The notes under the pieces are model-generated. The model ran no database searches, was not told the origin of the DNA, and saw nothing but the letters and a program-made list of their open reading frames with translations. From NCBI GenBank assembly GCA_011620585.1, contig WOYV01000120.1:1-64000 (forward strand): a stretch of DNA of 64,000 nucleotides, in the 5' to 3' direction. The DNA is from Draconibacterium sp. (GTDB lineage: Bacteria > Bacteroidota > Bacteroidia > Bacteroidales > Prolixibacteraceae). This document shows positions 1-64,000 of this stretch, piece by piece (the stretch's first letter is position 1; every line of letters starts with the position of its first letter). Both the position numbers and the translations under genes were made by a program.

Positions 1-54
1 ACAAGCTGCCAGTAACACTACCAACAGCACGATCAAAAAATGTGTCTTTTTCAT
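1..54 (-). CDS. N-terminus of a lipoprotein, cut by the window edge
   Basis: An ATG at 54..52 opens a frame that stays open to base 1 and encodes 18 residues: MKK, a run of Leu/Val, then Leu-Ala-Ala-Cys. This is a complete type II signal peptide with its lipobox Cys as the last visible residue, so the mature protein is an outer-membrane or periplasmic lipoprotein of unknown function lying beyond the window. It follows the GH140 gene on the same strand with only 20 bases between, so the two are probably co-transcribed. A sugar-binding or glycan-processing lipoprotein would fit that position, but this is inference only. Confidence 0.7.
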   Translation of the reverse strand, partial: MKKTHFLIVLLVVLLAAC

Positions 55-74
55 ATTTTAAAATTTTAAAATTT

Positions 75-1481
75 CTATTTTCCGGGAATTCCAAAATTCT
101 TTTCTGTATTGTCGAGCACCAGCACCCAATCGTTTCCACGTCCACCAGTTTTAGGTTGAAATGATTTTAATTGATTGGTTTCTATTTCTCCAACTTCGCT
201 AGCCTCGCCTGTTTGGCAGTTGTACCACCAGGCTCTTGCCCGTGGCCAGCCGCAAAGTTTCAGATCAAGTGAAGCGGCCCAACCTGTCGGGATGTAAACC
301 ATCACATAATCCTTCCCTCGTGTAGCCACAATATAATCGGTTTCGGGAACATAATCGTTTTTTACAATTTCCTGAAAAGGAATCCGTTCAGTGAACGGTC
401 GTGATCCGAGCAAGTTACGGGCATGGATCATGTCCCAGGCGCCGGGCAGATCAAGATCGTCGTACCAGAAATTTCGCGCCAGTCCAACCGGCTCGCGGCC
501 TGGCGCCAGCATTTGCCAGATGGCATGACAACCATAAGTATGCCCGAACCCACCCGAAAACAAATTCCAGTAACAAGCCTGCCGCACATCGGCATCGTCG
601 AACCAGCCAAGAATTTCAGGTTTCCACGCATGTGGGTGGTCTTCGTATCTTGGCTCACCGTCGAAAGCCGGTTTTACAGGGTTGCGATTGTAATCGTCTG
701 CCATTAAACGTTTGTAAATGGCATAGGAGCGCTGTCCGTGCCCGGTTTGCATCATATTAAAGTCGAGCCAGCCAGCATCCTGAAACCACTTGGAAGAACT
801 GCTTTCTCCCCAGGGATGAAAGGTCATTAAATGGTTTTTATCCTTCGATTTAATTCCTTCTGCCAACGCATTCCACACCGCAAAATTATCGTCGCCGCCT
901 TTGCGGTCACCGCCATTAATCCAGATGATATTTTTGAAATCCTTGTAACGTTCGCCAACTATTTCGCCATAAATTCGCGCATTTTCAGCATCGAAAATTA
1001 CCGGTCCAACTCCCCACTGTTTATCAACTTTATCGCCCCAGGTAGGCAGCAGGCCAATATACATGCCCAAAGATTCAGCTTTTCGGATCACCCAATCCAC
1101 GTGTTCAAAATAAGCTTCATTGAGTTTTGTTGGATCGTTGTTTATCAGAGGTTTCTCCCCTTCCATATTTGGAATGTTCAAACCATCCAATTCAGCAAGT
1201 ATTACTGCCTGAACCACCGTAAATCCTTTCTCACGACGGTTTTCGAGATACTTCAATACATCTTCTTTCGACAAACGATGAAACAATTCCCAGGCCGTGT
1301 CACCCAAATAAAAGAACGGTGTCCCATCTTCGAAAATTAAAAAACGATGATTGTCGGAAACTTTTAATTTACCATGGTCAAAATCGACTGAAGGACCCTT
1401 CCACCGTACTTCCTGTGAAAAGGAAATAAATTGTGAGAAGACAAAAAATACAAGAAACAATGATGTAAAAAGTGACTTCAT
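75..1481 (-). CDS. Secreted glycoside hydrolase, GH140 apiosidase-like (DUF4038)
   Basis: 468 residues. The start at 1481 is chosen because it opens directly into a signal peptide (MKSLF... to FSFSQ, residues 1-23); a 21-residue in-frame upstream extension is not signal-like. Residues about 32-370 match the apiosidase-like DUF4038 TIM barrel, with YLGDTAWELFHRL near residue 58, WINGGD ending in Asp192 and FDGEP with Glu276. Asp and Glu at these places match the acid/base and nucleophile reported for GH140 apiosidases, which cut apiose off rhamnogalacturonan II side chains. The last 90 residues resemble the collagen-binding-like domain that usually follows DUF4038. Family assignment is firm; apiosidase specificity is inferred. 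No T9SS tail is seen, so the enzyme is probably periplasmic. Confidence 0.85.
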   Translation of the reverse strand: MKSLFTSLFLVFFVFSQFISFSQEVRWKGPSVDFDHGKLKVSDNHRFLIFEDGTPFFYLGDTAWELFHRLSKEDVLKYLENRREKGFTVVQAVILAELDGLNIPNMEGEKPLINNDPTKLNEAYFEHVDWVIRKAESLGMYIGLLPTWGDKVDKQWGVGPVIFDAENARIYGEIVGERYKDFKNIIWINGGDRKGGDDNFAVWNALAEGIKSKDKNHLMTFHPWGESSSSKWFQDAGWLDFNMMQTGHGQRSYAIYKRLMADDYNRNPVKPAFDGEPRYEDHPHAWKPEILGWFDDADVRQACYWNLFSGGFGHTYGCHAIWQMLAPGREPVGLARNFWYDDLDLPGAWDMIHARNLLGSRPFTERIPFQEIVKNDYVPETDYIVATRGKDYVMVYIPTGWAASLDLKLCGWPRARAWWYNCQTGEASEVGEIETNQLKSFQPKTGGRGNDWVLVLDNTEKNFGIPGK

Positions 1482-1636
1482 AGAATAGCGTTTTAGTTGG
1501 TTGTTAAAGATAATAATTATCTGCGGAGCAAAGTGTATACACAAACCGATTTTAAAAACAAGAACGATTCACGACAATTTTATCTGTTTCTGTCAACCAT
1601 ATCGATGCTTTGCTGTTTTACTCTAAAACAGATTTT

Positions 1637-2077
1637 ATGTACAACGGATTATTACATGCACACAGTGGATTACGCTGGTTGGTTTTGATAAGTCTTTTAA
1701 TTGCCATTTTTATGGGATTTTACGGCTGGTTCAGTAAAAAAGAATGGAAAAATTCGGACGGGAAAGTTGGGTTATTCCTGATGATATTTATGGATATCCA
1801 GTTTTTGGCCGGGCTGATTCTTTATGCTTTTGTAAGCCCAATTACCCAACTTGCGTTTAAAGATTTTGGCGCAGCCATGAAAAATGCCGATTTACGTTTC
1901 TACGCTGTCGAACATATCCTGATGATGATAATTGCCCTGGTGCTGGTGCACATTGGCCGGGCACGAACCAAAAAAGCTATAGCCGGCTGGAAACGCCACC
2001 AAAATGCAGCGATATTTTATACCATTTCGCTTATTCTCATTTTGATGGCCATTCCATGGGATCGAAGCATGTTCTAA
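1637..2077 (+). CDS. Four-helix membrane protein, cytochrome b-like
   Basis: 146 residues with about four hydrophobic segments (roughly 12-32, 48-68, 85-108 and 123-142). The start at 1637 is preferred because MYNGLLHAHSGLRW is the usual opening of this Bacteroidota family, often annotated as cytochrome B; a start 27 bases upstream is possible. His7 and His9, and a third His near the start of helix 3, could be haem or quinone-site ligands, but no haem motif is certain. It is divergent from the GH140 gene and convergent with the GH9 gene, so it stands alone. Function is unknown; a small inner-membrane redox protein is the best guess. Confidence 0.65.
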   Translation: MYNGLLHAHSGLRWLVLISLLIAIFMGFYGWFSKKEWKNSDGKVGLFLMIFMDIQFLAGLILYAFVSPITQLAFKDFGAAMKNADLRFYAVEHILMMIIALVLVHIGRARTKKAIAGWKRHQNAAIFYTISLILILMAIPWDRSMF

Positions 2078-2119
2078 AACGCGAACCTCAACCTTTATAT
2101 CGTTATTTGCAGGGCTATT

Positions 2120-4591
2120 TTATTTATTTAATAAATAATCGGCTGCCAGTACCATAAACATGAAGTGAGTTGCCCCGCCCCCCATAACATATTCGGTTTG
2201 TTGCCAAAAGAATGGCCATTCTTTTAACTCCGGAAAATCGGGCCGGATAATGCCGGTTCCCGAAACAACTCCGCCCGGAATAAAGGATCGATCGGCGCGG
2301 TTTGCGCCGTAAGCTTCTACTACCGAACGCGAACCAACTCCGGAGGCAAACGACGAGGTATTTTCTCCCGGATGATTTCCGAGAACAAAACTTAAAGCGT
2401 TTAACAGCAAATCGTTACTAAAAATTCCGGGCAAATTTTTATGAAGGAAATATTGTTGCATTCCTAATCGCTGAATTCCCCAACCGTCGCCCCAAATGGC
2501 AATATTATACGGAACACCAAAAGGATTTTCGTTTTGTCTTTTCTCTAATTGTTCATTCAGAGACTTAAAGCCAGCGATGATTTTCGATTTAAATTCGTTG
2601 TCTTCAAACCGGTTTAAAATTCGTGAAACAGCTGCGCCTGTTTGCGGAAGACTACGAACAAGCCGCTCATCCATTTCAACGATATCGTTTAGGTATTTTT
2701 CCTCATTGGTAGTCAGCAGTAATTCGCAAGCCGCATTAATCTTTCCGGAGCTGGTCCGCGAATTAAGTTCCCGTTCTTGCGCATACAACTCGCTTGCTGC
2801 TTTTAAACAACGCGCTGCCAAATCATTGTTGTACCCTTTTAATACTCTTGCTGCCGCTGCCAAACCCTGGATAGCCGCATATTCATGGTCGGCATTCTCC
2901 TCTGTAAATACCAAACGATCATCTGGCTTTCCGGATTCGGTACCTGTTTTTTCATTTTCTGCCAAAGCCCGATTGTATTTTAAATTGTCGGTCATCGACG
3001 AGGCATCGCCCAGCATTACATACTGACGTAAGTCGCTGCATATTATTCCGCGATATAACCTTCCAAGGTTTTCGTATCCTCCCAGGATCGTTAAAACGCC
3101 ATGTTCAATTTGTTGAAGCACATCGGGCAAGCCGTCGGGCAAATGAATTTCAACCAAATGTTTTTGCTGATCGATGGTGGTTTGATCCCACTGAACCCCA
3201 AATTCTTCGTAAGCCAATGCCAGCGTCCAAACGGTACCGGCCTGCGATTCTACCCTTAAATCGTAATCGCCGGCATCGTGCCAGCCACCCGCATCCAGGC
3301 CGGGAACCTGTTCCAGCGGTTTAAAATCTGTTAAAGTTGAAGGTCCCTGGAGATAACCATCAAAATGATTGGTATCCACTGGTGCCATCAAGGCGTCGTC
3401 CATGTGACAGTAGTCGTGCCAAACCCGGTACCCTTCATTTATCCGCATGTGACACATCTGAACCGGCAGGAAATATTCCAGCGTTGGCTGCCAAACATGT
3501 CTTTCATATACATCGGTATCAATTTTAAACGGCTCTGTTTTATAATCGCCATATTGAACCGTATAAATACCGGGTTTTGTTACATCAGAAAAATCCAACG
3601 GATAATAATTAAAACGGAGGTATTTCCCCCATTTTTCAGGAATTCCACTTTTAACGGTTTCAAATCCCCCATTTTCTGAAAGTCGTAAAACCGAAACTTC
3701 GTTGATTTCTGTTTCAGCCTTATCCAATTCAACAGTTGCAATTTTCGGCTGTTCGGGATGATAGCCAACCTGGCTTACATGAACTACAGGTTTTTGTTTG
3801 AAATTTTCAATAATTGTTGGTTCAACCAGCCATTCTATCGCAGTTGTGGTTGCGCCCGAAGGAATTTCAGACCTAACCACAAACCAGCCGTTGTTGTGAT
3901 AAAACCTCCCGTCGAGTAATTGGAGATCCGATTTTAAACTGGTAATAACCATGGTTTGGGCAGCAGCATCGGGTGCAATGGTTAATTTTTTACCTCTTGC
4001 CAGCGGAAACGCCTGCCAATTCCCATCGGCATCCTTTTGCATCGGACCGTTGGCTTGTAACGGGAAAATTCCCGACTGATCGTCCATGTACCATGATTTT
4101 CCAAACAACAGAGCCGGGAAAAGTTCCAGGTTAAACCCCACTTTCCCAATCCATTCTTCCGGAAGCGCTTCGTCTATATCAACCACGATCCGAAAGTTTT
4201 TGCCTTCGCCAAAAACCCGAACTGTATAACTTAAATTCAAATCAGGATAATAAATGGGATTAAAGCCTTTTCTGTTCCGGCTTTCGTCGGGATAAGTACA
4301 GGTAATCCTGATTTCGTTGTCGTCAGGGAAAACCTCGCGTTTACCGGTTTTGGGGATTGGTTGCCACTGTCCGGGTGTGGGTTCCAGCCGAATATCGCCA
4401 TTGGTTGCAACGCGTGTTCCGTTTTGAATTATTCCAATGGCTCCCTGGTGTCCTTCAGGATAAATATCGTAGAATACCATCACGTTCAGACCGGGCATCT
4501 CGAAATACTCATCCTGGTTGATGATAAGTTTCTGTGCGTTTAAAGATAAACTCAGTGAAATAAATAGGATAAAAGTGAATAGTTGTTTCAT
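2120..4591 (-). CDS. Glycoside hydrolase family 9 (endoglucanase-like)
   Basis: 823 residues with a signal peptide (MKQLFTFILF to LNAQ, 1-20). Residues about 20-265 form a beta-rich region I do not recognise. From about 268 (VHVSQVGYHPEQPKIATVEL) to 365 there is an N-terminal Ig-like domain of the CelD type, and from about 370 to the end the GH9 (alpha/alpha)6 catalytic domain. DAGGWHDAGDYDL near residue 434 holds the paired Asp residues that activate water in this inverting family. Near the C-terminus, NHPGENTSSFASGVG and QQTEY match the substrate loop and the proton-donor Glu region. The product should cut beta-1,4-glucans such as cellulose, mixed-linkage glucan or xyloglucan; substrate cannot be told here. 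At 823 residues it is longer than typical GH9 because of the N-terminal region. No T9SS tail or lipobox is seen. Confidence 0.88.
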   Translation of the reverse strand: MKQLFTFILFISLSLSLNAQKLIINQDEYFEMPGLNVMVFYDIYPEGHQGAIGIIQNGTRVATNGDIRLEPTPGQWQPIPKTGKREVFPDDNEIRITCTYPDESRNRKGFNPIYYPDLNLSYTVRVFGEGKNFRIVVDIDEALPEEWIGKVGFNLELFPALLFGKSWYMDDQSGIFPLQANGPMQKDADGNWQAFPLARGKKLTIAPDAAAQTMVITSLKSDLQLLDGRFYHNNGWFVVRSEIPSGATTTAIEWLVEPTIIENFKQKPVVHVSQVGYHPEQPKIATVELDKAETEINEVSVLRLSENGGFETVKSGIPEKWGKYLRFNYYPLDFSDVTKPGIYTVQYGDYKTEPFKIDTDVYERHVWQPTLEYFLPVQMCHMRINEGYRVWHDYCHMDDALMAPVDTNHFDGYLQGPSTLTDFKPLEQVPGLDAGGWHDAGDYDLRVESQAGTVWTLALAYEEFGVQWDQTTIDQQKHLVEIHLPDGLPDVLQQIEHGVLTILGGYENLGRLYRGIICSDLRQYVMLGDASSMTDNLKYNRALAENEKTGTESGKPDDRLVFTEENADHEYAAIQGLAAAARVLKGYNNDLAARCLKAASELYAQERELNSRTSSGKINAACELLLTTNEEKYLNDIVEMDERLVRSLPQTGAAVSRILNRFEDNEFKSKIIAGFKSLNEQLEKRQNENPFGVPYNIAIWGDGWGIQRLGMQQYFLHKNLPGIFSNDLLLNALSFVLGNHPGENTSSFASGVGSRSVVEAYGANRADRSFIPGGVVSGTGIIRPDFPELKEWPFFWQQTEYVMGGGATHFMFMVLAADYLLNK

Positions 4592-4659
4592 TGTTGAATT
4601 GGTTTAGTTATTCAAATTGTAAATATAACAAACAGCTGGATAAGTTGAGATATCAAATC

Positions 4660-4694
4660 AAAAAAAGCTGCACGGCCGATGTCATGCAGCTTTT
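4660..4694 (-). terminator. Rho-independent terminator after the acyl-CoA ligase gene
   Basis: A 10-bp perfect stem (AAAAGCTGCA at 4663-4672 with TGCAGCTTTT at 4685-4694) and a 12-base loop. Read leftward it is followed by a run of seven T. It lies 34 bases beyond the stop of the leftward acyl-CoA ligase gene and ahead of the GH9 gene, so it separates the two units. Confidence 0.8.
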
Positions 4695-4728
4695 GGTTAA
4701 GTTTGGTTCAGATAGCGCAAAGCGCTTA

Positions 4729-6528
4729 TTAATATGCTACTTCGTTCTGTTTGTTAACCGAATAAATATCGTCGATCAGGTTTTGGTATTTTACGGCAAC
4801 CATGTTTCTGCGCAGTTTTAAGGTTGGCGACAATTCGCCCGATGCAGGGGTCCATTCTTCGCACACCAAACGAATCCGGCTGATCTGTTCGTGACTTCCC
4901 AGCGTTTTATTGATTTTCGCCACTTCATTTTGAATAAGTGAGTTCACTTCGGGCAATTTGATCAATTGCCTGTTGTCTTCGTAGTGCAGTTTGTGTTCGG
5001 CTGCCCAATCGTGCAGGAGCGGGAAGTTTGGTGAAACCAGTGCACTGGCAAATTTTTCGTTTGCACCAATCACCATCACCTGTTCGATCAGGTTCGAGGC
5101 TTTTAGCTTGTTCTCGATCATTTGTGGCGCAATGTATTTTCCACCCGAAAGTTTAAAAATCTCTTTTTTGCGGTCGGTTATTTTCAGATAGGTATCGTCG
5201 ATCAAAGTACCGATATCGCCGGTATGAAACCAACCATTTTCATCGATTACCTCATCGGTTAATTCTGGTGCCTTGTAGTAGCCTTTCATTACCCCGGGGC
5301 CTTTGCAAAGAATTTCACCATCGGGTGCAATTTTCACTTCCATACCTTCCAGAATTGGGCCCACCGTTCCGATCATCATTTCGTTTTTAGCCGGATTGTT
5401 TACCGCAATTACCGGCGATGTCTCGGTGAGTCCATAACCTTCGAGATTGTACATTCCAGCCATTCCAAGCACCCTGGCAATCCGGGGTTGCAGTGCCGCT
5501 CCACCCGAAACTACATATACAATGTTACCCCCCAAAGCTTCTCTCCATTTCGAATAGATCAGTTTGTCGGCAATTTTAATTTTCAGGCTTAAAATAGGGC
5601 CGTATTTTTTATTGTATTCAAAATGCTGGGTCAGGTTCAAAGCCCAAAAATACAGTGCCTTTTTTATTCCGGAGAGTTCTTTCCCCTTAGCCACAAAACC
5701 ATCGTAAACTTTTTCGAGCAAACGGGGCACCGAGTTAAACATGTGCGGTTTAATTTCTTTGATTGCGCTAATAATCTGCGACAGGTTACCGACATAGTAC
5801 ACGCCCATTCCTTTGTACTGAAAATGGTAATTCACACTTCGTTCGTAAACATGGCAAAGCGGAAGAAAACTAATTACACGGTGATCTTTCCCCAGATGGT
5901 GCATTTTTGCGTGTGCCACAAAATTCGAAACAAGATTTTCCTGTGTAAGCATTACTCCTTTGGGTACACCCGTTGTTCCGGAGGTGTATATCAGCGTCGC
6001 CAAATCGTCGGGGGTAACTGAAGCTTTTATTTCTTCGAGTTTTGTTCCCCATTCTTCCCGTTTTAATTCGCCCAAATCCAGAATTTCCTGGTAATTCTTA
6101 ACTCCTTCGAGTTCGTCGAAAGTGTACACCATATTAAGTTCGAGCAGGTTAGCAAGCGGAAGCATGCTTTCATACAACTTGGCATCGCCAACGATCAACA
6201 TTTTCACCTCGGCATGTTTCAGAATGTAGCGGTATTCGTCTTCACCCAAAGTGGGATAAATCGGTACATGTACGATTCCTGTCATTGCCATTCCCATATC
6301 GGCAATATTCCATTCGGGCCGGTTATTGGTTACCGTGGCTACCTTGTCTCCCCTTTGAAGACCGAGCGCCAGCAAACCCATGGCAAACTGATGCGATTTC
6401 TGATGGTATTCTTCGGAAGAATAGGTATACCAGTTTCCTCCTTTTTTACCGCCTAAGGCATCTTTTCGTGGAAATTCATTAATTGAGCGTTCGAGAATGT
6501 CAAAAGTCCGAGTTACTGTCTGTCCCAT
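4729..6528 (-). CDS. Long-chain fatty acid--CoA ligase (AMP-forming)
   Basis: 599 residues, the usual length for Bacteroidota long-chain acyl-CoA synthetases. It activates fatty acids with ATP and CoA through an acyl-adenylate, feeding lipid synthesis or beta-oxidation. Visible motifs are the AMP-binding P-loop-like signature YTSGTTGVPKGVMLT near residue 180, YGLTETSP near 366, and the hinge/A8 region GWFHTGDIGT...KITDRKKEIFKLSGGKYI near 440-475, the SGGKYIAP form being typical of FadD15-like enzymes. No signal peptide or membrane segment is seen, so it is cytoplasmic or membrane-peripheral. The gene is monocistronic, with a clear terminator after it. The 250 bases upstream hold no gene. Confidence 0.92.
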   Translation of the reverse strand: MGQTVTRTFDILERSINEFPRKDALGGKKGGNWYTYSSEEYHQKSHQFAMGLLALGLQRGDKVATVTNNRPEWNIADMGMAMTGIVHVPIYPTLGEDEYRYILKHAEVKMLIVGDAKLYESMLPLANLLELNMVYTFDELEGVKNYQEILDLGELKREEWGTKLEEIKASVTPDDLATLIYTSGTTGVPKGVMLTQENLVSNFVAHAKMHHLGKDHRVISFLPLCHVYERSVNYHFQYKGMGVYYVGNLSQIISAIKEIKPHMFNSVPRLLEKVYDGFVAKGKELSGIKKALYFWALNLTQHFEYNKKYGPILSLKIKIADKLIYSKWREALGGNIVYVVSGGAALQPRIARVLGMAGMYNLEGYGLTETSPVIAVNNPAKNEMMIGTVGPILEGMEVKIAPDGEILCKGPGVMKGYYKAPELTDEVIDENGWFHTGDIGTLIDDTYLKITDRKKEIFKLSGGKYIAPQMIENKLKASNLIEQVMVIGANEKFASALVSPNFPLLHDWAAEHKLHYEDNRQLIKLPEVNSLIQNEVAKINKTLGSHEQISRIRLVCEEWTPASGELSPTLKLRRNMVAVKYQNLIDDIYSVNKQNEVAY

Positions 6529-6779
6529 ATTTCAATTAAAAAAAACGGTGAAAGATAACAGTTTTGTTTCGGTGCTGATTAACAAACAATTAACGGGTTT
6601 TACAGAAGAACCCAATTTTGACACATTCTAAATAATTACAATTTCTTAATATTCAATTAATTAAGAAAGAGCACATCGACTTTCGGAGCAAAATGTTCCA
6701 AAAATTAAAATCCGAAAGCTTCAAAACGAGCTCGAACAGATCAAATTTTGGTGTATATTTTTTCTTTCAAAAATGGATT

Positions 6780-9700
6780 TTAGCCCTTTTGATTTGCTTT
6801 TTGATATTTTGAATCTTTGATATAAGCCCAGATCATTAGCGCAGCCAAAACCGCGAAGCTGGCAGGTACGGCGGGGTTCACCCCATCGGCAACTCCCTTA
6901 CCGTAAGAATGCAGTCCCGACAGGTAATAATTTACCCCAAAATAGGTCATCATCACCGAGGCAAAACCCAGAATGGATGCAAAGTTATAATTGAAAACGC
7001 CCTTCAGTCCCGGGATCAAACGCATGTGCACAATAAAGGAATATACCACCACGGTGATCAAAGCCCAGGTTTCTTTGGGATCCCAGCCCCAGTAGCGCCC
7101 CCAGCTTTCGTTGGCCCAAACACCGCCCAGGAATGTTCCAAAAGTAAGAGCATATAAACCTACTGTTGCCGACATCTCGTTGATGGTAGTAAGTTGTTCG
7201 ATAAAACCACTTACACGGCTTTTGTTTTGTTGATTTCGCATTACAAATAAAATCATTGTAAGCACTCCAAGGAAAGTACTCAATCCCAGAAACCCGTAAC
7301 TGGCAGTTATGATAGCCACGTGAATGGTTAGCCAGTACGATTTCAGTACCGGTACCAGATTGGTAACTTCGGGGTTCATCCAGCTTAAATGCGCTACAAA
7401 CAGAGCTATCCCCGAAAGGAATGCTGCTGTACCAATTACCAGCGGATATTTTCGTCCAAAAATCAATCCGGCAAGCATAACGGCCCAGGCCACATAAACC
7501 ACCGATTCGAAACCGTTACTCCATGGAGCGTGACCCGAGATATACCAACGTAAGATCAAACCAACAGTGTGAACCAGAAACATGACCACTATAACAGCTA
7601 AAAAGCCATACTTAATAAATCGGGGTAAAGGTTTCTGCCGAAAAATATTAATGAGCAGAACCACCAACAGCAAGAAACCAAACATCAGGTAATACGGGAA
7701 AATACGTTTGAATGGATTGACTTTGTTGTAAAAAATTTCGATGTTTCGTTTGGTTTCGCCCGGTAGCAGGTAAGCTCCGTACTTCAACTGAAAATTCTCG
7801 AGCGCCTGTAGAATCTGAAGCGCATTTTGGTTGTTATTCTCGATAATGGATTGCAAAAACAACTGGAACCCGCTTTTCACAAAAATGGAATCACCGCCTG
7901 AGTATTCCGTTGCCGTAGCTCCCGGGGCATACCACGATTGTTCTTTTGTTGCCCGCGGATACACGTTAAACATCGATCCCTGGAAAACCATAAAACAAAT
8001 GTTCACGCGTTCATCTAAATTGATGTATTCTTTTTCGATTCGGTTTCTGAAAGCCGGTGCTTTGGCGTAAGCCGCCCGAACTGGCTCAATAATCCTGTAG
8101 TTACCCTGCTCATCGAATAAGGATTCAACAGGGATATATTTTCCCTGCGCACCAAGCTGTTGTGCGAGCACTTTGTCGCCCACCAAAACCATGGGCATGG
8201 TACGCCAAATCTCGGGATGCGTCATCATACCCAGTACTACTTCGTCCGACGATTTTCCGTAAAGCGATGATTTATGCGTAATTTTTCGGACAATCTCACT
8301 GGTTAATGTTGAAATGGGTTCGATCCTTCCGTCGACACCCTGCACCCAAAGCCGGCTGAATTCATCCACCACGTTTTTATCGATGGGCGGAATAGCAGCG
8401 GCCATGCCGCCTTGCGCATTGGCGCCGAAAACGCCTGCGCCCAATAAGACCAAAACCAAGAGCACTTTTACCGCGCTGTTTTTAAGTTTTTGTGCCAGAA
8501 ACTGGAAATAGGAATGTTTGTTGATCAGCGCCGTAAAAATTCCTACAAACAGGAGGAAATATCCGAGATACGAAATCCATGTTCCCCAGAAATCGTGGTT
8601 CACCGAAAGGATGGTACCTTTTTCGTCGGTGTCGTACGACGACTGGAAAAATTTAAATCCACGGTGCGTTAGTGTATTATTCATAAAAATGCGTAGGTTT
8701 TCGTTAATGCCCTGCTCCGGATCGAGTAAAACCACTTCGGACGCGAAGGAAGATGGCGATTGAGATCCCGGGTAACGGTCGAGTTGAAAATCGCGCAGGT
8801 AAATACTAAATGGAAGTCCAACCGGCATGGCGCCGTAAGCCAGTTTCAAAACTCCGTTACCCAATGGAACAGGAACCGTATCGGGAACAGCAAGTGAATG
8901 GCCAAAAACCGGTACAGTTTGTTTGTTAATTCCGTCGGAAATTTCGACGAAAACCGCATCTTCGTTCGTTTCATTCTGACTTTTTACAGCGGTAAAACTT
9001 GCGCTTGGCAAATAATTCCGGATCAGGAAACGATAATCTCCAAAACCATATAAAAACATCGGTTTTACCTGAATGGTATCGCCCGCATTTAAAGTGATAG
9101 TTTCCTGTGTGGCCATGGTAGTTTCTTCGAGCGGCGCCACCGAAGTCATAAACAACTGCCCATCCTGCAAAAAGAAATTGACCATGTATTGTTGTGGCAC
9201 ATTAAAACCTGCTGTAAAACCGGGGTGGTTGAGCACATCGCCAATACTAAACATATACGACTGCATGCCTTGTCCACCTGGTGTGGCAAATACAAAATCG
9301 ATGATAGGCTCTCCCGAATCGGAAGGAATAGCTTTGCGTTCAGCATTTTCGATAAAGCCGGTGGTCTTTACTTTTACCTTGGTTCCATTTACATCGAACG
9401 ATGTTGAAAATTGTTTCGGTGTAATTTCCGAAAAACGAACTGTCATCTCTTTTTGCTGATCGCCAAAACCAGCGTAAAAATAATCTTCTGACGATAGGAT
9501 ATAATTAGAGCTTTGGTTTTCGCGAATGTGCATCGATCCTTCGAAACTAAAATATCGGGTTATAGCTGCTCCCAAAATCATCACTAAAAACGAAATGTGG
9601 AACAAACCCAGGGGAAACCGTTTGACGGTAAAAAATCGGTATCGAATCAGGTTATTAATCAGGTTTAGGGCAAAAAGTCCCCAAAGCAATTCGAACCAAT

Positions 9701-9842
9701 GGGCGCTGTAAACCAATGCTCGTGCTGTTGGCGTTCCGTAACTACTTTCGATAAAAGTGGCAATGGCCATCGAAAAGGCAAGCGCCAGAAAAATAAAAGC
9801 CATAAATGGCAGGGAAGTTATAAAAGCATACAATCTTTTCAT
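6780..9842 (-). CDS. ccsBA: Fused ResB-CcsA cytochrome c biogenesis protein
   Basis: 1020 residues. It carries haem across the inner membrane and attaches it to apocytochrome c in system II maturation. The N-terminal part (about 1-450) is ResB/CcsB-like, with two helices at the start, a long periplasmic beta region and another helix near 435. A segment around 470 ends in FGANAQ and resembles an internal signal sequence at the fusion point. The C-terminal part (about 690-1010) is CcsA-like with several helices. The haem-binding WWD-type motif reads WGRYWGWDPKETW near residue 910-923, and conserved His residues flank it. Separate ccsA and ccsB genes exist in many bacteria; this single-chain form is common in Bacteroidota. 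It stands alone here, without cytochrome genes beside it. Confidence 0.9.
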   Translation of the reverse strand: MKRLYAFITSLPFMAFIFLALAFSMAIATFIESSYGTPTARALVYSAHWFELLWGLFALNLINNLIRYRFFTVKRFPLGLFHISFLVMILGAAITRYFSFEGSMHIRENQSSNYILSSEDYFYAGFGDQQKEMTVRFSEITPKQFSTSFDVNGTKVKVKTTGFIENAERKAIPSDSGEPIIDFVFATPGGQGMQSYMFSIGDVLNHPGFTAGFNVPQQYMVNFFLQDGQLFMTSVAPLEETTMATQETITLNAGDTIQVKPMFLYGFGDYRFLIRNYLPSASFTAVKSQNETNEDAVFVEISDGINKQTVPVFGHSLAVPDTVPVPLGNGVLKLAYGAMPVGLPFSIYLRDFQLDRYPGSQSPSSFASEVVLLDPEQGINENLRIFMNNTLTHRGFKFFQSSYDTDEKGTILSVNHDFWGTWISYLGYFLLFVGIFTALINKHSYFQFLAQKLKNSAVKVLLVLVLLGAGVFGANAQGGMAAAIPPIDKNVVDEFSRLWVQGVDGRIEPISTLTSEIVRKITHKSSLYGKSSDEVVLGMMTHPEIWRTMPMVLVGDKVLAQQLGAQGKYIPVESLFDEQGNYRIIEPVRAAYAKAPAFRNRIEKEYINLDERVNICFMVFQGSMFNVYPRATKEQSWYAPGATATEYSGGDSIFVKSGFQLFLQSIIENNNQNALQILQALENFQLKYGAYLLPGETKRNIEIFYNKVNPFKRIFPYYLMFGFLLLVVLLINIFRQKPLPRFIKYGFLAVIVVMFLVHTVGLILRWYISGHAPWSNGFESVVYVAWAVMLAGLIFGRKYPLVIGTAAFLSGIALFVAHLSWMNPEVTNLVPVLKSYWLTIHVAIITASYGFLGLSTFLGVLTMILFVMRNQQNKSRVSGFIEQLTTINEMSATVGLYALTFGTFLGGVWANESWGRYWGWDPKETWALITVVVYSFIVHMRLIPGLKGVFNYNFASILGFASVMMTYFGVNYYLSGLHSYGKGVADGVNPAVPASFAVLAALMIWAYIKDSKYQKANQKG

Positions 9843-10779
9843 TCTTCAAAAATTAGCCGGAAGTCAGAATCCTGAAGACCGAAGTTTTTATTTTGGCTGA
9901 AAATAATTCTTATTTAAAATAAATCAAAGAAAGAACGACAAAAGCGACAAAAAAGTATTTTAATACCAACAGTCGTTAAGCAGTCTTGAATTGGGTGGCA
10001 ACTTAAATACATGCTCAAAAACATATACCCACATTGCAATTATCAAGTTCTAAATACCAATCTTTTCAAAAAAAAGATGTTTTTTAAAATTATCAATACA
10101 ATTGATGTTACCACTAAGGGCCAAAATAATTGAAGTGCACACCAATTTTCCGACAAAACCAACACGACTGATTTAAATGCCTTTCCGACATTCCCCACTT
10201 GGACAGGATAGTGATGATTCCGGGGAAACTGAAAAATATTGTACCCAACCGAATAAAGAATTTACTGTGATGCCACACACCTAACTATAAAGCTGAATGT
10301 GAAAATCATGAAGATGGCTTAACTTATTCCATTCAATTATATGCTGCTAAAGAAGGAGTTGTATATTATTCATATAAAAGAGATACATACTATCGGGGGA
10401 CACTTTCGCTTGGCGAGTACTTTGATTATAGTATTGAAGTTAATGATACTATACCTATTACTGAGAATGATTTATCTAATTTACTGGGTGATTACCTGTT
10501 AGATATTGGAACTGATGAGAATTTACATCGGTATATTGATCCTGTTACAAGAGATACTCTGGATGTCCCGGAACAGGTAATTGTGACGACTACCTATCGT
10601 TTCTACATTAACAACGTTGGCTTGTTTAATAAAGAAGAATTTGTAGATAAAGGTGATTGCCATTTTTTATAAAATGCTGTTCGATATTTGTTATTCCGCC
10701 GTGGATTGCGATTCTGCAATAACAGGATGTTGTTCCGTACTTCAAAAAAAATCTTCCCTCTTATTGAAAAAAACTATTT
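9843..10779. other. Gene-poor, decayed stretch
   Basis: 937 bases without an intact gene. The first part (9843-10170) is AT-rich and featureless apart from the presumed promoter region of ccsBA. From 10177 an ATG opens a 35-codon frame that stops at 10282, and an overlapping frame from 10271 stays open to 10672. Together these look like one broken rightward gene with a single frameshift near 10275, but no family is recognised. A short ATG frame at 10653-10901 runs into the 3' end of the next, leftward gene and has no protein-like composition. Confidence 0.5.
10271..10672 (+). pseudogene. 5'-truncated remnant of an unknown gene
   Basis: An open frame of 133 sense codons with no in-frame ATG, GTG or TTG near its start. 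Its composition is protein-like and rich in Tyr, Asp, Glu and Asn: it begins around NYKAECENHEDGLTYSIQL, continues with Thr/Asp-rich segments and ends GDCHFL. GC is clearly lower than in the flanking genes, which hints at transfer. A frame starting at ATG 10177 (MPFRHSPLG...) stops at 10282, and a one-base shift would join it to this frame. I see no domain match. It may be the tail of a decayed surface or plasmid-borne protein; function unknown. Confidence 0.4.
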
Positions 10780-11535
10780 TTATTCCTGAAGAATGTCTTT
10801 TAAAATCCTCGGTTTTAAATACCAGACCAATCCCGCACTGGCAGCCACATATTTTTCGTAGTCGTTTGTACCGGCAATTCTTCCTTCAAAGTTGTTGTTG
10901 AAAAAAACTGCTGTTCCCTTCATCGTTATATCAAGATGCGGGGTAAGGTACCATTTTCCTGTCAGCCCGCAAGAGACTGATAAAGTATTGTTTTTTGGTA
11001 TTCCTTTATATGGGAACACGTGCATATTCCCGATTCCCGCCGAAGGGACAAAATCGAATTTCGTTTGTTTTTCCTTCCCGAACAGTAAATGTGCCAGGCT
11101 TGCATACAGATGGACAGAGACATTGGCGTAACGGATAAAATGACGATAAGTTCCGTCGGGATGAATGGTGACGTGACTTCTTACCGGATCCTGCTCAAAC
11201 AGGGATCCGTTGCCAGACGCGGCAGTATAAGTCCCTTCCGCTGTGCTGAAACCATTCAATGACAAACCTTCGGCTTTTATTTCCGCACCCCAGAAAGGAG
11301 AGATCCATTTCCCGGCCGCCACGGAAAAAAACGGAGTAAAACGATCGTTCCATTCCAGATTTTCCACATCGTACGAAAAAAGCGCCTGTGAGCCAATGGC
11401 TGCTTCACAATATACGTTATCAAAAAACGAACGGGTTCCGGAAGAATCGGGAATTGCGTCCTGAACTGCTTCGGTTTGGGCTGTTAATGCCAATGAAAAA
11501 AAGATCCCTGCAATAAAAAAAACACTATGTTTCAT
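10780..11535 (-). CDS. Outer-membrane beta-barrel protein, function unknown
   Basis: 251 residues. The start at 11535 gives a clean signal peptide (MKHSVFFIAGIFFSLALTAQ); the longer frame from 11574 is not signal-like. The mature chain alternates aromatic/hydrophobic and polar residues (AAGKWISPFWGAEIKAEGL, GKWYLTPHLDITMKG) and ends in a strand, SAGLVWYLKPRI. This suits an 8- to 10-strand outer-membrane barrel of the kind often found beside OmpA-like or surface-protein genes in Bacteroidia. It is the last gene of a leftward unit after the giant LamG protein and its companion lipoprotein, 70 bases behind the latter. A role in displaying or anchoring the giant protein, by analogy with PorP/SprF partners of T9SS cargo, is speculation. 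Confidence 0.6.
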   Translation of the reverse strand: MKHSVFFIAGIFFSLALTAQTEAVQDAIPDSSGTRSFFDNVYCEAAIGSQALFSYDVENLEWNDRFTPFFSVAAGKWISPFWGAEIKAEGLSLNGFSTAEGTYTAASGNGSLFEQDPVRSHVTIHPDGTYRHFIRYANVSVHLYASLAHLLFGKEKQTKFDFVPSAGIGNMHVFPYKGIPKNNTLSVSCGLTGKWYLTPHLDITMKGTAVFFNNNFEGRIAGTNDYEKYVAASAGLVWYLKPRILKDILQE

Positions 11536-11605
11536 TCTACTTGATTTACATTTAAAATTTGCCTCCAATCCCAATGTTCCTTTTCAAAAAAAAGACAATT
11601 TTTTT

Positions 11606-12040
11606 TTACAGATTTTCCAGTTCCATAATCACCGGTGAATCATAGGTTCCGTAGGTTCCGTCAATTTCAAACGGAATACTCTGTGTGGCTTGGTACAGGT
11701 ACGAAAGCCGGGCGTTGTAGTACCGAAAAACAATCGGCCCGTTTTCGGTATCAGACGCCCTGACGGTGACATAATAAACATTACCGCTGTTTTCCGATTT
11801 CACAAGTGTTCCTACACCACGACATTCGTCGTTGATAAACGCCGCTACCTTATCTCCGTCGGTGGCATAAATGTTTATATTTTCAGGGACAGCGACAATC
11901 GCTGTAAAACTATGAGGCAACTGTTCCGGAGCCAGGATTGACCAGTCGGGCGCCGGATAAGTCGTAAATGTTTCTTCATCTTTACTGCATCCGCCCACTA
12001 TGAGGAGTGCAAGCGCTACTATAATTTTCAACTGTTTCAT
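11606..12040 (-). CDS. Lipoprotein with a domain shared with the giant neighbour
   Basis: 144 residues. The signal peptide ends in a lipobox (LIVGGC, Cys18), so the protein is lipid-anchored. The mature part, from APDWSILAP to the end, is a single domain. It aligns by eye with the domain at about residues 2698-2815 of the giant protein encoded 2 bases upstream: both have APDW, then a (D)KIAAF/KVAAF turn followed by a Cys and Gly-Val/Gly-Val, an aromatic strand ending in V, an Asn/Gly-x-IVF strand, and IGF/IPF before a Gly-rich end and Pro. The shared domain and the 2-base spacing argue for joint function at the cell surface. No enzymatic motif is seen. Family name unknown to me. Confidence 0.7.
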   Translation of the reverse strand: MKQLKIIVALALLIVGGCSKDEETFTTYPAPDWSILAPEQLPHSFTAIVAVPENINIYATDGDKVAAFINDECRGVGTLVKSENSGNVYYVTVRASDTENGPIVFRYYNARLSYLYQATQSIPFEIDGTYGTYDSPVIMELENL

Positions 12041-12042
12041 CG

Positions 12043-15000
12043 TTATTGCTTTTCGATTTTAATGATATGAGAAACCCCTTCCACTTTTACCGCCACAAAG
12101 TACAAACCCGGAAGGAGGCTGTTACAATCGATTTGGGTGAGTGACTGTCCGCCAACGATATGGTTCCCTTTTTGCGCTATCAGTTTCCGTCCGGAAATAT
12201 CTGTTACCTGAATTTCGACAGGGCCTGTTTTTCCGGTAACCAACAGAATGTTCACTTCTGTACTTACCGGATTTGGATAAGCCGTCGCAATATCTCCCGA
12301 TTGAATGAATTTCAGCAATACCGGTTCCTCCAGCTTGCCGGTTACGGCGTTGGCGACAAAAGGAACCGGCGCTGCTGTTTTGCCCAAAATTTCGCCGTTT
12401 CGTTCGAGGGCGAACCACACCGGTTGAGTTGTATTTCCGGCAACGGTAATAAAATAGAACTGGCGGTAACCGATAGTCCGGAGCGTAACCTCGGAGCTCA
12501 GTTCGGAGCCGGTAAACGCCAGTATCCGATCTCCCGGTTGAGGTTCGATATCGCTAATCGCTACCAGGTTCATGTTTTGTGAAAAGGCTTTGTTAACAAA
12601 TTCGGCAGGCGGCATATTATCACTGCTTTTTGTACTCATGGTACCGTAACTGTCGGGGTATTTTAATGTGGCGCTGCTGTTTTCATTTCTGAAAATCATA
12701 TATCCTTTGCCTGGTTCAAGATAGGAAAGACTTCCTACCCAGCCGATATTTCCGGCAAACATGGCAAATTCGTCCTGCGATTTTATCACATCTTCTTCCC
12801 GGGCATCGTAGCCGGCCAGCGCCTCATCGAGTTTCAGCCGGACTGTCGGGAGATATCCGATGTAATTCCACTGGTTGCCCTTCACTGTAATATTTTCCGA
12901 TGAAGGCATTATCTTTTCACCGGCAATGGCAATCGTTTGGGAAAGCGAGGAAGAAACCTTATACATCAGGGTATTTCGCAGTATAAACGGATTCTCTTCC
13001 ATCCATCTCGACTGGGCGTCGGAATAATTGGCGCTCAGATTATCCGCTTCACTTTTAAAGAAATTGGAAGAGTTCCAGGTCATATTGGCGAGCAACTCAT
13101 TCAAACTGTTCAGGGAAGGAGACTTCACATTCATCGAAATCCAGTTCCAACCAGCAGACACATCAATATTCTGATAAATCAGGTTACCGGCGTCGAAAAT
13201 TTGCGGGACAGCCGGTGTTCCTACCGTGTTGTTGTTTGTAAAACCGATGTCATGTCCGGCATCAGCAAGATAAATCATACCGGCGCTGGCATCCCAGATT
13301 TTGAAAACAATCCCGTTTTTATTGGTTTCGTTGGAATAAACAATCAGAAATGCGTACCACATGTCGTTTCGCTCTTCATACTGAACATTGGCCACTCCGA
13401 TACATTTTCCGGCCGAGAAGGCGGCAATTTTATCCTCCGGATCTTTTGAAAAAATGTTGTTGATACGCAATTTGGCGTACACCTGCATGTTGTATTTGTA
13501 ATCGCCGGGATTGACCGCCCAGTCGGGAGCATCGCCCTTTGCCGTGACAGTAACATCGAGAACTTCGGAAACATTGTCGCTGTTTACCAGGTAAATCATT
13601 TCATTGTAGGTCCCGATATTGAGCCCTTCATCGATTTGGAAAGAAATACTGATAGAGGTATTTGGATCGATGGTCCCGGACGAAGGAGTGATTTTCATCC
13701 AAGAGGGATTGTTCCGGATATAAAAATTCTGAACCGAACCGCTTTTATTCACCGCCTGAACGGTAAATTCGGCCGACTGGTTGAGCGGTTTTGCAACGGT
13801 GATTTCGGTATCGCTCCAGCGAAGCATGTTCCGGTCGATGTATGCACTCCAGGTAATGGGCGAGCTGTTTTCATTTCCATTCACATCCTGAACGCCATCG
13901 ACGGTAAAAGTAACAATGGTTTTTTCAATCTTTTCAGGCGTTTCCTCCAGATAGACAATTAAAGCATCGTTGTTAACCACAAAGTCGAATTCAAGGTTGG
14001 AAACGGCCCCCTTGTCTTTTACGGGCGGGGTATCCGACACCTGTTCAGCATTGAAATTTTCGGCATCGGGAACTGTATTGGCCGGGTCGGGTTGAATTTT
14101 TTTATCGGCCAGCGTAAAATCAAGTTCCTGAAGCCCCTGCCATTCCTTATAATATTCAAAAGGATAATAGGCCAGCAATCCCATTTCGCTGCCATCGAGC
14201 CTGATGTTGTTACTTTCCTGTATCTGCTGTTCATATTTATATAGTTTCCAGATTCTTACCTCATCAATTGTTCCTTCAAAAAAGTTATCAAGTTTTAGGT
14301 TGGCGGCCTCTCCCCCGGCATACCAGGCGCGCGCACCGAGGTACATAAATGCCGAACCGATTCCGCCGAGTTCTTCGGAACTAAAATAACTGATCAGGTT
14401 TCCGTCGATGTAAATTTGTCCTCTTCCGATGGTCCTGCCAACATTTAATGCAAAATGGTGCCAGTTGTTGTCAAGGAAATCGCCATCGGCAGTTGCTGTA
14501 AAACCGTTGTTTGTAAAACAGAGTTTTCCGTTATTATTAAAAGCAATGGAGAAAAGGTTTTTTGAACCTCCGAGATCCTGCCCGTCGCCACGGCCGTTGC
14601 TAAAGAGGGTAGCGTTGGTTTGTCCCGGGCCGCCTTTGAACCAGAATTCGATGGTATAATCCATATTGTCGCGGATTACGGCAGAACTTCCTGTATTCAT
14701 TTTCACATAACTATCTGTTCCGTTGAACCGAACCGCCCTTCCTTCGGGTACCGACCAGGTACATCCGTTCATCAGGAGGTTGGCTCCGCGGGCTTTGTCT
14801 TCAGCCAGTTCACCCACTGCCCTGTCCATAGGATAATACGCCAGCAGCCCGGGTTCATTTCCGGAAAGTTGTGCCAGGCTGTTCACCTGCAGTTCGCCGG
14901 AAGTAAGCTGTTCATTCCATATCCTCACATTGTGCATCCGTCCGGTAAAAAAGTCAGCATTGCTCCGAATGTTCTTTCCGATGACCATATTGCCGATTCC

Positions 15001-18000
15001 GGCGTATGTTCCCGCAAAAACGTTGCTGATAACTTCACTGAAATTGTAGTATCCTGTGATATACCCTTCTTCGCTGAAAACAAAGGCTACATGCGCCCAG
15101 GAACCGGGTTCGAAAGGCGCCGGATTGTTGCTTGTTATGATGTTATCGCCCAGGAACAGTTGCAGACGGTTATCGCTGGTTAAGGCCATCCCGATGGACT
15201 CGTTGATATTTCCGTGATTGAACAAGGTGGCAGTTTGGGCCTGATCGGAATTGATCCACATTTCAACGGTAATATCCTTTCCGGCCATATTTTTTTCGAA
15301 TTCAGTTTCCATAAAATCGTTGATCCCGTCGAACCGGATGGAAACCGAGTGGTCGGTCATGGCTCCGTTGCGGATTCCGGTCACCTGAAAATTGTTTTTG
15401 GTCAGCAAACCTTCGGCTATGGGTTCATTAAAATTAAGCCGGATTTCATCCTGAATGGTTAAAATTCCGTTGGCTGGCTGGGGAGCTCCAAACAGGCGCG
15501 GAAGTAACATATCTTTTATTCCACTGGCCGTTGCCGAATAATTTTCAATTGCCTCATTGTTGATTAAACAAACTGACACGGCCCTTAAATCGTACCGCTG
15601 ATCGGGGAGATCATCCATTTTCAGCAGGTATTTGATGGTACCGGCATCACCCGGATCGATAAATCCGGCATTTCCATTTTCGAGCGCTTCGAGGTACAGT
15701 ACTGAGTCGCTGTAGTATTTCATCAGAGTTTTCCATCCCTCGTCAGATTCAGCGGATGATTTGTATTGTAATTTGATGTGGTTGAAACTGTCGTAATTCA
15801 CATCGAAACCGTTGAGGCGCACTTCCATATAATGTTTATCGACGCCGTCAACCGAAACAACGGGCAGTTTCGTATTGTAGGTCCATTTGTCACCGGGTTT
15901 TTCAACATCAACATTGGTACACGAGGGCGTATAATGAACGGTAACAGTCACGGAATCGTTGACACTTTCCTGACAACGGGATTGTAAAACCAGTTGCAAA
16001 TTATCATAATTCATTTCGGAACCCTTTCTTACTTCCAGCGTTTTTGGCAATGTACCGCCGGCCGGGACAAGGAAGTCGAGTCCGTTTCCGATGGGCGCCC
16101 CGTCGATAAACATTTTTGCCCCGGAAGGATTTGAAGCGCTGACAATTTTCAGGGTAAACCAATTATCCTGAGCAATTTCGGAGTTGTTTCGCAAATAAAG
16201 CGTAAAGTAGGCAGCTTCGCCGGAGGGTACATTTTCGACAAAATCGTTCTCTACTGCTATTTCGGGGACTTCAATCCTTTTGGTTGCCTGGTCGAGAATA
16301 TGCTGGCCGGGTTCAAAAAACCGGGTAACATTGGCATCTTCGTAAGGGCAGGAGGTTGCGCCCGCCTGTGTCCTGAAAACAAAAGTCGGATAAAAATCAT
16401 CGGTTTCATCTGAATTGCCAATGTCGGAATCTGCGTTCTCGTGCATCACATCCACACTGATATAGTCCTGGCTACTTTCTGCCAGTACAAAACCTTTGCT
16501 GTGATTTTGTGTTTCCGCATCCTCAAATTCCCCGCCATGAGTCGTGGTAAGCGACTCGTCGATTGACAGTTTAAATCCACTCCCCATGATGGTCACATCC
16601 GTTTCGTTTTTAAAATTGCCCCCAATCATAATATCAAAACTAACCGTTCCCGATTCGGTAAAAGAATAAGATTCAGAATACTGAACGGGCGAACCTCCCT
16701 GAAAGGAATAGTTTTGCAACAACTTGGCATTTATTTTTGCCTCCTCGTTCGCTTTCAGTTGTTTATACCAGTTGAAAATGGACTGGTTCAGATACAATAT
16801 GGTATCACTTCGTGTAAAATCGTTCCGTTCCGGAAAAATAACCCTGTAACTGGGCCCGTTAAATTCATCATCAGGGTCAGGATCGGTAGCGTTATTAAAA
16901 GCTTCATCAAAATTGCTTTTACCGAAGTTTGGATTGTCAGCCGGAAGATAAGAGACGTAAAAGACAGTGTCCAGATCGTTGGCAAGATTTTGCAGCAGGT
17001 TAAAATCGGCTTCATCTTTCTGCATCAAAAAATTGTTTCGCAAAGCCTCCATTTCGGGTAACAACCTGTTAATAATATGACTTTGCGGATAGGCAAACAA
17101 AGTCCCGAAGGTCTGTGCCAATCCCAAACCGGTTTGTTTTGCAATCAGCCAGCTTTGGGTCAGCGGGGTCAGCGACGTATAAACCTTATACCGGCCCGGA
17201 TTTTCGAGGTATTTTGTTTTGGAGATAATGCTTACACATTCGGTTGATCCATAGGCAATGTTGGTTGAATAACCTACAAATACGTCGGCATCTTCACCTA
17301 CATACGAAGGGTCGTCGCTGGTTTGAAAACGGGTGGTGGTGGTGGTAGTGGTTTCGGTTGTGTTACTTCCGCCTATTGATTCTTCATGGAGCACGCCCAG
17401 GGTAAAACCGGTACTTGTTGTGGCCGAATTAATGGTACCAACACCAATACCCGTGAAGGTAACCAATTCAGTTCCCAGTTTTTGTGTGAACAATTCAGAG
17501 CCGGCATTCCTAACTTCTCCTTTATAGGTTGAAGCCTCTTTCACCGAGACCCCCTTTTCAAGGTAAGAATAACTTTTTGATCCCGGAGGATCACGAAGGA
17601 CCATCAATACTTTATCAGGACCTCCGGTAATAAAGTCGCGACCGGTTTGAACCGACCCAATGATAATTCCGGTAAAAGCCCCGTCCCAATTGATAGAGGT
17701 TCTGTTTTCTTCGCTTCCGTAATAGATTTTGGCAGAAATTGCCCTGACAGCCGAAGTAAGTTCCGGATCGGTAACCTGAAAATCGTACAACGCAACCCCG
17801 ATACTGTCGGCATCCACCTGGGTGATTCCCGAAGTAGCAAGATTATTGGTAAACTCAATGGTGGCATCGCCGGTAGGAACCTCGTCGGCTGCTACCCCGG
17901 TTTTGGGCTTTCCATCAACTGAGAAATAGACATATTTCTCAAATACTTCTGCCTTAAAATGATATTGGTCGTTTTGCGTAAAAACCGGTTTCCCGAACAA

Positions 18001-21000
18001 GTAGTTCCCCCCGGGAATCAAATTGATTGTTACATCATCCAACCCCAGAGTTTTCATCACATATACGCTATCGCCAAAATAAGGCAGGGTTTTCCTGCTT
18101 TTATCCAACTGCGTGATTCGAACCGTTGGGGAGTATCGTTTAATAAATTTTTGCGCAGCATGAAAGTAAACGGTATCCGAATAGTTCGTTTTTTCCCAGA
18201 CCTCATTTACCAGAACAGAATCCTGGTATGTATAAATAGTTGAATTCGGTATCAGTTTTTGTGTCAAATCGAGGTCCTCACCCGAGCCGGGGATATCATC
18301 ATGCCCCTGAACATTTACCCGGACCGTAAAAGCAACGGGAATTACCTCTGCAATAAATTCACCGGTCTCATTATTGGGGAAAATGGTAATGGTTTCACCG
18401 GAATATCTTACACTGTCAGTTTTTGACCATCCGGTTCCTTTTTTAGCCGAAGGGACCAGATGTTCGTAGATAATGGTTGTATCCCTATTTACAATTTGAT
18501 AGGCTGGGTTTTTAATGGTTAATGTAACCGTTGCGCCATCGGCCAGATTATTTTCGGAGAGAGAGAAACCTACCGGGTAGGAATCCTGCAGAGCGCCACC
18601 GGCCACACGTCCAATGTATTTTACCTTTGTTATATCGCTCAGTTTAAGCCCGAGCACTTCATCCTGGTAATTCAGATCCACCAGGTAGCTGTCGGTTATC
18701 CGCCCGCCGTTTGCAAAAATATGGTTGGCCTTTTTGGCAATAACTTCGTGTGAACCAACGGGCACCTGAATTTCAAATTCGCCTTTGGAGTCCGACATTA
18801 AAACCGTTCCGTTTTTCCCCATAGCCGTTATACCATCGATGGTAAAGGAAACTCCTTCCACCGGTACCGTTCCTCCCTGGTAGGTGACTGTACCCGTAAC
18901 CCGAAACGATGATTTGTCGATAAAGTTGACCGTAAAGGTTTCAGAACCTTCGCCGATAAAACGTACTTCTTCCTGGGCTTCGAACTGATGAATTCCGAGG
19001 CGGGGAATAATGGTGTACAGCGTTCCGTTGCCAACGTAAGGAACGGCCCTGATAGCATAGGAACCATCTGTCCCGGTCACGCCCTTGTATCCCAGTTGTT
19101 CGTTTGTCGGTATTCTTGTTTCATTTAAAACAGCTCCATTTAATCTTCCGTGATTTTCGTTATAATCGCTGTTTTTGTATGAACGATCATAAAACTCTTC
19201 ACCGGTTGCATAATTAAAACTCCAGTAAGCCATTAATCCTGTTTCGCCGCCGGTAATATACCGGTTGTAATCTCTTGCAATTTCTTTCGCGGTAAGGGCG
19301 CGGGCCCAGACCCTGACTTCGTCCACTGCCCCGGAATAATTTCCGCCAAGGCTGGCCGGATTGTTGTTCCCTGTTACTATTGCAGAAGTTTTGGCGCTGT
19401 CTGTACGTTCGCCATTGATATACACAAAAAGGCTGTCGCCGCTGAATACACCGGTAACATGGACAAAACCGGAACCTTCGAGAAACCCGTTTACCGGAAC
19501 CACCGAATTGAGCGTTTGATCGCCTACTGAAAAATAGACAAAATTGTCCGTCAGCCCCAACTCGTACATCCCCGGTTTTGTGACTATTTTTTGTGTTCCG
19601 GAGAAAGCATCCGGAGCAATCCAGGTTTGCACAGTAACAGATTCCGTGCTGGTCTCAAGAAAAGACGTATTGTTTATCGTTGCAGTCTGACCGGCATCGA
19701 AAACAAGGCTTCTGCCCGAAATTCCTTCCCCGGATTCCAGGCGCACCTCCACATTTTCTTCAGCCTGGCCATTCTCGAAAGTTACCCTTCCGTAAATATC
19801 TCCGGTCGGGGTGCGAAAGCCGTAGGTCAACAACGTATCGGTATAAATGGTTACATCGGTGCACTTGGTAACCCCGATGATCTGATATTCATAAATTTCT
19901 CCCGGATTCGACTGTCCGTCGCTGAACTGATACGATTCGGAACCGATGGTCCCGGTTACCTGGGCAATTTGTTTAAAAGCATTTCCCGACTGAAATATCC
20001 TGTTTTTCACCGAGAAATAATCAATGGGCATTCCATCGGTTTCCCACGATAACTCTATCCGGTCGGAAAAATAACCTTTGGAAGCATTGATAGAATACAA
20101 CTCTCCCGACTCCAGCGGAACCACATTGTCGCCGTTGACCGATAAAGCTTCCTGGGTAACATAATTTGTATTGCCGGGTTTTACATAAATTTTATAGGTA
20201 AACTTATTACACATCAGGAAAAGCTCTTCCGAAAAAGAACGTTTGGTTAACGAATCAGCGGGAACCACGATCACCTCTTTTGCTCCTCCGCTGGTCAGAT
20301 TATACCGTTCAATGATAACCGAGGAGTTGGCCGTCCAAACGTTTCCGCTGTTATAATTCCATTTGATTTGTGCTACATTGGTTTTGGCGTTAAACTGAAC
20401 ATTGGCCGACGCTACGTATTTATGAGCCATGGATAACTGAACGGATGTAACTTCGTCCAAATCCCATCCCCATTCAGCCTGAGTTTTGGTGCGCCGAATC
20501 CGGTAATAATAGGTGCCGTTAAGATTTTCTGTGGATGTTTGGTTGAGGTATGAATAAGTACTTGTTGCCTGATTATAATCCACTTTCCCTACATTAACCG
20601 GATTATTAAATTCAATATTGTCGGCGCGCTGAATCTCAAACTGGTCGCCCGAAATGTAGTTGGCGCCCGTTGCGGCGTTTACATCCCAGGTAAGCGATAC
20701 ATCTCCGTTGGCAAGTTGTGTTGCTTTAAAATTTTTTGCCTGCGGATATGCAGGAAGTGTAATGTTACTGCTTTTTACAACCGTCCGGTTGCAGTACCCC
20801 AGCGTATATCTCACAAAAACGGTTTTTGACTGTTGGCTTTCCGTAATATCCACGGGAATAGAAACTGTACTTCCGGTTAATGTAGAGTAGGCGCCGCCGA
20901 TAGAATATTCATATTTGGAATATACCCCGGTTGGCGAAACGGTTGCATTTACATTGTATTTCCCCGGAGTAGCTGAAAAAGTATAATTCAAAGAGGGAAC

Positions 21001-21624
21001 AGGGAATGTAAGTCCCGAAAAACTCTGGGAAGTACTTGTTTCCCCATAATCGCCTCCTCCATCTTCATCTACATAATAGCTCACCACCACATCCAAAGAA
21101 CTATCGTCGAGAAGCCAGGTGGGTAAACAAACCCTGATTTGTGCCCAGGTTGTACTACCATCTTTGGTTATATTAACCTGAGTATATGAATCAGCGTCAA
21201 AACTTGAAGATACTGCATTAATCGATTGCCAGTAATCTCCTTCCCATGTTTTATGGATATCAACATTAACCTCAGACGTGGTCCTTTGCGCCCGGACCCA
21301 ATACCAATCAGCGCCATCCTGCCCATCGCCCTCGTCATGAAATGACCAGAACCGGAGGAGCGTAGAACCATTCACGGTTATTTTACCTGCTCTCGTACTG
21401 GTTGGGGAAATCCCTTCATCGTTTCCATCATCATCGTAAATGGGAATCTTCAGATTGATATACCCGTTTTTCAGGTCATTGTTGTCCATGGTCACTTTCG
21501 ACGCCGGGATAGCCTGGGAATATACTTTCCCCACACCCACAAATCCAATACACACAATTAACAACAACAACTTATTAAAAATCAACCAACACAATTTGGG
21601 ATTGGGCATTTTCAACGATTTCAT
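12043..21624 (-). CDS. Giant secreted LamG-domain surface protein with T9SS sorting domain
   Basis: 3193 residues with signal peptide 1-37 (ends KVYSQ); start 21624 is chosen over 21696 because it opens the signal peptide. In order: beta-rich N-terminus, fibronectin-III-like region (about 300-620), carboxypeptidase-regulatory-like fold near 603, first LamG/jelly-roll domain (about 636-828), second regulatory-like fold (about 906-970), a long central region of unknown fold, two adjacent LamG domains (about 2091-2293 and 2296-2488), a BACON-like Ig domain (about 2605-2695, PSWMKITPSSGTI), one copy of the domain seen in the downstream lipoprotein (about 2698-2815), a more diverged copy (about 3003-3103), and a type A T9SS C-terminal domain (about 3113-3193, AYPNPVSTEVNI ... 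PGLYFVAVK). The protein should pass the outer membrane by T9SS and stay on or leave the surface. The LamG domains suggest glycan or protein binding; no catalytic motif is seen. First gene of a three-gene unit. Confidence 0.85.
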   Translation of the reverse strand: MKSLKMPNPKLCWLIFNKLLLLIVCIGFVGVGKVYSQAIPASKVTMDNNDLKNGYINLKIPIYDDDGNDEGISPTSTRAGKITVNGSTLLRFWSFHDEGDGQDGADWYWVRAQRTTSEVNVDIHKTWEGDYWQSINAVSSSFDADSYTQVNITKDGSTTWAQIRVCLPTWLLDDSSLDVVVSYYVDEDGGGDYGETSTSQSFSGLTFPVPSLNYTFSATPGKYNVNATVSPTGVYSKYEYSIGGAYSTLTGSTVSIPVDITESQQSKTVFVRYTLGYCNRTVVKSSNITLPAYPQAKNFKATQLANGDVSLTWDVNAATGANYISGDQFEIQRADNIEFNNPVNVGKVDYNQATSTYSYLNQTSTENLNGTYYYRIRRTKTQAEWGWDLDEVTSVQLSMAHKYVASANVQFNAKTNVAQIKWNYNSGNVWTANSSVIIERYNLTSGGAKEVIVVPADSLTKRSFSEELFLMCNKFTYKIYVKPGNTNYVTQEALSVNGDNVVPLESGELYSINASKGYFSDRIELSWETDGMPIDYFSVKNRIFQSGNAFKQIAQVTGTIGSESYQFSDGQSNPGEIYEYQIIGVTKCTDVTIYTDTLLTYGFRTPTGDIYGRVTFENGQAEENVEVRLESGEGISGRSLVFDAGQTATINNTSFLETSTESVTVQTWIAPDAFSGTQKIVTKPGMYELGLTDNFVYFSVGDQTLNSVVPVNGFLEGSGFVHVTGVFSGDSLFVYINGERTDSAKTSAIVTGNNNPASLGGNYSGAVDEVRVWARALTAKEIARDYNRYITGGETGLMAYWSFNYATGEEFYDRSYKNSDYNENHGRLNGAVLNETRIPTNEQLGYKGVTGTDGSYAIRAVPYVGNGTLYTIIPRLGIHQFEAQEEVRFIGEGSETFTVNFIDKSSFRVTGTVTYQGGTVPVEGVSFTIDGITAMGKNGTVLMSDSKGEFEIQVPVGSHEVIAKKANHIFANGGRITDSYLVDLNYQDEVLGLKLSDITKVKYIGRVAGGALQDSYPVGFSLSENNLADGATVTLTIKNPAYQIVNRDTTIIYEHLVPSAKKGTGWSKTDSVRYSGETITIFPNNETGEFIAEVIPVAFTVRVNVQGHDDIPGSGEDLDLTQKLIPNSTIYTYQDSVLVNEVWEKTNYSDTVYFHAAQKFIKRYSPTVRITQLDKSRKTLPYFGDSVYVMKTLGLDDVTINLIPGGNYLFGKPVFTQNDQYHFKAEVFEKYVYFSVDGKPKTGVAADEVPTGDATIEFTNNLATSGITQVDADSIGVALYDFQVTDPELTSAVRAISAKIYYGSEENRTSINWDGAFTGIIIGSVQTGRDFITGGPDKVLMVLRDPPGSKSYSYLEKGVSVKEASTYKGEVRNAGSELFTQKLGTELVTFTGIGVGTINSATTSTGFTLGVLHEESIGGSNTTETTTTTTTRFQTSDDPSYVGEDADVFVGYSTNIAYGSTECVSIISKTKYLENPGRYKVYTSLTPLTQSWLIAKQTGLGLAQTFGTLFAYPQSHIINRLLPEMEALRNNFLMQKDEADFNLLQNLANDLDTVFYVSYLPADNPNFGKSNFDEAFNNATDPDPDDEFNGPSYRVIFPERNDFTRSDTILYLNQSIFNWYKQLKANEEAKINAKLLQNYSFQGGSPVQYSESYSFTESGTVSFDIMIGGNFKNETDVTIMGSGFKLSIDESLTTTHGGEFEDAETQNHSKGFVLAESSQDYISVDVMHENADSDIGNSDETDDFYPTFVFRTQAGATSCPYEDANVTRFFEPGQHILDQATKRIEVPEIAVENDFVENVPSGEAAYFTLYLRNNSEIAQDNWFTLKIVSASNPSGAKMFIDGAPIGNGLDFLVPAGGTLPKTLEVRKGSEMNYDNLQLVLQSRCQESVNDSVTVTVHYTPSCTNVDVEKPGDKWTYNTKLPVVSVDGVDKHYMEVRLNGFDVNYDSFNHIKLQYKSSAESDEGWKTLMKYYSDSVLYLEALENGNAGFIDPGDAGTIKYLLKMDDLPDQRYDLRAVSVCLINNEAIENYSATASGIKDMLLPRLFGAPQPANGILTIQDEIRLNFNEPIAEGLLTKNNFQVTGIRNGAMTDHSVSIRFDGINDFMETEFEKNMAGKDITVEMWINSDQAQTATLFNHGNINESIGMALTSDNRLQLFLGDNIITSNNPAPFEPGSWAHVAFVFSEEGYITGYYNFSEVISNVFAGTYAGIGNMVIGKNIRSNADFFTGRMHNVRIWNEQLTSGELQVNSLAQLSGNEPGLLAYYPMDRAVGELAEDKARGANLLMNGCTWSVPEGRAVRFNGTDSYVKMNTGSSAVIRDNMDYTIEFWFKGGPGQTNATLFSNGRGDGQDLGGSKNLFSIAFNNNGKLCFTNNGFTATADGDFLDNNWHHFALNVGRTIGRGQIYIDGNLISYFSSEELGGIGSAFMYLGARAWYAGGEAANLKLDNFFEGTIDEVRIWKLYKYEQQIQESNNIRLDGSEMGLLAYYPFEYYKEWQGLQELDFTLADKKIQPDPANTVPDAENFNAEQVSDTPPVKDKGAVSNLEFDFVVNNDALIVYLEETPEKIEKTIVTFTVDGVQDVNGNENSSPITWSAYIDRNMLRWSDTEITVAKPLNQSAEFTVQAVNKSGSVQNFYIRNNPSWMKITPSSGTIDPNTSISISFQIDEGLNIGTYNEMIYLVNSDNVSEVLDVTVTAKGDAPDWAVNPGDYKYNMQVYAKLRINNIFSKDPEDKIAAFSAGKCIGVANVQYEERNDMWYAFLIVYSNETNKNGIVFKIWDASAGMIYLADAGHDIGFTNNNTVGTPAVPQIFDAGNLIYQNIDVSAGWNWISMNVKSPSLNSLNELLANMTWNSSNFFKSEADNLSANYSDAQSRWMEENPFILRNTLMYKVSSSLSQTIAIAGEKIMPSSENITVKGNQWNYIGYLPTVRLKLDEALAGYDAREEDVIKSQDEFAMFAGNIGWVGSLSYLEPGKGYMIFRNENSSATLKYPDSYGTMSTKSSDNMPPAEFVNKAFSQNMNLVAISDIEPQPGDRILAFTGSELSSEVTLRTIGYRQFYFITVAGNTTQPVWFALERNGEILGKTAAPVPFVANAVTGKLEEPVLLKFIQSGDIATAYPNPVSTEVNILLVTGKTGPVEIQVTDISGRKLIAQKGNHIVGGQSLTQIDCNSLLPGLYFVAVKVEGVSHIIKIEKQ

Positions 21625-21709
21625 AATTATTGATTTAATATATTCGGAAAAATTAACGATCGTCAAACCGAAACCGCCAATCAAACGATAGTTCATCTTA
21701 TTGTTTTTA

Positions 21710-21738
21710 CAAATTTATTATCATAAACCGGAAGTCAA
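21710..21738 (-). promoter_or_regulatory. Promoter of the giant LamG protein unit
   Basis: Read leftward, TTG (21738-21736), 18 bases, then TAAATTTG (21717-21710). This matches the Bacteroidota primary sigma pattern TTTG-N19-TAnnTTTG closely. Transcription would start near 21703, leaving about 80 bases of leader before the chosen start at 21624. The -33 box lies inside a small inverted repeat, CCGGA/TCCGG. Confidence 0.6.
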
Positions 21739-21827
21739 CCTCCGGCATAATTGAAACAACCTGCATCATCTTTAAAACAGTGAACAACTTAGGGGAACCG
21801 CACACAATTTTATTTGCCCTAATTCGG

Positions 21828-22070
21828 TCATTTATCTGTAAAAAAAAAAACTAAAAAAAGATCAAAAGCATGAATATAGCGGAACAACCCGGCAGTTGTA
21901 TTTCTTTCCAGTTTTTGACGGATGTGTTTACGATGGTTGGGCGTATGTTTTGAGATAAAAAGTTCTTCTGTGATATCTACAACACTAAAATTTTCGGCTT
22001 TTTTCTTTTCTTTTGAATTGAATAAAGGGTTCAGTTTTGGTTCTTTTACCTCAAGATTTGATTCATCCAT
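21828..22070 (-). pseudogene. Remnant of a LuxR-type HTH regulator
   Basis: 80 codons. From SVVDITEELFISKHTPNHRK through RQKLERNTTAGLFRYIHAFDL the chain matches the C-terminal half of a LuxR/GerE-type DNA-binding domain (recognition helix and last helix) as found in Bacteroidota regulators. The piece before it (FNSKEKKKAENF) looks like the start of the same domain with a handful of residues deleted, Pro replaces the usual Val in HTVNNHRK, and the end runs on past the normal terminus (FLVFFFTDK) through a poly-A tract. No receiver or sensor domain precedes it. I read it as a decayed regulator fragment; a small expressed orphan cannot be excluded. Confidence 0.55.
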
Positions 22071-22146
22071 TGGAATACTAAGATTAGTGACTCTAAAATA
22101 ACCATTTTTAATGGAAATTACGCAAAATAGTTTTCAAATTTCAAAT

Positions 22147-22500
22147 TCAAATTTTCAAATTTCCCAGTTGACCGATAATAACCATCTGACTAACTTTCCC
22201 GAGAGCCAGTTCGTCTCCATCCGCCAGTTCAAAACTACCGCCCACTCCCTGTAAAATATATTCAAAAGGTTCATTTACAAAACAAAGGATCCCCTTTACA
22301 CGGTAGGTTTGATTTTTATAAATGTCGAGCGTGTAGGAAAGCCATTCTGAAAATTGTTCTTTATCCAGAGGTTCGTCAAACATCAATAATTGTGTTTTCA
22401 ATGTGTGATCGGGAAACAAGTTTCTGTTTGGGTTAAGACACTGTTTAAAAATCTCTTTTAAAATAACCCGTCCCTCTTTTGGGGCGTTTTTATAAAACTT
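22147..22500 (-). pseudogene. C-terminal fragment of a CobW-type GTPase
   Basis: The frame encodes EPLDKEQFSEWLSYTLDIYK, then YRVKGILCF and QGVGGSFEL, which is the CobW C-terminal domain of G3E metallochaperone GTPases. An ATG is lacking at the front: the obvious start is TTG at 22419, yet the frame stays open and protein-like upstream to about 22500 (KNAPKEGRVILKEIF). The GTPase half with its P-loop and zinc-binding CxCC motif is absent, and alaS ends at 22605. So this is the 3' remnant of a gene whose first 200 or so codons were lost. It is next to the LuxR remnant, making 21.8-22.5 kb a decay zone. The upstream limit given is approximate. Confidence 0.6.
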
Positions 22501-22551
22501 TGGCTTAATGTTGTAAAGCGCTGATCCTGTCCCTGTAACTGTCGATACATG

Positions 22552-22581
22552 GAACCGCCTCTTTAATAAGGGGGGCGGTTC
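22552..22581 (-). terminator. Hairpin after alaS
   Basis: An 8-bp perfect stem, GAACCGCC (22552-22559) with GGCGGTTC (22574-22581), 24 bases past the alaS stop on its strand. There is no T-run after it, so it is either a weak terminator or an mRNA 3'-end stabiliser. The stem also falls in the region where the CobW fragment loses its reading frame. Confidence 0.45.
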
Positions 22582-22604
22582 TTTCCATCGTTCAACAAAA
22601 CCAA

Positions 22605-25226
22605 TTACTGCAAAAATGAAAGCGCTTTTTCGATGGCTGCGTCCAACCCTTCCGTTTTTTTGCCGCCTGCGGTTGCATAAAATGCTTGTCCGCCACCGCC
22701 GCCCTGAATTTCCTTACCGGCTTCGCGAACAATCTGCCCTGCATTCAATCCTTTTTCTTCCACAATGTTGTCGGCAATCATTACGGTAAGGTTGGGTTTG
22801 CCCCCAATTTCAGCACCCAGTACCAAATAAAGGTTCTCTATCTCACCTTTTAATTGGAAAGCCAAATCTTTAATTAGTGCAGCATTGTCGAGGTCAATTT
22901 TTTGCGCAATAATATTTACACCGTTTTCCTGCAACACTTTGCTTTTTAGGGTTGCCTTGGCAATTTTCATGCTTTCGCGCTGGAAATTATCGATCTGTTT
23001 CGAAAGTTCAGAGTTTTGTTGCAGTAGCGAGGTTACACTTCCCAATACATCTTTCGAACCTTTAATCATTTCCCGAATATTTTTAAGAATATTGAGTTGC
23101 TCGTTGATATATTTTTCGGCATGAGCGGCGGTAATGCCCTCAATCCTCCGAACCCCGGCAGCAATGGCACTTTCCGAAACGATTTTAAAAATTCCGATCT
23201 GGCCGGTAGCTTCCACATGGGTTCCGCCACAAAGTTCGAGCGACTTGCCAAATTTTATGGTGCGTACCGCTTCGCCGTATTTTTCGCCAAACAACATCAT
23301 TGCACCGGCAGCTTTGGCTTCTGCAATCGGAGTATCACGATTTTCTTCGCGCACCGAGTTTTCACGAATTTTCTGGTTCACCAACAATTCAACCTGCTCA
23401 ATTTCTTCGTCGCTCATTTTCTGAAAATGCGAGAAATCGAAACGAAGGTGGTCGGCATTTACCAGCGAACCTTTTTGTTCGACATGTTTACCAAGTACCT
23501 CACGCAAAGCCGAATGCAGCAAGTGAGTAGCAGTGTGGTTATTGGCAATATTGGTACGACGTTGCACGTTGACTACCGCCCGGAAATATTCAGTCGGGTT
23601 TTCAGGAAGTTTTTCTACCAGGTGCACAATCAGGTTATTCTCTTTTTGAGTATCAAAAATCGGGGTTTTTATTCCTTCAAACTCGAGGTAACCCGAGTCA
23701 CCGACTTGTCCACCCGATTCGCCATAAAAAGGGGTCTGGTCGAATACCAACTGGTAAAACGTTTTTTTCTTTTGCATCACCCTGCGATAGCGGGCGATAC
23801 GGATTTCAGCCTCTAAACGATCGTAACCGACAAACTCGGTTTTTTCTATTTTACGAAGTTCTACCCAATCGTCGGTTTCCTGTGCGGCGGCGTTTCGGGA
23901 GCGGCTTTTCTGCGCTTCCATTTCAACAGTAAAAGCTTTTTCGTCAACACCCAGACCATTTTCTCGGGTAATCAACTCGGTTAAATCAAGCGGAAATCCG
24001 TAGGTGTCGTATAAAACGAAGGCATCTTTCCCATCAATTTCTTTCAGTCCATCTGCTTTCGCCTTGATCATCAGCTCGTCGAGCAGTTTAATCCCGGTTG
24101 ACAGCGTGCGTAGAAAAGATTCTTCCTCTTCCTTAATCACCTTTTCAACCAGGTTTTGCTGGCTTACCAATTCGGGAAAAGCTTCTCCCATTGTATTTTT
24201 CAGAACTTCGATCAGGCGATAGATATTTGCTTCTTTAAAACCCAGGAAAGTATAACCGTAACGAACTGCGCGGCGCAAAATCCGGCGGATCACATAACCG
24301 GCTTTGTTGTTCGATGGCAACTGGCCTTCGGCAATGGCAAAAGCCACGGCACGCAAGTGGTCGGCGATCACACGCATCGCAATGTCGGCCTTCTCATCGT
24401 CGCCGTAGTTTTTATGGCTCAGTTTGGCAATCTCAGCAATGGTATTCTGGAAAACATCGGTATCGTAGTTCGAAGTTACCCCTTGCAACACCATACATAA
24501 ACGTTCGAAACCCATTCCGGTATCTACATGTTTATCGGGCAGTTCTTCCAAGTCTCCATTAGCTTTTCGGTTGAACTGGATAAATACAAGGTTCCATATT
24601 TCGATCACCTGCGGATGATCCTTGTTAATGAGCTCGCGGCCGGGAATTTTATCGATTTCCGGCTGTGGGCGCAGGTCGACATGTACTTCTGAACACGGAC
24701 CGCACGGACCGGTGTCGCCCATTTCCCAGAAATTATCTTTTTTGCTTCCGTTCAAAATTCGTTCGCCCGGCAGATATTGTTCCCAGTAACCGGCAGCCTC
24801 ATTGTCGCGTTCCTGGTTGTCGTCAGCGCTTCCTTCGAAAACGGTAGCATACAAACGTTCAGGATCAATTCCCATCCGGGTTACCAGGAATTCCCAGGCC
24901 CAGTCGATGGCATCTTTCTTAAAATAATCGCCAAACGACCAGTTTCCCAACATTTCGAACATGGTATGATGATAGGTATCCAGCCCCACTTCTTCGAGGT
25001 CGTTATGTTTCCCGGATACACGTAAACATTTCTGGGTATCCGCTACACGGCTCCATTTTACGGGTTCGTTTCCCAAAAACCAATCCTTAAACTGGTTCAT
25101 CCCCGCATTGGTGAACATCAGTGTCGGATCGCCTTTTACTACCATGGGCGCCGAATTAACAATCTGATGCTGTTTCTCTTTGAAAAAGTCAAGAAAGGCT
25201 GCGCGTATCTCTTTAGAAGTCTTCAT
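22605..25226 (-). CDS. alaS: Alanine--tRNA ligase
   Basis: 873 residues, the normal full length. It charges tRNA-Ala with alanine in the cytoplasm. The class II catalytic domain starts at once (residues 1-20 with [10 protein letters not shown], then [15 protein letters not shown] with motif 1 elements). The editing domain shows [16 protein letters not shown] near residue 560 and [13 protein letters not shown] near 660; together these give the zinc-binding HxxxH ... CxxxH set that removes mischarged Ser/Gly. The C-terminal oligomerisation (C-Ala) domain ends [16 protein letters not shown]. It is divergent from an M23 peptidase gene, an arrangement common in Bacteroidota. No frameshift or missing motif was seen. 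Confidence 0.97.
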
Positions 25227-25308
25227 GTTACCGTCTGTACGTATTTACTATTTCGTTAAAAATATTTAATACAAATAAAATAAAAACCCTAGTTATGAGT
25301 TATTTACT

Positions 25309-25341
25309 TACATTTGCGGCGTGAAAATATCACGTTTTTTT
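25309..25341 (+). promoter_or_regulatory. Possible -7 box and leader hairpin ahead of the M23 peptidase gene
   Basis: TACATTTG at 25309-25316 matches the Bacteroidota -7 consensus, though no good -33 box stands 19 bases upstream. Four bases later a hairpin CGTGA/TCACG (25320-25334) is followed by seven T (25335-25341), resembling a short intrinsic terminator within the first 25 bases of the transcript. AAGGAG at 25393-25398 is a rare clear ribosome binding site for the gene at 25404. Attenuation is only a possibility. Confidence 0.35.
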
Positions 25342-25403
25342 AAACCACGCAAAGTTATACGTTTTAATTGATTTTGTTGAAAACGTGAAAAAAAGGAGCC
25401 TGG

Positions 25404-26384
25404 ATGGCAAGAAAGAAATACAAATTTAATCCTGATACATTAAAGTACGAAAGCATCGGCCTGACCATAAAAGAGAAGGCCGTTAAGGTAGCGGCTTATT
25501 TGTCGAGCAGCCTTGCTCTGGCCTTGGTATTTGCGGTTATCTTCCTGAATTTATACGAAACGCCAAAAACAAAACGACTGCGGCGCGAAAACCAGCAGTT
25601 GCTCTCTCAGTACGAATTAATGACGAAAGACCTCGATAAAGTAGGAAAGGTATTGGAAGACCTGGAGCAACGGGACGATAATATTTACCGTGTGATTTTT
25701 GAGGCCGAACCGATTCCGTCAACAGTGCGCGAGGCCGGATTTGGAGGAGTGAACAAATACTCGCACCTCGAAAATATGAATAACGCCGATCTGGTAATTG
25801 CCACTGCCAAAAAACTCGATATCCTTTCGAAAAAGGCTTATATACAATCGAAATCTTACGACGAGGTAATGGAACTGGCGCTGAACAAGGAAAAAATGCT
25901 GGCAGCTCTTCCCTCGATTATGCCGGTTAGTAACAAAGACCTGAAACGGACATCAAGTGGCTGGGGATACCGGATGCACCCAATTTACAAGGTTCGCAAG
26001 ATGCACTGGGGACAGGATTTTACCGCCCCCATCGGAACTCCGGTTTATGCCACCGGCGACGGCGAAGTAACCGAAGTGAGCGGTTCGAAAAGAAGTAGGG
26101 TTGGTTTGGGACTTAACATTAAAATTGACCATGGCTACGGTTACGAAACCGTTTATGGCCACCTGAACGAATTCAATGTAAAACGCGGACAAAAAATACA
26201 TCGTGGCGATATAATTGGATATGTCGGCAATAGCGGTGGATCAACCGCACCGCACCTCCACTATGAAGTGCATAAAAACGGCCAAAAATTAAATCCGGCT
26301 TATTATCTGTTCCAGGACCTGAGTCCACAGGAATACGATAAAATGATTGCCATTTCGTCGAATATAGGACAGTCGTTAGACTAA
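25404..26384 (+). CDS. M23 family metallopeptidase (peptidoglycan endopeptidase)
   Basis: 326 residues. One transmembrane segment near 30-52 anchors it in the inner membrane with the rest periplasmic. A coiled-coil stretch (about 58-100, KRLRRENQQLLSQYELMTKD onwards) is followed by a linker and the LytM/M23 domain from about 185 to 300. Zinc ligands are His201 and Asp205 (MHWGQDF) and His286 in PHLHYEV, with His284 as the catalytic partner; all are intact, so it should cut peptidoglycan cross-links rather than act only as an activator. The architecture equals that of the peptidase usually found divergent from alaS in Bacteroidota. A strong terminator follows. Confidence 0.92.
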   Translation: MARKKYKFNPDTLKYESIGLTIKEKAVKVAAYLSSSLALALVFAVIFLNLYETPKTKRLRRENQQLLSQYELMTKDLDKVGKVLEDLEQRDDNIYRVIFEAEPIPSTVREAGFGGVNKYSHLENMNNADLVIATAKKLDILSKKAYIQSKSYDEVMELALNKEKMLAALPSIMPVSNKDLKRTSSGWGYRMHPIYKVRKMHWGQDFTAPIGTPVYATGDGEVTEVSGSKRSRVGLGLNIKIDHGYGYETVYGHLNEFNVKRGQKIHRGDIIGYVGNSGGSTAPHLHYEVHKNGQKLNPAYYLFQDLSPQEYDKMIAISSNIGQSLD

Positions 26385-26420
26385 ATATTTTTAATCGATT
26401 TCTCTGTTGAAGAAAATCAT

Positions 26421-26454
26421 AAAAACATCCACAGGTTCACCTGTGGATGTTTTT
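26421..26454 (+). terminator. Rho-independent terminator after the M23 peptidase gene
   Basis: A 16-bp perfect stem (26421-26436 with 26439-26454, core ACATCCACAGGT/ACCTGTGGATGT) around a 2-base loop, with T-runs on both sides, so it could work in both directions. It lies 37 bases after the stop codon and 53 before the MerR gene. Confidence 0.9.
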
Positions 26455-26506
26455 ATTTTGTCCTGGTTCCTAAATCTGATTATCTTGCATCTCAAAATCG
26501 GAAAAG

Positions 26507-26860
26507 GTGCCGTATAAAAAACCCGAAATAGAAAAGATTTACTACACCGTAGGCGAAGTGTCCGAAATGTTCGGGCTTACTCCGTCACATATCCGCTATT
26601 GGGAGAAACAGTTCGAAGCGCTGAAACCCTTTAAAAATAAAAAAGGAAACCGGCTTTTTACCAAAGACGACATCGAAACCATCCGCCTGATCCATCACCT
26701 GGTAAAAGAGCGTGGGCTCACCATCGATGGCGCCCGTAAAAAATTAAAGGACAACCGCGACGATACCCTGAATAATTACGAAATTGTAAAACGCCTTCAG
26801 GACATTAAGCAGGAGTTGATGGATATCAGAGATAAAATAGGCCCCCCACAATCAAACTAA
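26507..26860 (+). CDS. MerR family transcriptional regulator
   Basis: 117 residues with a GTG start at 26507. The MerR-type winged helix is at about 11-80: YYTVGEVSEMFGLTPSHIRY, WEKQF, then the wing KKGNRLFTKDDIETIRLIHHL and the helix GLTIDGARKKL. The tail (90-117) is a short coiled coil for dimerisation with no effector domain and no Cys, so it is not a metal or redox sensor of the classical type. This small MerR protein is generally found between the alaS-linked M23 peptidase and the Nif3-like gene in Bacteroidota. Target genes are not known to me. It is 21 bases upstream of the Nif3-like gene and probably co-transcribed. Confidence 0.88.
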   Translation: MPYKKPEIEKIYYTVGEVSEMFGLTPSHIRYWEKQFEALKPFKNKKGNRLFTKDDIETIRLIHHLVKERGLTIDGARKKLKDNRDDTLNNYEIVKRLQDIKQELMDIRDKIGPPQSN

Positions 26861-26881
26861 AAAGTAGATTAAACAAAAATT

Positions 26882-27979
26882 ATGACTTTTATTAAAGATG
26901 TTTCCAATTTTCTCGAAACCTTCGCTCCGCTGCGTTTACAGGAATCGTATGACAACGCCGGACTTATTTTAGGGGATCCGGCGGCCGAAGTCAGCGGCGT
27001 GTTGATCTCGCTCGATGTAACCGAACAGGTGGTGGAAGAAGCGATTGCACAAAACTGCAATCTAATTGTGGCCCACCACCCGATTGTTTTTTCGGGACTA
27101 AAAAAAATAACCGGTAAAAATTACGTTGAACGCACACTTTTAAAAGCGATAAAAAACGACATTGCTATTTATGCGGCACATACCAACCTCGATAGCGTGA
27201 GCGGCGGCGTAAACGGAAAGATTTGTGAAAAGCTTGGGCTTGAAAACTGCAAGATTCTACAACCTATAGCAGGCATGCTCAAGAAACTTGTCACTTTTAT
27301 CCCGGTCGATCATGCCGACAAAGTAAGAGAGGCTGTTTTTTCTGCGGGCGCTGGCCACATTGGGAATTACGACTCGTGCAGTTTTAATTCACACGGACAG
27401 GGAACTTTCCGGGGAAACAATACCACCCATCCTTTTGTGGGGGAAAAAGGAAAACAACATTACGAAAACGAAATCCGTTTCGAAACCATTTTCCCAAACT
27501 ATCTCCAGGGCAAAATAATCAACGCCCTTTTACAGGCTCACCCTTACGAAGAAGTAGCTTACGATATTTATCCGTTAGATAACTTGTTTGATCAGATCGG
27601 AATGGGAATGATTGGAACACTGCATAAGGAAAAAACCGAAAAAGCGTTTTTAAAACAGCTTAAAGAAACATTTGGCCCGGGCGCGATCCGGCACACGGCA
27701 CTTTTAAATAAAAAAGTCAGGAAAGTGGCGGTGTGTGGCGGGGCTGGTTCGTTCCTGCTTAACCGGGCAATTTCGTCGGGCGCCGACTTTTTTGTAAGCG
27801 GCGATTTTAAATATCACCAGTTTTTTGATGCCGAAAACAAAATAGTAATTGCCGATGTAGGGCATTTTGAAAGTGAACAATTCACTAAAGAACTTTTTTA
27901 TGAGTTACTTACGAAAAATTTCTCTAAATTTGCAGTCCGTTTATCAGGGGTAAATACCAATCCGGTTTTTTACTTCTGA
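26882..27979 (+). CDS. Nif3-like dinuclear metal centre protein
   Basis: 365 residues, the long form of the NIF3/YbgI/DUF34 family. The N-terminal part carries SYDNAGLILGDP and the metal-site stretch VAHHPIVFSG; the C-terminal part carries the second metal-site region SGDFKYHQFFDAENKIVIADVGHFESE. Between them (about 130-230) lies the inserted PII/CutA-like domain seen in longer members, with AGHIGNYDSCSF and HPYEEVAYDIY. The family forms toroidal hexamers with a dinuclear metal site; the best-supported role is as a GTP cyclohydrolase I-like or metal-insertion protein, but the function is unsettled. It is followed by the zinc-ribbon gene in the order standard for the phylum. Confidence 0.93.
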   Translation: MTFIKDVSNFLETFAPLRLQESYDNAGLILGDPAAEVSGVLISLDVTEQVVEEAIAQNCNLIVAHHPIVFSGLKKITGKNYVERTLLKAIKNDIAIYAAHTNLDSVSGGVNGKICEKLGLENCKILQPIAGMLKKLVTFIPVDHADKVREAVFSAGAGHIGNYDSCSFNSHGQGTFRGNNTTHPFVGEKGKQHYENEIRFETIFPNYLQGKIINALLQAHPYEEVAYDIYPLDNLFDQIGMGMIGTLHKEKTEKAFLKQLKETFGPGAIRHTALLNKKVRKVAVCGGAGSFLLNRAISSGADFFVSGDFKYHQFFDAENKIVIADVGHFESEQFTKELFYELLTKNFSKFAVRLSGVNTNPVFYF

Positions 27980-28119
27980 TTTTTGGTTGGAAACTTTCGT
28001 GTAACAGCATTGGCAACAAACATTTTCAGAGCCTGCTTGTTGTAAAATCCGGGAGTGAAAACCGCGGTGGAGAGCGATCTCCGAAAAATTAGAGAACAAA
28101 TAAATAAAATATTTAAGGC

Positions 28120-28896
28120 ATGAATACAACCTATTCAAGGCAAGAAGAGAAAGACCTTTCGATTGAAGAAAAACTGCGCGCCCTGCACGAGTTGCAAACT
28201 GTAGTTTCAGAAATTGATAAAATAAAAACCCTGAGGGGTGAGCTTCCGCTTGAAGTACAGGACCTCGAAGACGAGATTGCCGGTTTGAAAACCAGGCTGG
28301 TAAACCTCGACGACGAAATCAAAAACCTGGATACTTCGATCAACAATAAGAAAATTGCCATCAAAGATTCGCAGGGACTGATTGCAAAATATACCGAACA
28401 GCAAAATAATGTTCGTAATAACCGTGAATTCGACTCCCTGTCGAAAGAAATTGAATTCCAGACTTTGGAAATCGAGCTATCTGAAAAACGCATCAAAGAA
28501 TTCACTGTCGATATGACTGCCAAAAAGGAAGCCATTTCGGAATCGAAAACGCAATTGAAAGAGCGCGAGGAAGACCTCGAACGTAAGAAAAAAGAGCTTC
28601 AGGAAATTACTGAAGAAACCAAAATCGAAGAGGAAAAACTGAAAGCCAAATCAGAAAAAATCGAGTCGTTTATCGAACCTCGTCTGCTTACCGCTTTCAA
28701 ACGAATCCGTAAAAATGCACGCAACGGTTTGGCCGTGGTTACTATTCAGCGTGATGCCTGTGGTGGTTGTTTCGCGAATATCCCACCGCAACGCCAATTA
28801 GACATTGCCAGCCGCAAAAAAATTATCGTTTGCGAATATTGCGGTCGTATTTTGGTGGATGAAAAAATAAATGTAATTGAAGACGTGGCTGAATAA
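28120..28896 (+). CDS. Coiled-coil protein with C4 zinc ribbon (DUF164 family)
   Basis: 258 residues. Residues about 8-190 are a nearly continuous coiled coil rich in Glu, Lys and Leu (LEDEIAGLKTRLVNLDDEIK and similar heptads). The end has a four-Cys zinc ribbon, CGGC near residue 214 and CEYC near 238, with NIPPQRQLDI between, as in the C4-type zinc ribbon (CT398-like) family. In other bacteria members bind the flagellar export or secretion machinery or nucleic acid, and the role in Bacteroidota is unknown. Position directly after the Nif3-like gene is conserved in many genomes, which suggests a linked function. A terminator follows. Confidence 0.9.
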   Translation: MNTTYSRQEEKDLSIEEKLRALHELQTVVSEIDKIKTLRGELPLEVQDLEDEIAGLKTRLVNLDDEIKNLDTSINNKKIAIKDSQGLIAKYTEQQNNVRNNREFDSLSKEIEFQTLEIELSEKRIKEFTVDMTAKKEAISESKTQLKEREEDLERKKKELQEITEETKIEEEKLKAKSEKIESFIEPRLLTAFKRIRKNARNGLAVVTIQRDACGGCFANIPPQRQLDIASRKKIIVCEYCGRILVDEKINVIEDVAE

Positions 28897-28914
28897 GCCC
28901 TTCGCAAAATATTC

Positions 28915-28952
28915 CGAAAGCCGGTTCGTCAGTTGACGGATTGGCTTTTTTT
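28915..28952 (+). terminator. Rho-independent terminator after the zinc-ribbon gene
   Basis: A stem of about 14 bp with some G-U pairs: AAAGCC...CGTC (28917-28930) with GACG...GGCTTT, tetraloop AGTT, then a run of seven T ending at 28952. It starts 19 bases past the stop codon. Confidence 0.8.
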
Positions 28953-28960
28953 GTGACATT

Positions 28961-28991
28961 ACTTTTCCAAAGTTTTGAAATTTGGAAAAGT
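28961..28991. repeat. Perfect inverted repeat between convergent genes
   Basis: ACTTTTCCAAA (28961-28971) and its exact complement TTTGGAAAAGT (28981-28991) with a 9-base loop. It is between the end of the zinc-ribbon gene and the end of the leftward TPM gene. It may act as a second terminator or an mRNA end, but neither strand has a T-run of note. Confidence 0.5.
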
Positions 28992-29090
28992 AAAAACCGC
29001 CCTCCGAACAAACGGGAAACGGTTCTACGTAAACATTTATATTTTTACTGAATCTTCTCTTGAAAGTAAGGTCTAAAACCCGAAGTTTTT

Positions 29091-29867
29091 TTACCAGCTG
29101 CCTCCTGCGCCACCGCCACCAAAACTACCTCCGCCAAATCCACCAAAACCACCTCCGCCTGAAGAGAAGTTGCCAAACGATCCCGAAGATCGATGACTGC
29201 CCGACATCATTCCGAGTGCAAGCCAAAATGGAAGGTTTTTCCCGGGCGAATAAAAGCGTCCTCTCCGTCGGCGTCCAAACAGTACGAACATCAGGATGAA
29301 AATTATAAATACAAAGGGAATTCCGGCTGCACCACCTGTTTCCACTTTTTCCTTGTATTGCTCGGCAGTATATTCCCCGCGGGTAATCGACATGATCACG
29401 TCGAGACCGGCTGCGAGCCCGCCATAATAGTCGTTCTGTTTAAAACGCGGAATCATTTCGTTGTCAACAACATCGCGATTTATAATGGCATCGGGCAAAA
29501 CGCCTTCTAACCCGTAACCGCTTGCCACAAATACCTCTCCCCGACTGTTTCCGGTTTTCGGTTTTAACAGCACCACAATTCCGTTGTCTTTTCCTTTCTG
29601 TCCGACACCCCATTTTTCACCCAAATCAAAAGCGTATTCCGCTTTATCTTGTCCATCGAAATCGGCTACTGTTACCACCACGATTTGTGTCGAAGTCTGG
29701 CGCGCAAAGCTTTCAAGTGTTTCTTCGAGATTGCTGAATTCGTTTTTGCTGAGCACACCGGCAAAGTCGTTCACCAGTCGGGGCGGATTGGGACGTTCGG
29801 GAATTTGTGCATTCAGAACCGCGGTTAACGAAAAAATTGCAAGCAGTGTGATTAATATTTTTTTCAT
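29091..29867 (-). CDS. TPM domain protein with glycine-rich tail (YgcG-like)
   Basis: 258 residues. The start at 29867 gives the signal peptide MKKILITLLAIFSLTAVLNAQ; the frame extends 14 codons upstream without signal character. The TPM domain (about 30-150) includes RLVNDFAGVLSKNEFSNLEE and the segment GVLPDAIINRDVVDNEMIPR typical of the family. A transmembrane helix at about 180-200 is followed by basic RRRRGRF and a Ser/Gly/Phe-rich tail ending GGGGAGGSW, the usual finish for YgcG-like proteins. TPM domains are found in thylakoid photosystem II repair protein TLP18.3; the bacterial role is probably in envelope protein quality. It is the last gene of the lemA-TPM-TPM unit, 7 bases after the previous gene. 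Confidence 0.88.
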   Translation of the reverse strand: MKKILITLLAIFSLTAVLNAQIPERPNPPRLVNDFAGVLSKNEFSNLEETLESFARQTSTQIVVVTVADFDGQDKAEYAFDLGEKWGVGQKGKDNGIVVLLKPKTGNSRGEVFVASGYGLEGVLPDAIINRDVVDNEMIPRFKQNDYYGGLAAGLDVIMSITRGEYTAEQYKEKVETGGAAGIPFVFIIFILMFVLFGRRRRGRFYSPGKNLPFWLALGMMSGSHRSSGSFGNFSSGGGGFGGFGGGSFGGGGAGGSW

Positions 29868-29874
29868 GACTTTA

Positions 29875-30312
29875 TTATTTTCCAAACGAAATGTCGTCCG
29901 ACAGTTCATTTACATCGTCTTTCTGATAAGGGAAATGTGTTTTCAACTGCTCTCCGGCTTTAACAATACCTTTCGAAAGTCCTTCCGACATCTTGCCCTC
30001 CTTAAGCTTTTCGATTACCAATTCTTTCGTGCTTTCCCAGAAATTCTCCGGCACTTTCTGGTTGATACCGGCATCGCCAAGGATTGCAAACTTACGGTCC
30101 TCAACAGCCAGATAAAACAATACGCCATTTCTAAGTGCTGTTTTGTGCATTTCGAGTTTTTCGAAAATGTAGGCCGCTCTGTCGAGCACATCACCTGCGC
30201 ATTTTGTTTCGACATGAACACGTATCTCCCCCGAAGTATTTGTTTCTGCCACCCGAATTGCATTCGATATTTGTAACTGGTCGGCTTCTGTAAAATATTT
30301 TTGTACTCCCAT
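29875..30312 (-). CDS. Soluble TPM domain protein
   Basis: 145 residues, no signal peptide and no membrane segment, so apparently cytoplasmic or peripheral. It is a second, shorter TPM domain: FTEADQLQISNAIRVAETNT at the start, then GVLFYLAVEDRKFAILGDAG and the helix GLSKGIVKAGEQLKTHFPY. The same pairing of a signal-less TPM protein with a secreted TPM protein behind lemA is common in Bacteroidota. It probably interacts with its two neighbours at the inner membrane; no catalytic residues are known for the family. The gap upstream to lemA (112 bases) contains a REP-like repeat. Confidence 0.85.
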   Translation of the reverse strand: MGVQKYFTEADQLQISNAIRVAETNTSGEIRVHVETKCAGDVLDRAAYIFEKLEMHKTALRNGVLFYLAVEDRKFAILGDAGINQKVPENFWESTKELVIEKLKEGKMSEGLSKGIVKAGEQLKTHFPYQKDDVNELSDDISFGK

Positions 30313-30332
30313 CTGCTTAATTTTTTAAGATT

Positions 30333-30401
30333 CTGTCACTCCGAATTCATCTCGGAATCTTTGGACTAAAAGTCAGATGCTGAGCTCGGCTCAGCATGAC
30401 G
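30333..30401. repeat. REP-like extragenic repeat inside the lemA-TPM operon
   Basis: About 70 bases in the gap between lemA and the short TPM gene. Two short hairpins are visible: TCCGA/TCGGA (30340-30356) and an 8-bp stem ATGCTGAG/CTCAGCAT (30377-30397) with a 5-base loop, ending CAGCATGACG. This wording (CACTCCGAATT ... CAGCATGACG) has the form of dispersed repeats I know from many Bacteroidota genomes. Copy number in this genome cannot be judged from one window. Confidence 0.55.
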
Positions 30402-30424
30402 TTCTCTTCTCTATCTGTTTAGTT

Positions 30425-31003
30425 TTAGAATTGAACTTCCGGCGCTTTTTCAGCTCCCTGCTGGGCCTCAAAGTAGGTCTTTTTATCGAACCCAAACCAG
30501 CCCGAATAAATCACCTGCGGAAATTTGCGGATGTAAGCATTGTAAGCTTGCGTTGTTTCATTGAACTTCTTTCTTTCCTGGGTTATCCGGTTCTCCGTTC
30601 CTTCGAGCTGGGCTTGCAAATCAAGGAAATTCTGGTTCGCTTTCAGATCGGGATAACGTTCTACCACCACCATTAAACGGCTCAGCGCCGATGAAAGTCC
30701 ATCCTGCGCTTGTGTGAACTGTTTCAAAGTTTCAGGTGTTAATTTATTGGCATCGATATTTACCGAGGTAGCTTTCGAACGGGCTTCGATCACTCCTTCC
30801 AGTGTTTCCTGCTCGTGTGCCGCATAACCTTTTACGGTGTTTACCAAATTTGGTATCAGGTCGGCGCGGCGCTGATAAACGTTCTCAACCTGTGCCCACT
30901 GCGAGGTAACTTGTTCATCCATTTCCACCATTTTGTTGTATCCGCAACTCGAAAACAAAAAGGCACTCACTACAGCTATTAATACAATTCCAAATCGTTT
31001 CAT
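30425..31003 (-). CDS. lemA: LemA family lipoprotein
   Basis: 192 residues. A signal peptide ends in a lipobox-like LFSSC with Cys20, so it is probably lipid-anchored, or an N-terminal helix holds it in the membrane. The LemA fold follows: YNKMVEMDEQVTSQWAQVEN, YQRRADLIPNLVNTVKGYAAHEQ, and SRLMVVVERYPDLKANQNFL, ending with the conserved KFPQVIYSGWFGFDKKTYFEA. LemA proteins are four-helix bundles with cell-envelope roles not yet defined. First gene of the unit with two TPM proteins. Confidence 0.93.
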   Translation of the reverse strand: MKRFGIVLIAVVSAFLFSSCGYNKMVEMDEQVTSQWAQVENVYQRRADLIPNLVNTVKGYAAHEQETLEGVIEARSKATSVNIDANKLTPETLKQFTQAQDGLSSALSRLMVVVERYPDLKANQNFLDLQAQLEGTENRITQERKKFNETTQAYNAYIRKFPQVIYSGWFGFDKKTYFEAQQGAEKAPEVQF

Positions 31004-31130
31004 CTTTCTTCTATTATTTTTGAATGCTTACAAATATTTATAAATAGTGTCAAATATCATCGCAATTATCGGGGAAAGGCCATATTTTGCCGCTATACTT
31101 CGAATTTAATAAGATAAAGGAGAATATACT

Positions 31131-33131
31131 ATGACTGCTACTAAATTTAGAAAGAGAATTTTAGAAGGCATCCCAAACGAGCTCCCTGTTCCAAAAGCTT
31201 TCGACAACCATATCAACCACGCTCCCAAACGAAAAGACATATTAAATGCCGAAGAAAAAAGACTCGCCCTGAAAAACGCGCTACGCTATTTTCCTAAAAA
31301 ATTTCACGCTGTACTCGCCCGTGAGTTTTTGAGCGAACTGGAAACTTTTGGCCGGATTTACATGTACCGTTTTCGTCCCGACTACGAAATGTACGCCCGC
31401 CCGATCAGTGAATATCCTGCTCAGTCGAAACAAGCTGCCTCAATCATGTTAATGATCCAGAACAACCTCGACAAAGCAGTGGCTCAACATCCACACGAGT
31501 TGATTACTTATGGCGGGAACGGGGCTGTTTTTCAGAATTGGGCGCAGTACCTGCTTACCATGAAGTACCTGGCCGAAATGACCGATGAACAAACGCTGGT
31601 GATGTACTCGGGGCACCCGATGGGTTTGTTTCCTTCTCATAAAAATGCACCACGTGTTGTGGTTACAAACGGCATGGTAATTCCTAATTATTCGGGCCGC
31701 GATGATTACGAACGGATGAATGCGCTGGGTGTTTCGCAATACGGACAAATGACCGCCGGGTCGTATATGTATATTGGGCCGCAGGGAATTGTGCATGGTA
31801 CAACGATTACAGTGATGAATGCAGCACGACTTCATTCAACGGGTGGGACAACAGGGAAGATATTTGTGACCAGCGGATTAGGGGGAATGTCGGGAGCACA
31901 ACCCAAAGCCGCTGTTATTGCAGGAATGGTTTGCGTGGTAGCCGAAGTTAATCCCAAAGCAGTTAAAGTCCGTCACAGTCAGGGCTGGGTGGATGAAATT
32001 TACATCGACCTCGACAAGCTGATCGAGCGTATGATAAAAGCGCGCGAAAACAAAGAAGCCGTTTCGCTGGCTTACCAGGGCAACGTGATCGATCTGTGGG
32101 AGAAACTTGCGGAAGAAAATATTCAGATTGAACTGGGCTCTGATCAGACTTCACTTCACAATCCATTTGCCGGAGGTTATTACCCTGCCGGATTGTCATT
32201 TGAAGAGTCGAATCGAATGATGGCGGAACAACCCGATTTATTTCACGAAAAAGTATACGAATCGCTACGTCGACATGTGGCGGCAGTAAACAAACTCACA
32301 CAAAACGGCATGTATTTCTGGGATTATGGAAATGCCTTTCTGCTCGAAGCCAGTCGCGCCGGAGCGGACGTTATGGATGAAAAAGGCAATTTTATCTACC
32401 CATCGTATGTGCAGGATATTATGGGGCCATTGTTTTTTGATTATGGTTTTGGCCCTTTCCGCTGGGTATGTACTTCAGGAAAAGTTGAAGACCTGGAAAC
32501 CACTGATAGAATTGCAGCGGAAATTTTAGAACAACTCGCTCAACATTCTCCTGAGGAGATCACCCAACAAATGGAGGACAATATTCATTGGATTCGCGAG
32601 GCAGGAAAGAACAAGTTGGTAGTAGGTTCTCAGGCACGTATTCTGTACGCCGATTGCAAAGGGCGGACTGCCATTGCCAAAGCGTTTAACGATGCCATTC
32701 GTGATGGCAGGATTTCAGCGCCCATTGTTTTGGGACGCGATCACCACGATGTTTCCGGAACCGACTCGCCTTATCGCGAAACTTCAAATATTTACGACGG
32801 CTCGTCGTTTACTGCCGACATGGCGGTGCAGAATTTTGTGGGCGATGCTTTCCGAGGGGCCACCTGGGTGTCGTTACACAACGGTGGCGGTGTTGGCTGG
32901 GGCGAAGTTATTAACGGTGGATTTGGAATGACCATCGACGGGACTCCCGATGCCGAAGAACGTTTGAAAATGATGCTCTACTGGGATGTAAACAACGGCA
33001 TTTCGCGACGCAGCTGGGCACGGAACAAACCCGCCCGTTTTGCGATCGAACAGGCGATGAAGGAAAATCCAAAGCTGAAAGTAACGCTGCCCGAAGAAGC
33101 GGATGATGCGTTGTTAGCCAGCTTATTCTGA
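31131..33131 (+). CDS. hutU: Urocanate hydratase
   Basis: 666 residues. It converts urocanate to imidazolonepropionate in histidine breakdown, using tightly bound NAD+ as an electrophile. Visible family motifs are ITYGGNGAVFQNWAQYLL near 125, MYSGHPMGLFPSH near 160 and the NAD-binding GLGGMSGAQPKA near 247, and RDHHDVSGTDSPYRETSNIY near 545. The enzyme of proteobacteria has about 556 residues; this is the longer version usual in Bacteroidota. AAAGGAG sits 8 bases before the ATG, an unusually good ribosome binding site for this phylum. No other hut gene (hutH, hutI, ftcD) is in the window, so the pathway is split or encoded elsewhere. Confidence 0.94.
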   Translation: MTATKFRKRILEGIPNELPVPKAFDNHINHAPKRKDILNAEEKRLALKNALRYFPKKFHAVLAREFLSELETFGRIYMYRFRPDYEMYARPISEYPAQSKQAASIMLMIQNNLDKAVAQHPHELITYGGNGAVFQNWAQYLLTMKYLAEMTDEQTLVMYSGHPMGLFPSHKNAPRVVVTNGMVIPNYSGRDDYERMNALGVSQYGQMTAGSYMYIGPQGIVHGTTITVMNAARLHSTGGTTGKIFVTSGLGGMSGAQPKAAVIAGMVCVVAEVNPKAVKVRHSQGWVDEIYIDLDKLIERMIKARENKEAVSLAYQGNVIDLWEKLAEENIQIELGSDQTSLHNPFAGGYYPAGLSFEESNRMMAEQPDLFHEKVYESLRRHVAAVNKLTQNGMYFWDYGNAFLLEASRAGADVMDEKGNFIYPSYVQDIMGPLFFDYGFGPFRWVCTSGKVEDLETTDRIAAEILEQLAQHSPEEITQQMEDNIHWIREAGKNKLVVGSQARILYADCKGRTAIAKAFNDAIRDGRISAPIVLGRDHHDVSGTDSPYRETSNIYDGSSFTADMAVQNFVGDAFRGATWVSLHNGGGVGWGEVINGGFGMTIDGTPDAEERLKMMLYWDVNNGISRRSWARNKPARFAIEQAMKENPKLKVTLPEEADDALLASLF

Positions 33132-33259
33132 AACAAGTAAGAGGCTGCACAAAAAGGACAATCCACACAAACCCGCAAAGGATCAAGTAAATACGCAAAG
33201 CTATTTCCCTACTACATTCCAGAAATCTGATTTTAAGAATAGGTACCTTTAAGAGATAA

Positions 33260-33478
33260 ATGAAATCAAAAATGAAACGGGAAAAAGAATTTCCGGAGAA
33301 CATGCACAAAGATCCCAACAACTGGAGAGGCCTGCTCTATTTTAACCGTAAAGATCCAAGGTTAATCGTTCCAAAAATAAATGATACCGGCTGGGCCCTT
33401 AATTTCTCCAGTCCATACAGTTGGATTTTAATTTTTGCAATTGTGCTAATTATTGTTGCCTCGCAATATTTGATCTAA
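33260..33478 (+). CDS. Small membrane protein, DUF5808-like
   Basis: 72 residues. The middle (KDPNNWRGLLYFNRKDPRLI and VPKINDTGWALNFSSPYSW) has the pattern of DUF5808: a Trp-Arg-Gly, a FN-x-DPR and a GW-x-LNF. One transmembrane helix fills the end (about 50-70). An internal ATG at 33272 would give a start closer to the conserved part. Function unknown. The following hairpin terminates it, so it is probably expressed alone or as a read-through partner of hutU, 128 bases upstream. Confidence 0.65.
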   Translation: MKSKMKREKEFPENMHKDPNNWRGLLYFNRKDPRLIVPKINDTGWALNFSSPYSWILIFAIVLIIVASQYLI

Positions 33479-33558
33479 AGAATTTCAGCGGTGAAAGTTA
33501 TATAATAACGATGTGAAATAGAATTCTGGGTACAGTTGAATACAAAAAGAAGTTACGG

Positions 33559-33598
33559 AAAAAGGATGTCATCAATTCGAAAGATGACATCCTTTTTA
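33559..33598 (+). terminator. Rho-independent terminator
   Basis: A 14-bp perfect stem, AAAAAGGATGTCAT (33559-33572) with ATGACATCCTTTTT (33583-33596), loop CAATTCGAAAG or similar. The T-run closes the stem, and the A-run on the other arm allows use in both directions. It lies about 80 bases after the DUF5808-like gene and 63 before the PIG-L gene. Confidence 0.85.
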
Positions 33599-33660
33599 CT
33601 TCAAAATTGTCAGAAAAAAATTAACTTTCGTCGATATTAAAATAACTAAACCACTGATTT

Positions 33661-34533
33661 ATGAAAACTTCGATCTTATTTTTATTTGTTTTCTTCTTGT
33701 CGTTTGTTATACAGGCACAAGACTCAAAACTCAACATTGTGGTAATTGGTGCCCACCCCGACGACTGTGATGTGGATGTAGGCGGCACCGCCTGCCAGTT
33801 TGCACAAATGGGACACAATGTTCTTTTTGTTTCGCTGACCAACGGCGATGCCGGGCATTATAGCAAAGGAGGCGGAGCGCTGGCAAAAATCAGGATGAAA
33901 GAAGCTCAGGAAGCCGGACGACGAATCGGAGTAAAATACAAAGTACTCGATAACCACGATGCCGAGTTAATGCCGACTCTCGAACTACGGCACGAAATCA
34001 TCCGGATTATCCGAAACTGGAACGCCGACGTGGTGATAACACATCGGCCATACGATTACCACCCCGACCATCGAAATACAGGAATTGCAGTTCAGGATGC
34101 CGCTTTCTTAGTTACGGTACCAAATGTTGCACCCGATGTGCCGGCTCTGCAGGTTAACCCGGTATTTCTCTATTCGCAGGATGGGTTCCAGAAACCCAAT
34201 CCTTTTCAGCCCGATATTGCAGTAGATATTTCGGCAGTGTACGACAAAAAAGTGTACGGAATGGCAGCGCACGAATCGCAGTTTTTTGAATGGTTGGCCT
34301 GGCTCGATGGCAAGCTGGACGAGGTTCCAACCGGTGAACAGGAACGTCTGGAGTGGCTGGGCAAAATGCGTCTGAACATTCCAACACCTGCAATCCGGAA
34401 ATCACTGGAGAAATGGTATGGACCTGAAAGAGCTGAAAAAGCAACCGCTGCCGAAGCTTTTGAAATTTGCGAATTTGGCCGTCATCCTTCCGATGACGAT
34501 ATCCGGCGCCTGTTTCCCATGCTTGGCAAATAA
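33661..34533 (+). CDS. Secreted PIG-L (LmbE) family deacetylase
   Basis: 290 residues with signal peptide MKTSILFLFVFFLSFVIQAQ. The PIG-L fold begins at about 25 with VVIGAHPDDCDVDVGGTACQ, giving the metal-binding His and Asp of the HPDD motif; YDYHPDHRNTGIAVQDAAF near 135 supplies the third His ligand. Family members remove acetyl groups from GlcNAc-containing molecules. Being exported, this one should act on a periplasmic or external sugar substrate rather than on bacillithiol or mycothiol precursors; similar secreted enzymes occur in polysaccharide-degrading Bacteroidota. It stands between a terminator and the AT-rich island. Its exact substrate is unknown. Confidence 0.88.
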   Translation: MKTSILFLFVFFLSFVIQAQDSKLNIVVIGAHPDDCDVDVGGTACQFAQMGHNVLFVSLTNGDAGHYSKGGGALAKIRMKEAQEAGRRIGVKYKVLDNHDAELMPTLELRHEIIRIIRNWNADVVITHRPYDYHPDHRNTGIAVQDAAFLVTVPNVAPDVPALQVNPVFLYSQDGFQKPNPFQPDIAVDISAVYDKKVYGMAAHESQFFEWLAWLDGKLDEVPTGEQERLEWLGKMRLNIPTPAIRKSLEKWYGPERAEKATAAEAFEICEFGRHPSDDDIRRLFPMLGK

Positions 34534-34964
34534 AACTTCTCATTTGAGCATTTAAAATTCCGGATTATAGTGGGTTCCTGATATAGTCCGGGATTTTATT
34601 GTAAAACAGGGACATACCCGGCCGAATCCGAACCCGTATTCTGGTTTCCCGGTTTTTCTTTGGGGCAGCGAATGTTACGATAAGGTTGTTCCTATTTCCC
34701 ACGGGTTGACCATTTAAAATAACATTTGTGCAAACTTTTTTCTGATTTATGTTTATTTTTAGACAGTTAAACCCCAATAAACATTGAATACCCACCCGCA
34801 AATAAAGCTGAAACATAAACCGGGGTTCCACACCCGGACTGGGTTTATAAACCAAAGTAACAATAGCGAATTGAAAATCAGCGTAGCTAAATAAATGCAA
34901 TTATACATTTCCACAGATGTTGTGTTTCATTCCCCACATAAAGAAACTCTATTAATTTCTTATG
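34534..34964. other. Intergenic stretch leading into the accessory island
   Basis: About 430 bases with no supported gene. A leftward frame of 111 codons (34900-34565) ends with a fairly protein-like, Arg-rich segment (TRIRVRIRPGMSLFYNKIPD), but its first half is not convincing and no family is recognised; it might be the remnant of a 5'-lost gene. GC falls towards the right, marking the transition to the AT-rich island. Confidence 0.35.
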
Positions 34965-35013
34965 CTAACGGAGAAAATTTTAGAGTATTTTTAAAGTAAA
35001 ATTTTACCGTTAG
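34965..35013. repeat. attC-like inverted repeat, left side of the unknown ORF
   Basis: CTAACGG-AG-AAAATTTT (34965-34981) and AAAATTTT-A-CCGTTAG (34998-35013) form a long imperfect stem with a 16-base loop. The right arm continues GTTAGTC, which is one base off the integron core-site pattern GTTRRRY. The repeat lies ahead of the unknown 307-residue protein and resembles the one following it, which ends CCGTTGTC. This suggests a cassette boundary but does not prove it. Confidence 0.45.
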
Positions 35014-35080
35014 TCAGAATACTAAAAGAAGAAATGACGATCTATGGTTAAAGGATAGTTTACAAGTAAATAAAAGAGGA

Positions 35081-36004
35081 TTGAACAAAGAAGAATATAA
35101 AAAAATTTTGTTTGAGAAATTGTCGAATCAACTTTATGAAAATATCGCATCAGATGGACTAGTATATATGCCAACTATTAAAAATGGCAATATAATTATG
35201 GATTCAGTAGGAATAGAAAATCAAGCATCTGTTTTTCCGTGTTTTTGTAATTATCATGATACGAAATTTTTCTCTTTACTTGATAAAACTGAAAAAAGTG
35301 ATTATTCTATGGATTTCTTTGAACAGTTAATCCATCGTACCATATTTAGAGAATTCTATATAATCGAACGGAATATTGAGATGGCTAATATTGTTCTTAA
35401 TGATATCGAGACAGGATTCCAAAATATGAAAAGTACAACAATTAGTCATTTTAACGATATAATTGACTTGGTGGAGAAGATTAAAATTAAAGATTGGAAA
35501 GATAGTCGGTTTTCATATTCAGAAAACAAAAAACAAATAGAAGAACAAATAATTTTTGATAAGTCTTGTTATAATAGACTGATGGATTTTTACTCAAATC
35601 AGAAACCAGACAGAGTTACAGTAGCAATTATTGATAGCACCTTACCAGTTGCTTTTTCAGGTCTTGCAAAATTCTACATAAATAAAAGACAATTTAATAT
35701 TGTGATAAACTGTTTACCATATAAAAACCACACTGTCTTTTCTGTCGCAAATTCAGCTAAGGATGATGCATATATTAAAAGTGAAATATTTTCAAAATAC
35801 GACTTAGAGAACAATGATTCTCTTCTTAAGCTAATCGAAACATTAGCTGTTAATGGAACAGACAATGTGTTTTTTGACAAGAAATATTGGGACAATATTG
35901 ATAATACAATTTCTCAAAGATACATTGAGGAATTTTCCAATTTTGAAAATACCGACCCAAGAAATAAAATAGGTTTTTCATTTTTAAAATGGGATTATAA
36001 ATAA
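35081..36004 (+). CDS. Unknown protein, AT-rich cassette-like gene
   Basis: 307 residues from a TTG start at 35081, preceded by AGAGG; no ATG is available and the frame is open back to 35000 (reading QNTKRRNDDLWLKDSLQVNK), so the true start is uncertain or the 5' end is lost. The protein is soluble with no signal peptide, rich in Asn, Ile and Lys. The middle has FFEQLIHRTIFREFYIIERN and the C-terminal half looks like an alpha/beta domain (VTVAIIDSTLPVAFSGLAKF, FNIVINCLPYKNHTVFSVAN). I do not recognise the family. GC is far below that of the flanking core genes, pointing to transfer. It lies between two attC-like inverted repeats and upstream of MazEF, as an integron-type or other cassette would. 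A defence or effector role is only a guess. Confidence 0.55.
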   Translation: MNKEEYKKILFEKLSNQLYENIASDGLVYMPTIKNGNIIMDSVGIENQASVFPCFCNYHDTKFFSLLDKTEKSDYSMDFFEQLIHRTIFREFYIIERNIEMANIVLNDIETGFQNMKSTTISHFNDIIDLVEKIKIKDWKDSRFSYSENKKQIEEQIIFDKSCYNRLMDFYSNQKPDRVTVAIIDSTLPVAFSGLAKFYINKRQFNIVINCLPYKNHTVFSVANSAKDDAYIKSEIFSKYDLENNDSLLKLIETLAVNGTDNVFFDKKYWDNIDNTISQRYIEEFSNFENTDPRNKIGFSFLKWDYK

Positions 36005-36014
36005 GTACGAAAAC

Positions 36015-36128
36015 ACAACACAGCGCATATTGCGTAGCGGGGCTTGGTGTTACGCCATCTGCGGATTCTCGCATCGCCGTTCTCCCGATAGCTATCGGGA
36101 CGCCCCGAAAACATGCACCAACCGTTGT
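36015..36128. repeat. attC-like imperfect inverted repeat with an 18-bp palindrome
   Basis: Starts 11 bases after the unknown gene. ACAAC (36015-36019) pairs with GTTGT (36124-36128), TTGGTG (36044-36049) with CACCAA (36116-36121), and the centre holds the perfect palindrome TCCCGATAG/CTATCGGGA (36083-36100). GC-rich, in contrast to both neighbours. Its right end, CCGTTGTC, resembles the CCGTTAGTC end of the repeat on the other side of the gene. A fold-back element of this layout after a promoterless AT-rich gene is what gene cassettes carry; the strict GTTRRRY core is not met, so integron identity is open. Confidence 0.5.
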
Positions 36129-36137
36129 CGCCTTAAT

Positions 36138-36167
36138 TTTGAAATCAAAAAGAATGTTATAACTTTG
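36138..36167 (+). promoter_or_regulatory. Promoter of mazEF
   Basis: TTTG at 36138-36141, 18 bases, then TAACTTTG at 36160-36167, a near-perfect Bacteroidota -33/-7 pair. The -7 box ends 24 bases before the antitoxin ATG. It begins only 10 bases after the attC-like repeat, so the toxin-antitoxin pair carries its own promoter at the junction. Confidence 0.65.
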
Positions 36168-36191
36168 TAATTACATTTTTAAAAATTAGCT

Positions 36192-36437
36192 ATGGAAATC
36201 TCAGTTATAAAAATCGGAAATTCAAAGGGGATTAGGTTGAGTAAAACCCTGCTTGACAGATACAATATCAAAGACTCTGTTGATTTAATAATGGATAAAG
36301 GACAGATTATCTTAAAACCAATTTCAAAACCAAGAAAGGGTTGGGAAAAAGCTTTTGAAAAAATGGCTAAAAACGGAGATGACAATTTATTGATTGATGA
36401 TGTATTTGACGATGAAAACCTGGAAGAATGGAAATAA
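36192..36437 (+). CDS. mazE: Antitoxin, MazE/AbrB family
   Basis: 81 residues. The N-terminal AbrB/SpoVT-type swapped-hairpin DNA-binding domain is plain: ISVIKIGNSKGIRLSKTLLD, then KDSVDLIMDKGQIILKPI. The C-terminal acidic tail (about 60-81, LLIDDVFDDENLEEW) is the part that in MazE occupies the toxin's active site. It should bind the toxin and repress its own promoter as a complex. The end overlaps the toxin start by 10 bases, which ties the two products together in translation. In this AT-rich block between cassette-like repeats and a GIY-YIG gene it may stabilise the island. Confidence 0.9.
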   Translation: MEISVIKIGNSKGIRLSKTLLDRYNIKDSVDLIMDKGQIILKPISKPRKGWEKAFEKMAKNGDDNLLIDDVFDDENLEEWK

Positions 36438-36751
36438 AACAATATCAAATCATTTTAGTTAATCTCGACCCTACAATTGGGAGTGAAATCAAAAAGACCA
36501 GACCTTGTGTGGTCATTTCTCCCAATGAGATGAATAAATATTTGCGGACGGTTGTAATTGCTCCAATGACAACAAGTTCAAAAAAATATCCGACAAGGAT
36601 AAAAGTTAAGCATGGCAATAAAACCGGCTGGATTGTTTTAGACCAAATCCGGACAATTGACAGACAAAGAATAATAAAAAATTTTGAAGAACTACAAGAT
36701 TTTGAAATTCAAGAATTAAAATCGGTTTTAAAAGAAACTTATATTGACTAA
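36428..36751 (+). CDS. mazF: Toxin, MazF/PemK endoribonuclease
   Basis: 107 residues, normal for the family. It cuts single-stranded mRNA at short recognition sequences when the antitoxin is lost. The PemK/MazF barrel is seen in QYQIILVNLDPTIGSEIKKT-RPCVVISPNEMN, then VVIAPMTTSSKKYPTRIKV and the strand TGWIVLDQIRTIDRQRI. The conserved Arg in KKTRPCVV and the Thr in APMTTS are the usual catalytic pair, and both are present, so the toxin looks active. It is co-transcribed with the overlapping antitoxin. Confidence 0.92.
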   Translation: MEIKQYQIILVNLDPTIGSEIKKTRPCVVISPNEMNKYLRTVVIAPMTTSSKKYPTRIKVKHGNKTGWIVLDQIRTIDRQRIIKNFEELQDFEIQELKSVLKETYID

Positions 36752-36858
36752 AAAGAAAAAACTTAGGAATTGTAAATTACATTGTGGGATTGTGTAAGCT
36801 TCCCCCAAAACCAAACAGTTTAAAAATAGATGAAATATTAATTTTAAGCGTTGAATAA

Positions 36859-37230
36859 ATGATGAACACAAAAAAGGAACAGAAAGACCTCTATAAAAAG
36901 ATGAAATTTAAGGTAGGCGTCTTTCAGATAAAGAATACAGTAAATCAGAAAATATTTATTGGCAGCAGTATCGATTTGGATGCCATGTGGAACAGAATAA
37001 GAACTGAATTGCGTTATGGTGGCTGCCCAAACTCGGAGTTACAAAACGACTGGGAAAAATTTGGAGAAGAGAATTTTGAATATGAAATACTCAGCGAAAT
37101 AAAACAGGACGAAGAAACAAACATTAACTTCCGCAAAGAAGCCAGACAACTGGAGGAAATGTTTATAGAAGACTTACAGCCTTTTGGAAACAAAGGTTAT
37201 AATACGAGAAAGGAAGCACCGAAGATATAA
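36859..37230 (+). CDS. GIY-YIG nuclease-like protein
   Basis: 123 residues. KVGVFQIKNTVNQKIFIGSS has the spacing of the GIY-YIG core with GVF in place of GIY and FIG in place of YIG, followed by the helix with WNRIRTELRYGGCPN (an Arg fits the conserved catalytic position), and then LQNDWEKFGEENFEYEILSE, typical of the small Bacteroidota GIY-YIG proteins. The metal-binding Glu is likely in the EARQLEEMFIEDL helix. Loss of both Tyr may mean reduced or changed activity. GC is low as in the mazEF block. A second ATG at 36862 is in frame one codon later. Function in this organism unknown; mobile-element homing or genome defence are the usual roles of this fold. Confidence 0.75.
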   Translation: MMNTKKEQKDLYKKMKFKVGVFQIKNTVNQKIFIGSSIDLDAMWNRIRTELRYGGCPNSELQNDWEKFGEENFEYEILSEIKQDEETNINFRKEARQLEEMFIEDLQPFGNKGYNTRKEAPKI

Positions 37231-37236
37231 GAACGT

Positions 37237-37569
37237 CTACTCTCCAAACATCATTTCGTACGGACGGGCAATCGCTTCCTGCAACTCGCTAATGCCAATA
37301 TAGCGGCTTTTGCGAATGTACTCGCGCCCATCGAAAAATACGAGAATGGTGGGGGCTGCAAAAATGCGATTCTGTCCGGCTACCCCAGGCAACAGATCCG
37401 ATTTTATGTAAGCCATTTTTATTTTGGGGAATTCATTTTCGAGCAACTGCTGCACTTTTGGTTTTAATACTTTGCAAACATTACAGGCTTCTGTCGAAAA
37501 ATAAGCCAGTAGAGCAGGCTCCTGCTTCAGCTCTTCAAACTCTTCAAAACTCGAAATTTCTATGTACAT
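37237..37569 (-). CDS. Thioredoxin-like protein
   Basis: 110 residues from ATG 37569; an upstream TTG/ATG extension is not needed because the domain starts at MYIEISSFEEFEEL. The thioredoxin fold has STEACNVCKVLKPKVQQLLE with the redox pair Cys29 and Cys32 in a CNVC rather than CGPC motif, and cis-Pro in FAAPTILVFFDGRE. A cytoplasmic disulfide reductant or a redox-linked partner is likely. It is last in the leftward run porU-porV-ispF-CoA-binding-thioredoxin-like, 8 bases behind the CoA-binding gene. It ends 7 bases from the convergent GIY-YIG gene, so the island abuts it directly. Confidence 0.85.
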   Translation of the reverse strand: MYIEISSFEEFEELKQEPALLAYFSTEACNVCKVLKPKVQQLLENEFPKIKMAYIKSDLLPGVAGQNRIFAAPTILVFFDGREYIRKSRYIGISELQEAIARPYEMMFGE

Positions 37570-37577
37570 CCTCTTTT

Positions 37578-37940
37578 CTAATAATTTCCAACACTTAACA
37601 TGACCAGTGTGCACGCTTCTACGGCTTCAATATTATTTTCTTCCAATAGATTTTTAAACTCCGGATTTTCGGTGCCGGGATTGAAAATTACGCGTCGTGG
37701 TTTTAGTTGCAACACCTTTTCATAATATTCAGGTTGCCACTGCGGCCCGACATACAAACTAACGGTATCGATATCCTCACGCGGAAAATCGGTGGTAATA
37801 TTCACATCATCGACCTTTCCTTGGCGTTTGGCCAAAGCAAGAACCGGGTGCCTGTGATTGCGCAGCGAACGAATGGCCATATTCGAATACCTCGAAGGAT
37901 TTTCGCTTGCTCCGATTACCAAAGTCTTTTTTTCATTCAT
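37578..37940 (-). CDS. CoA-binding protein (YccU-like)
   Basis: 120 residues, a single Rossmann-type CoA-binding domain. The N-terminus KTLVIGASENPSRYSNMAIR gives the glycine-containing loop and the conserved Asn-Pro-x-Arg-Tyr-Ser, and VIFNPGTENPEFKNLLEE comes after the region VSLYVGPQ. Such stand-alone proteins bind CoA or a similar nucleotide; their physiological role is not defined. The start codon overlaps the ispF stop by 4 bases (ATGA), so the two are translationally coupled. Bacteroidota often keep this gene between ispF or T9SS genes and a thioredoxin-like gene. Confidence 0.87.
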   Translation of the reverse strand: MNEKKTLVIGASENPSRYSNMAIRSLRNHRHPVLALAKRQGKVDDVNITTDFPREDIDTVSLYVGPQWQPEYYEKVLQLKPRRVIFNPGTENPEFKNLLEENNIEAVEACTLVMLSVGNY

Positions 37941-38416
37941 GATTTTTGCAATAAAACTATAGCAGTAACACTGATCCCTTCTTCACGACCTTCAAAACCC
38001 AGTTTCTCGGTAGTCGTTGCTTTTACCGAAATACAATCGATATCAACACCAAGTACCTCAGCCATAATTTCTTCCATCTGTGGAACAAAAGGGGTTAACC
38101 TGGGTTGTTGCGCACTTATTGATGCGTCGAGATTTACAAGTTCGTAACCTTTTCCCTTCACCAGATCGTAGGACCGCTTTAGTAAAATTTTGCTGTCGAT
38201 GTTTTTAAATTCTGCCGAATTATCAGGGAAATGAGTTCCGATATCGCGAAGTTTTAAGGCTCCCAGCAATGCATCACAAATAGCGTGTATCACCACGTCG
38301 CCATCGGAATGTGCCACTGTTCCCTTATGATGGGGAATTAAAATACCGCCCAGCCACAAGCTTTCTCCTTCGGCCAAACGGTGTACATCGTATCCTATCC
38401 CAACTCTGAAACTCAT
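37937..38416 (-). CDS. ispF: 2-C-methyl-D-erythritol 2,4-cyclodiphosphate synthase
   Basis: 159 residues, normal for the family. It makes the cyclic diphosphate intermediate of the MEP isoprenoid route in the cytoplasm, as a homotrimer. Metal ligands Asp10 and His12 are in GIGYDVHRL; VAHSDGDVVIHAICDALLG holds the third His and the family signature, and IGTHFPD the next. Thr-Thr-Glu near 130 (KATTTEKLGFEGR) is the substrate-binding end. Its start overlaps the porV stop by one base (TGATG), so it is coupled to the type IX genes, a known arrangement in Bacteroidota though the two functions are unrelated. Confidence 0.95.
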   Translation of the reverse strand: MSFRVGIGYDVHRLAEGESLWLGGILIPHHKGTVAHSDGDVVIHAICDALLGALKLRDIGTHFPDNSAEFKNIDSKILLKRSYDLVKGKGYELVNLDASISAQQPRLTPFVPQMEEIMAEVLGVDIDCISVKATTTEKLGFEGREEGISVTAIVLLQKS

Positions 38417-39591
38417 CAGCGTTGTTTTCCAAAAGCATCGATATCAAACGAAAGCGAGAATCTCAGTGTATTTTCGAGCGGGTGATTTCGTTGCGTTGGC
38501 AACAGGTATGAAAAATCAAGCGCAAAAACGTTCATCTTCAAACCGGCACCGGCTGTCAGAAACTGACGGTTACCCTTGTTCTCGTTTTCATAAAAATAAC
38601 CGGCACGTATTGCAAACTGTTTGTTATACCAATATTCGACACCAGCAGACCAGGTGATTTCCTGGAGTTCTTCTTTAAAACCTCCCGGCGCATCACCAAA
38701 CGATTTAAAGATACCTTCGATCACACCAATATCAGAGTTTATACCGCCAGCCCAAATTACATCGCCTGTTCCGTAGTTAGTTGAATCAATCGGAGGCGTG
38801 GGGACCAATAATTTATTGGCTTCTACCGAAAACGAAAAGCTATTGTAATCATCAAGTTCCATGGTATACGAAGCCCCTAATTTCAGGGTCGTCGGAATAA
38901 AATCCTTTACTTCGCCATCGGTGTACGAAATTTTAGCTCCGATATTCTGAATATTAACACCGGCGTTGAAAATATTGTTTTTTCTATTTACCCGTAATTC
39001 CTTGTGATAATAAAACGCAACGTCGGCGGCAAACGAATTGCCGGCATGTGTTTCCACCCCGTTTACCAACTGACCTCCTGTAAGGTCGGAACGAATATAA
39101 CGAACGGCTACGGCACCCGACCAGGTTTCTGAAAGTAACCTTGAGTATGCCAGGTCAATTGCAAATTCATTCGGGCTTTGCTGGCCCATAAATTCTCCCT
39201 GATCGGACGTAAAAATGATATCGCCCAACGTGAAATAACGAAGCGAAGTACTCAGTCCCTGAACATCATCAAGCTTTTTATAAAAGGTCAAATATGCCAG
39301 GTTGATGTCGTCAACAAGGTTACGTAACCAGGGCGAATACGAAAGTCCAACACCCATGTCGCTCTCCATAAATACATATTTGGCAGGGTTCCAGTGTTGT
39401 GAATTTACATCCGAACTGGTACCTACGCCAACATCACCCATACCGCCTGCACGCGAATCGGGAGTTATGGCTAAAAACGGAACTGCGGTTGTTATGGTGT
39501 TCGCACCCGATAAAGTTCCCTGTGCAAGTATGTTTTGAGAAGCTAACACTGTCAGGATCAAAACAAAAAGTAAACGAAAAGATCTCTTCAT
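38416..39591 (-). CDS. porV: Type IX secretion outer-membrane protein PorV
   Basis: 391 residues with signal peptide MKRSFRLLFVLILTVLASQNILAQ (1-24); start 39591 was chosen for it. The 14-strand outer-membrane barrel of the FadL-like PorV family begins with AVPFLAITPDSRAGGMGDVG and QHWNPAKYVFME, the conserved entry, and finishes LRFSLSFDIDAF. PorV takes T9SS cargo from the SprA/Sov translocon and passes it to the PorU sortase. A perfect -7 box lies 23 bases upstream. The order porU, porV and, divergently, gldJ is the same as in Flavobacterium johnsoniae. The giant LamG protein in this window should be a client. Confidence 0.95.
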   Translation of the reverse strand: MKRSFRLLFVLILTVLASQNILAQGTLSGANTITTAVPFLAITPDSRAGGMGDVGVGTSSDVNSQHWNPAKYVFMESDMGVGLSYSPWLRNLVDDINLAYLTFYKKLDDVQGLSTSLRYFTLGDIIFTSDQGEFMGQQSPNEFAIDLAYSRLLSETWSGAVAVRYIRSDLTGGQLVNGVETHAGNSFAADVAFYYHKELRVNRKNNIFNAGVNIQNIGAKISYTDGEVKDFIPTTLKLGASYTMELDDYNSFSFSVEANKLLVPTPPIDSTNYGTGDVIWAGGINSDIGVIEGIFKSFGDAPGGFKEELQEITWSAGVEYWYNKQFAIRAGYFYENENKGNRQFLTAGAGLKMNVFALDFSYLLPTQRNHPLENTLRFSLSFDIDAFGKQR

Positions 39592-39613
39592 AATATTTTT
39601 AGAATTGAGCGTG

Positions 39614-39621
39614 CAAATATA
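39614..39621 (-). promoter_or_regulatory. Possible -7 box ahead of porV
   Basis: Read leftward TATATTTG, an exact match to the Bacteroidota -7 consensus, 22 bases before the porV start. No TTG is found 19 bases further upstream, so it may be a secondary promoter within the porU-porV unit. Confidence 0.35.
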
Positions 39622-39700
39622 AAACAATTGTTTTTGTATGCCTATTATTATACCTAAGTGAACGGATGTTTTTGGTAAAAATTTTGTTCGCCTGATAAAT

Positions 39701-42700
39701 TTATCGGGCAATTATCATTTTACCTGATTTCGAAGAAATTATCCCATCGCTATTTTTAACAATAGCCCGGTAAATATATACTCCTGAAGTAGCAGCAACT
39801 TTTGATTCGGAAAGATCCCAACGCACCGGATTTGATTTGCCGGCGCTAGACCCCACCGAAGTTTGAAAGCGATCGACCGAACGACCCGAGCGATCGTAAA
39901 TATCAAAAATAACATCGAGCGAGGCGTCGTTTTGGTTGTGTTCGATCACAAAGTAGGTGTATTCCGAAGCTGGGTTCGGATAGTTCGTGATGTCGCGGAT
40001 CAATAAATCACCTGTAACTTCAAATTCGATTTCCACTTCTGACGAATTATTGGCTACGTCCCAGGCTTTTAGTGTAAGCGTGTGTTGCCCGGGTAAAAGG
40101 TTCTTTAACTGATATGCGATGCTTCCACTGGTATAATCATCGCTACCGGCCTGGTAATAATTATTAAGAATAGATACATTTGAATAGTCGTTGTCGAGTA
40201 CCGCCGTGATATCGTGTCCAATCCCGGTTCCAACCGTGTTGATTCCGTTTTCGTCGGATAAATTGGCTAACAAAATCGGATTTGCCCCCGTTTTATCACC
40301 CGGTTTAAAATTTTCAGAATCGAGGAATAGCTCTATATCCGGTCCTTCGTTATCCGAAACAATTGAACCATTTCCACCAATCTCAAAATTTTCGTAGGCG
40401 CCGTGAGCATCTTCTTCACCGTTATCGGCATAATACAATATTTTGCCGTTGCCAATGCTATACGAAATATCTTTTGGGACCACGAAGCTAAAGGTGAACG
40501 ATCCGTTCTTCACGCTCGCCTTACCTTTATATATAATGTTTTCGCGCACTTTGAACTCAAACGGTGTTTCCCCCGAGTTTCCAAGTGTTTTCATTTTCAT
40601 TTCCTTGTCGTAAACAGTGGGGATAAGCGTCCCGTTAAAATCATCGATTTGGTTTCCGAAAGCATCGGCGATATAACCGCTTACGGTTACTTTTTGCAAT
40701 GCCCCGATCGTTTGTTTTTCGGTTTCAGCGTCCTTCGAATTAATGGTTTCGGTAACTACTTTGTACTTCGGATATGATAATTTTAGCGCAGGGTCGGCCA
40801 GCAATGAGAAGTTCCGCTTGTTTACCGAATTTCCAATATTAATTTTCGCCAAACGCATTACATCTCCCATACGATAATGTTCGCCGTTCTGATCGTTATC
40901 AAAAATTACACTGTAAAAACTTTTACTGAGTTTAAAATTGGCGGTTGCATATACCACGCGTGTAGTCGAGAAAAGCCCAATTCCGCCGCCGTTGGGATTA
41001 AGCAAAATATATTCTCCAGCCGATGTATCATCTCCATCGAAACGCGAAAATTCGCAGGTGGCGGTTACAAAAATAGGCATAGTATTAGCGTTCGTCCACG
41101 AATTAATATCGCTGATATCGAGTACCCGCTCGTGCGCTAAAAAGCGTTCGTTGGCATGGCCAATGTAATTTAAAATCAGCACTCCGTCCCTGACACATTC
41201 GTTTATAGCAGTGTTCACATCGGTGTACCGTTCGCCCGAAGGTGTTACTTCCTGCACATACGAATCAAAATATATTTTGTCGGTAAGAAAAGCCTTATTA
41301 TTTTGATTTACCGAATCGGCCAATTCTTCTGATTGTTTCATATGAAGCCTGGAGTCTTCGTCGTCGCCAATAAACGTGATTATATTTCGCCAGCTTCCAA
41401 GAGCTTCCGGTTTGTAATAGCGTTTTACTTTGTCGACAACCAATTGTGCTTCATACTTTGTTGATGCCGGAATCCGCCCTATTCCAAGATCAATTGCCCC
41501 AATGTAAACACTCTCGTCGGCGTCGAGCATCACGAAATAATCATCGGTAACAAACGAAGAGGTGGGTGTAAGTGAGTTATCGGACTGGTAGGTTGGAATA
41601 AAATTATGACCCCCGTTTTTAATGTTTTTATTGTCGTAACTACCATCGCCAAACAAAAGCACATATTTAAGTGTACTTCCCCGGTCGTAAAACATTTTAA
41701 CGAAATTACGGATACCCGTAGCATTTTTACTTCCCGAACTAAATTCGTTGTACACCTTTTCGGCATTAACAACGTCCACCGTCATTCCATCGTATTCGCG
41801 ATGAAAATTGGCAAGATCTTCAGCCGGCCCCATAAAATCGGGATGCGAAATAATCAGAAATTCAGGACTTGTCAATGCGTGCAGGTTTTGATTTTCGACC
41901 TCGCCAACCAAAGTCGGAACAGGAAAATCGCCACCGGTTTTAAAAACCACATATTCCTGCAATTCATCAGCAGGTCGACGAAATTTGAAAGTAACATCGT
42001 TCAAAGTTCCCGAAATTTCCTTTGGATTATTCAGATCGCTTACATCCATGATTTTGGTTGTAGCGCCAGCATTTTCAATCGAAAACTCCACCACATTTCC
42101 TTTTCCGGCCGAAGCCACGTCCCTAAAAAACAAAGGCTCATCTCCCGCAATCAAAATTCGACGGTAGTTTAATTCCAGGTAATCGTTCCAGGCTTCAGCA
42201 TTCGAATTCGTTGCCGAATATTTTAGGTCAACCTTAAGTGTTCCATTCGAAATTACCGTTGTAAAACGCGCGTTTTGTTCATTAGCATATAAACCATAGG
42301 TATCATTGGTATTCACGGCCGAGAAACTTAAAGTCCCGAGCGTGGTTCCATTTCCGCTTGCTTGCATAGATGAAGCATTGTAACTGCGCGCAGCAGCATT
42401 TACAAAAATGTTTGCCTCGCTTCCCGATTCAACATCGGTTGGAGTAAATGAATAACTGCGTATCGTTCCGTTGCTGAACTTTTCCCCAAACCATTGTTTT
42501 CCAGAACCAAGTGGCAGAAGATTATAAATATCGTTTTCTATAAAAGCATAATCATCAAAACTATTCACCGAATGAGTAACAGGATCGATTGTTGAAGGAA
42601 TAAGTTCCGGCTCTTTATTTCCGCCATTCTCGCTCAGGAAAAAATATCCGCTGCTTGTGTAATCGTTGTTTTTGTGCCGGAAATTTCCATCAACACCAGG

Positions 42701-43435
42701 GTTCCATGTAGTTGCGCCCGGTGCATAAAAGAAAAGGCATTGCTCTCCCCCGTTTGTATTTCGCCACACGGCACATTGTTCGAGGTCGTCGTAAACGATT
42801 TCGCCCGGATTTTCGGATAATGCCAGTGCCCCACTGCCATATACTTTTACGTTTACCGGATCATTAAACCCCCAGTCGCTAAGTTTTGAATACGGGATTT
42901 TGTAAACCCCCTTTTTTGAGGTGCGAATCTTAATCCATTTCCCGGAACTAAGTACAGATGAACTTTTCCAAACATTAGCAACTATTTCACTTTTTAGTTG
43001 AGGAACCGGAATTTTACGTACATCAAATGCCTTTAACCGAAATATTTTCCCGTCCTGTTTGATGATGGCAGGCAGGCTCATTTCTTGTTTCCAAATGTCG
43101 CCTGATTTCATAAAATGAGATTTTACAGCCAGTTCTTCAGGAACCAAAGCAAGAATTTCTTCTGGCAGAATTTCCGTGATTTCTTCGTATTCGGGGCTTT
43201 GTACAACGATTTTAACGTTCTGCTGTTCATATCTGCTTTCGTACAAACGGGTATAAACCGGCAGTTCCGGACCACTTTGTGGGAAACCCGGATTCTCAAG
43301 CCAGGCCACAAAACCATCACCTTCTTCATAATTGCCAATTTCAGCCGACCAGTCAAGAAACACCCGTTCTGTCTGCACATCGCTGTTTACAAAGCTTACC
43401 AGAATTACAAAAATCAGCAGTATACTATTTTTCAT
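39701..43435 (-). CDS. porU: Type IX secretion sortase PorU
   Basis: 1244 residues, signal peptide MKNSILLIFVILVSFVNS. It is the C25 (gingipain-type) cysteine protease that removes the C-terminal sorting domain from T9SS cargo at the cell surface and attaches the cargo to lipopolysaccharide. The caspase-like catalytic domain spans about 530-880. The His is in IGHANERF near 760 and the Cys in TATCEFSRFDG near 791, with GGGIGLFSTTRVVYATANF following; both catalytic residues are intact. Beta domains come before and after it, and the end carries its own sorting-domain-like repeat from NYPNPASEYTYFVIEH, as PorU does in Porphyromonas. It is first in the leftward run with porV, 109 bases upstream of it. 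Confidence 0.95.
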   Translation of the reverse strand: MKNSILLIFVILVSFVNSDVQTERVFLDWSAEIGNYEEGDGFVAWLENPGFPQSGPELPVYTRLYESRYEQQNVKIVVQSPEYEEITEILPEEILALVPEELAVKSHFMKSGDIWKQEMSLPAIIKQDGKIFRLKAFDVRKIPVPQLKSEIVANVWKSSSVLSSGKWIKIRTSKKGVYKIPYSKLSDWGFNDPVNVKVYGSGALALSENPGEIVYDDLEQCAVWRNTNGGEQCLFFYAPGATTWNPGVDGNFRHKNNDYTSSGYFFLSENGGNKEPELIPSTIDPVTHSVNSFDDYAFIENDIYNLLPLGSGKQWFGEKFSNGTIRSYSFTPTDVESGSEANIFVNAAARSYNASSMQASGNGTTLGTLSFSAVNTNDTYGLYANEQNARFTTVISNGTLKVDLKYSATNSNAEAWNDYLELNYRRILIAGDEPLFFRDVASAGKGNVVEFSIENAGATTKIMDVSDLNNPKEISGTLNDVTFKFRRPADELQEYVVFKTGGDFPVPTLVGEVENQNLHALTSPEFLIISHPDFMGPAEDLANFHREYDGMTVDVVNAEKVYNEFSSGSKNATGIRNFVKMFYDRGSTLKYVLLFGDGSYDNKNIKNGGHNFIPTYQSDNSLTPTSSFVTDDYFVMLDADESVYIGAIDLGIGRIPASTKYEAQLVVDKVKRYYKPEALGSWRNIITFIGDDEDSRLHMKQSEELADSVNQNNKAFLTDKIYFDSYVQEVTPSGERYTDVNTAINECVRDGVLILNYIGHANERFLAHERVLDISDINSWTNANTMPIFVTATCEFSRFDGDDTSAGEYILLNPNGGGIGLFSTTRVVYATANFKLSKSFYSVIFDNDQNGEHYRMGDVMRLAKINIGNSVNKRNFSLLADPALKLSYPKYKVVTETINSKDAETEKQTIGALQKVTVSGYIADAFGNQIDDFNGTLIPTVYDKEMKMKTLGNSGETPFEFKVRENIIYKGKASVKNGSFTFSFVVPKDISYSIGNGKILYYADNGEEDAHGAYENFEIGGNGSIVSDNEGPDIELFLDSENFKPGDKTGANPILLANLSDENGINTVGTGIGHDITAVLDNDYSNVSILNNYYQAGSDDYTSGSIAYQLKNLLPGQHTLTLKAWDVANNSSEVEIEFEVTGDLLIRDITNYPNPASEYTYFVIEHNQNDASLDVIFDIYDRSGRSVDRFQTSVGSSAGKSNPVRWDLSESKVAATSGVYIYRAIVKNSDGIISSKSGKMIIAR

Positions 43436-43641
43436 AAATGCTTTTCGTTATACCCTTTCGAACGCTTCCAGGTGCAAAATATTGTTGTACTCAAAGCTTG
43501 ATTACAGACAATAAACCTTGGCATTCGGGCGTTAAAGATATCAACATCCTTGAAAACTTGGGTGAAATATTGAAATACGTGAACAATAACAATTGAACAA
43601 ATTAGTTATATTTGTGTCGATTGGAAAATTTAATTCTAAAA

Positions 43642-45096
43642 ATGCATTTAATGAGATTAAAACCACTGTTCATTTTTGGTCTGGCCGCGCTCGTGTCCGG
43701 ATGTAGCCTGTTCGGAAAAGGTGGAAAAGATACATCAAGAACAACCGGTTGGACTTATAATGACGCTGAAACAGGAAATATCCCGAATATTTCGGGGTAC
43801 GAACAGGAAGCAGGCCCCGGTCTTGTTTTTGTTCAGGGTGGTACTTTTACCATGGGACGCGTAGAACAGGATGTCATGTACCGGAATGATAACTTTCCGC
43901 GCCGGGTAACAGTTCCTTCTTTTTATATGGATGAAACAGAAGTGTCGAATCAGGACTACCGCGAATTCACACACTGGACTGCCAGGGTTTATCCAAATGA
44001 TTTGAAAAGATTGAAATCAATAACTCCCGATTCAAGTGTTTGGAGAACACAACTGGGATACAACGAACCATATGTAAATAATTATTTCCGTCATCCGGCT
44101 TATTCAGAATATCCGGTGGTAGGCGTATCATGGGAACAGGCTGAAGCTTATTGTTCATGGCGTACTGACCGGGTGAATGAGCAAATTCTTGTGGAGAAAA
44201 AGATTTTGACGCACGACCCCGCCCAGGCAGGGCAAAATATATTTACCTCTCAAACATACCTTGGCGGAATGTATGAAGGTGCCGCAGGCGACAAACCCAT
44301 TGAAAATCCGGATGGTACAACTCGCCGCGTAAAATGGGAAGATGGTGTACTTCTCCCGGTTTATCGTTTACCCACCGAAGCCGAATGGGAATATTCAGCT
44401 TATGGCTTAATTGGAAATACGGATGGAGAGTTGCTCACTGATCGTAAAATGTATCCATGGAATGGAGCTTATTTAAGAAGCGACTCTAAAAAAGAAAAGG
44501 GACAGATGAAAGCCAACTTTGTTCGTGGACGAGGTGACATGATGGGGATGGCTGGTGCTTTGAATGACAATGCGGATGTTTCTGCCCCTGTTTTCTCTTA
44601 CGATCCAAACGATTACGGCCTTTACTGTATGGCGGGTAACGTAAACGAATGGGTTGCAGATGTTTATCGCCCAATGTCATACAACGACATGGATGAATTT
44701 AGCCCTTTCCGTGGGAATGTTATTACCGAATACCGTCGCGATGCCAATGGCCAATTAGTACGAAATGAATATGGCGAATTGATAAAGGATACCATCCAGG
44801 GAATGGACTACCGCAACTTTGGCGATGGGGACAAATTGTCGCAGATTGTTGAAGGTGATGACTGGAATACTGTCCAGGACCCGGGAACAAAAGGAATGTA
44901 TGTTCAGGATGATCAACCCGGAGCACTTTCGTCGCTCATCAGCGATGAAGTCAGGGTTTATAAAGGCGGTTCGTGGAAAGACCGTCCTTACTGGCTGGTT
45001 CCGGGAACACGTCGCTATCTGGAACAAAACAAAGCACAAAACGATTTGGGGTTCCGCTGTGCTATGACCAGGGTAGGAAGTCCGCAAGGAATGTAA
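43642..45096 (+). CDS. gldJ: Gliding/T9SS lipoprotein GldJ
   Basis: 484 residues from ATG 43642; ATG 43651 is an equal choice. The signal peptide ends in LVSGC, Cys21 being lipidated. The body is a formylglycine-generating-enzyme-like (SUMF1) fold: VFVQGGTFTMG, FPRRVTVPSFYMDETEVSNQ, GVSWEQAEAYCSWRTDRVN, RLPTEAEWEYSAYG, MAGNVNEWVADVYRP and finally KGGSWKDRPYWLVPGTRRYL. The catalytic Cys pair of true formylglycine enzymes is not evident, as in GldJ/GldK. GldJ is needed for T9SS and gliding and stabilises GldK. It stands divergent from porU, as in F. johnsoniae. A TATATTTG -7-type box is at 43607-43614. Whether the cells glide cannot be told. Confidence 0.93.
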   Translation: MHLMRLKPLFIFGLAALVSGCSLFGKGGKDTSRTTGWTYNDAETGNIPNISGYEQEAGPGLVFVQGGTFTMGRVEQDVMYRNDNFPRRVTVPSFYMDETEVSNQDYREFTHWTARVYPNDLKRLKSITPDSSVWRTQLGYNEPYVNNYFRHPAYSEYPVVGVSWEQAEAYCSWRTDRVNEQILVEKKILTHDPAQAGQNIFTSQTYLGGMYEGAAGDKPIENPDGTTRRVKWEDGVLLPVYRLPTEAEWEYSAYGLIGNTDGELLTDRKMYPWNGAYLRSDSKKEKGQMKANFVRGRGDMMGMAGALNDNADVSAPVFSYDPNDYGLYCMAGNVNEWVADVYRPMSYNDMDEFSPFRGNVITEYRRDANGQLVRNEYGELIKDTIQGMDYRNFGDGDKLSQIVEGDDWNTVQDPGTKGMYVQDDQPGALSSLISDEVRVYKGGSWKDRPYWLVPGTRRYLEQNKAQNDLGFRCAMTRVGSPQGM

Positions 45097-45118
45097 TAAA
45101 CACTTTTATTATAGAAAG

Positions 45119-45149
45119 AAGCTTCATTTTCAGGGATGAAGCTTTTTTT
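45119..45149 (+). terminator. Rho-independent terminator after gldJ
   Basis: Stem AAGCTTCAT (45119-45127) with ATGAAGCTT (45136-45144), loop TTTCAGGG, then a T-run to 45149. It starts 23 bases after the gldJ stop and ends 28 bases before murF, so murF needs read-through or its own promoter. Confidence 0.85.
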
Positions 45150-45176
45150 GTGCCATCTTGTTTATATTTTTGAATT

Positions 45177-46472
45177 ATGAGTGATTTGGGAAAAATATAC
45201 CCGCGTTTTTTGACTGCCACCGGAATTTCTACTGACAGTCGGAAAATTGAAGAGGGATGTGTGTTTTTTGCCTTAAAAGGCGAAAACTTTAATGGGAACA
45301 AATATGCTGCTGATGCCATCCGGCAAGGAGCCTCGTTTGCCATTATCGATGAGAAGGAATACGAATCATCAGATCAAACTATTTTGGTTGACAACGTACT
45401 ACTTTGCCTGCAACAACTAGCGTTGTATCATCGCCGGCAACTCGGAATCCCAATTCTCGGAATTACCGGGACCAATGGCAAAACTACCACCAAGGAACTG
45501 ATTGCAGCAGTTCTTGCAAAAAAGTTCAAGGTTTCGTTCACCCAGGGAAATTTGAATAATCACATTGGCGTTCCACTGACACTCCTTCGAATGAACGGCA
45601 AAACTGAATTTGGTGTGGTTGAAATGGGGGCTAATCATCCTGGTGAAATTGCTGATCTCTGTCAAATTGCCGACCCTGATTATGGAATAATCACTAACAT
45701 AGGAAAAGCACATCTCGAAGGTTTTGGGTCGTTCGAAGGAGTAATTAAAACCAAAAGCGAGTTGTACGAATACCTGCACGCAAAAAACGGCACTGTTTTT
45801 TACAACAACGATAACAAACTTCTCGAAAAAATCGGGGCAGATCTACGGCATCGGATTTCTTACGGAACCTGCGAAGCCGATTTTAAAGGCGAACCGGTTC
45901 AGTCGCCACCTTACATTCATGTGAAAGCCAATTTTGCAAAAGGCGTGCTCTACCTTAACTCGCGATTGATCGGGGATTACAATTTCGAAAATATAATGGC
46001 GGCAGCTTGTATTGGGAATTATTTTGAAGTGGATCCGCTAAAAATACAGGAAGCGATAAAAGAATATATTCCCAGTAACAATCGTTCGCAACTCATCCAG
46101 AAAAATAATCTGAATATTGTAATGGATACGTACAATGCCAACCCAACAAGTATGAGGGCTGCCATTCTTAGTTTCACTTCAAATGTTCAGGATGAAAAAT
46201 TCATGATACTCGGCGATATGCTGGAACTGGGAGAATACGCACAACAGGAACACCGCAACATACTTGAGTTGATACATGAGAAAGGGTTTAAAAATGTGCT
46301 GCTGGTTGGAAAACAATTTATGGCAATAAAAAACGATTTTCACTACTCAGCCTTTGAAAATGTGGGAGAACTGTGTTCTTATTTGCAGGAAAATCCAATA
46401 AAAAACGGGACCCTTTTAATTAAAGGATCCCGCGGTATTCAGCTCGAAAAAGCGCTTCAATATCTTAGTTAG
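45177..46472 (+). CDS. murF: UDP-MurNAc-tripeptide--D-Ala-D-Ala ligase
   Basis: 431 residues, usual length for the family. It adds D-Ala-D-Ala to the nucleotide precursor, the last cytoplasmic step of peptidoglycan stem-peptide assembly. The N-terminal substrate domain has TGISTDSRKIEEGCVFFALKG, the ATP-binding P-loop is ILGITGTNGKTTTKEL near 95-108, then NLNNHIGVPLTLLRM and the VVEMGANHPGEIADL segment, and NPTSMRAAI in the C-terminal domain. The last 8 bases overlap the 3' end of the convergent trxA gene. The order gldJ-murF is preserved in other Bacteroidota. Confidence 0.96.
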   Translation: MSDLGKIYPRFLTATGISTDSRKIEEGCVFFALKGENFNGNKYAADAIRQGASFAIIDEKEYESSDQTILVDNVLLCLQQLALYHRRQLGIPILGITGTNGKTTTKELIAAVLAKKFKVSFTQGNLNNHIGVPLTLLRMNGKTEFGVVEMGANHPGEIADLCQIADPDYGIITNIGKAHLEGFGSFEGVIKTKSELYEYLHAKNGTVFYNNDNKLLEKIGADLRHRISYGTCEADFKGEPVQSPPYIHVKANFAKGVLYLNSRLIGDYNFENIMAAACIGNYFEVDPLKIQEAIKEYIPSNNRSQLIQKNNLNIVMDTYNANPTSMRAAILSFTSNVQDEKFMILGDMLELGEYAQQEHRNILELIHEKGFKNVLLVGKQFMAIKNDFHYSAFENVGELCSYLQENPIKNGTLLIKGSRGIQLEKALQYLS

Positions 46473-46836
46473 CCAATGGCTTTTCAACTTTTAAAACGTC
46501 GGCAATAGCTTTTTCAAAGGTTGGTTTTGGCAACGCACCCAAAGCCATTTGTGGTTGACCGTCAACCGGAACAAACAACAACGATGGGATACTTTGAATT
46601 CCAAACATACCGGCAAGCTGTTGTTCATCTTCGGTATTTACTTTGTAGATAACAATTTTATCACCGTATTCCTTTTGCAATTCTTCCAAAACAGGGGCTA
46701 CAATTTTACACGGACCACACCAGTCAGCATAAAAGTCAATCATACAAGGCACCGAGCCTTCGTATTTCCAATCTTTGTTTACGTCGAAATTGAAAACTTT
46801 CGCTTTGAATGTTTCCAGAGTTAAATGTTCTAACAT
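46465..46836 (-). CDS. trxA: Thioredoxin
   Basis: 123 residues. The active site WCGPCK has Cys40 and Cys43 behind the strand CMIDFYAD, and the cis-Pro loop reads IQSIPSLLFVPVDGQ. The N-terminal 20 residues are slightly longer than in the shortest thioredoxins. No signal peptide, so it is the cytoplasmic general disulfide reductant working with thioredoxin reductase. It has an excellent promoter of its own (46888-46918) and meets murF tail to tail with 8 bases overlap. Confidence 0.93.
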   Translation of the reverse strand: MLEHLTLETFKAKVFNFDVNKDWKYEGSVPCMIDFYADWCGPCKIVAPVLEELQKEYGDKIVIYKVNTEDEQQLAGMFGIQSIPSLLFVPVDGQPQMALGALPKPTFEKAIADVLKVEKPLAN

Positions 46837-46887
46837 GATTCTTATTTAATTTTATTTAAAATATCTAACTATATACATATATCGATG

Positions 46888-46918
46888 CAAATATAATGCC
46901 ATCCATTCAATCTACAAG
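46888..46918 (-). promoter_or_regulatory. Promoter of trxA
   Basis: Read leftward: CTTG (46918-46915), exactly 19 bases, TATATTTG (46895-46888). This is a textbook Bacteroidota -33/-7 pair. Transcription would begin about 46881, giving a leader of roughly 45 bases. It is the best promoter match in the window and serves as the reference for the others. Confidence 0.78.
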
Positions 46919-47099
46919 ATACCACTTAAAATCACGCAAATAATTGTAATTTTGACACAATTTTTCTCAGAAGTGGCAGAAACAGTAGTTAAATAAGTGG
47001 TTCTGGCAGATTCTGAAAGCTGCAAAAATTGCAGAAAGCACTCTTCGAAAAGGTCAGAATTCATATTCGCTTAACATCGGGGGGTTGAAAAAAGAAGAA

Positions 47100-48506
47100 A
47101 TGAAGAAACTGAAAAACAGAATATTCGACCACATATCGGAGGTTGCCGACAACATGAACCTGGAAACCTATGTAATTGGCGGTTATGTGCGCGACCTCTT
47201 TCTCAAACGTCCTTCAAAAGACATTGATATTGTTACAATTGGGAGTGGAATTGAACTCGCAAAAGCGGTGGCGGCCAGTTTAAAACCTTCGCCGAAAGTT
47301 AATGTCTTCAAAAACTTTGGGACTGCCATGCTGAAATATAAAGATCTGGAAATTGAATTTGTAGGTGCACGAAAAGAATCGTACCAAAGAAATTCGAGAA
47401 AACCGATTGTCGAAGATGGGACCTTGAGCGATGATCAGAACCGCCGTGATTTTACGATCAACGCTTTAGCCCTCGGACTAAATACCGCTAATTTTGGAAA
47501 ATTACTCGATCCTTTTGGTGGCATCCATGATCTTGAAAACAAGATCATCAGAACACCGCTTGATCCTGACATCACTTTTTCGGACGATCCCCTGCGAATG
47601 ATGCGTGCCATTCGATTTGCCACCCAACTCAATTTTGAAATTGAATCTTTTACCTTGCAGTCGATCGCAAAAAACCGGGACCGGATCAGGATTGTTTCCG
47701 AAGAACGGGTTATCGACGAACTTAACAAGATTATTCTTGCATCAAAACCTTCGGTAGGATTCAAGCTACTGGAAGAAACAGGTTTGCTCGCTATCATTTT
47801 CCCTGAATTACAGGCAATGAAAGGGATCGACCGGGTTAACGGAATTGCACACAAAGATAACTTTTATCATACGCTTGAAGTACTCGACCGGATTGTACCC
47901 AACACCGATAACTTGTGGTTGCGGTGGTCTGCCATTCTGCACGATATAGCCAAACCTGCAACCAAGAAGTTTGTTGAAGGACAAGGATGGACTTTTTATG
48001 CACACAATTTTATCGGAGTCAAAATGATTCCTAAAATCTTCCGCAGGATGAAACTTCCGCTGAACGAGAAAATGAAATTTGTACAAAAAATGGTACAACT
48101 TCACATGCGGCCAATTGTACTCTCTGAAGAGGTCGTAACCGATTCGGCGGTGCGACGTCTCTTATTCGAAGCCGGCGACGATATCGACGATCTGATGACC
48201 TTATGCGAAGCCGATATCACTTCGAAGAACCCCGAAAAAGTGAAACGTTACATGAAGAACTTTAAAGTGGTTCGCGAAAAACTAAAGGAAATTGAAGAAA
48301 AAGATGCAGTCCGGAATTTTCAGCCTCCGGTTGATGGCGAACTCATCATGAAAATCTTTGACCTCGCTCCTTGTCGCGAAGTGGGACTTATAAAAGACGC
48401 TATAAAAGATGCCATTCTTGACGGTGAAATCCATAACGATTACGAAGAAGCGTTTCAGTTTATGATGAAAAAAGCTGAAGAGTTGGGATTGAAACCCAGA
48501 AATTAA
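47100..48506 (+). CDS. CCA tRNA nucleotidyltransferase / poly(A) polymerase family, with HD domain
   Basis: 468 residues from ATG 47100 (a TTG 15 bases upstream is in frame). It adds or repairs the CCA 3' end of tRNAs. The head domain has [20 protein letters not shown] with the metal-binding Asp pair in DIDIV, and [12 protein letters not shown] after it; the neck has [18 protein letters not shown] and [11 protein letters not shown]. An HD phosphohydrolase domain comes next ([25 protein letters not shown] near 280), and a final helical part. The HD form in Bacteroidota is generally taken as the CCA-adding enzyme. The last 4 bases overlap the convergent phosphoesterase gene. A TAATTTTG box (46947-46954) may belong to it. 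Confidence 0.93.
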
Positions 48507-49504
48507 TGAATTTCAAGTGTTAGTTTTACTGGCAAATGATCAGCGAATCCTCCCTGATATTGAAAGCCATTGTAGGTCCGGTTTGGTTTTTCGCCACCGT
48601 ATCTTTCATCGGGTTCCAGTAGAAACTTCTCCCGCGTGACTTGCGCCCATTCGGATTTTGTAGTTACGCCATTTTTCGCATTTAACAAGCCATCTGAAAC
48701 AATAATCTGATCGAAAACAAACCACTGCGACTGGTATTTTATGGTACCATTCCCGGTTAATCCCCAGGCTGAAGATAAGTTGTGCAACCTTCCTGCTTCA
48801 GCATTTAATAATTGTTGGATACTTTCGTCCGAAGGCTGATCATTGAAATCTCCCATCACAATGATTTTGATATTGGGATCCTTACTAAAAAGCGAATCCG
48901 TTTTTTGCTTGAGCAAAGCCGCCGCTTTGTTTCTCCATTCTTTTGTTTCAAGCAATCCGGAATATCTTGAAGGCCAGTGATTAATAAAAAAATGTAGCGT
49001 GTCGATCGCATTCAAAGTTCCTTTAACGTATAAGATTTCCCGGGTACGTCGAACCAAACCATCCTCGTTTAACAGTGGAAAATAATCATAGCTTACCGGA
49101 TTAAATAAATCAGCATTGTATAACATTGCGACATCAATCCCACGCGGATCGGGAGAATCTTTGTGAATAATTCGTAGAGGATAACTTTTCAAGGCTGTTT
49201 TCCCGATCAGATGCTCAAGTACATCTCTGTTTTCGATTTCACACAACCCGATAACTGCTGGTGTGCTCCAGCCCGAAGCGGCTAAAATTGCCTTTGATAT
49301 TTGCTCAATCTTATGCTGGAAACGTCGATATGTCCAGTGTCTGTCTCCTTCAGGAGTAAACTCATCGTCGTTTACAGTAGTATCATTTTCCCAATCAAAA
49401 ACATTTTCAGTATTATAAAATAAAACCGAAACAGGTTCTGAATCCTGACCGGGGGACTCATTAAAAAGAAAGAAAAGAAATATGAGAATGAGATTACTCC
49501 TCAT
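48503..49504 (-). CDS. Secreted endonuclease/exonuclease/phosphatase family protein
   Basis: 333 residues with signal peptide [20 protein letters not shown]. The DNase I-like fold shows [31 protein letters not shown] with the metal-binding Glu, [26 protein letters not shown] and the final [11 protein letters not shown] with the catalytic His. All key residues are present, so it should cleave phosphodiester or phosphate ester bonds outside the cytoplasm; whether DNA, lipid or sugar phosphates cannot be said. It starts inside the end of the beta-helix lipoprotein gene (11 bases overlap), hence translationally coupled. Confidence 0.87.
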
Positions 49505-50942
49505 TTTTTTTGCTTACCCGTTCGTAAGCTCCCAGATCGGGGCCGTCATCGTTGGTTCTATTCCTGTTTAGAATATCGAGCGGGAATTTCACCGCATATT
49601 CCATCGCCCCCGCGTCGATTGCTGCGGACAAGGAATCCAGTTCGTAAACGTATTCGTACGGATCCACAAATTGTGGATCGGCTGCTACACCCTTCAAAAC
49701 CCGATTAAAGTGTTCTTTATTTGAAGTATTCAAAGTATCAGGAACCTGCAAAATGCAATGGTCGAAAAGAAAATTGAAAGCGCTTTCGCCGTTGTTTCCC
49801 AACTCCAGTTCATTACTTATATTTCCATATACAATGCTGTTCCCGAAAGTAGCTTTTTCAAGGTCTCCGGTATACGTAACTTTCGAACCATCGCTACCTT
49901 CAATCACTAAAATATTCGAGAGAACAAGCGACGCGGTTGAACGTGCCTTGCTCCCGTAATTTCCCCAATAATTGGCAATGGTTGTGTGGTAAAATTCGTA
50001 ATCGCCACCAACCAGCAATGCTGCGGCATAAAACCCACAGTTGGCAATTACACTGTTGTAAGAATATACCTTCGACTTTATGGCAAATAATCCGGCATAA
50101 GCCATATTCTCAATTTTCGAGTTTGTGAGTCTTACCGACGCGAAACCTTCGTGTTCGATAGTTCCGACCTGTAATCCAATATTCGCATTTTTAATCGTAA
50201 CGTAATTGAAAACATTATTATGACTGCCTGAAAACAGAAGCACGGTATTCCATTGGTCGGGTACATTTTTATATGATGCTTCAAGCCGGTCGGACAGAAA
50301 CTGAATGGGCTGTTCGAATGTTCCGTCGGCTATTATCGTTCCTTTAACGTATAATCCGGCATTTTTGTGAAAATATATTTTTGCTCCCGGCTCAATAGTA
50401 AGCGTAGCTGTGCTGTCGACCAATGCATAATCGTAAACCAGATAAGGTTTTTCAGCGGTCCAGGTGCTGGTTCCAATTTTTTCGCCTTTAATAAGTGTGA
50501 AATCCTGCCCGTAGGCAACCAGTTGTACATCCTGCAAATTGGTATTGGTAGAAAACACAATTGAGTCTTGCACCACCATCGGTAAATTTTGTCCTGTTGG
50601 ATCAATTGTTACTTCAACAAAAATGTATATGCTGTCGTGCCCGGGCACCTCCACGTCAAACAAATCGTTACCCACCATTCCGTTCACATTTAGTCGGAAG
50701 CTCGACATCTCCCCACCAGCGAGCCGGATACTTGAAACCAGGATAGGTTCTTCGTACTGATTTTTTACTGTAAAACGTTGAGTGGTTGAACCGATTGTTG
50801 TAAATATGGTGTCGAAAGTAACCGTGTCGGCTGAGAACTTAAGCTGGGCATCGGGCGAACTCATATATCCCTCATCTTCACACGCAAACAAGGTGACAAA
50901 AAGTATAACTACTGCAAATATGTAGAGTAGATTTCTGCCCAA
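49494..50942 (-). CDS. Beta-helix lipoprotein
   Basis: 482 residues. The signal peptide ends in a lipobox, LFACEDEG with Cys21, placing it on a membrane, probably the outer one. Residues about 35-150 are an Ig-like ASPM/HYDIN-style domain (FDTIFTTIGSTTQRFTVKNQ). From about 165 onward repeated short strands (IEPGAKIYFHKNAGLYVKG, FNYVTIKNANIGLQV, VRLTNSKIENMAYAGLF, SYNSVIANCG) build a right-handed parallel beta-helix of the pectate-lyase type, ending with the LGAYE motif of choice-of-anchor Q proteins. No lyase catalytic set is clear. Possible glycan binder. Its -7 box is at 50991-50998. Confidence 0.82.
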   Translation of the reverse strand: MGRNLLYIFAVVILFVTLFACEDEGYMSSPDAQLKFSADTVTFDTIFTTIGSTTQRFTVKNQYEEPILVSSIRLAGGEMSSFRLNVNGMVGNDLFDVEVPGHDSIYIFVEVTIDPTGQNLPMVVQDSIVFSTNTNLQDVQLVAYGQDFTLIKGEKIGTSTWTAEKPYLVYDYALVDSTATLTIEPGAKIYFHKNAGLYVKGTIIADGTFEQPIQFLSDRLEASYKNVPDQWNTVLLFSGSHNNVFNYVTIKNANIGLQVGTIEHEGFASVRLTNSKIENMAYAGLFAIKSKVYSYNSVIANCGFYAAALLVGGDYEFYHTTIANYWGNYGSKARSTASLVLSNILVIEGSDGSKVTYTGDLEKATFGNSIVYGNISNELELGNNGESAFNFLFDHCILQVPDTLNTSNKEHFNRVLKGVAADPQFVDPYEYVYELDSLSAAIDAGAMEYAVKFPLDILNRNRTNDDGPDLGAYERVSKKNEE

Positions 50943-50990
50943 TTCAGTTCTGTTTTAGTAAGTAACGAAATATACCTATGGTATAGTATG

Positions 50991-50998
50991 CAAATATA
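50991..50998 (-). promoter_or_regulatory. -7 box ahead of the beta-helix lipoprotein
   Basis: Read leftward TATATTTG, an exact -7 consensus match 48 bases before the start at 50942; the expected -33 position reads TTAA instead of TTTG. It suggests that the beta-helix/phosphoesterase pair forms a unit separate from the symporter gene. Confidence 0.45.
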
Positions 50999-51043
50999 AC
51001 AATTCAATTTACATTTTTTAACATTTCCTTACAACCAGAAATA

Positions 51044-52489
51044 TTATTGAGCATCTTTTTTTGAAATTATAAGCAATCCTGCAAAAGTGATGAGTCCATT
51101 CAGGATTAAAAGTTCGAAACCGAATTGATAACCGTTGAACAGTAGTGCAGAATTAATGGATATCAAATAACAAAGGACTGGAGAAATCACTGCCACCAGC
51201 GGAACCCATTTGTCCTTCACCTTTCGCCTGGTAAACATTCCAAAAACAAAAAGTCCGAGAATTGGCCCGTACGTGTAACCTGCAACTTTGAATACTGCCA
51301 CCACAATACTCTGATTATTAATGGCCCGGAATAAAAGAATTACCACAATTAGCAGCACAGAAAACATCAGGTGCGACCACTTTTTTATTCGACGTCTTTT
51401 ATGCTCTTCGAAGCGCTCGATCTTTAAAAAATCGATACTAAAAGAAGTAGTTAACGCGGTTAATGCTGAATCGGCACTGGAATAGGCAGCTGCTGTAATT
51501 CCCAATAAAAAAGCAATTCCAACCGGAATACCAAAATGTTGCAAAGCCAACATTGGATACAGATCATCGCTATTTTCAGGCAATGCTATTCCATGTTCTT
51601 TCGCAAAAATGTATAAAAGTACCCCCAGGCTCAGAAACAAGATTACCGTAACCAAAAATGAGGCGCTAAAAACCAGCATATTTTTTTGAGCTTCCTTTTT
51701 ATTCTTACAAGTCAGATTTTTCTGCATCATGTCCTGATCCATCCCCACCATTACTATTGTAATAAACATACCGGCAAGAAATTGTTTCAGGAAATGATCG
51801 CCAGAGCGCCAATCCCAGAAAAAAATCGTTGAGTTCGGGTCTGTGTAAACTTCACGGATCAGTCTTGAAAAATTCAGATCGAGGCTGCGCGAAATAGCAA
51901 CAATCGTGAAAATAACAGCGCTAACCAGAAAAAGCGTTTGTAAAGTGTCGGTCCAAACAATGGTTTTTATTCCACCCCTGAAAGTGTAGATCCAAATTAA
52001 CGCGATAGTAAGAACTACCGTTAAAGTAAAAGGAATATGGAACGCATCGAAGAAAGCGATTTGCAAAACCCCGGCTACCAGGAAGAGACGGAAAGCTGCT
52101 CCAATCAGTTTGGATATCAAAAAAAAGAACGACCCGGTCTTGTATGAGCGGGGACCAAAGCGTTGTTCGAGAAAAGAATAGATCGACACCAGGTTCAACC
52201 GATAGTACATAGGCAGTAAGAATCCGGCTACCAACCAGTAACCCACCACATTTCCCAGAACAAATTGCAAATACGAAAAGGCTGAATTTCCGACCTCGCC
52301 CGGCACCGAAATAAATGTAACGCCCGACAAGGTTGCCCCCACCATGCCAAAAGCTACCAGGTACCACGGCGACTTTCGGTTAGCCGTAAAAAAAGCCTGG
52401 GTATCCGCATTTCGTGAAGTAATTTGCGAAATAAGGATCAATATCAAAAAATAACCTAAAACAATTCCAAGTACCAGGTACGGGCTCAT
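51044..52489 (-). CDS. Sodium:solute symporter
   Basis: 481 residues with about 13 membrane helices, normal for the SSS family. It should couple Na+ entry to uptake of an organic solute. Family features include GVTFISVPGEVG in helix 2, MFITIVMVGMDQDMMQKNLTC, and GITAAAYSSADSALTALTTS in helix 8, where the paired Ser residues line the Na+ site. The gene begins 5 bases after the NamZ-type muramidase gene on the same strand. Together with the GH3-serine hydrolase gene this points to a peptidoglycan sugar, such as MurNAc or a disaccharide, as substrate; a MurNAc importer in Tannerella is of comparable context. This is inference. Confidence 0.88.
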   Translation of the reverse strand: MSPYLVLGIVLGYFLILILISQITSRNADTQAFFTANRKSPWYLVAFGMVGATLSGVTFISVPGEVGNSAFSYLQFVLGNVVGYWLVAGFLLPMYYRLNLVSIYSFLEQRFGPRSYKTGSFFFLISKLIGAAFRLFLVAGVLQIAFFDAFHIPFTLTVVLTIALIWIYTFRGGIKTIVWTDTLQTLFLVSAVIFTIVAISRSLDLNFSRLIREVYTDPNSTIFFWDWRSGDHFLKQFLAGMFITIVMVGMDQDMMQKNLTCKNKKEAQKNMLVFSASFLVTVILFLSLGVLLYIFAKEHGIALPENSDDLYPMLALQHFGIPVGIAFLLGITAAAYSSADSALTALTTSFSIDFLKIERFEEHKRRRIKKWSHLMFSVLLIVVILLFRAINNQSIVVAVFKVAGYTYGPILGLFVFGMFTRRKVKDKWVPLVAVISPVLCYLISINSALLFNGYQFGFELLILNGLITFAGLLIISKKDAQ

Positions 52490-52494
52490 AACTT

Positions 52495-53667
52495 TTATTC
52501 AAAATCGGGGTATAATAAATACTTTTTACGAAGCGCTTTGTAAGCTTCCAGTTCAGGCTTCCAGCTTTTTAGAATTTCGGCTTCGGTTTTGCCTGCCCTG
52601 ATTTGTTCAATAAGATCGTCGGTCCCGGCCAACAAATTAAGCCAGCGCTCGCGTGTCAGAAAATCTTTTTGGTTTTGAAATTTATAGTAAAAATCCAGGA
52701 AATATTTCAAGGTAAAAGTGGGCACTTCTTTCAATTCCCGTAAATCGATGCCATAACAAATTTGATTTTTGTGAAGAGGATTATCAGAAACACCCCGAAT
52801 GCTGCGCGGAATAAACTCAAAAGTGCCCAACTCTTTATTCGGCCCGCCAATAACCTGAAACGGAAAATCGGTGCCACGCCCGATACTCACGCTGGTAGCT
52901 TCAAAGAAACACAACGACGGATACAATCGTACAGCCAAATCGTTGGGCAAATTTGGAGATGGCCGTTCAGGCAATAAATAAAGCGTATTATGATCGTAGT
53001 TTTTTACCGGAATTACAGTAAGATCACACTTATCCGGCGAATCATACCAATTTTCTCCGTTAATCATTTGGGCCAGTTCACCAACCGTGCAACCGTGTAC
53101 AATCGGAATCGGGTCCATACCAACAAACGACTGAAATCCTTCTTTACGAATGGGGCCGGCCACGTAATCTCCGTTCGGGTTTGGACGATCGAGAACAACC
53201 AAGGGGACATTGTTTTCAGCACAAGCTTCCAAAACAAGGTGCAAAGTTGAGATGTAGGTATAAAAACGACAACCTACATCCTGAATATCAAAAATCATTA
53301 CGTCCAAATCTTTCAGTTGTTTGGCAGTGGGCTTACGATTTTCGCCATACAACGAATAAACATGCAAACCAGTGGCTGCATCCACTCCATCTACTATCTC
53401 GCCGCCATTGGCTACGTCGCCTCTGAAACCGTGCTCGGGTGCAAAAATTTTATCCACTTTAACATTTTTTCCCAGAAGCACATCTACCAGGTGCTCATCC
53501 CCTATCATCGAAGTGTTGTTCACCACCACTCCAACTCTTTTATCTTTTATCAAAGGAAGATAAAGATCGGTTTGGGCCGCCCCAACAACGGGATTTTGTG
53601 CTTGAAAAGCCTGTGAACAAGCCGTTGATAAAAGCAAAAGAATGAGAATGAAATTTATTCTGAACAT
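52495..53667 (-). CDS. namZ: Exo-beta-N-acetylmuramidase, NamZ-type (DUF1343, GH171)
   Basis: 390 residues. The signal peptide ends LSTACSQ, a likely lipobox (Cys17), so it is probably a lipoprotein. The DUF1343 fold shows KRVGVVVNNTSMIG, KIFAPEHGFRGD, VMIFDIQDVGCRFYTYISTL, VVLDRPNPNGDYVAGP, and RPSPNLPNDLAVRLYPSLCF. NamZ of Bacillus removes MurNAc from the non-reducing ends of cell-wall glycan; the Glu in APEHGFRG is the proposed catalytic residue region. It is divergent (73 bases) from the GH3 gene and directly before a symporter, the context expected for cell-wall sugar recovery. Confidence 0.87.
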   Translation of the reverse strand: MFRINFILILLLLSTACSQAFQAQNPVVGAAQTDLYLPLIKDKRVGVVVNNTSMIGDEHLVDVLLGKNVKVDKIFAPEHGFRGDVANGGEIVDGVDAATGLHVYSLYGENRKPTAKQLKDLDVMIFDIQDVGCRFYTYISTLHLVLEACAENNVPLVVLDRPNPNGDYVAGPIRKEGFQSFVGMDPIPIVHGCTVGELAQMINGENWYDSPDKCDLTVIPVKNYDHNTLYLLPERPSPNLPNDLAVRLYPSLCFFEATSVSIGRGTDFPFQVIGGPNKELGTFEFIPRSIRGVSDNPLHKNQICYGIDLRELKEVPTFTLKYFLDFYYKFQNQKDFLTRERWLNLLAGTDDLIEQIRAGKTEAEILKSWKPELEAYKALRKKYLLYPDFE

Positions 53668-53689
53668 CAGCGTTAAAACATTACATTTG
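53659..53689 (+). promoter_or_regulatory. Promoter of the GH3-serine hydrolase gene
   Basis: TCTG at 53659-53662 (one off TTTG), 19 bases, TACATTTG at 53682-53689. Transcription from near 53697 would leave out the ATG at 53642, which supports the start at 53741 with its signal peptide. The -33 box overlaps the first codons of the divergent namZ gene. Confidence 0.55.
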
Positions 53690-53740
53690 CGTACGAAGAT
53701 AGATTTTAAATTTTTTAAAAAGCAATCGATTCAAAGAAAA

Positions 53741-56680
53741 ATGAAACCAACCAACATCCTATATTTACTCTTAATCCTATTACTGTATTCAGGTTCGGGT
53801 GTTAAAGCACAGGAAGCTCCGTTTTTAAAATTCAAAGACGATCCCTGGGTGGAAAGCCAGTTGCAAACGCTGACCTTAGATGAAAAAATTGCCCAATTAA
53901 TGATTGTTACGGTTTATCCGCGACAAAATGATGCAAGTAAAAACAATGTAATTAAAACGATCCAAGAACAAAAGCCAGGCGGGATATTGGTTATGCAGGG
54001 CGATCCGGTAAAATCGGCAGCCTGGATAAACGAATTTCAAAATGCTTCGTCGGTCCCGTTACTCGTAGCAATCGATGGAGAATGGGGGCCTTCGATGCGC
54101 ATCGACAGTGCCATTGCTTATCCTTACGCACAGGCACTGGGAGCGGTGCAAGACACCGGCCTGATTTACCAAATGGGAAAAGAATTTGGCGAACAAATGA
54201 AAATATTGGGTGTACAAATGAATTTTGCACCCGATGCCGATATCAATACCACACCTGGCAACCCCGTTATTAATTTTCGTTCGTTTGGCGAAGAAAAAGA
54301 TAACGTGGCGCTGAAAGCATGGATGGTGGCCAAAGGGATGCAAGACGCGGGGGTGATTGCCGTTGCCAAGCATTTCCCGGGACATGGCGACACTCAAAGC
54401 GATTCACACCTGACGCTCCCACTCATTAATCATTCAAAAAACAGGCTTGATCAAGTAGAATCTTATCCTTTTCGCTACCTCGCTGAAAAGGGGATTTGCG
54501 GAATAATGACGGCGCACCTGAATGTGCCGGCACTCGATCCTTCAGGAAAGACGTCATCGCTCTCAAAAAAAGTAGTGACCGCTTACCTCAAAGATGAAAT
54601 CGGATTTAAAGGATTTGTTGTAACCGATGCAATCAATATGAAAGGGGTTCAATCGGAACCGGGCCGCGCAGGGGCGGAAGCGCTGATTGCCGGTAACGAC
54701 ATGGTTGAATTCGTTCCCGATCTTGGGAAAGCGATTCAGGGAGTAAAAAAAGCTATCGACAAAAAGGAGATCACGGTAGAAGAAATCGACACAAAATGCC
54801 GAACTGTACTTGCCTTAAAGCGTTGGGCAAAGCTAAATAAATACCAGGCTGCGGCCCTCGACGGTCTGACCAAAAAACTTAATGCGCCAAACTTTGAGGT
54901 AACGCAACGAAAACTGACCAGGGCTTCGTTAACGGTGTTGCAAAACGACGGAATTTTGCCGGTTCAGGATCTGGAGAAAAGAAAGATTGCATCCATAAGT
55001 ATCGGGGGGGATGAAGAATCTGCTTTTCAGAAAATGCTTGCAAACTATACCGAAATTGATCATTTCGTGTTACCAAAAGAAGCCAGCGAAAAAGAGTGGT
55101 CACAACTTCGGATGAAGCTTTTAAACTATAACCTTGTAATTGCGGCAGTGGAAGGGATCCATATTTATCCTTCGGGGAAATACGGAACCAGCGAGATTCA
55201 AAGAAAAGCGGTGTCGGATATAGTCAGCGAAAACAATGCGCTGCTAACGTTTTTTGGGAATGCCTATGCGCTAAAGCATTTCGAAAATATACATCATGCC
55301 AAAGGTTTGATTTTGGCGTATCAGAACAATCGCCTTACCCAGGAACTGGCGGCTCAGCTTGTTTTCGGAGCTTTTGGCGCCAATGCAAAACTCCCGGTTA
55401 CCGTAGATAATCGTTTTAAAGTAAACGATGGAATTATCGTGGAAGGAAACCGCACTTTTTCGTACACCATTCCCGAGGAAGTAGGAATGAGTTCAAAAAA
55501 GCTCCTGTTAATCGATACCATTGCCCAAATTGGCCTGGAAGAAAAAGCATATCCGGGATGCCAGGTTTTAATTGCCAAAGACGGTAAAATTATCTACCAC
55601 AAATGTTTTGGCTACCTTACCTATTCCAACGACGAACCGGTAGAAAAGAACGATTTATACGATTGGGCTTCAATTACCAAAGTTACCGGCCCCTTGCCTG
55701 CCATCATGAAAATGGTGGATGAAAAAAAGATAAACCTTGATGATAAACTAAGTAAGTATTGGCCGGCTTTTATCGGGACAAATAAGGAGAACCTGGTTAT
55801 TCGGGAGGTCCTTGCACACCAGGCACGTCTCGAAGCATATATTGCCTACTGGACCAGTACTGTAGATAAACACGGCAAACTAAATCGTGATGTTTTCAGA
55901 TACTCTCCCAGCGACGATTTTAACATTCGGATATCGCAACATCTCTATATGAATCCCGGGTACTACAATGCAATGATGGATACACTGAACCGCTCAAGAC
56001 TGCTTCCACGAAACAAATACCTGTACTCGGGGTTGAGTTTTTATCTGTATCCAAAAATCATTTCGAATTTAACCGGGCAGAATTTTGAAGACTATTTAAA
56101 GACAACGTTTTACCTTCCGTTAGGCGCCAGCACAGTTACCTACAATCCTTACCTGCATTTTCCGATGAAACAAATTGTTCCGACCGAAAACGACGATTTT
56201 TTCAGAAAAGAAAATCTGCGAGGTTTTGTACACGACGAAGGAGCGGCCATGATGGGTGGAATTTCGGGAAATGCAGGGCTTTTTGGAACCACCACCGACC
56301 TGGCAAAAATTTTCCAGATGTATCTTCAGAAAGGATATTTCGGAGGCCGTCGGTACATTTCAGAAAAAACAATGAATGAATTTATACGGATTCAATATCC
56401 CGAAAACAAAAACCGACGGGGCCTGGGTTTCGACAAACCCCTGATCGATAATAATAAGAAAGAACTAATTGATGCATATCCGGCTGTTTCAGCCAGTAAA
56501 AACAGTTTCGGCCATAGTGGATTTACCGGTACGTTTGCCTGGGCCGATCCCGACAACGGACTATTATTCATTTTTATGTCGAACCGGGTGCACCCTACCC
56601 GCGAAAACCAGCGATTGTATCAACTGAACATCCGTACCGAAATGCATCAGGCCATTTACGATAGTATTGAAAAACAATAG
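53741..56680 (+). CDS. GH3 beta-N-acetylglucosaminidase (NagZ-like) fused to a serine hydrolase
   Basis: 979 residues with signal peptide MKPTNILYLLLILLLYSGSGVKAQ; start chosen by it and by the promoter. The GH3 domain (about 30-560) has VAIDGEWGPSMRID, the NagZ-type His/Asp loop KHFPGHGDTQSDSHLTLP, and the nucleophile Asp296 in VVTDAINMKGV. The C-terminal beta-lactamase/AmpC-like domain (about 585-979) has the SxxK motif at Ser644-Lys647 (WASITK), LYSGLSFYLY as the second motif region and FGHSGFTGTFAW towards the end. Two activities on one chain fit removal of GlcNAc from muropeptides plus a peptidase or esterase action. The fusion is frequent in Bacteroidota. It is divergent from namZ. Confidence 0.92.
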   Translation: MKPTNILYLLLILLLYSGSGVKAQEAPFLKFKDDPWVESQLQTLTLDEKIAQLMIVTVYPRQNDASKNNVIKTIQEQKPGGILVMQGDPVKSAAWINEFQNASSVPLLVAIDGEWGPSMRIDSAIAYPYAQALGAVQDTGLIYQMGKEFGEQMKILGVQMNFAPDADINTTPGNPVINFRSFGEEKDNVALKAWMVAKGMQDAGVIAVAKHFPGHGDTQSDSHLTLPLINHSKNRLDQVESYPFRYLAEKGICGIMTAHLNVPALDPSGKTSSLSKKVVTAYLKDEIGFKGFVVTDAINMKGVQSEPGRAGAEALIAGNDMVEFVPDLGKAIQGVKKAIDKKEITVEEIDTKCRTVLALKRWAKLNKYQAAALDGLTKKLNAPNFEVTQRKLTRASLTVLQNDGILPVQDLEKRKIASISIGGDEESAFQKMLANYTEIDHFVLPKEASEKEWSQLRMKLLNYNLVIAAVEGIHIYPSGKYGTSEIQRKAVSDIVSENNALLTFFGNAYALKHFENIHHAKGLILAYQNNRLTQELAAQLVFGAFGANAKLPVTVDNRFKVNDGIIVEGNRTFSYTIPEEVGMSSKKLLLIDTIAQIGLEEKAYPGCQVLIAKDGKIIYHKCFGYLTYSNDEPVEKNDLYDWASITKVTGPLPAIMKMVDEKKINLDDKLSKYWPAFIGTNKENLVIREVLAHQARLEAYIAYWTSTVDKHGKLNRDVFRYSPSDDFNIRISQHLYMNPGYYNAMMDTLNRSRLLPRNKYLYSGLSFYLYPKIISNLTGQNFEDYLKTTFYLPLGASTVTYNPYLHFPMKQIVPTENDDFFRKENLRGFVHDEGAAMMGGISGNAGLFGTTTDLAKIFQMYLQKGYFGGRRYISEKTMNEFIRIQYPENKNRRGLGFDKPLIDNNKKELIDAYPAVSASKNSFGHSGFTGTFAWADPDNGLLFIFMSNRVHPTRENQRLYQLNIRTEMHQAIYDSIEKQ

Positions 56681-56932
56681 GCAACATTTAAAAAATGTTA
56701 ATAAGACGGTTAACAAATGCTGTTTTACAACATATCTCCATTTCTTTTTTCATTAAAAAACAGCCACTTACAAAAATCAGTTTTTAGCTTTTTCTACATA
56801 ATAATATTTACACCCCTCAACGTCCTCAAGTTCAGGCGACTTAATATTTTATTATTAATGATTTAATCCTATCTTTACGTGACTGAGATACGTTCTTTTA
56901 CAATAAAATTAATCATATAATATCACAGCGAT

Positions 56933-57187
56933 ATGGAAAAAAAGATCACATTTAACGAGCTGCGAAAAATTAAAGACAGCTTGCCTGACGGTTCAATCAG
57001 AAAAATAGCCGAAGAGTTTTCAGTAACTGAAGAAACCGTCAGGAATTATTTCGGAGGCGCTAATTACATTGACGGGAAATCAGTTGGAATCCATATGGAA
57101 CCCGGGCCAAACGGTGGTATTGTCCTGCTTGACGACACTGCAATTCTGGATAGGGCCAAGGAGTTAATCGGAGCTGAAGCAGTCTAA
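56933..57187 (+). CDS. Small conserved HTH DNA-binding protein
   Basis: 84 residues. Residues about 18-40 (GSIRKIAEEFSVTEETVRNY) form a helix-turn-helix, followed by FGGANYIDGKSVGIHMEPGP, a strongly conserved segment of this Bacteroidota-specific family, and a short C-terminal helix. It is annotated elsewhere only as DNA-binding protein; the targets are unknown. The strong conservation and small size suggest a housekeeping or nucleoid-linked role. A near-consensus -7 box TATCTTTA lies at 56870-56877 and a terminator follows, so the gene forms its own transcript. The 250 bases before it contain no other gene. Confidence 0.8.
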   Translation: MEKKITFNELRKIKDSLPDGSIRKIAEEFSVTEETVRNYFGGANYIDGKSVGIHMEPGPNGGIVLLDDTAILDRAKELIGAEAV

Positions 57188-57218
57188 CAATTCATATAAG
57201 AGATTTAAAATATTTAAG

Positions 57219-57252
57219 AAACTGTTCTATATTTATGGAGCAGTTTTTTTTT
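57219..57252 (+). terminator. Rho-independent terminator after the HTH gene
   Basis: Stem AAACTGTTC (57219-57227) with GAGCAGTTT (57238-57246, one G-U pair), 10-base loop, then T-run to about 57252. It lies 32 bases after the stop codon and inside an in-frame upstream extension of the next gene, which argues against a start at 57235 for that gene. Confidence 0.85.
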
Positions 57253-57279
57253 GTCAACTACGGACTAAACCTTACTATT

Positions 57280-58074
57280 ATGAAAAATCGATTTCACATC
57301 GTAACTTCTATCGCGCTGGCGGTTATTTTTCAAGCCTGCGAGAAACCATGGCAAAATATCTATAACGGTGAAAACCTGGATGGTTTCGAAACCTACATCG
57401 GCACACCCTTGCAAGGATTTGATTCGTTGCATGCCCTTGCAACTCCCGAAAAAGTTTTTAGCATTATCGAAGAAAACGGCGAAAAACTGATTCGTATCTC
57501 GGGCGAGGTAAACGGATCGCTGGCGACCCTTGATACGTTTTCGGATTATCAACTCGAATTGGTTTTTAAATGGGGAGAAGAGGTTTACACCACCCGAAAC
57601 AGCGGTTTATTGTACCACAGTTTTGGCGATTTTGGGGCAGCTTTCGGGACCTGGATGACCAACATCGAATGCCAATTAATGCACGACAATCTGGGCGATA
57701 CTTACCTAATGAATAACACGTGCTGCGAAACCAATGCCAAATTACAAGATGAGCGATATATTTATTCGAAAGATGGCGAACCCACCCGGTTTGGGAAAGA
57801 TTTTAACGGCGCCGGAATCAAAAAGGCCCAAGACGCTGAGAATCCGCTTGGCGAATGGAACACGGTTGAATTGTACAGCCTGGGAAGAACCACCGTTCAT
57901 GTAGTAAACGGAATAGTTACAATGGTAAATACCAATACCGGTGTTAACGAAAACAATGGAATCAGATCCTTATCTTCCGGAAGAATCCAGCTTCAATCGG
58001 AAGGCGGCGAACTTTTTATAAAATCGCTCCGGATAAAACCCATTACAAAAATACCTGCGAAAATTATTCAGTAA
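57280..58074 (+). CDS. Lipoprotein, DUF1080-like (3-keto-disaccharide hydrolase fold)
   Basis: 264 residues from ATG 57280, which opens the signal peptide MKNRFHIVTSIALAVIFQAC; Cys20 is the lipid anchor. An ATG at 57235 lies in the previous terminator and is rejected. The body is a LamG-like jelly roll of the DUF1080 type: WQNIYNGENLDGFETYIGTP at the start, SDYQLELVFKWGEE, RNSGLLYHSFGDF, MTNIECQLMHDN, EWNTVELYSLGRTTVHVVNG and GRIQLQSEGGELFIKSLRI at the end. This is the canonical DUF1080 strand order. Known members hydrolyse 3-keto-glycosides or bind sugars; which applies here is unknown. Isolated between two terminators. Confidence 0.87.
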   Translation: MKNRFHIVTSIALAVIFQACEKPWQNIYNGENLDGFETYIGTPLQGFDSLHALATPEKVFSIIEENGEKLIRISGEVNGSLATLDTFSDYQLELVFKWGEEVYTTRNSGLLYHSFGDFGAAFGTWMTNIECQLMHDNLGDTYLMNNTCCETNAKLQDERYIYSKDGEPTRFGKDFNGAGIKKAQDAENPLGEWNTVELYSLGRTTVHVVNGIVTMVNTNTGVNENNGIRSLSSGRIQLQSEGGELFIKSLRIKPITKIPAKIIQ

Positions 58075-58078
58075 AAAT

Positions 58079-58112
58079 AAAATACCCGCCGCTTCGGCTG
58101 CGGGTATTTTTA
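58079..58112 (+). terminator. Rho-independent terminator after the DUF1080-like gene
   Basis: An 11-bp perfect stem, AAAATACCCGC (58079-58089) with GCGGGTATTTT (58100-58110), and the loop CGCTTCGGCT. T-rich on the right and A-rich on the left, so it may serve both strands. It starts 5 bases past the stop. Confidence 0.88.
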
Positions 58113-58140
58113 TGCTATAACCAAACTTAAATAATTACTT

Positions 58141-59343
58141 ATGAGTGAGAAATCGTTTCGCGAACAGTTAACCGTAAAAAACACCGTTTTGGGAGTACAG
58201 TTTCTTTTTGTTGCCTTTGGAGCCACCGTGCTGGTTCCTTTGCTGGTTGGTATCGATCCGGCAGTCGCTCTTTTTACGGCAGGCGTTGGAACACTGATAT
58301 TTCATTTGATTACCAAAGGTCAGGTTCCGGTTTTTCTTGGAAGTAGTTTTGCATTTATCGCTCCCATAATCGAGGCTACCAGATTGTATGGCCTTCCCGG
58401 TACACTTTCGGGGATTATTGCCGTTGGACTGGTTTACGCGGTGGTTTCGGCATTGGTAAAACTGCGTGGGATCACTTTTGTAGAAAGGCTGTTCCCGGCA
58501 GTGGTAGTTGGCCCGGTAATCATGATCATTGGGTTATCACTCGCCTCATCGGCTGTCGACATGGCTAAAACCGACTGGCCATTGGCAGTTATTTCGTTGG
58601 GAACCGCCGTCACTGTTGTTATTTTCGGAAAACGCATGATCAAACTCATCCCGATATTTATCGGAATTACCGTAGGTTACACCGTGGCGCTGATCTGGGG
58701 AAAAGTAGATTATTCAGCCATCCGCGATGCAGCCTGGTTTTCGCTGCCCGAATTTACAGCCCCAAAATTTAGCTGGCAGGCCATCCTTTATATGGTCCCG
58801 GTGGCTATTGCCCCTATCATCGAACACGTAGGTGATATGTACGCCATTAGCGGAGTTTGCGAAAAGAATTTTATTGAAAAACCCGGATTACACCGTACAC
58901 TGCTTGGTGACGGTATTGCCACCGCCATTGCAGGATTTTTCGGAGGTGTTCCGAACACTACTTATTCTGAAGTTACCGGTGCGATTACGCTTACTAAAGT
59001 TACAAATCCGTTTGTGTTGCGAGTGGCTGCAATTACTGCCATTGTATTTGCACTGGTGGGTAAGGTCAGCGGTTTCCTGAAAACGATTCCGCAAGCCATT
59101 TTGGGAGGAATCATGCTTTTGCTGTTTGGGATGATTGCTGCAATTGGTATCAAAGCTCTGGTCGACTCCAGGGCAAGCCTTAGCGAAACCCGCAACCAGG
59201 TGATTGTTTCGATTGTATTGACTGTTGGAATTGGCGGTGCGGTTATTTCGTACGGACATTTCTCGCTGGCCGGAATTGGGTTGGCCGCCACTGTCGGGAT
59301 TATCCTGAACTTATTGTTGCCAAAAACAAAGAAGGAGGAATAA
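58141..59343 (+). CDS. uraA: Uracil/xanthine permease family transporter
   Basis: 400 residues with about 12-14 membrane segments, the nucleobase:cation symporter-2 (NAT) family. It should import uracil or a related base with protons. Diagnostic stretches are VPVFLGSSFAFIAPI in helix 3, IAPIIEHVGDMYAISGVCEK with the Glu of helix 8 that contacts the base, and FFGGVPNTTYSEVTGAI near 265-280, the NTTYxE form being that of uracil permeases. It begins 30 bases after a terminator and stands alone, without pyrimidine salvage genes next to it. Uracil rather than xanthine is favoured but not certain. Confidence 0.88.
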   Translation: MSEKSFREQLTVKNTVLGVQFLFVAFGATVLVPLLVGIDPAVALFTAGVGTLIFHLITKGQVPVFLGSSFAFIAPIIEATRLYGLPGTLSGIIAVGLVYAVVSALVKLRGITFVERLFPAVVVGPVIMIIGLSLASSAVDMAKTDWPLAVISLGTAVTVVIFGKRMIKLIPIFIGITVGYTVALIWGKVDYSAIRDAAWFSLPEFTAPKFSWQAILYMVPVAIAPIIEHVGDMYAISGVCEKNFIEKPGLHRTLLGDGIATAIAGFFGGVPNTTYSEVTGAITLTKVTNPFVLRVAAITAIVFALVGKVSGFLKTIPQAILGGIMLLLFGMIAAIGIKALVDSRASLSETRNQVIVSIVLTVGIGGAVISYGHFSLAGIGLAATVGIILNLLLPKTKKEE

Positions 59344-59424
59344 CGTTCAGTGATCTGTCGCAGTTAGCAGAAAAGAACCGAAATTGAATTCAGTATTACG
59401 GAATAATTGATTTTAGATGATGCT

Positions 59425-60201
59425 TTAGTTTACTTCTTGTTTCTCAGGCAAATACTTCCAAAACCGGCGGGGCATGTGTTGTAGTTGCAACCTCAGGTTT
59501 TTTCGTTCTTCGATACTGACATGTTTAAAATACGAGCGCCACAGTTTTTGGTAAAAATCCTCGCCCTCATCGAGCAAAGCCTGTTTCACCTGACCATTGT
59601 ACGAGTTAAATTGCCTTTTCGAAATCTCCACTTCTTCCACCTTGTCTTTATTATACAAAATTCCATAATTTCGTTTTAAGTCGTAAATCAGCCACTGCTG
59701 ATCGGTGAAGCGTTTCTGATAATGGTCCACGATCAATGGAAGCACATCGTAGCGGGGTTCGATCCCACAGAAATACATTCCATCTTTGGTGCGTTGAAAC
59801 CGAACAAACTGCAACATCCGCATCGCTTCCCTTTTTACTTTTTGTGATGTTTGAGCCAGGTACAGGACATCCGAATCGCCAAAATCAGTTTCGAGGTTGA
59901 AGTGCCCGCTAAACAGCCGCCGCAAAAAACGATAGATTTTCATTTCAATCCCCAAGTCTTCCGACAAAAAAGCGTAAAAAAGTAATTGTTTGTTCTTCCC
60001 CGACAATTTATCCTGAATGCCTTTCCAAACCCGTTCGGCTTTTAAAGGATCGGTTTCAATATCCACACTTTCAACAAACAGATACCGCTGCCCGCCATAA
60101 CGCGAACAAATATCCACCGGAAAATCTTTTCGGCGGTAACACTCAAATATGGCTGTTAACAGCCCTTCAAAACTATGGTCGTATGTGTAAATTTTCATCA
60201 A
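59425..60201 (-). CDS. Putative DNA metabolism protein, TIGR03915/DUF4130 family
   Basis: 258 residues. The opening YTYDHSFEGLLTAIFECYRRKDFP and the DSDVLYLAQTSQKVKREAMRMLQFVRFQRTKDG centre, plus YFCGIEPRYDVLPLIVDHY and WLIYDLKRNYGILYN, are the family pattern. Members are linked to, and in some genomes fused with, a uracil-DNA glycosylase-like protein and always close to the TIGR03916 radical SAM protein, which is the next gene upstream here (121 bases away). The chemical task is unknown; a DNA lesion-handling role is assumed from these partners. In this genome it is not fused to a glycosylase. Confidence 0.87.
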   Translation of the reverse strand: MMKIYTYDHSFEGLLTAIFECYRRKDFPVDICSRYGGQRYLFVESVDIETDPLKAERVWKGIQDKLSGKNKQLLFYAFLSEDLGIEMKIYRFLRRLFSGHFNLETDFGDSDVLYLAQTSQKVKREAMRMLQFVRFQRTKDGMYFCGIEPRYDVLPLIVDHYQKRFTDQQWLIYDLKRNYGILYNKDKVEEVEISKRQFNSYNGQVKQALLDEGEDFYQKLWRSYFKHVSIEERKNLRLQLQHMPRRFWKYLPEKQEVN

Positions 60202-60322
60202 AATTCTTAATTGCTAATGATAATTCCAATCTTCATCCCCTTGCTCCTTTGTCGCCATTCACCCTTCGAAGGGGGATCAGGGAGATGTTAAGGCCCTGAT
60301 ATTTAGAATCTTAGTCCCCAAT

Positions 60323-61399
60323 TCAGTGCAGCGTTGGCAAAACCGGTTTAAAATCGACAAACAGTTGTAATTGTGTATCGAGGGTTTTCTTGAATTTCGA
60401 ACCCATTTCCCGCATAATCTTATTTTTTAGTCTCACAGGTTCCCAGTCCGAAAACGAAGCAGGTAATTCGTTGGTAGTGATAAAATAGCGGGCACGTTTC
60501 ATCACCACTCCCAGATTTTTCAAATGCGATAATGTGAGTTGGCGGTGACGACGCGCCAGTACAATTTTTTGTGCCGACTGCACCCCAATTCCCGGCACGC
60601 GTAAGATCATCTCGTAATCGGCCCGGTTGATATCCACAGGGAAAAGATGCATATTCCGAAGTGCATAACCGAGTTTTGGATCCACATCCAGATCGAGAAA
60701 AGGTTGGTCTTCGGTTAAAATTTCCTCGGCCTGAAAATGGTAAAACCGCATCAGCCAGTCGCTTTGATAAAGACGGTTTTCGCGCACCAGCGGTGGCCTT
60801 GTTAGGGCGGGTAAACGTTTGTCGTATTCATTCACCGGCAAATATCCCGAGAAATAAACCCTTTTCAGGTTCTGGTTTTTGTACAAGCCCGACGACAGCA
60901 AAATAATCTGCCGGTCGGCCCAAAAACCAGCCTCCTCAACCAGTTGCGAACTTGCCCCGGGAATCGCTTTCAAATGAATGTAACCGTTATAATTTTCCTC
61001 CTTTCGTAGTTTTTTAGCTACCAAAATCATGCGTTCCATCGTATAATCCGGACTCTTGATCACCCCTGAACTCAGGAATAATCCTTCGATGTAATTTCTT
61101 CGGTAAAACCCGATGGTCAGGTCCACAATTTCCTGTGGTGCGAAAGTAGCCCGCGGGCGGTCATTGGTGCGCCTGTTAATGCAATATGCACAATCGTAAA
61201 TACAATAATTGGTCATCAGAATTTTAAAGAGGCTCACACAGCGTCCATCGTCGGTAAAACTGTGGCAGATGCCACAAGCCACTCCATTTCCAATCCCTTT
61301 CGACGAATTGGGCCGGCTGCTTCCGCTTGAGGCACACGAAACATCGTATTTGGCTGCATCAGATAAGATGGCAAGTTTATCGTTGATTGTTTGATTCAT
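60323..61399 (-). CDS. Putative DNA modification/repair radical SAM protein, TIGR03916 family
   Basis: 358 residues. The radical SAM cluster motif CxxxCxxC is at Cys66, Cys70 and Cys73 (NYCIYDCAYCINR), binding the [4Fe-4S] cluster that cleaves S-adenosylmethionine. Further Cys near 39-45 (VACGICHSF) may bind another metal. LFLSSGVIKSPDYTMERMI and HLKAIPGASSQLVEEAGFWADR are family motifs, and RVPGIGVQSAQKIVLARR near 266-283 is a helix-hairpin-helix for DNA contact. This combination indicates radical-based repair or modification of DNA with the downstream TIGR03915 protein. The family averages slightly longer chains, about 415. Divergent from the S24 regulator 349 bases away. Confidence 0.9.
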   Translation of the reverse strand: MNQTINDKLAILSDAAKYDVSCASSGSSRPNSSKGIGNGVACGICHSFTDDGRCVSLFKILMTNYCIYDCAYCINRRTNDRPRATFAPQEIVDLTIGFYRRNYIEGLFLSSGVIKSPDYTMERMILVAKKLRKEENYNGYIHLKAIPGASSQLVEEAGFWADRQIILLSSGLYKNQNLKRVYFSGYLPVNEYDKRLPALTRPPLVRENRLYQSDWLMRFYHFQAEEILTEDQPFLDLDVDPKLGYALRNMHLFPVDINRADYEMILRVPGIGVQSAQKIVLARRHRQLTLSHLKNLGVVMKRARYFITTNELPASFSDWEPVRLKNKIMREMGSKFKKTLDTQLQLFVDFKPVLPTLH

Positions 61400-61748
61400 G
61401 GCTGTTAATTTTCAATTAGAAGTGTTTCCAGTCTTCCCCCTCGTGGAAATTAAAGGGGGCCTGTCTAAAAATCCCCGGTCAACACCGGGGATTTGGAACC
61501 TCAATATGCGGGCCTTGGCCCGTGTAATCCATAAAATTGTTTTCATAGTGTTTTTGATAATATTTTTATCAATTATGAAGATAATAATTTAATCATTTCT
61601 TTCGATCCTGCAAGAAATTTTTATAGTTTTGAATTCTATTGGGAAAGAAAAAAATTAAGGGCTAAAGCCCGCATCAATTTGAATATGTTTTCTCCACGAC
61701 TTAGTCGTGGAGAATTGGACTATTAATTTACAAGACTTTGATCCTTAA
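61400..61748. repeat. Cluster of REP-like hairpins between the radical SAM and S24 genes
   Basis: The 349-base gap holds four inverted repeats: AAATCCCCGGT/ACCGGGGATTT (61469-61494), CGGGCC/GGCCCG (61509-61522), GGGCT/AGCCC (61659-61670) and TCTCCACGACT/AGTCGTGGAGA (61691-61713) within a 25-base palindrome-like stretch. The GGGCTAAAGCCC plus CACGACTTAGTCGTG pair has the form of known REP/BIME elements of Bacteroidota, which are mobilised by RAYT transposases such as the one at the right end of this window. Promoters of the two flanking genes must lie within or beside these repeats. Confidence 0.6.
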
Positions 61749-62567
61749 ATGAAACTGAATATGAACCACTTCAGCAGTAACATTAAGCTTTTGCGCAACC
61801 GTAAAAAACGTACCCAAAACGATGTAGCGGCCGCGCTCAACCTAAAACGAACCACTGTTAATGGTTTGGAAAATTCGATTAGCCAGCCAACCGTTCCGCA
61901 ATTACAGGCGTATTCGAAATATTACGGGATCGCTATCGACACACTCATCAATGTAGATCTGAACCGCTTGTCGGAAAATCAGTTTACCGACCTGCAAAAT
62001 GGCTTCGATGTATTTGTCAGGGGCACTAACCTGCGTGTAATTGCCACCACCGTCGATTCGGAGAACAACGACAATATTGAATTTGTGAACCAAAAGGCAC
62101 AGGCTGGTTATGTTACCAGTTTCGCCGATCCCGAATACATTGGCACACTCCCGGTTTTTCAATTGCCGTTTTTATCAAAAGAAAAAAAGTACCGCGCCTT
62201 TACCATTTCCGGCGATTCGATGCTGCCGATTCCTGGCGGTTCGGTGGTGATTGGCGAATTTGTACAGAATTTCTTAGACGTAAAATCGGGACAGGCATGC
62301 ATTGTAGTTACCCGCGACGAGGGCATTGTTTTTAAACTGGTTGAAAACGAAATTGAAGAAAAACAATCGTTTCAGTTGGTTTCGCTGAATTCGCAATTCG
62401 AGCCTTACGATCTGCCGGTGACCGAAATAAAAGAAATCTGGAAATTTGTATGTTTCCTGAATACCGAAATACCGGAGCCGGAAACCGACCTGCAGCAACT
62501 TATGAAAAGCGTAAACGAAATGAAAATAGAACTGCAACAACTGAAGAAAGTAAAAAGGCAAACTTAG
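61749..62567 (+). CDS. LexA-like XRE-S24 transcriptional regulator
   Basis: 272 residues from ATG 61749 (ATG 61761 is a close alternative). Residues about 6-65 are an XRE-type HTH (SNIKLLRNRKKRTQNDVAAA, then LKRTTVNGLENSISQPTVPQ). The S24 peptidase domain holds the cleavage pair Ala119-Gly120 (QKAQAGYV), Ser157 in ISGDSMLPIPGG and Lys196 in GIVFKLVEN; spacing matches LexA (38 residues from the cleavage site to Ser, 39 to Lys). It therefore should cut itself when activated by RecA filaments or another signal, lifting repression. A coiled-coil tail (about 245-272) is an addition to the LexA plan. Next to two DNA-repair-type genes and read divergently from them. Target sites are not known. Confidence 0.9.
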   Translation: MKLNMNHFSSNIKLLRNRKKRTQNDVAAALNLKRTTVNGLENSISQPTVPQLQAYSKYYGIAIDTLINVDLNRLSENQFTDLQNGFDVFVRGTNLRVIATTVDSENNDNIEFVNQKAQAGYVTSFADPEYIGTLPVFQLPFLSKEKKYRAFTISGDSMLPIPGGSVVIGEFVQNFLDVKSGQACIVVTRDEGIVFKLVENEIEEKQSFQLVSLNSQFEPYDLPVTEIKEIWKFVCFLNTEIPEPETDLQQLMKSVNEMKIELQQLKKVKRQT

Positions 62568-63487
62568 CCGCGATTTTTCTCCATCAATTCAAACAATACT
62601 CCTTCGCGAAGGGCAAAATCGGTTTGAATGATTTTTTTAATGCCAATTTCCCTTACCAGTTTTTCGATCAGGATTACTGCCGGAACAATCAAATCCACCC
62701 GCACAAAATCCATCCCTTTCATGTGCAGACGTTCTTCGCGGGTGGAACCAACCAGTTTTTTGTAAACCAGGTTAAAATCCTCAAGTCTGATTTCCTGCGT
62801 CGTTCGTTGTTTAACCCCGGGATCTGCCCCATCGATTATATCGGCAATGGTATCAAAAGCTCCTGAACAACCAATCAACGACACGACTTCATATTCACGG
62901 CAATTCTTAATCGCCTGAGAATGGTGGCCTGCAAAGTATTCCTGCAAATCTTTAATTTCCTCTGCCCTAATGGGATCGGATAATTTAAAGCGGTTAATCA
63001 CCCTGGCCATACCAGTTGGCTGACTTTCTTTCCAGATTATGTCGCGATTTTGTGCCAGGATCAATTCGTTGCTGCCTCCCCCAATATCAAGAATCAGAGA
63101 AGGATTATCAAAATTTTGAAAAGCGAGCAAAACTCCCTTAAAAATGAGGCCGGCTTCTTTTTCCCCCTGAATCACTTTTACCAGCCAGCCACTCTTTTCT
63201 CCAAGTTCCTCAAGAAACTCACTCCTGTTTTCTGCCGTTCTTACTGCCGAGGTAGCCAACGCAATTACACGGTCCACCTTCATTTTATCGATAATCTGTT
63301 TGTGGGCCAGAAAAGATTGAGTAGTTCGTTCGGTGGCGGCAGGACTTATTTCGTTATCACGAATTTTGTCGTCGCCCAGCTTTACCATTTGTTTGCTTTG
63401 ATGCAAAATGTTGTAATTGCCATTTATTATTTCTGCAACTAAAAGATTACAAGTATTGGTTCCCAGGTCGATAACAGCAATTCGCAT
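62564..63487 (-). CDS. Exopolyphosphatase / pppGpp phosphohydrolase family protein
   Basis: 307 residues from ATG 63487, where MRIAVIDLGTNTCNLLVAEI opens the actin-like fold; a longer frame from 63595 runs through a hairpin and is rejected. Phosphate-binding loops are seen in IDLGTNTCN at the start and ILDIGGGSNELILAQ in the middle, and RIALATSAVRTAENR between. Family members hydrolyse polyphosphate or convert pppGpp to ppGpp. It is the short form with only the two actin-like domains. The last 4 bases overlap the S24 gene end in convergent fashion. No ppk gene lies nearby. Confidence 0.9.
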   Translation of the reverse strand: MRIAVIDLGTNTCNLLVAEIINGNYNILHQSKQMVKLGDDKIRDNEISPAATERTTQSFLAHKQIIDKMKVDRVIALATSAVRTAENRSEFLEELGEKSGWLVKVIQGEKEAGLIFKGVLLAFQNFDNPSLILDIGGGSNELILAQNRDIIWKESQPTGMARVINRFKLSDPIRAEEIKDLQEYFAGHHSQAIKNCREYEVVSLIGCSGAFDTIADIIDGADPGVKQRTTQEIRLEDFNLVYKKLVGSTREERLHMKGMDFVRVDLIVPAVILIEKLVREIGIKKIIQTDFALREGVLFELMEKNRG

Positions 63488-63500
63488 GTAATTCGGATTT

Positions 63501-63535
63501 AAAACCCTAAGGGTACAAGGGTCCCTTAGGGTTTT
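63501..63535. repeat. Perfect 13-bp stem hairpin between the RAYT and Ppx/GppA genes
   Basis: AAAACCCTAAGGG (63501-63513) and CCCTTAGGGTTTT (63523-63535) around a 9-base loop. It lies 31 bases beyond the end of the leftward RAYT gene and 13 bases ahead of the Ppx/GppA start, so it may terminate the former. The A/T runs at both ends allow both directions. Being next to a RAYT gene it may instead be a cognate REP. Confidence 0.65.
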
Positions 63536-63566
63536 GAGTTTCGAATAAGCCAAATTAACGAAGTTT

Positions 63567-64000
63567 TTATTTCTCCGCAAATATCTCATCCACATTTAAG
63601 CGATGGTAATCCATAAAATTCTCTGCGGAATCGAACCATTTCAATACTTTTTCGCGTTCCACATCTGTTTTTTGTTTCGAAATTATTGCCTTGTACGAAG
63701 AATAATCCCAGCTTTCAGGAGAAGACGTATAGCCGTGTTTGACAGGATTATTATGAATATATACTAAACACATTTGAAGGTATTCCTCTGAATCAATAAG
63801 GTTACGATTAATAGATTGACAAAAAAGCCCCCCTCGTTTTCCATTTCTGAAGTTTTTCTTTTTTGTGTATGTATTCTGAACGTTTCCCCATTGATGTGAA
63901 AAATAATGATGTTCACCTTTTCTTGCGAAGTTTTCAGGAATATCGACTTCTTTATTCCGAACTAAAAAATGAAAATGATTGGGCAACAGACAATAAGCAT
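63567..64000 (-). CDS. REP-associated tyrosine transposase (RAYT), 5' end outside the window
   Basis: The frame is open to the window edge. Beginning at 63998 it reads AYCLLPNHFHFLVRN, the HUH metal-site motif (HFH) of IS200/IS605-like TnpA_REP proteins, so the true start lies beyond base 64000. About 25-40 N-terminal residues are probably missing. Later comes LVYIHNNPVKHGYTSSPESWDYSSY, with Tyr of YIHNNPVK as the catalytic nucleophile of the family. The tail about 100-139 is of normal length. RAYTs are single-copy, domesticated transposases that cut and move REP hairpins. A REP-like cluster is 2 kb away and a hairpin directly follows the gene. Confidence 0.9.
   Translation of the reverse strand, partial: AYCLLPNHFHFLVRNKEVDIPENFARKGEHHYFSHQWGNVQNTYTKKKNFRNGKRGGLFCQSINRNLIDSEEYLQMCLVYIHNNPVKHGYTSSPESWDYSSYKAIISKQKTDVEREKVLKWFDSAENFMDYHRLNVDEIFAEK

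Follow-up and report, generated by a model that had tools for sequence, protein, structure and literature searches.

A giant type IX secretion protein of Bacteroidota shares a domain with the product of the next gene, whose predicted anchor differs between lineages

Introduction

Giant proteins of the type IX secretion system (T9SS) are common in Bacteroidota; their retention and combination at the cell surface are understood in few cases. A locus of Draconibacterium sp. (contig C6 of a genome of 3.9 Mb), in which the gene for such a giant is followed on the same strand by genes for a lipoprotein and an outer-membrane barrel, raises this question: do the three products form one surface device, and what would join them? 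The DNA that was analysed, a stretch of 64,000 nucleotides, is called the window below, and loci carry L numbers.

Results

The open reading frame of the giant (Table 1) has its likely start at Met25, directly followed by a stretch that resembles a signal peptide by eye. Laminin_G_3 matches the protein in three stretches (whole-protein E 1.6e-49) with bit scores of 73.8, 61.1 and 74.9 at a curated cut-off of 27.6, which makes them LamG / concanavalin-A-like lectin domains, and a CarboxypepD_reg match at residues 933-989 lies under its cut-off. At the C-terminus, Por_Secre_tail (PF18962) covers residues 3140-3209 above the Pfam cut-off (E 4.2e-9) and the type A sorting model TIGR04183 reaches E 8.8e-9 (35.2 bits, cut-off 23), this being the one tail model that matched in the NCBIfam scan, with no type B tail; together with the signal peptide, judged by eye, the sorting domain marks the giant as a predicted T9SS type A cargo. 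The giant is conserved along its entire length (72% identity to its relative in Tangfeifania diversioriginum, L031), and 11 full-length giants align with a mean column identity of 37%, the first ~520 residues being variable and the remainder conserved.

These matches bear out a preliminary description of the locus, which had reported three LamG domains and a type A sorting domain, and the coordinates agree with its statement that the lipoprotein gene lies 2 bases behind and the barrel gene 70 bases further, which makes this a tight gene cluster. Its view that the central region belongs to no recognised family also held, as residues 951-1935 scanned alone gave zero Pfam families at E<=0.5.

Table 1 Features of the giant-lipoprotein-barrel locus in the window
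Feature	Position	Strand	Details
Outer-membrane barrel	10780-11535	-	251 aa from ATG; 264 aa from TTG at 11574
D-domain lipoprotein	11606-12040	-	144 aa, lipobox VGGC; 2 nt after the giant's stop
Giant T9SS protein, open reading frame	12043-21696	-	3217 codons from first ATG
Giant, likely start (Met25)	21624	-	3193 aa; same start as in the preliminary description
T9SS type A sorting domain	12046-12279	-	From giant residue 3140; Pfam and NCBIfam
D2	12310-12618	-	Giant residues 3027-3129; diverged copy; weak match here (i-E 1e-3), stronger in relatives
D1	13162-13554	-	Giant residues 2715-2845; homologous to the lipoprotein
BACON-like Ig domain	13603-13818	-	Giant residues 2627-2698; Pfam BACON_2, E 1.2e-5
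LamG 3	14221-14724	-	Giant residues about 2325-2492; Pfam
LamG 2	14890-15321	-	Giant residues about 2126-2269; Pfam
Conserved core	16207-17769	-	Giant residues 1310-1830; amphipathic beta segments near 1394-1435 and 1681-1715
LamG 1	19276-19692	-	Giant residues 669-807; Pfam
Promoter-like TTG-N18-TAAATTTG	21710-21738	-	Candidate; fits the Bacteroidota promoter pattern

The window's genome holds 25 T9SS tails above the Pfam cut-off. PorV (38419-39711) lies in the window beside a Peptidase_C25 protein (39704-43435; the pair spans 38416-43435, minus strand), which we read as PorU-like, so that T9SS type A machinery would be encoded within the window. The window also encodes a fusion protein (53642-56677, plus strand) that joins glycoside hydrolase family 3 to a beta-lactamase-family domain.

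In front of the giant, TTG-N18-TAAATTTG at 21738-21710 fits the Bacteroidota promoter pattern; the full pattern was not found in the inspected upstream stretches of L031, L033, L092, L093 and L032, which leaves the candidate promoter plausible, and a scan with the sigma-70 consensus gave 29 sites vs 25.1 in shuffles, which is uninformative. Further upstream lies the remnant of a LuxR-type regulator (21858-21977, minus strand), of which the C-terminal part alone is left; it is 63% identical to the final ~40 residues encoded by the LuxR-family gene that stands intact (231 aa) in L031, 5 nt in front of the giant. An open frame at about 22150-22638 (minus strand), downstream of alaS and with no start found, looks by eye like what we take to be the C-terminal part of a CobW-type protein. 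At other loci the giant is preceded by a secreted protein of ~290 aa that has a phage Tail Collar domain (L035, L038, L039, L084, L085, L101 and L104; the domain was found in 7 of 10 scanned upstream proteins), the window having no such protein, and L126, L128, L132 and L133 have longer upstream proteins with similar beginnings by eye.

The giant and the lipoprotein have a domain in common, here called D. BLASTP aligns the lipoprotein with giant residues 2723-2839 (31% identity, E 1e-9) and, weakly, with residues 3003-3130 (E 0.001); judged from these alignments the lipoprotein is a free copy of D, which the giant carries twice, just ahead of its sorting tail. Eight columns are invariant across three lipoproteins and 11 D1 copies (the window's giant plus ten others), and no convincing match of D was found in Pfam or NCBIfam, scanned with the lipoprotein, or in the PDB, searched with the profile (best E 0.59). 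A partnership of the giant with a lipid-anchored protein had been proposed in the preliminary description and stands, the shared domain having escaped notice there.

The D profile has two matches in the window's genome, both in this locus, and among 84 D matches in 25 giant-bearing genomes, sorted manually, 74 lie in the giant or the next gene and 10 elsewhere. Genomes of the order without a detected core have D matches in 15 of 265 cases and core genomes in 26 of 30; as the giant itself contains D, this co-occurrence is in part a given and was not used as evidence for pairing. Adjacent pairs in which D near a C-terminus is followed by D at an N-terminus also occur without a detected core (L110:3088-13559 and L114:1530-9535), and some partners contain several D domains (four in L128:639-6476, two in L116:11501-12592, three in L104:17490-19667).

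Giants and D-bearing neighbours form pairs. For the pairing count, giants were chosen by the core alone and the next gene was read in retrieved flanks, with a readable 3' flank required, so that the count covers the part of the core matches whose flanks were retrieved. Directly downstream on the same strand, a D-bearing secreted protein follows 32 of the 47 D-bearing giants (24/36 in the first locus set and 8/11 in the second), each time with D at the partner's mature N-terminus, and none of the ten giants without detected D (Fisher's exact p 8e-5, to be read with loci of one genome or lineage not being independent, as with L099/L100, L097/L122, L126/L127, both L052 ORFs and L040/L047, which share genomes). 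At L117 and L041 the partner was masked by antisense ORFs; it came to light when the frames were read one by one, and both loci count as paired. L125, whose D match is very weak (E 0.23), was counted as having none. The 15 D-bearing giants without an adjacent partner are those of L094, L098, L100, L103, L121, L122 and L127 and all eight short D-bearing ones of the first set (L043, L044, L045, L049, L050, L051 and two in L052). Named organisms with a pair are T. diversioriginum (L031) and Flammeovirga kamogawensis (L104, with a gap of 2 nt).

Left out of these 57 giants were nine that run off their contig (L032, L034, L084, L088, L095, L096, L102, L120 and L123), ORF pieces of counted giants (the first ORF of L037 and the second of L134), and the loci chosen through their D match (L105-L114). 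Among the latter, L105-L109 contain giant and partner (L107 being the same locus as the counted L134), and L112 a giant end without partner; L111 is limited to partner and barrel, and L113 to a D protein.

The evolutionary distances of partners and giants correlate (r 0.64-0.72; Mantel D1-partner r 0.72), which, next to the reference correlations of partner with core (r 0.69) and D1 with core (r 0.83), stays within the expectation from common descent and gives no contact-specific signal; co-evolution was dropped as evidence of D contact, as the correlation is no higher than for the core.

The anchor of the partner varies. In the window, SKDEE after C18 of the lipoprotein has the C-X-K-(D/E)2-X form of the motif for surface-exposed Bacteroidota lipoproteins, a form that the consulted part of PMC5080379 gives as the optimal surface-export signal in Capnocytophaga, and the lipoprotein would thereby lie on the surface side. 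The motif also fits L092 (QKEEV) and L093 (QKDEM) and partly L031 (SKDTD) and L033 (KDDDK); L099 does not fit. Lipoprotein-type partners, with the lipobox judged by eye, number 11 (window, L031, L033, L092, L093, L099, L105, L111, L119, L132 and L133), and a homologue of the window's barrel follows seven of them and is absent behind four. In a tail survey of the 23 partners in the alignment, seven matched the NCBIfam type B model; by elimination (nine others unmatched, L037 cut by its contig) and from the tail sequences these are L035, L040, L083, L085, L086, L087 and L089. All seven are followed by a PorP/SprF gene, TIGR03519 (PorP/SprF) matching 7 of 12 scanned third-gene proteins. Type A tails above the NCBIfam cut-off occur on partners L038, L039, L042, L090, L097, L104 and L106, behind which no homologue of the window's barrel was seen by BLAST; the tail match of L091 is under the cut-off, and L036 (masked) and L101 have no tail match. 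Many partners are large T9SS cargo proteins containing repeats, cadherin-like or of other kinds, and a cadherin family was matched in 7 of 23.

The barrel gene begins 70 nt past the lipoprotein gene, or 31 nt with the TTG start. Pfam places an OmpA domain at the C-terminus of its relatives in L033, L092 and L093, and the L105 relative aligns with L092 across both parts, which adds a fourth; a TpgA model is among the weak OmpA-domain matches of three barrel relatives. The barrels of the window and L031 have no Pfam match to the OmpA peptidoglycan-binding domain, no OmpA remnant was found downstream of the window's barrel, and NCBIfam gives it no PorP/SprF match at E<=1. Since the longer relatives have the OmpA domain and the window's barrel lacks it, the latter would be the membrane part of an OmpA-like protein. 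In the loci compared, the barrel belongs to one lipoprotein lineage; elsewhere the third gene encodes PorP/SprF or something unrelated.

The same three-gene order, which the preliminary description had proposed to look for in other genomes, recurs in L031, L033, L092 and L093 and on the broken contigs of L105 (with the C-terminal part of the giant) and L111 (with the giant on another contig). Because this order recurs and the giant is conserved over its full length, the locus is more than a chance arrangement. The view that the three genes encode one surface device stands for giant and partner, given the 32 of 47, and does not for the trio: the recurring unit is the pair, and the barrel is confined to one lineage. 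As a universal device the trio fails, with homologues regularly lacking the downstream genes (no partner behind ten of ten D-less and 15 of 47 D-bearing giants).

Matches to the central 1141 residues of the giant were obtained in 23 of 101 near genomes, and the core, about 500 residues without known fold, is widespread: counting the genome of the window each time, its profile finds matches in 30 genomes among 295 of the order and in 12 among 392 of the phylum. The core is also matched in two plasmid records, from Flammeovirga and Aureibacter, and no core relatives were found among viral contigs. In a tree of giant residues 2060-2720, lipoprotein-type giants group with L100 (99/97), and type B labels need two changes and type A labels three. 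The lipoprotein pairs of L132 and L133 come from genomes that share no more than the phylum with the window's, and their core matches are far weaker than those of the lipoprotein group, so that more than one origin of the lipoprotein form is possible. The D tree sets D2 and the lipoprotein partners each apart by a well-supported branch and D1 by a weakly supported one; CTD-bearing partners fall into two groups that form no single clade with the lipoprotein partners, many forks being weak; a single origin of all partners is not supported, since the non-lipoprotein partners are split.

Against known families and solved structures (PDB), neither core nor D gave anything convincing. No Pfam family was supported across 42 core members, Aerolysin matching one and CEL_III_C two of them (E about 0.01). 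The best PDB matches of the core profile of 42 rows are beta-pore-forming proteins (1w3a, E 0.0098; 7y79, E 0.013), further matches being the unrelated chain 3lag (E 0.18) and CEL-III (E 0.96), and the core segments matched to pore formers show the highest beta-type amphipathic moment. With its letters reversed, block 2 of the core gave 35 matches (E 0.024-2.4), each to a protein named as a toxin, an insecticidal protein or a hemolytic lectin, vs 7 in true order, three of which are T-cell receptors; block 1 alone gave no matches in either letter order. As the reversed control matches at least as well as the true order, the likeness to pore formers probably reflects composition and alternation pattern, and pore-former homology was dropped; we conclude that the two core segments probably resemble amphipathic beta hairpins in pattern only.

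The sugar-binding modules appear to interrupt other domains. The stretches 1629-2093 and 2575-2825 lie about 480-505 residues apart in the window's giant and their counterparts 35-62 residues apart in L043, L044, L045, L049 and L051, the extra piece being LamG 2 and LamG 3. At this place L132 has an unbroken Big_5 domain (E 2.9e-10), as has L044, weakly, and from the alignment LamG 2-3 interrupt a Big_5-like Ig domain of the giant. LamG 1 seems to be seated within a carboxypeptidase-regulatory-like domain that runs on without LamG in relatives, and CBM_6 sits between two halves of D1 in L044 and L049. Because the places of LamG and CBM_6 differ among relatives, we consider these modules to be insertions in loops of a stalk.

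Discussion

The giant and its D-bearing neighbour suggest that Bacteroidota join and anchor giant surface proteins in a way not yet described. We give an even chance to their forming a two-part T9SS surface adhesin whose components are coupled through D, with exchangeable anchors. The giant would be a long stalk of Ig-like domains with sugar-binding modules in its loops (three LamG here, from which glycan binding may be expected), exported by T9SS as type A cargo, as its tail and the T9SS genes indicate, and near its C-terminus the D1-D2 module would immediately precede the sorting tail. The product of the next gene, with D at its mature N-terminus, would then be coupled to the giant at the cell surface by docking of D on D, which we infer from the shared domain and the pairing. 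As its anchor, the partner would have a surface-exposed lipid moiety here; in other lineages a sorting tail would take this role, of type A or, accompanied by a PorP/SprF barrel, of type B. A second anchor is not strictly needed, because the giant has its own type A tail. Behind the lipoprotein an OmpA-derived barrel is encoded, whose longer relatives could reach the cell wall and tie the complex to it; the weakest step is the barrel's membership of this complex, for which the gene order in seven loci of one lineage speaks. More tentative, and in our estimate somewhat likelier to fail than to hold, is the full proposal that D is an undescribed like-with-like coupling domain joining the giant stalk to the next gene's product, that lineages swapped the partner's anchor (lipid, type A, or type B with PorP/SprF) and kept the coupling, and that the window's lineage added an OmpA-derived barrel tying the adhesin through the outer membrane.

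D might instead be a generic surface Ig-like module, the pair having arisen by local duplication and been kept for co-regulation, with both products acting independently, either as two adhesins or as an adhesin and an unrelated lipoprotein. D pairs outside the core family (L110, L114), D matches in genomes of the order without a detected core (15/265) and the lack of contact-specific co-evolution agree with this; however, the partner goes with D in the giant (32/47 vs 0/10), D is rare outside pairs in giant-bearing genomes (10 of 84 matches), and the lipoprotein form contains little beyond D, which would leave D no other job, so that we regard independent action as rather unlikely. That D2 adjoins the sorting tail, that the partner gene directly follows the giant and that shuttle barrels of the PorP/SprF kind are known to gather type B cargo and retain it (consulted parts of PMC9143113 and PMC12618676) would also suit a partner that is a biogenesis factor, gripping the D1-D2 end during or after T9SS translocation to cap it, release it or hand it over to PorV/PorU, with no lasting anchor; yet many partners are large T9SS cargo with repeats (cadherin in 7/23), which fits adhesins better than chaperones, and we consider such a role improbable. 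Very improbable is a lectin-guided pore former, in which the core would be a membrane-inserting beta-hairpin module and the lipoprotein would protect the producer: the best PDB matches of the core and the strong amphipathic moment of the matched segments point that way, but no E-value convinces, the reversed letters match as well or better, and partners are frequently not lipoproteins.

As to known systems, cohesin and dockerin are modules that couple proteins, and a D domain coupling two exported proteins would work alike; unlike in that case, both sides here carry the same domain, and no sequence relation was found for D. The giants annotated in F. kamogawensis and Aureibacter tunicatorum as 'LamG-like jellyroll fold domain-containing protein' belong to the same family, the former with a D partner 2 nt behind and the latter with no adjacent downstream partner, and neither a function nor a partner nor D is mentioned in their annotation. 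SprB-SprF and PG1035-PorP likewise combine a surface or giant T9SS cargo with an outer-membrane barrel encoded nearby as shuttle and anchor (consulted part of PMC9143113), and in seven relatives of our locus a PorP/SprF gene stands behind a type B partner; in contrast, the giant here is type A-tailed, the window's barrel is not PorP/SprF, and the description of those systems in that part of the source includes neither D nor a D partner. In the Acinetobacter trimeric autotransporter AtaA, the hold of a giant adhesin is reinforced through its periplasmic anchoring partner TpgA, which is OmpA-like and reaches the cell wall (consulted part of PMC13082670), whereas its secretion route differs, LamG and D are absent, and the window's barrel lacks the OmpA domain. 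No description of the trio's composition (LamG with type IX secretion) was found among open-licence papers, in line with the preliminary description, which knew of no such system.

For the surface biology of Bacteroidota, the D domain common to giant and neighbour, together with the three anchors of the neighbour, offers a means to search for such pairs by sequence; should D prove to couple proteins, it might also be used to display proteins on Bacteroidota cells.
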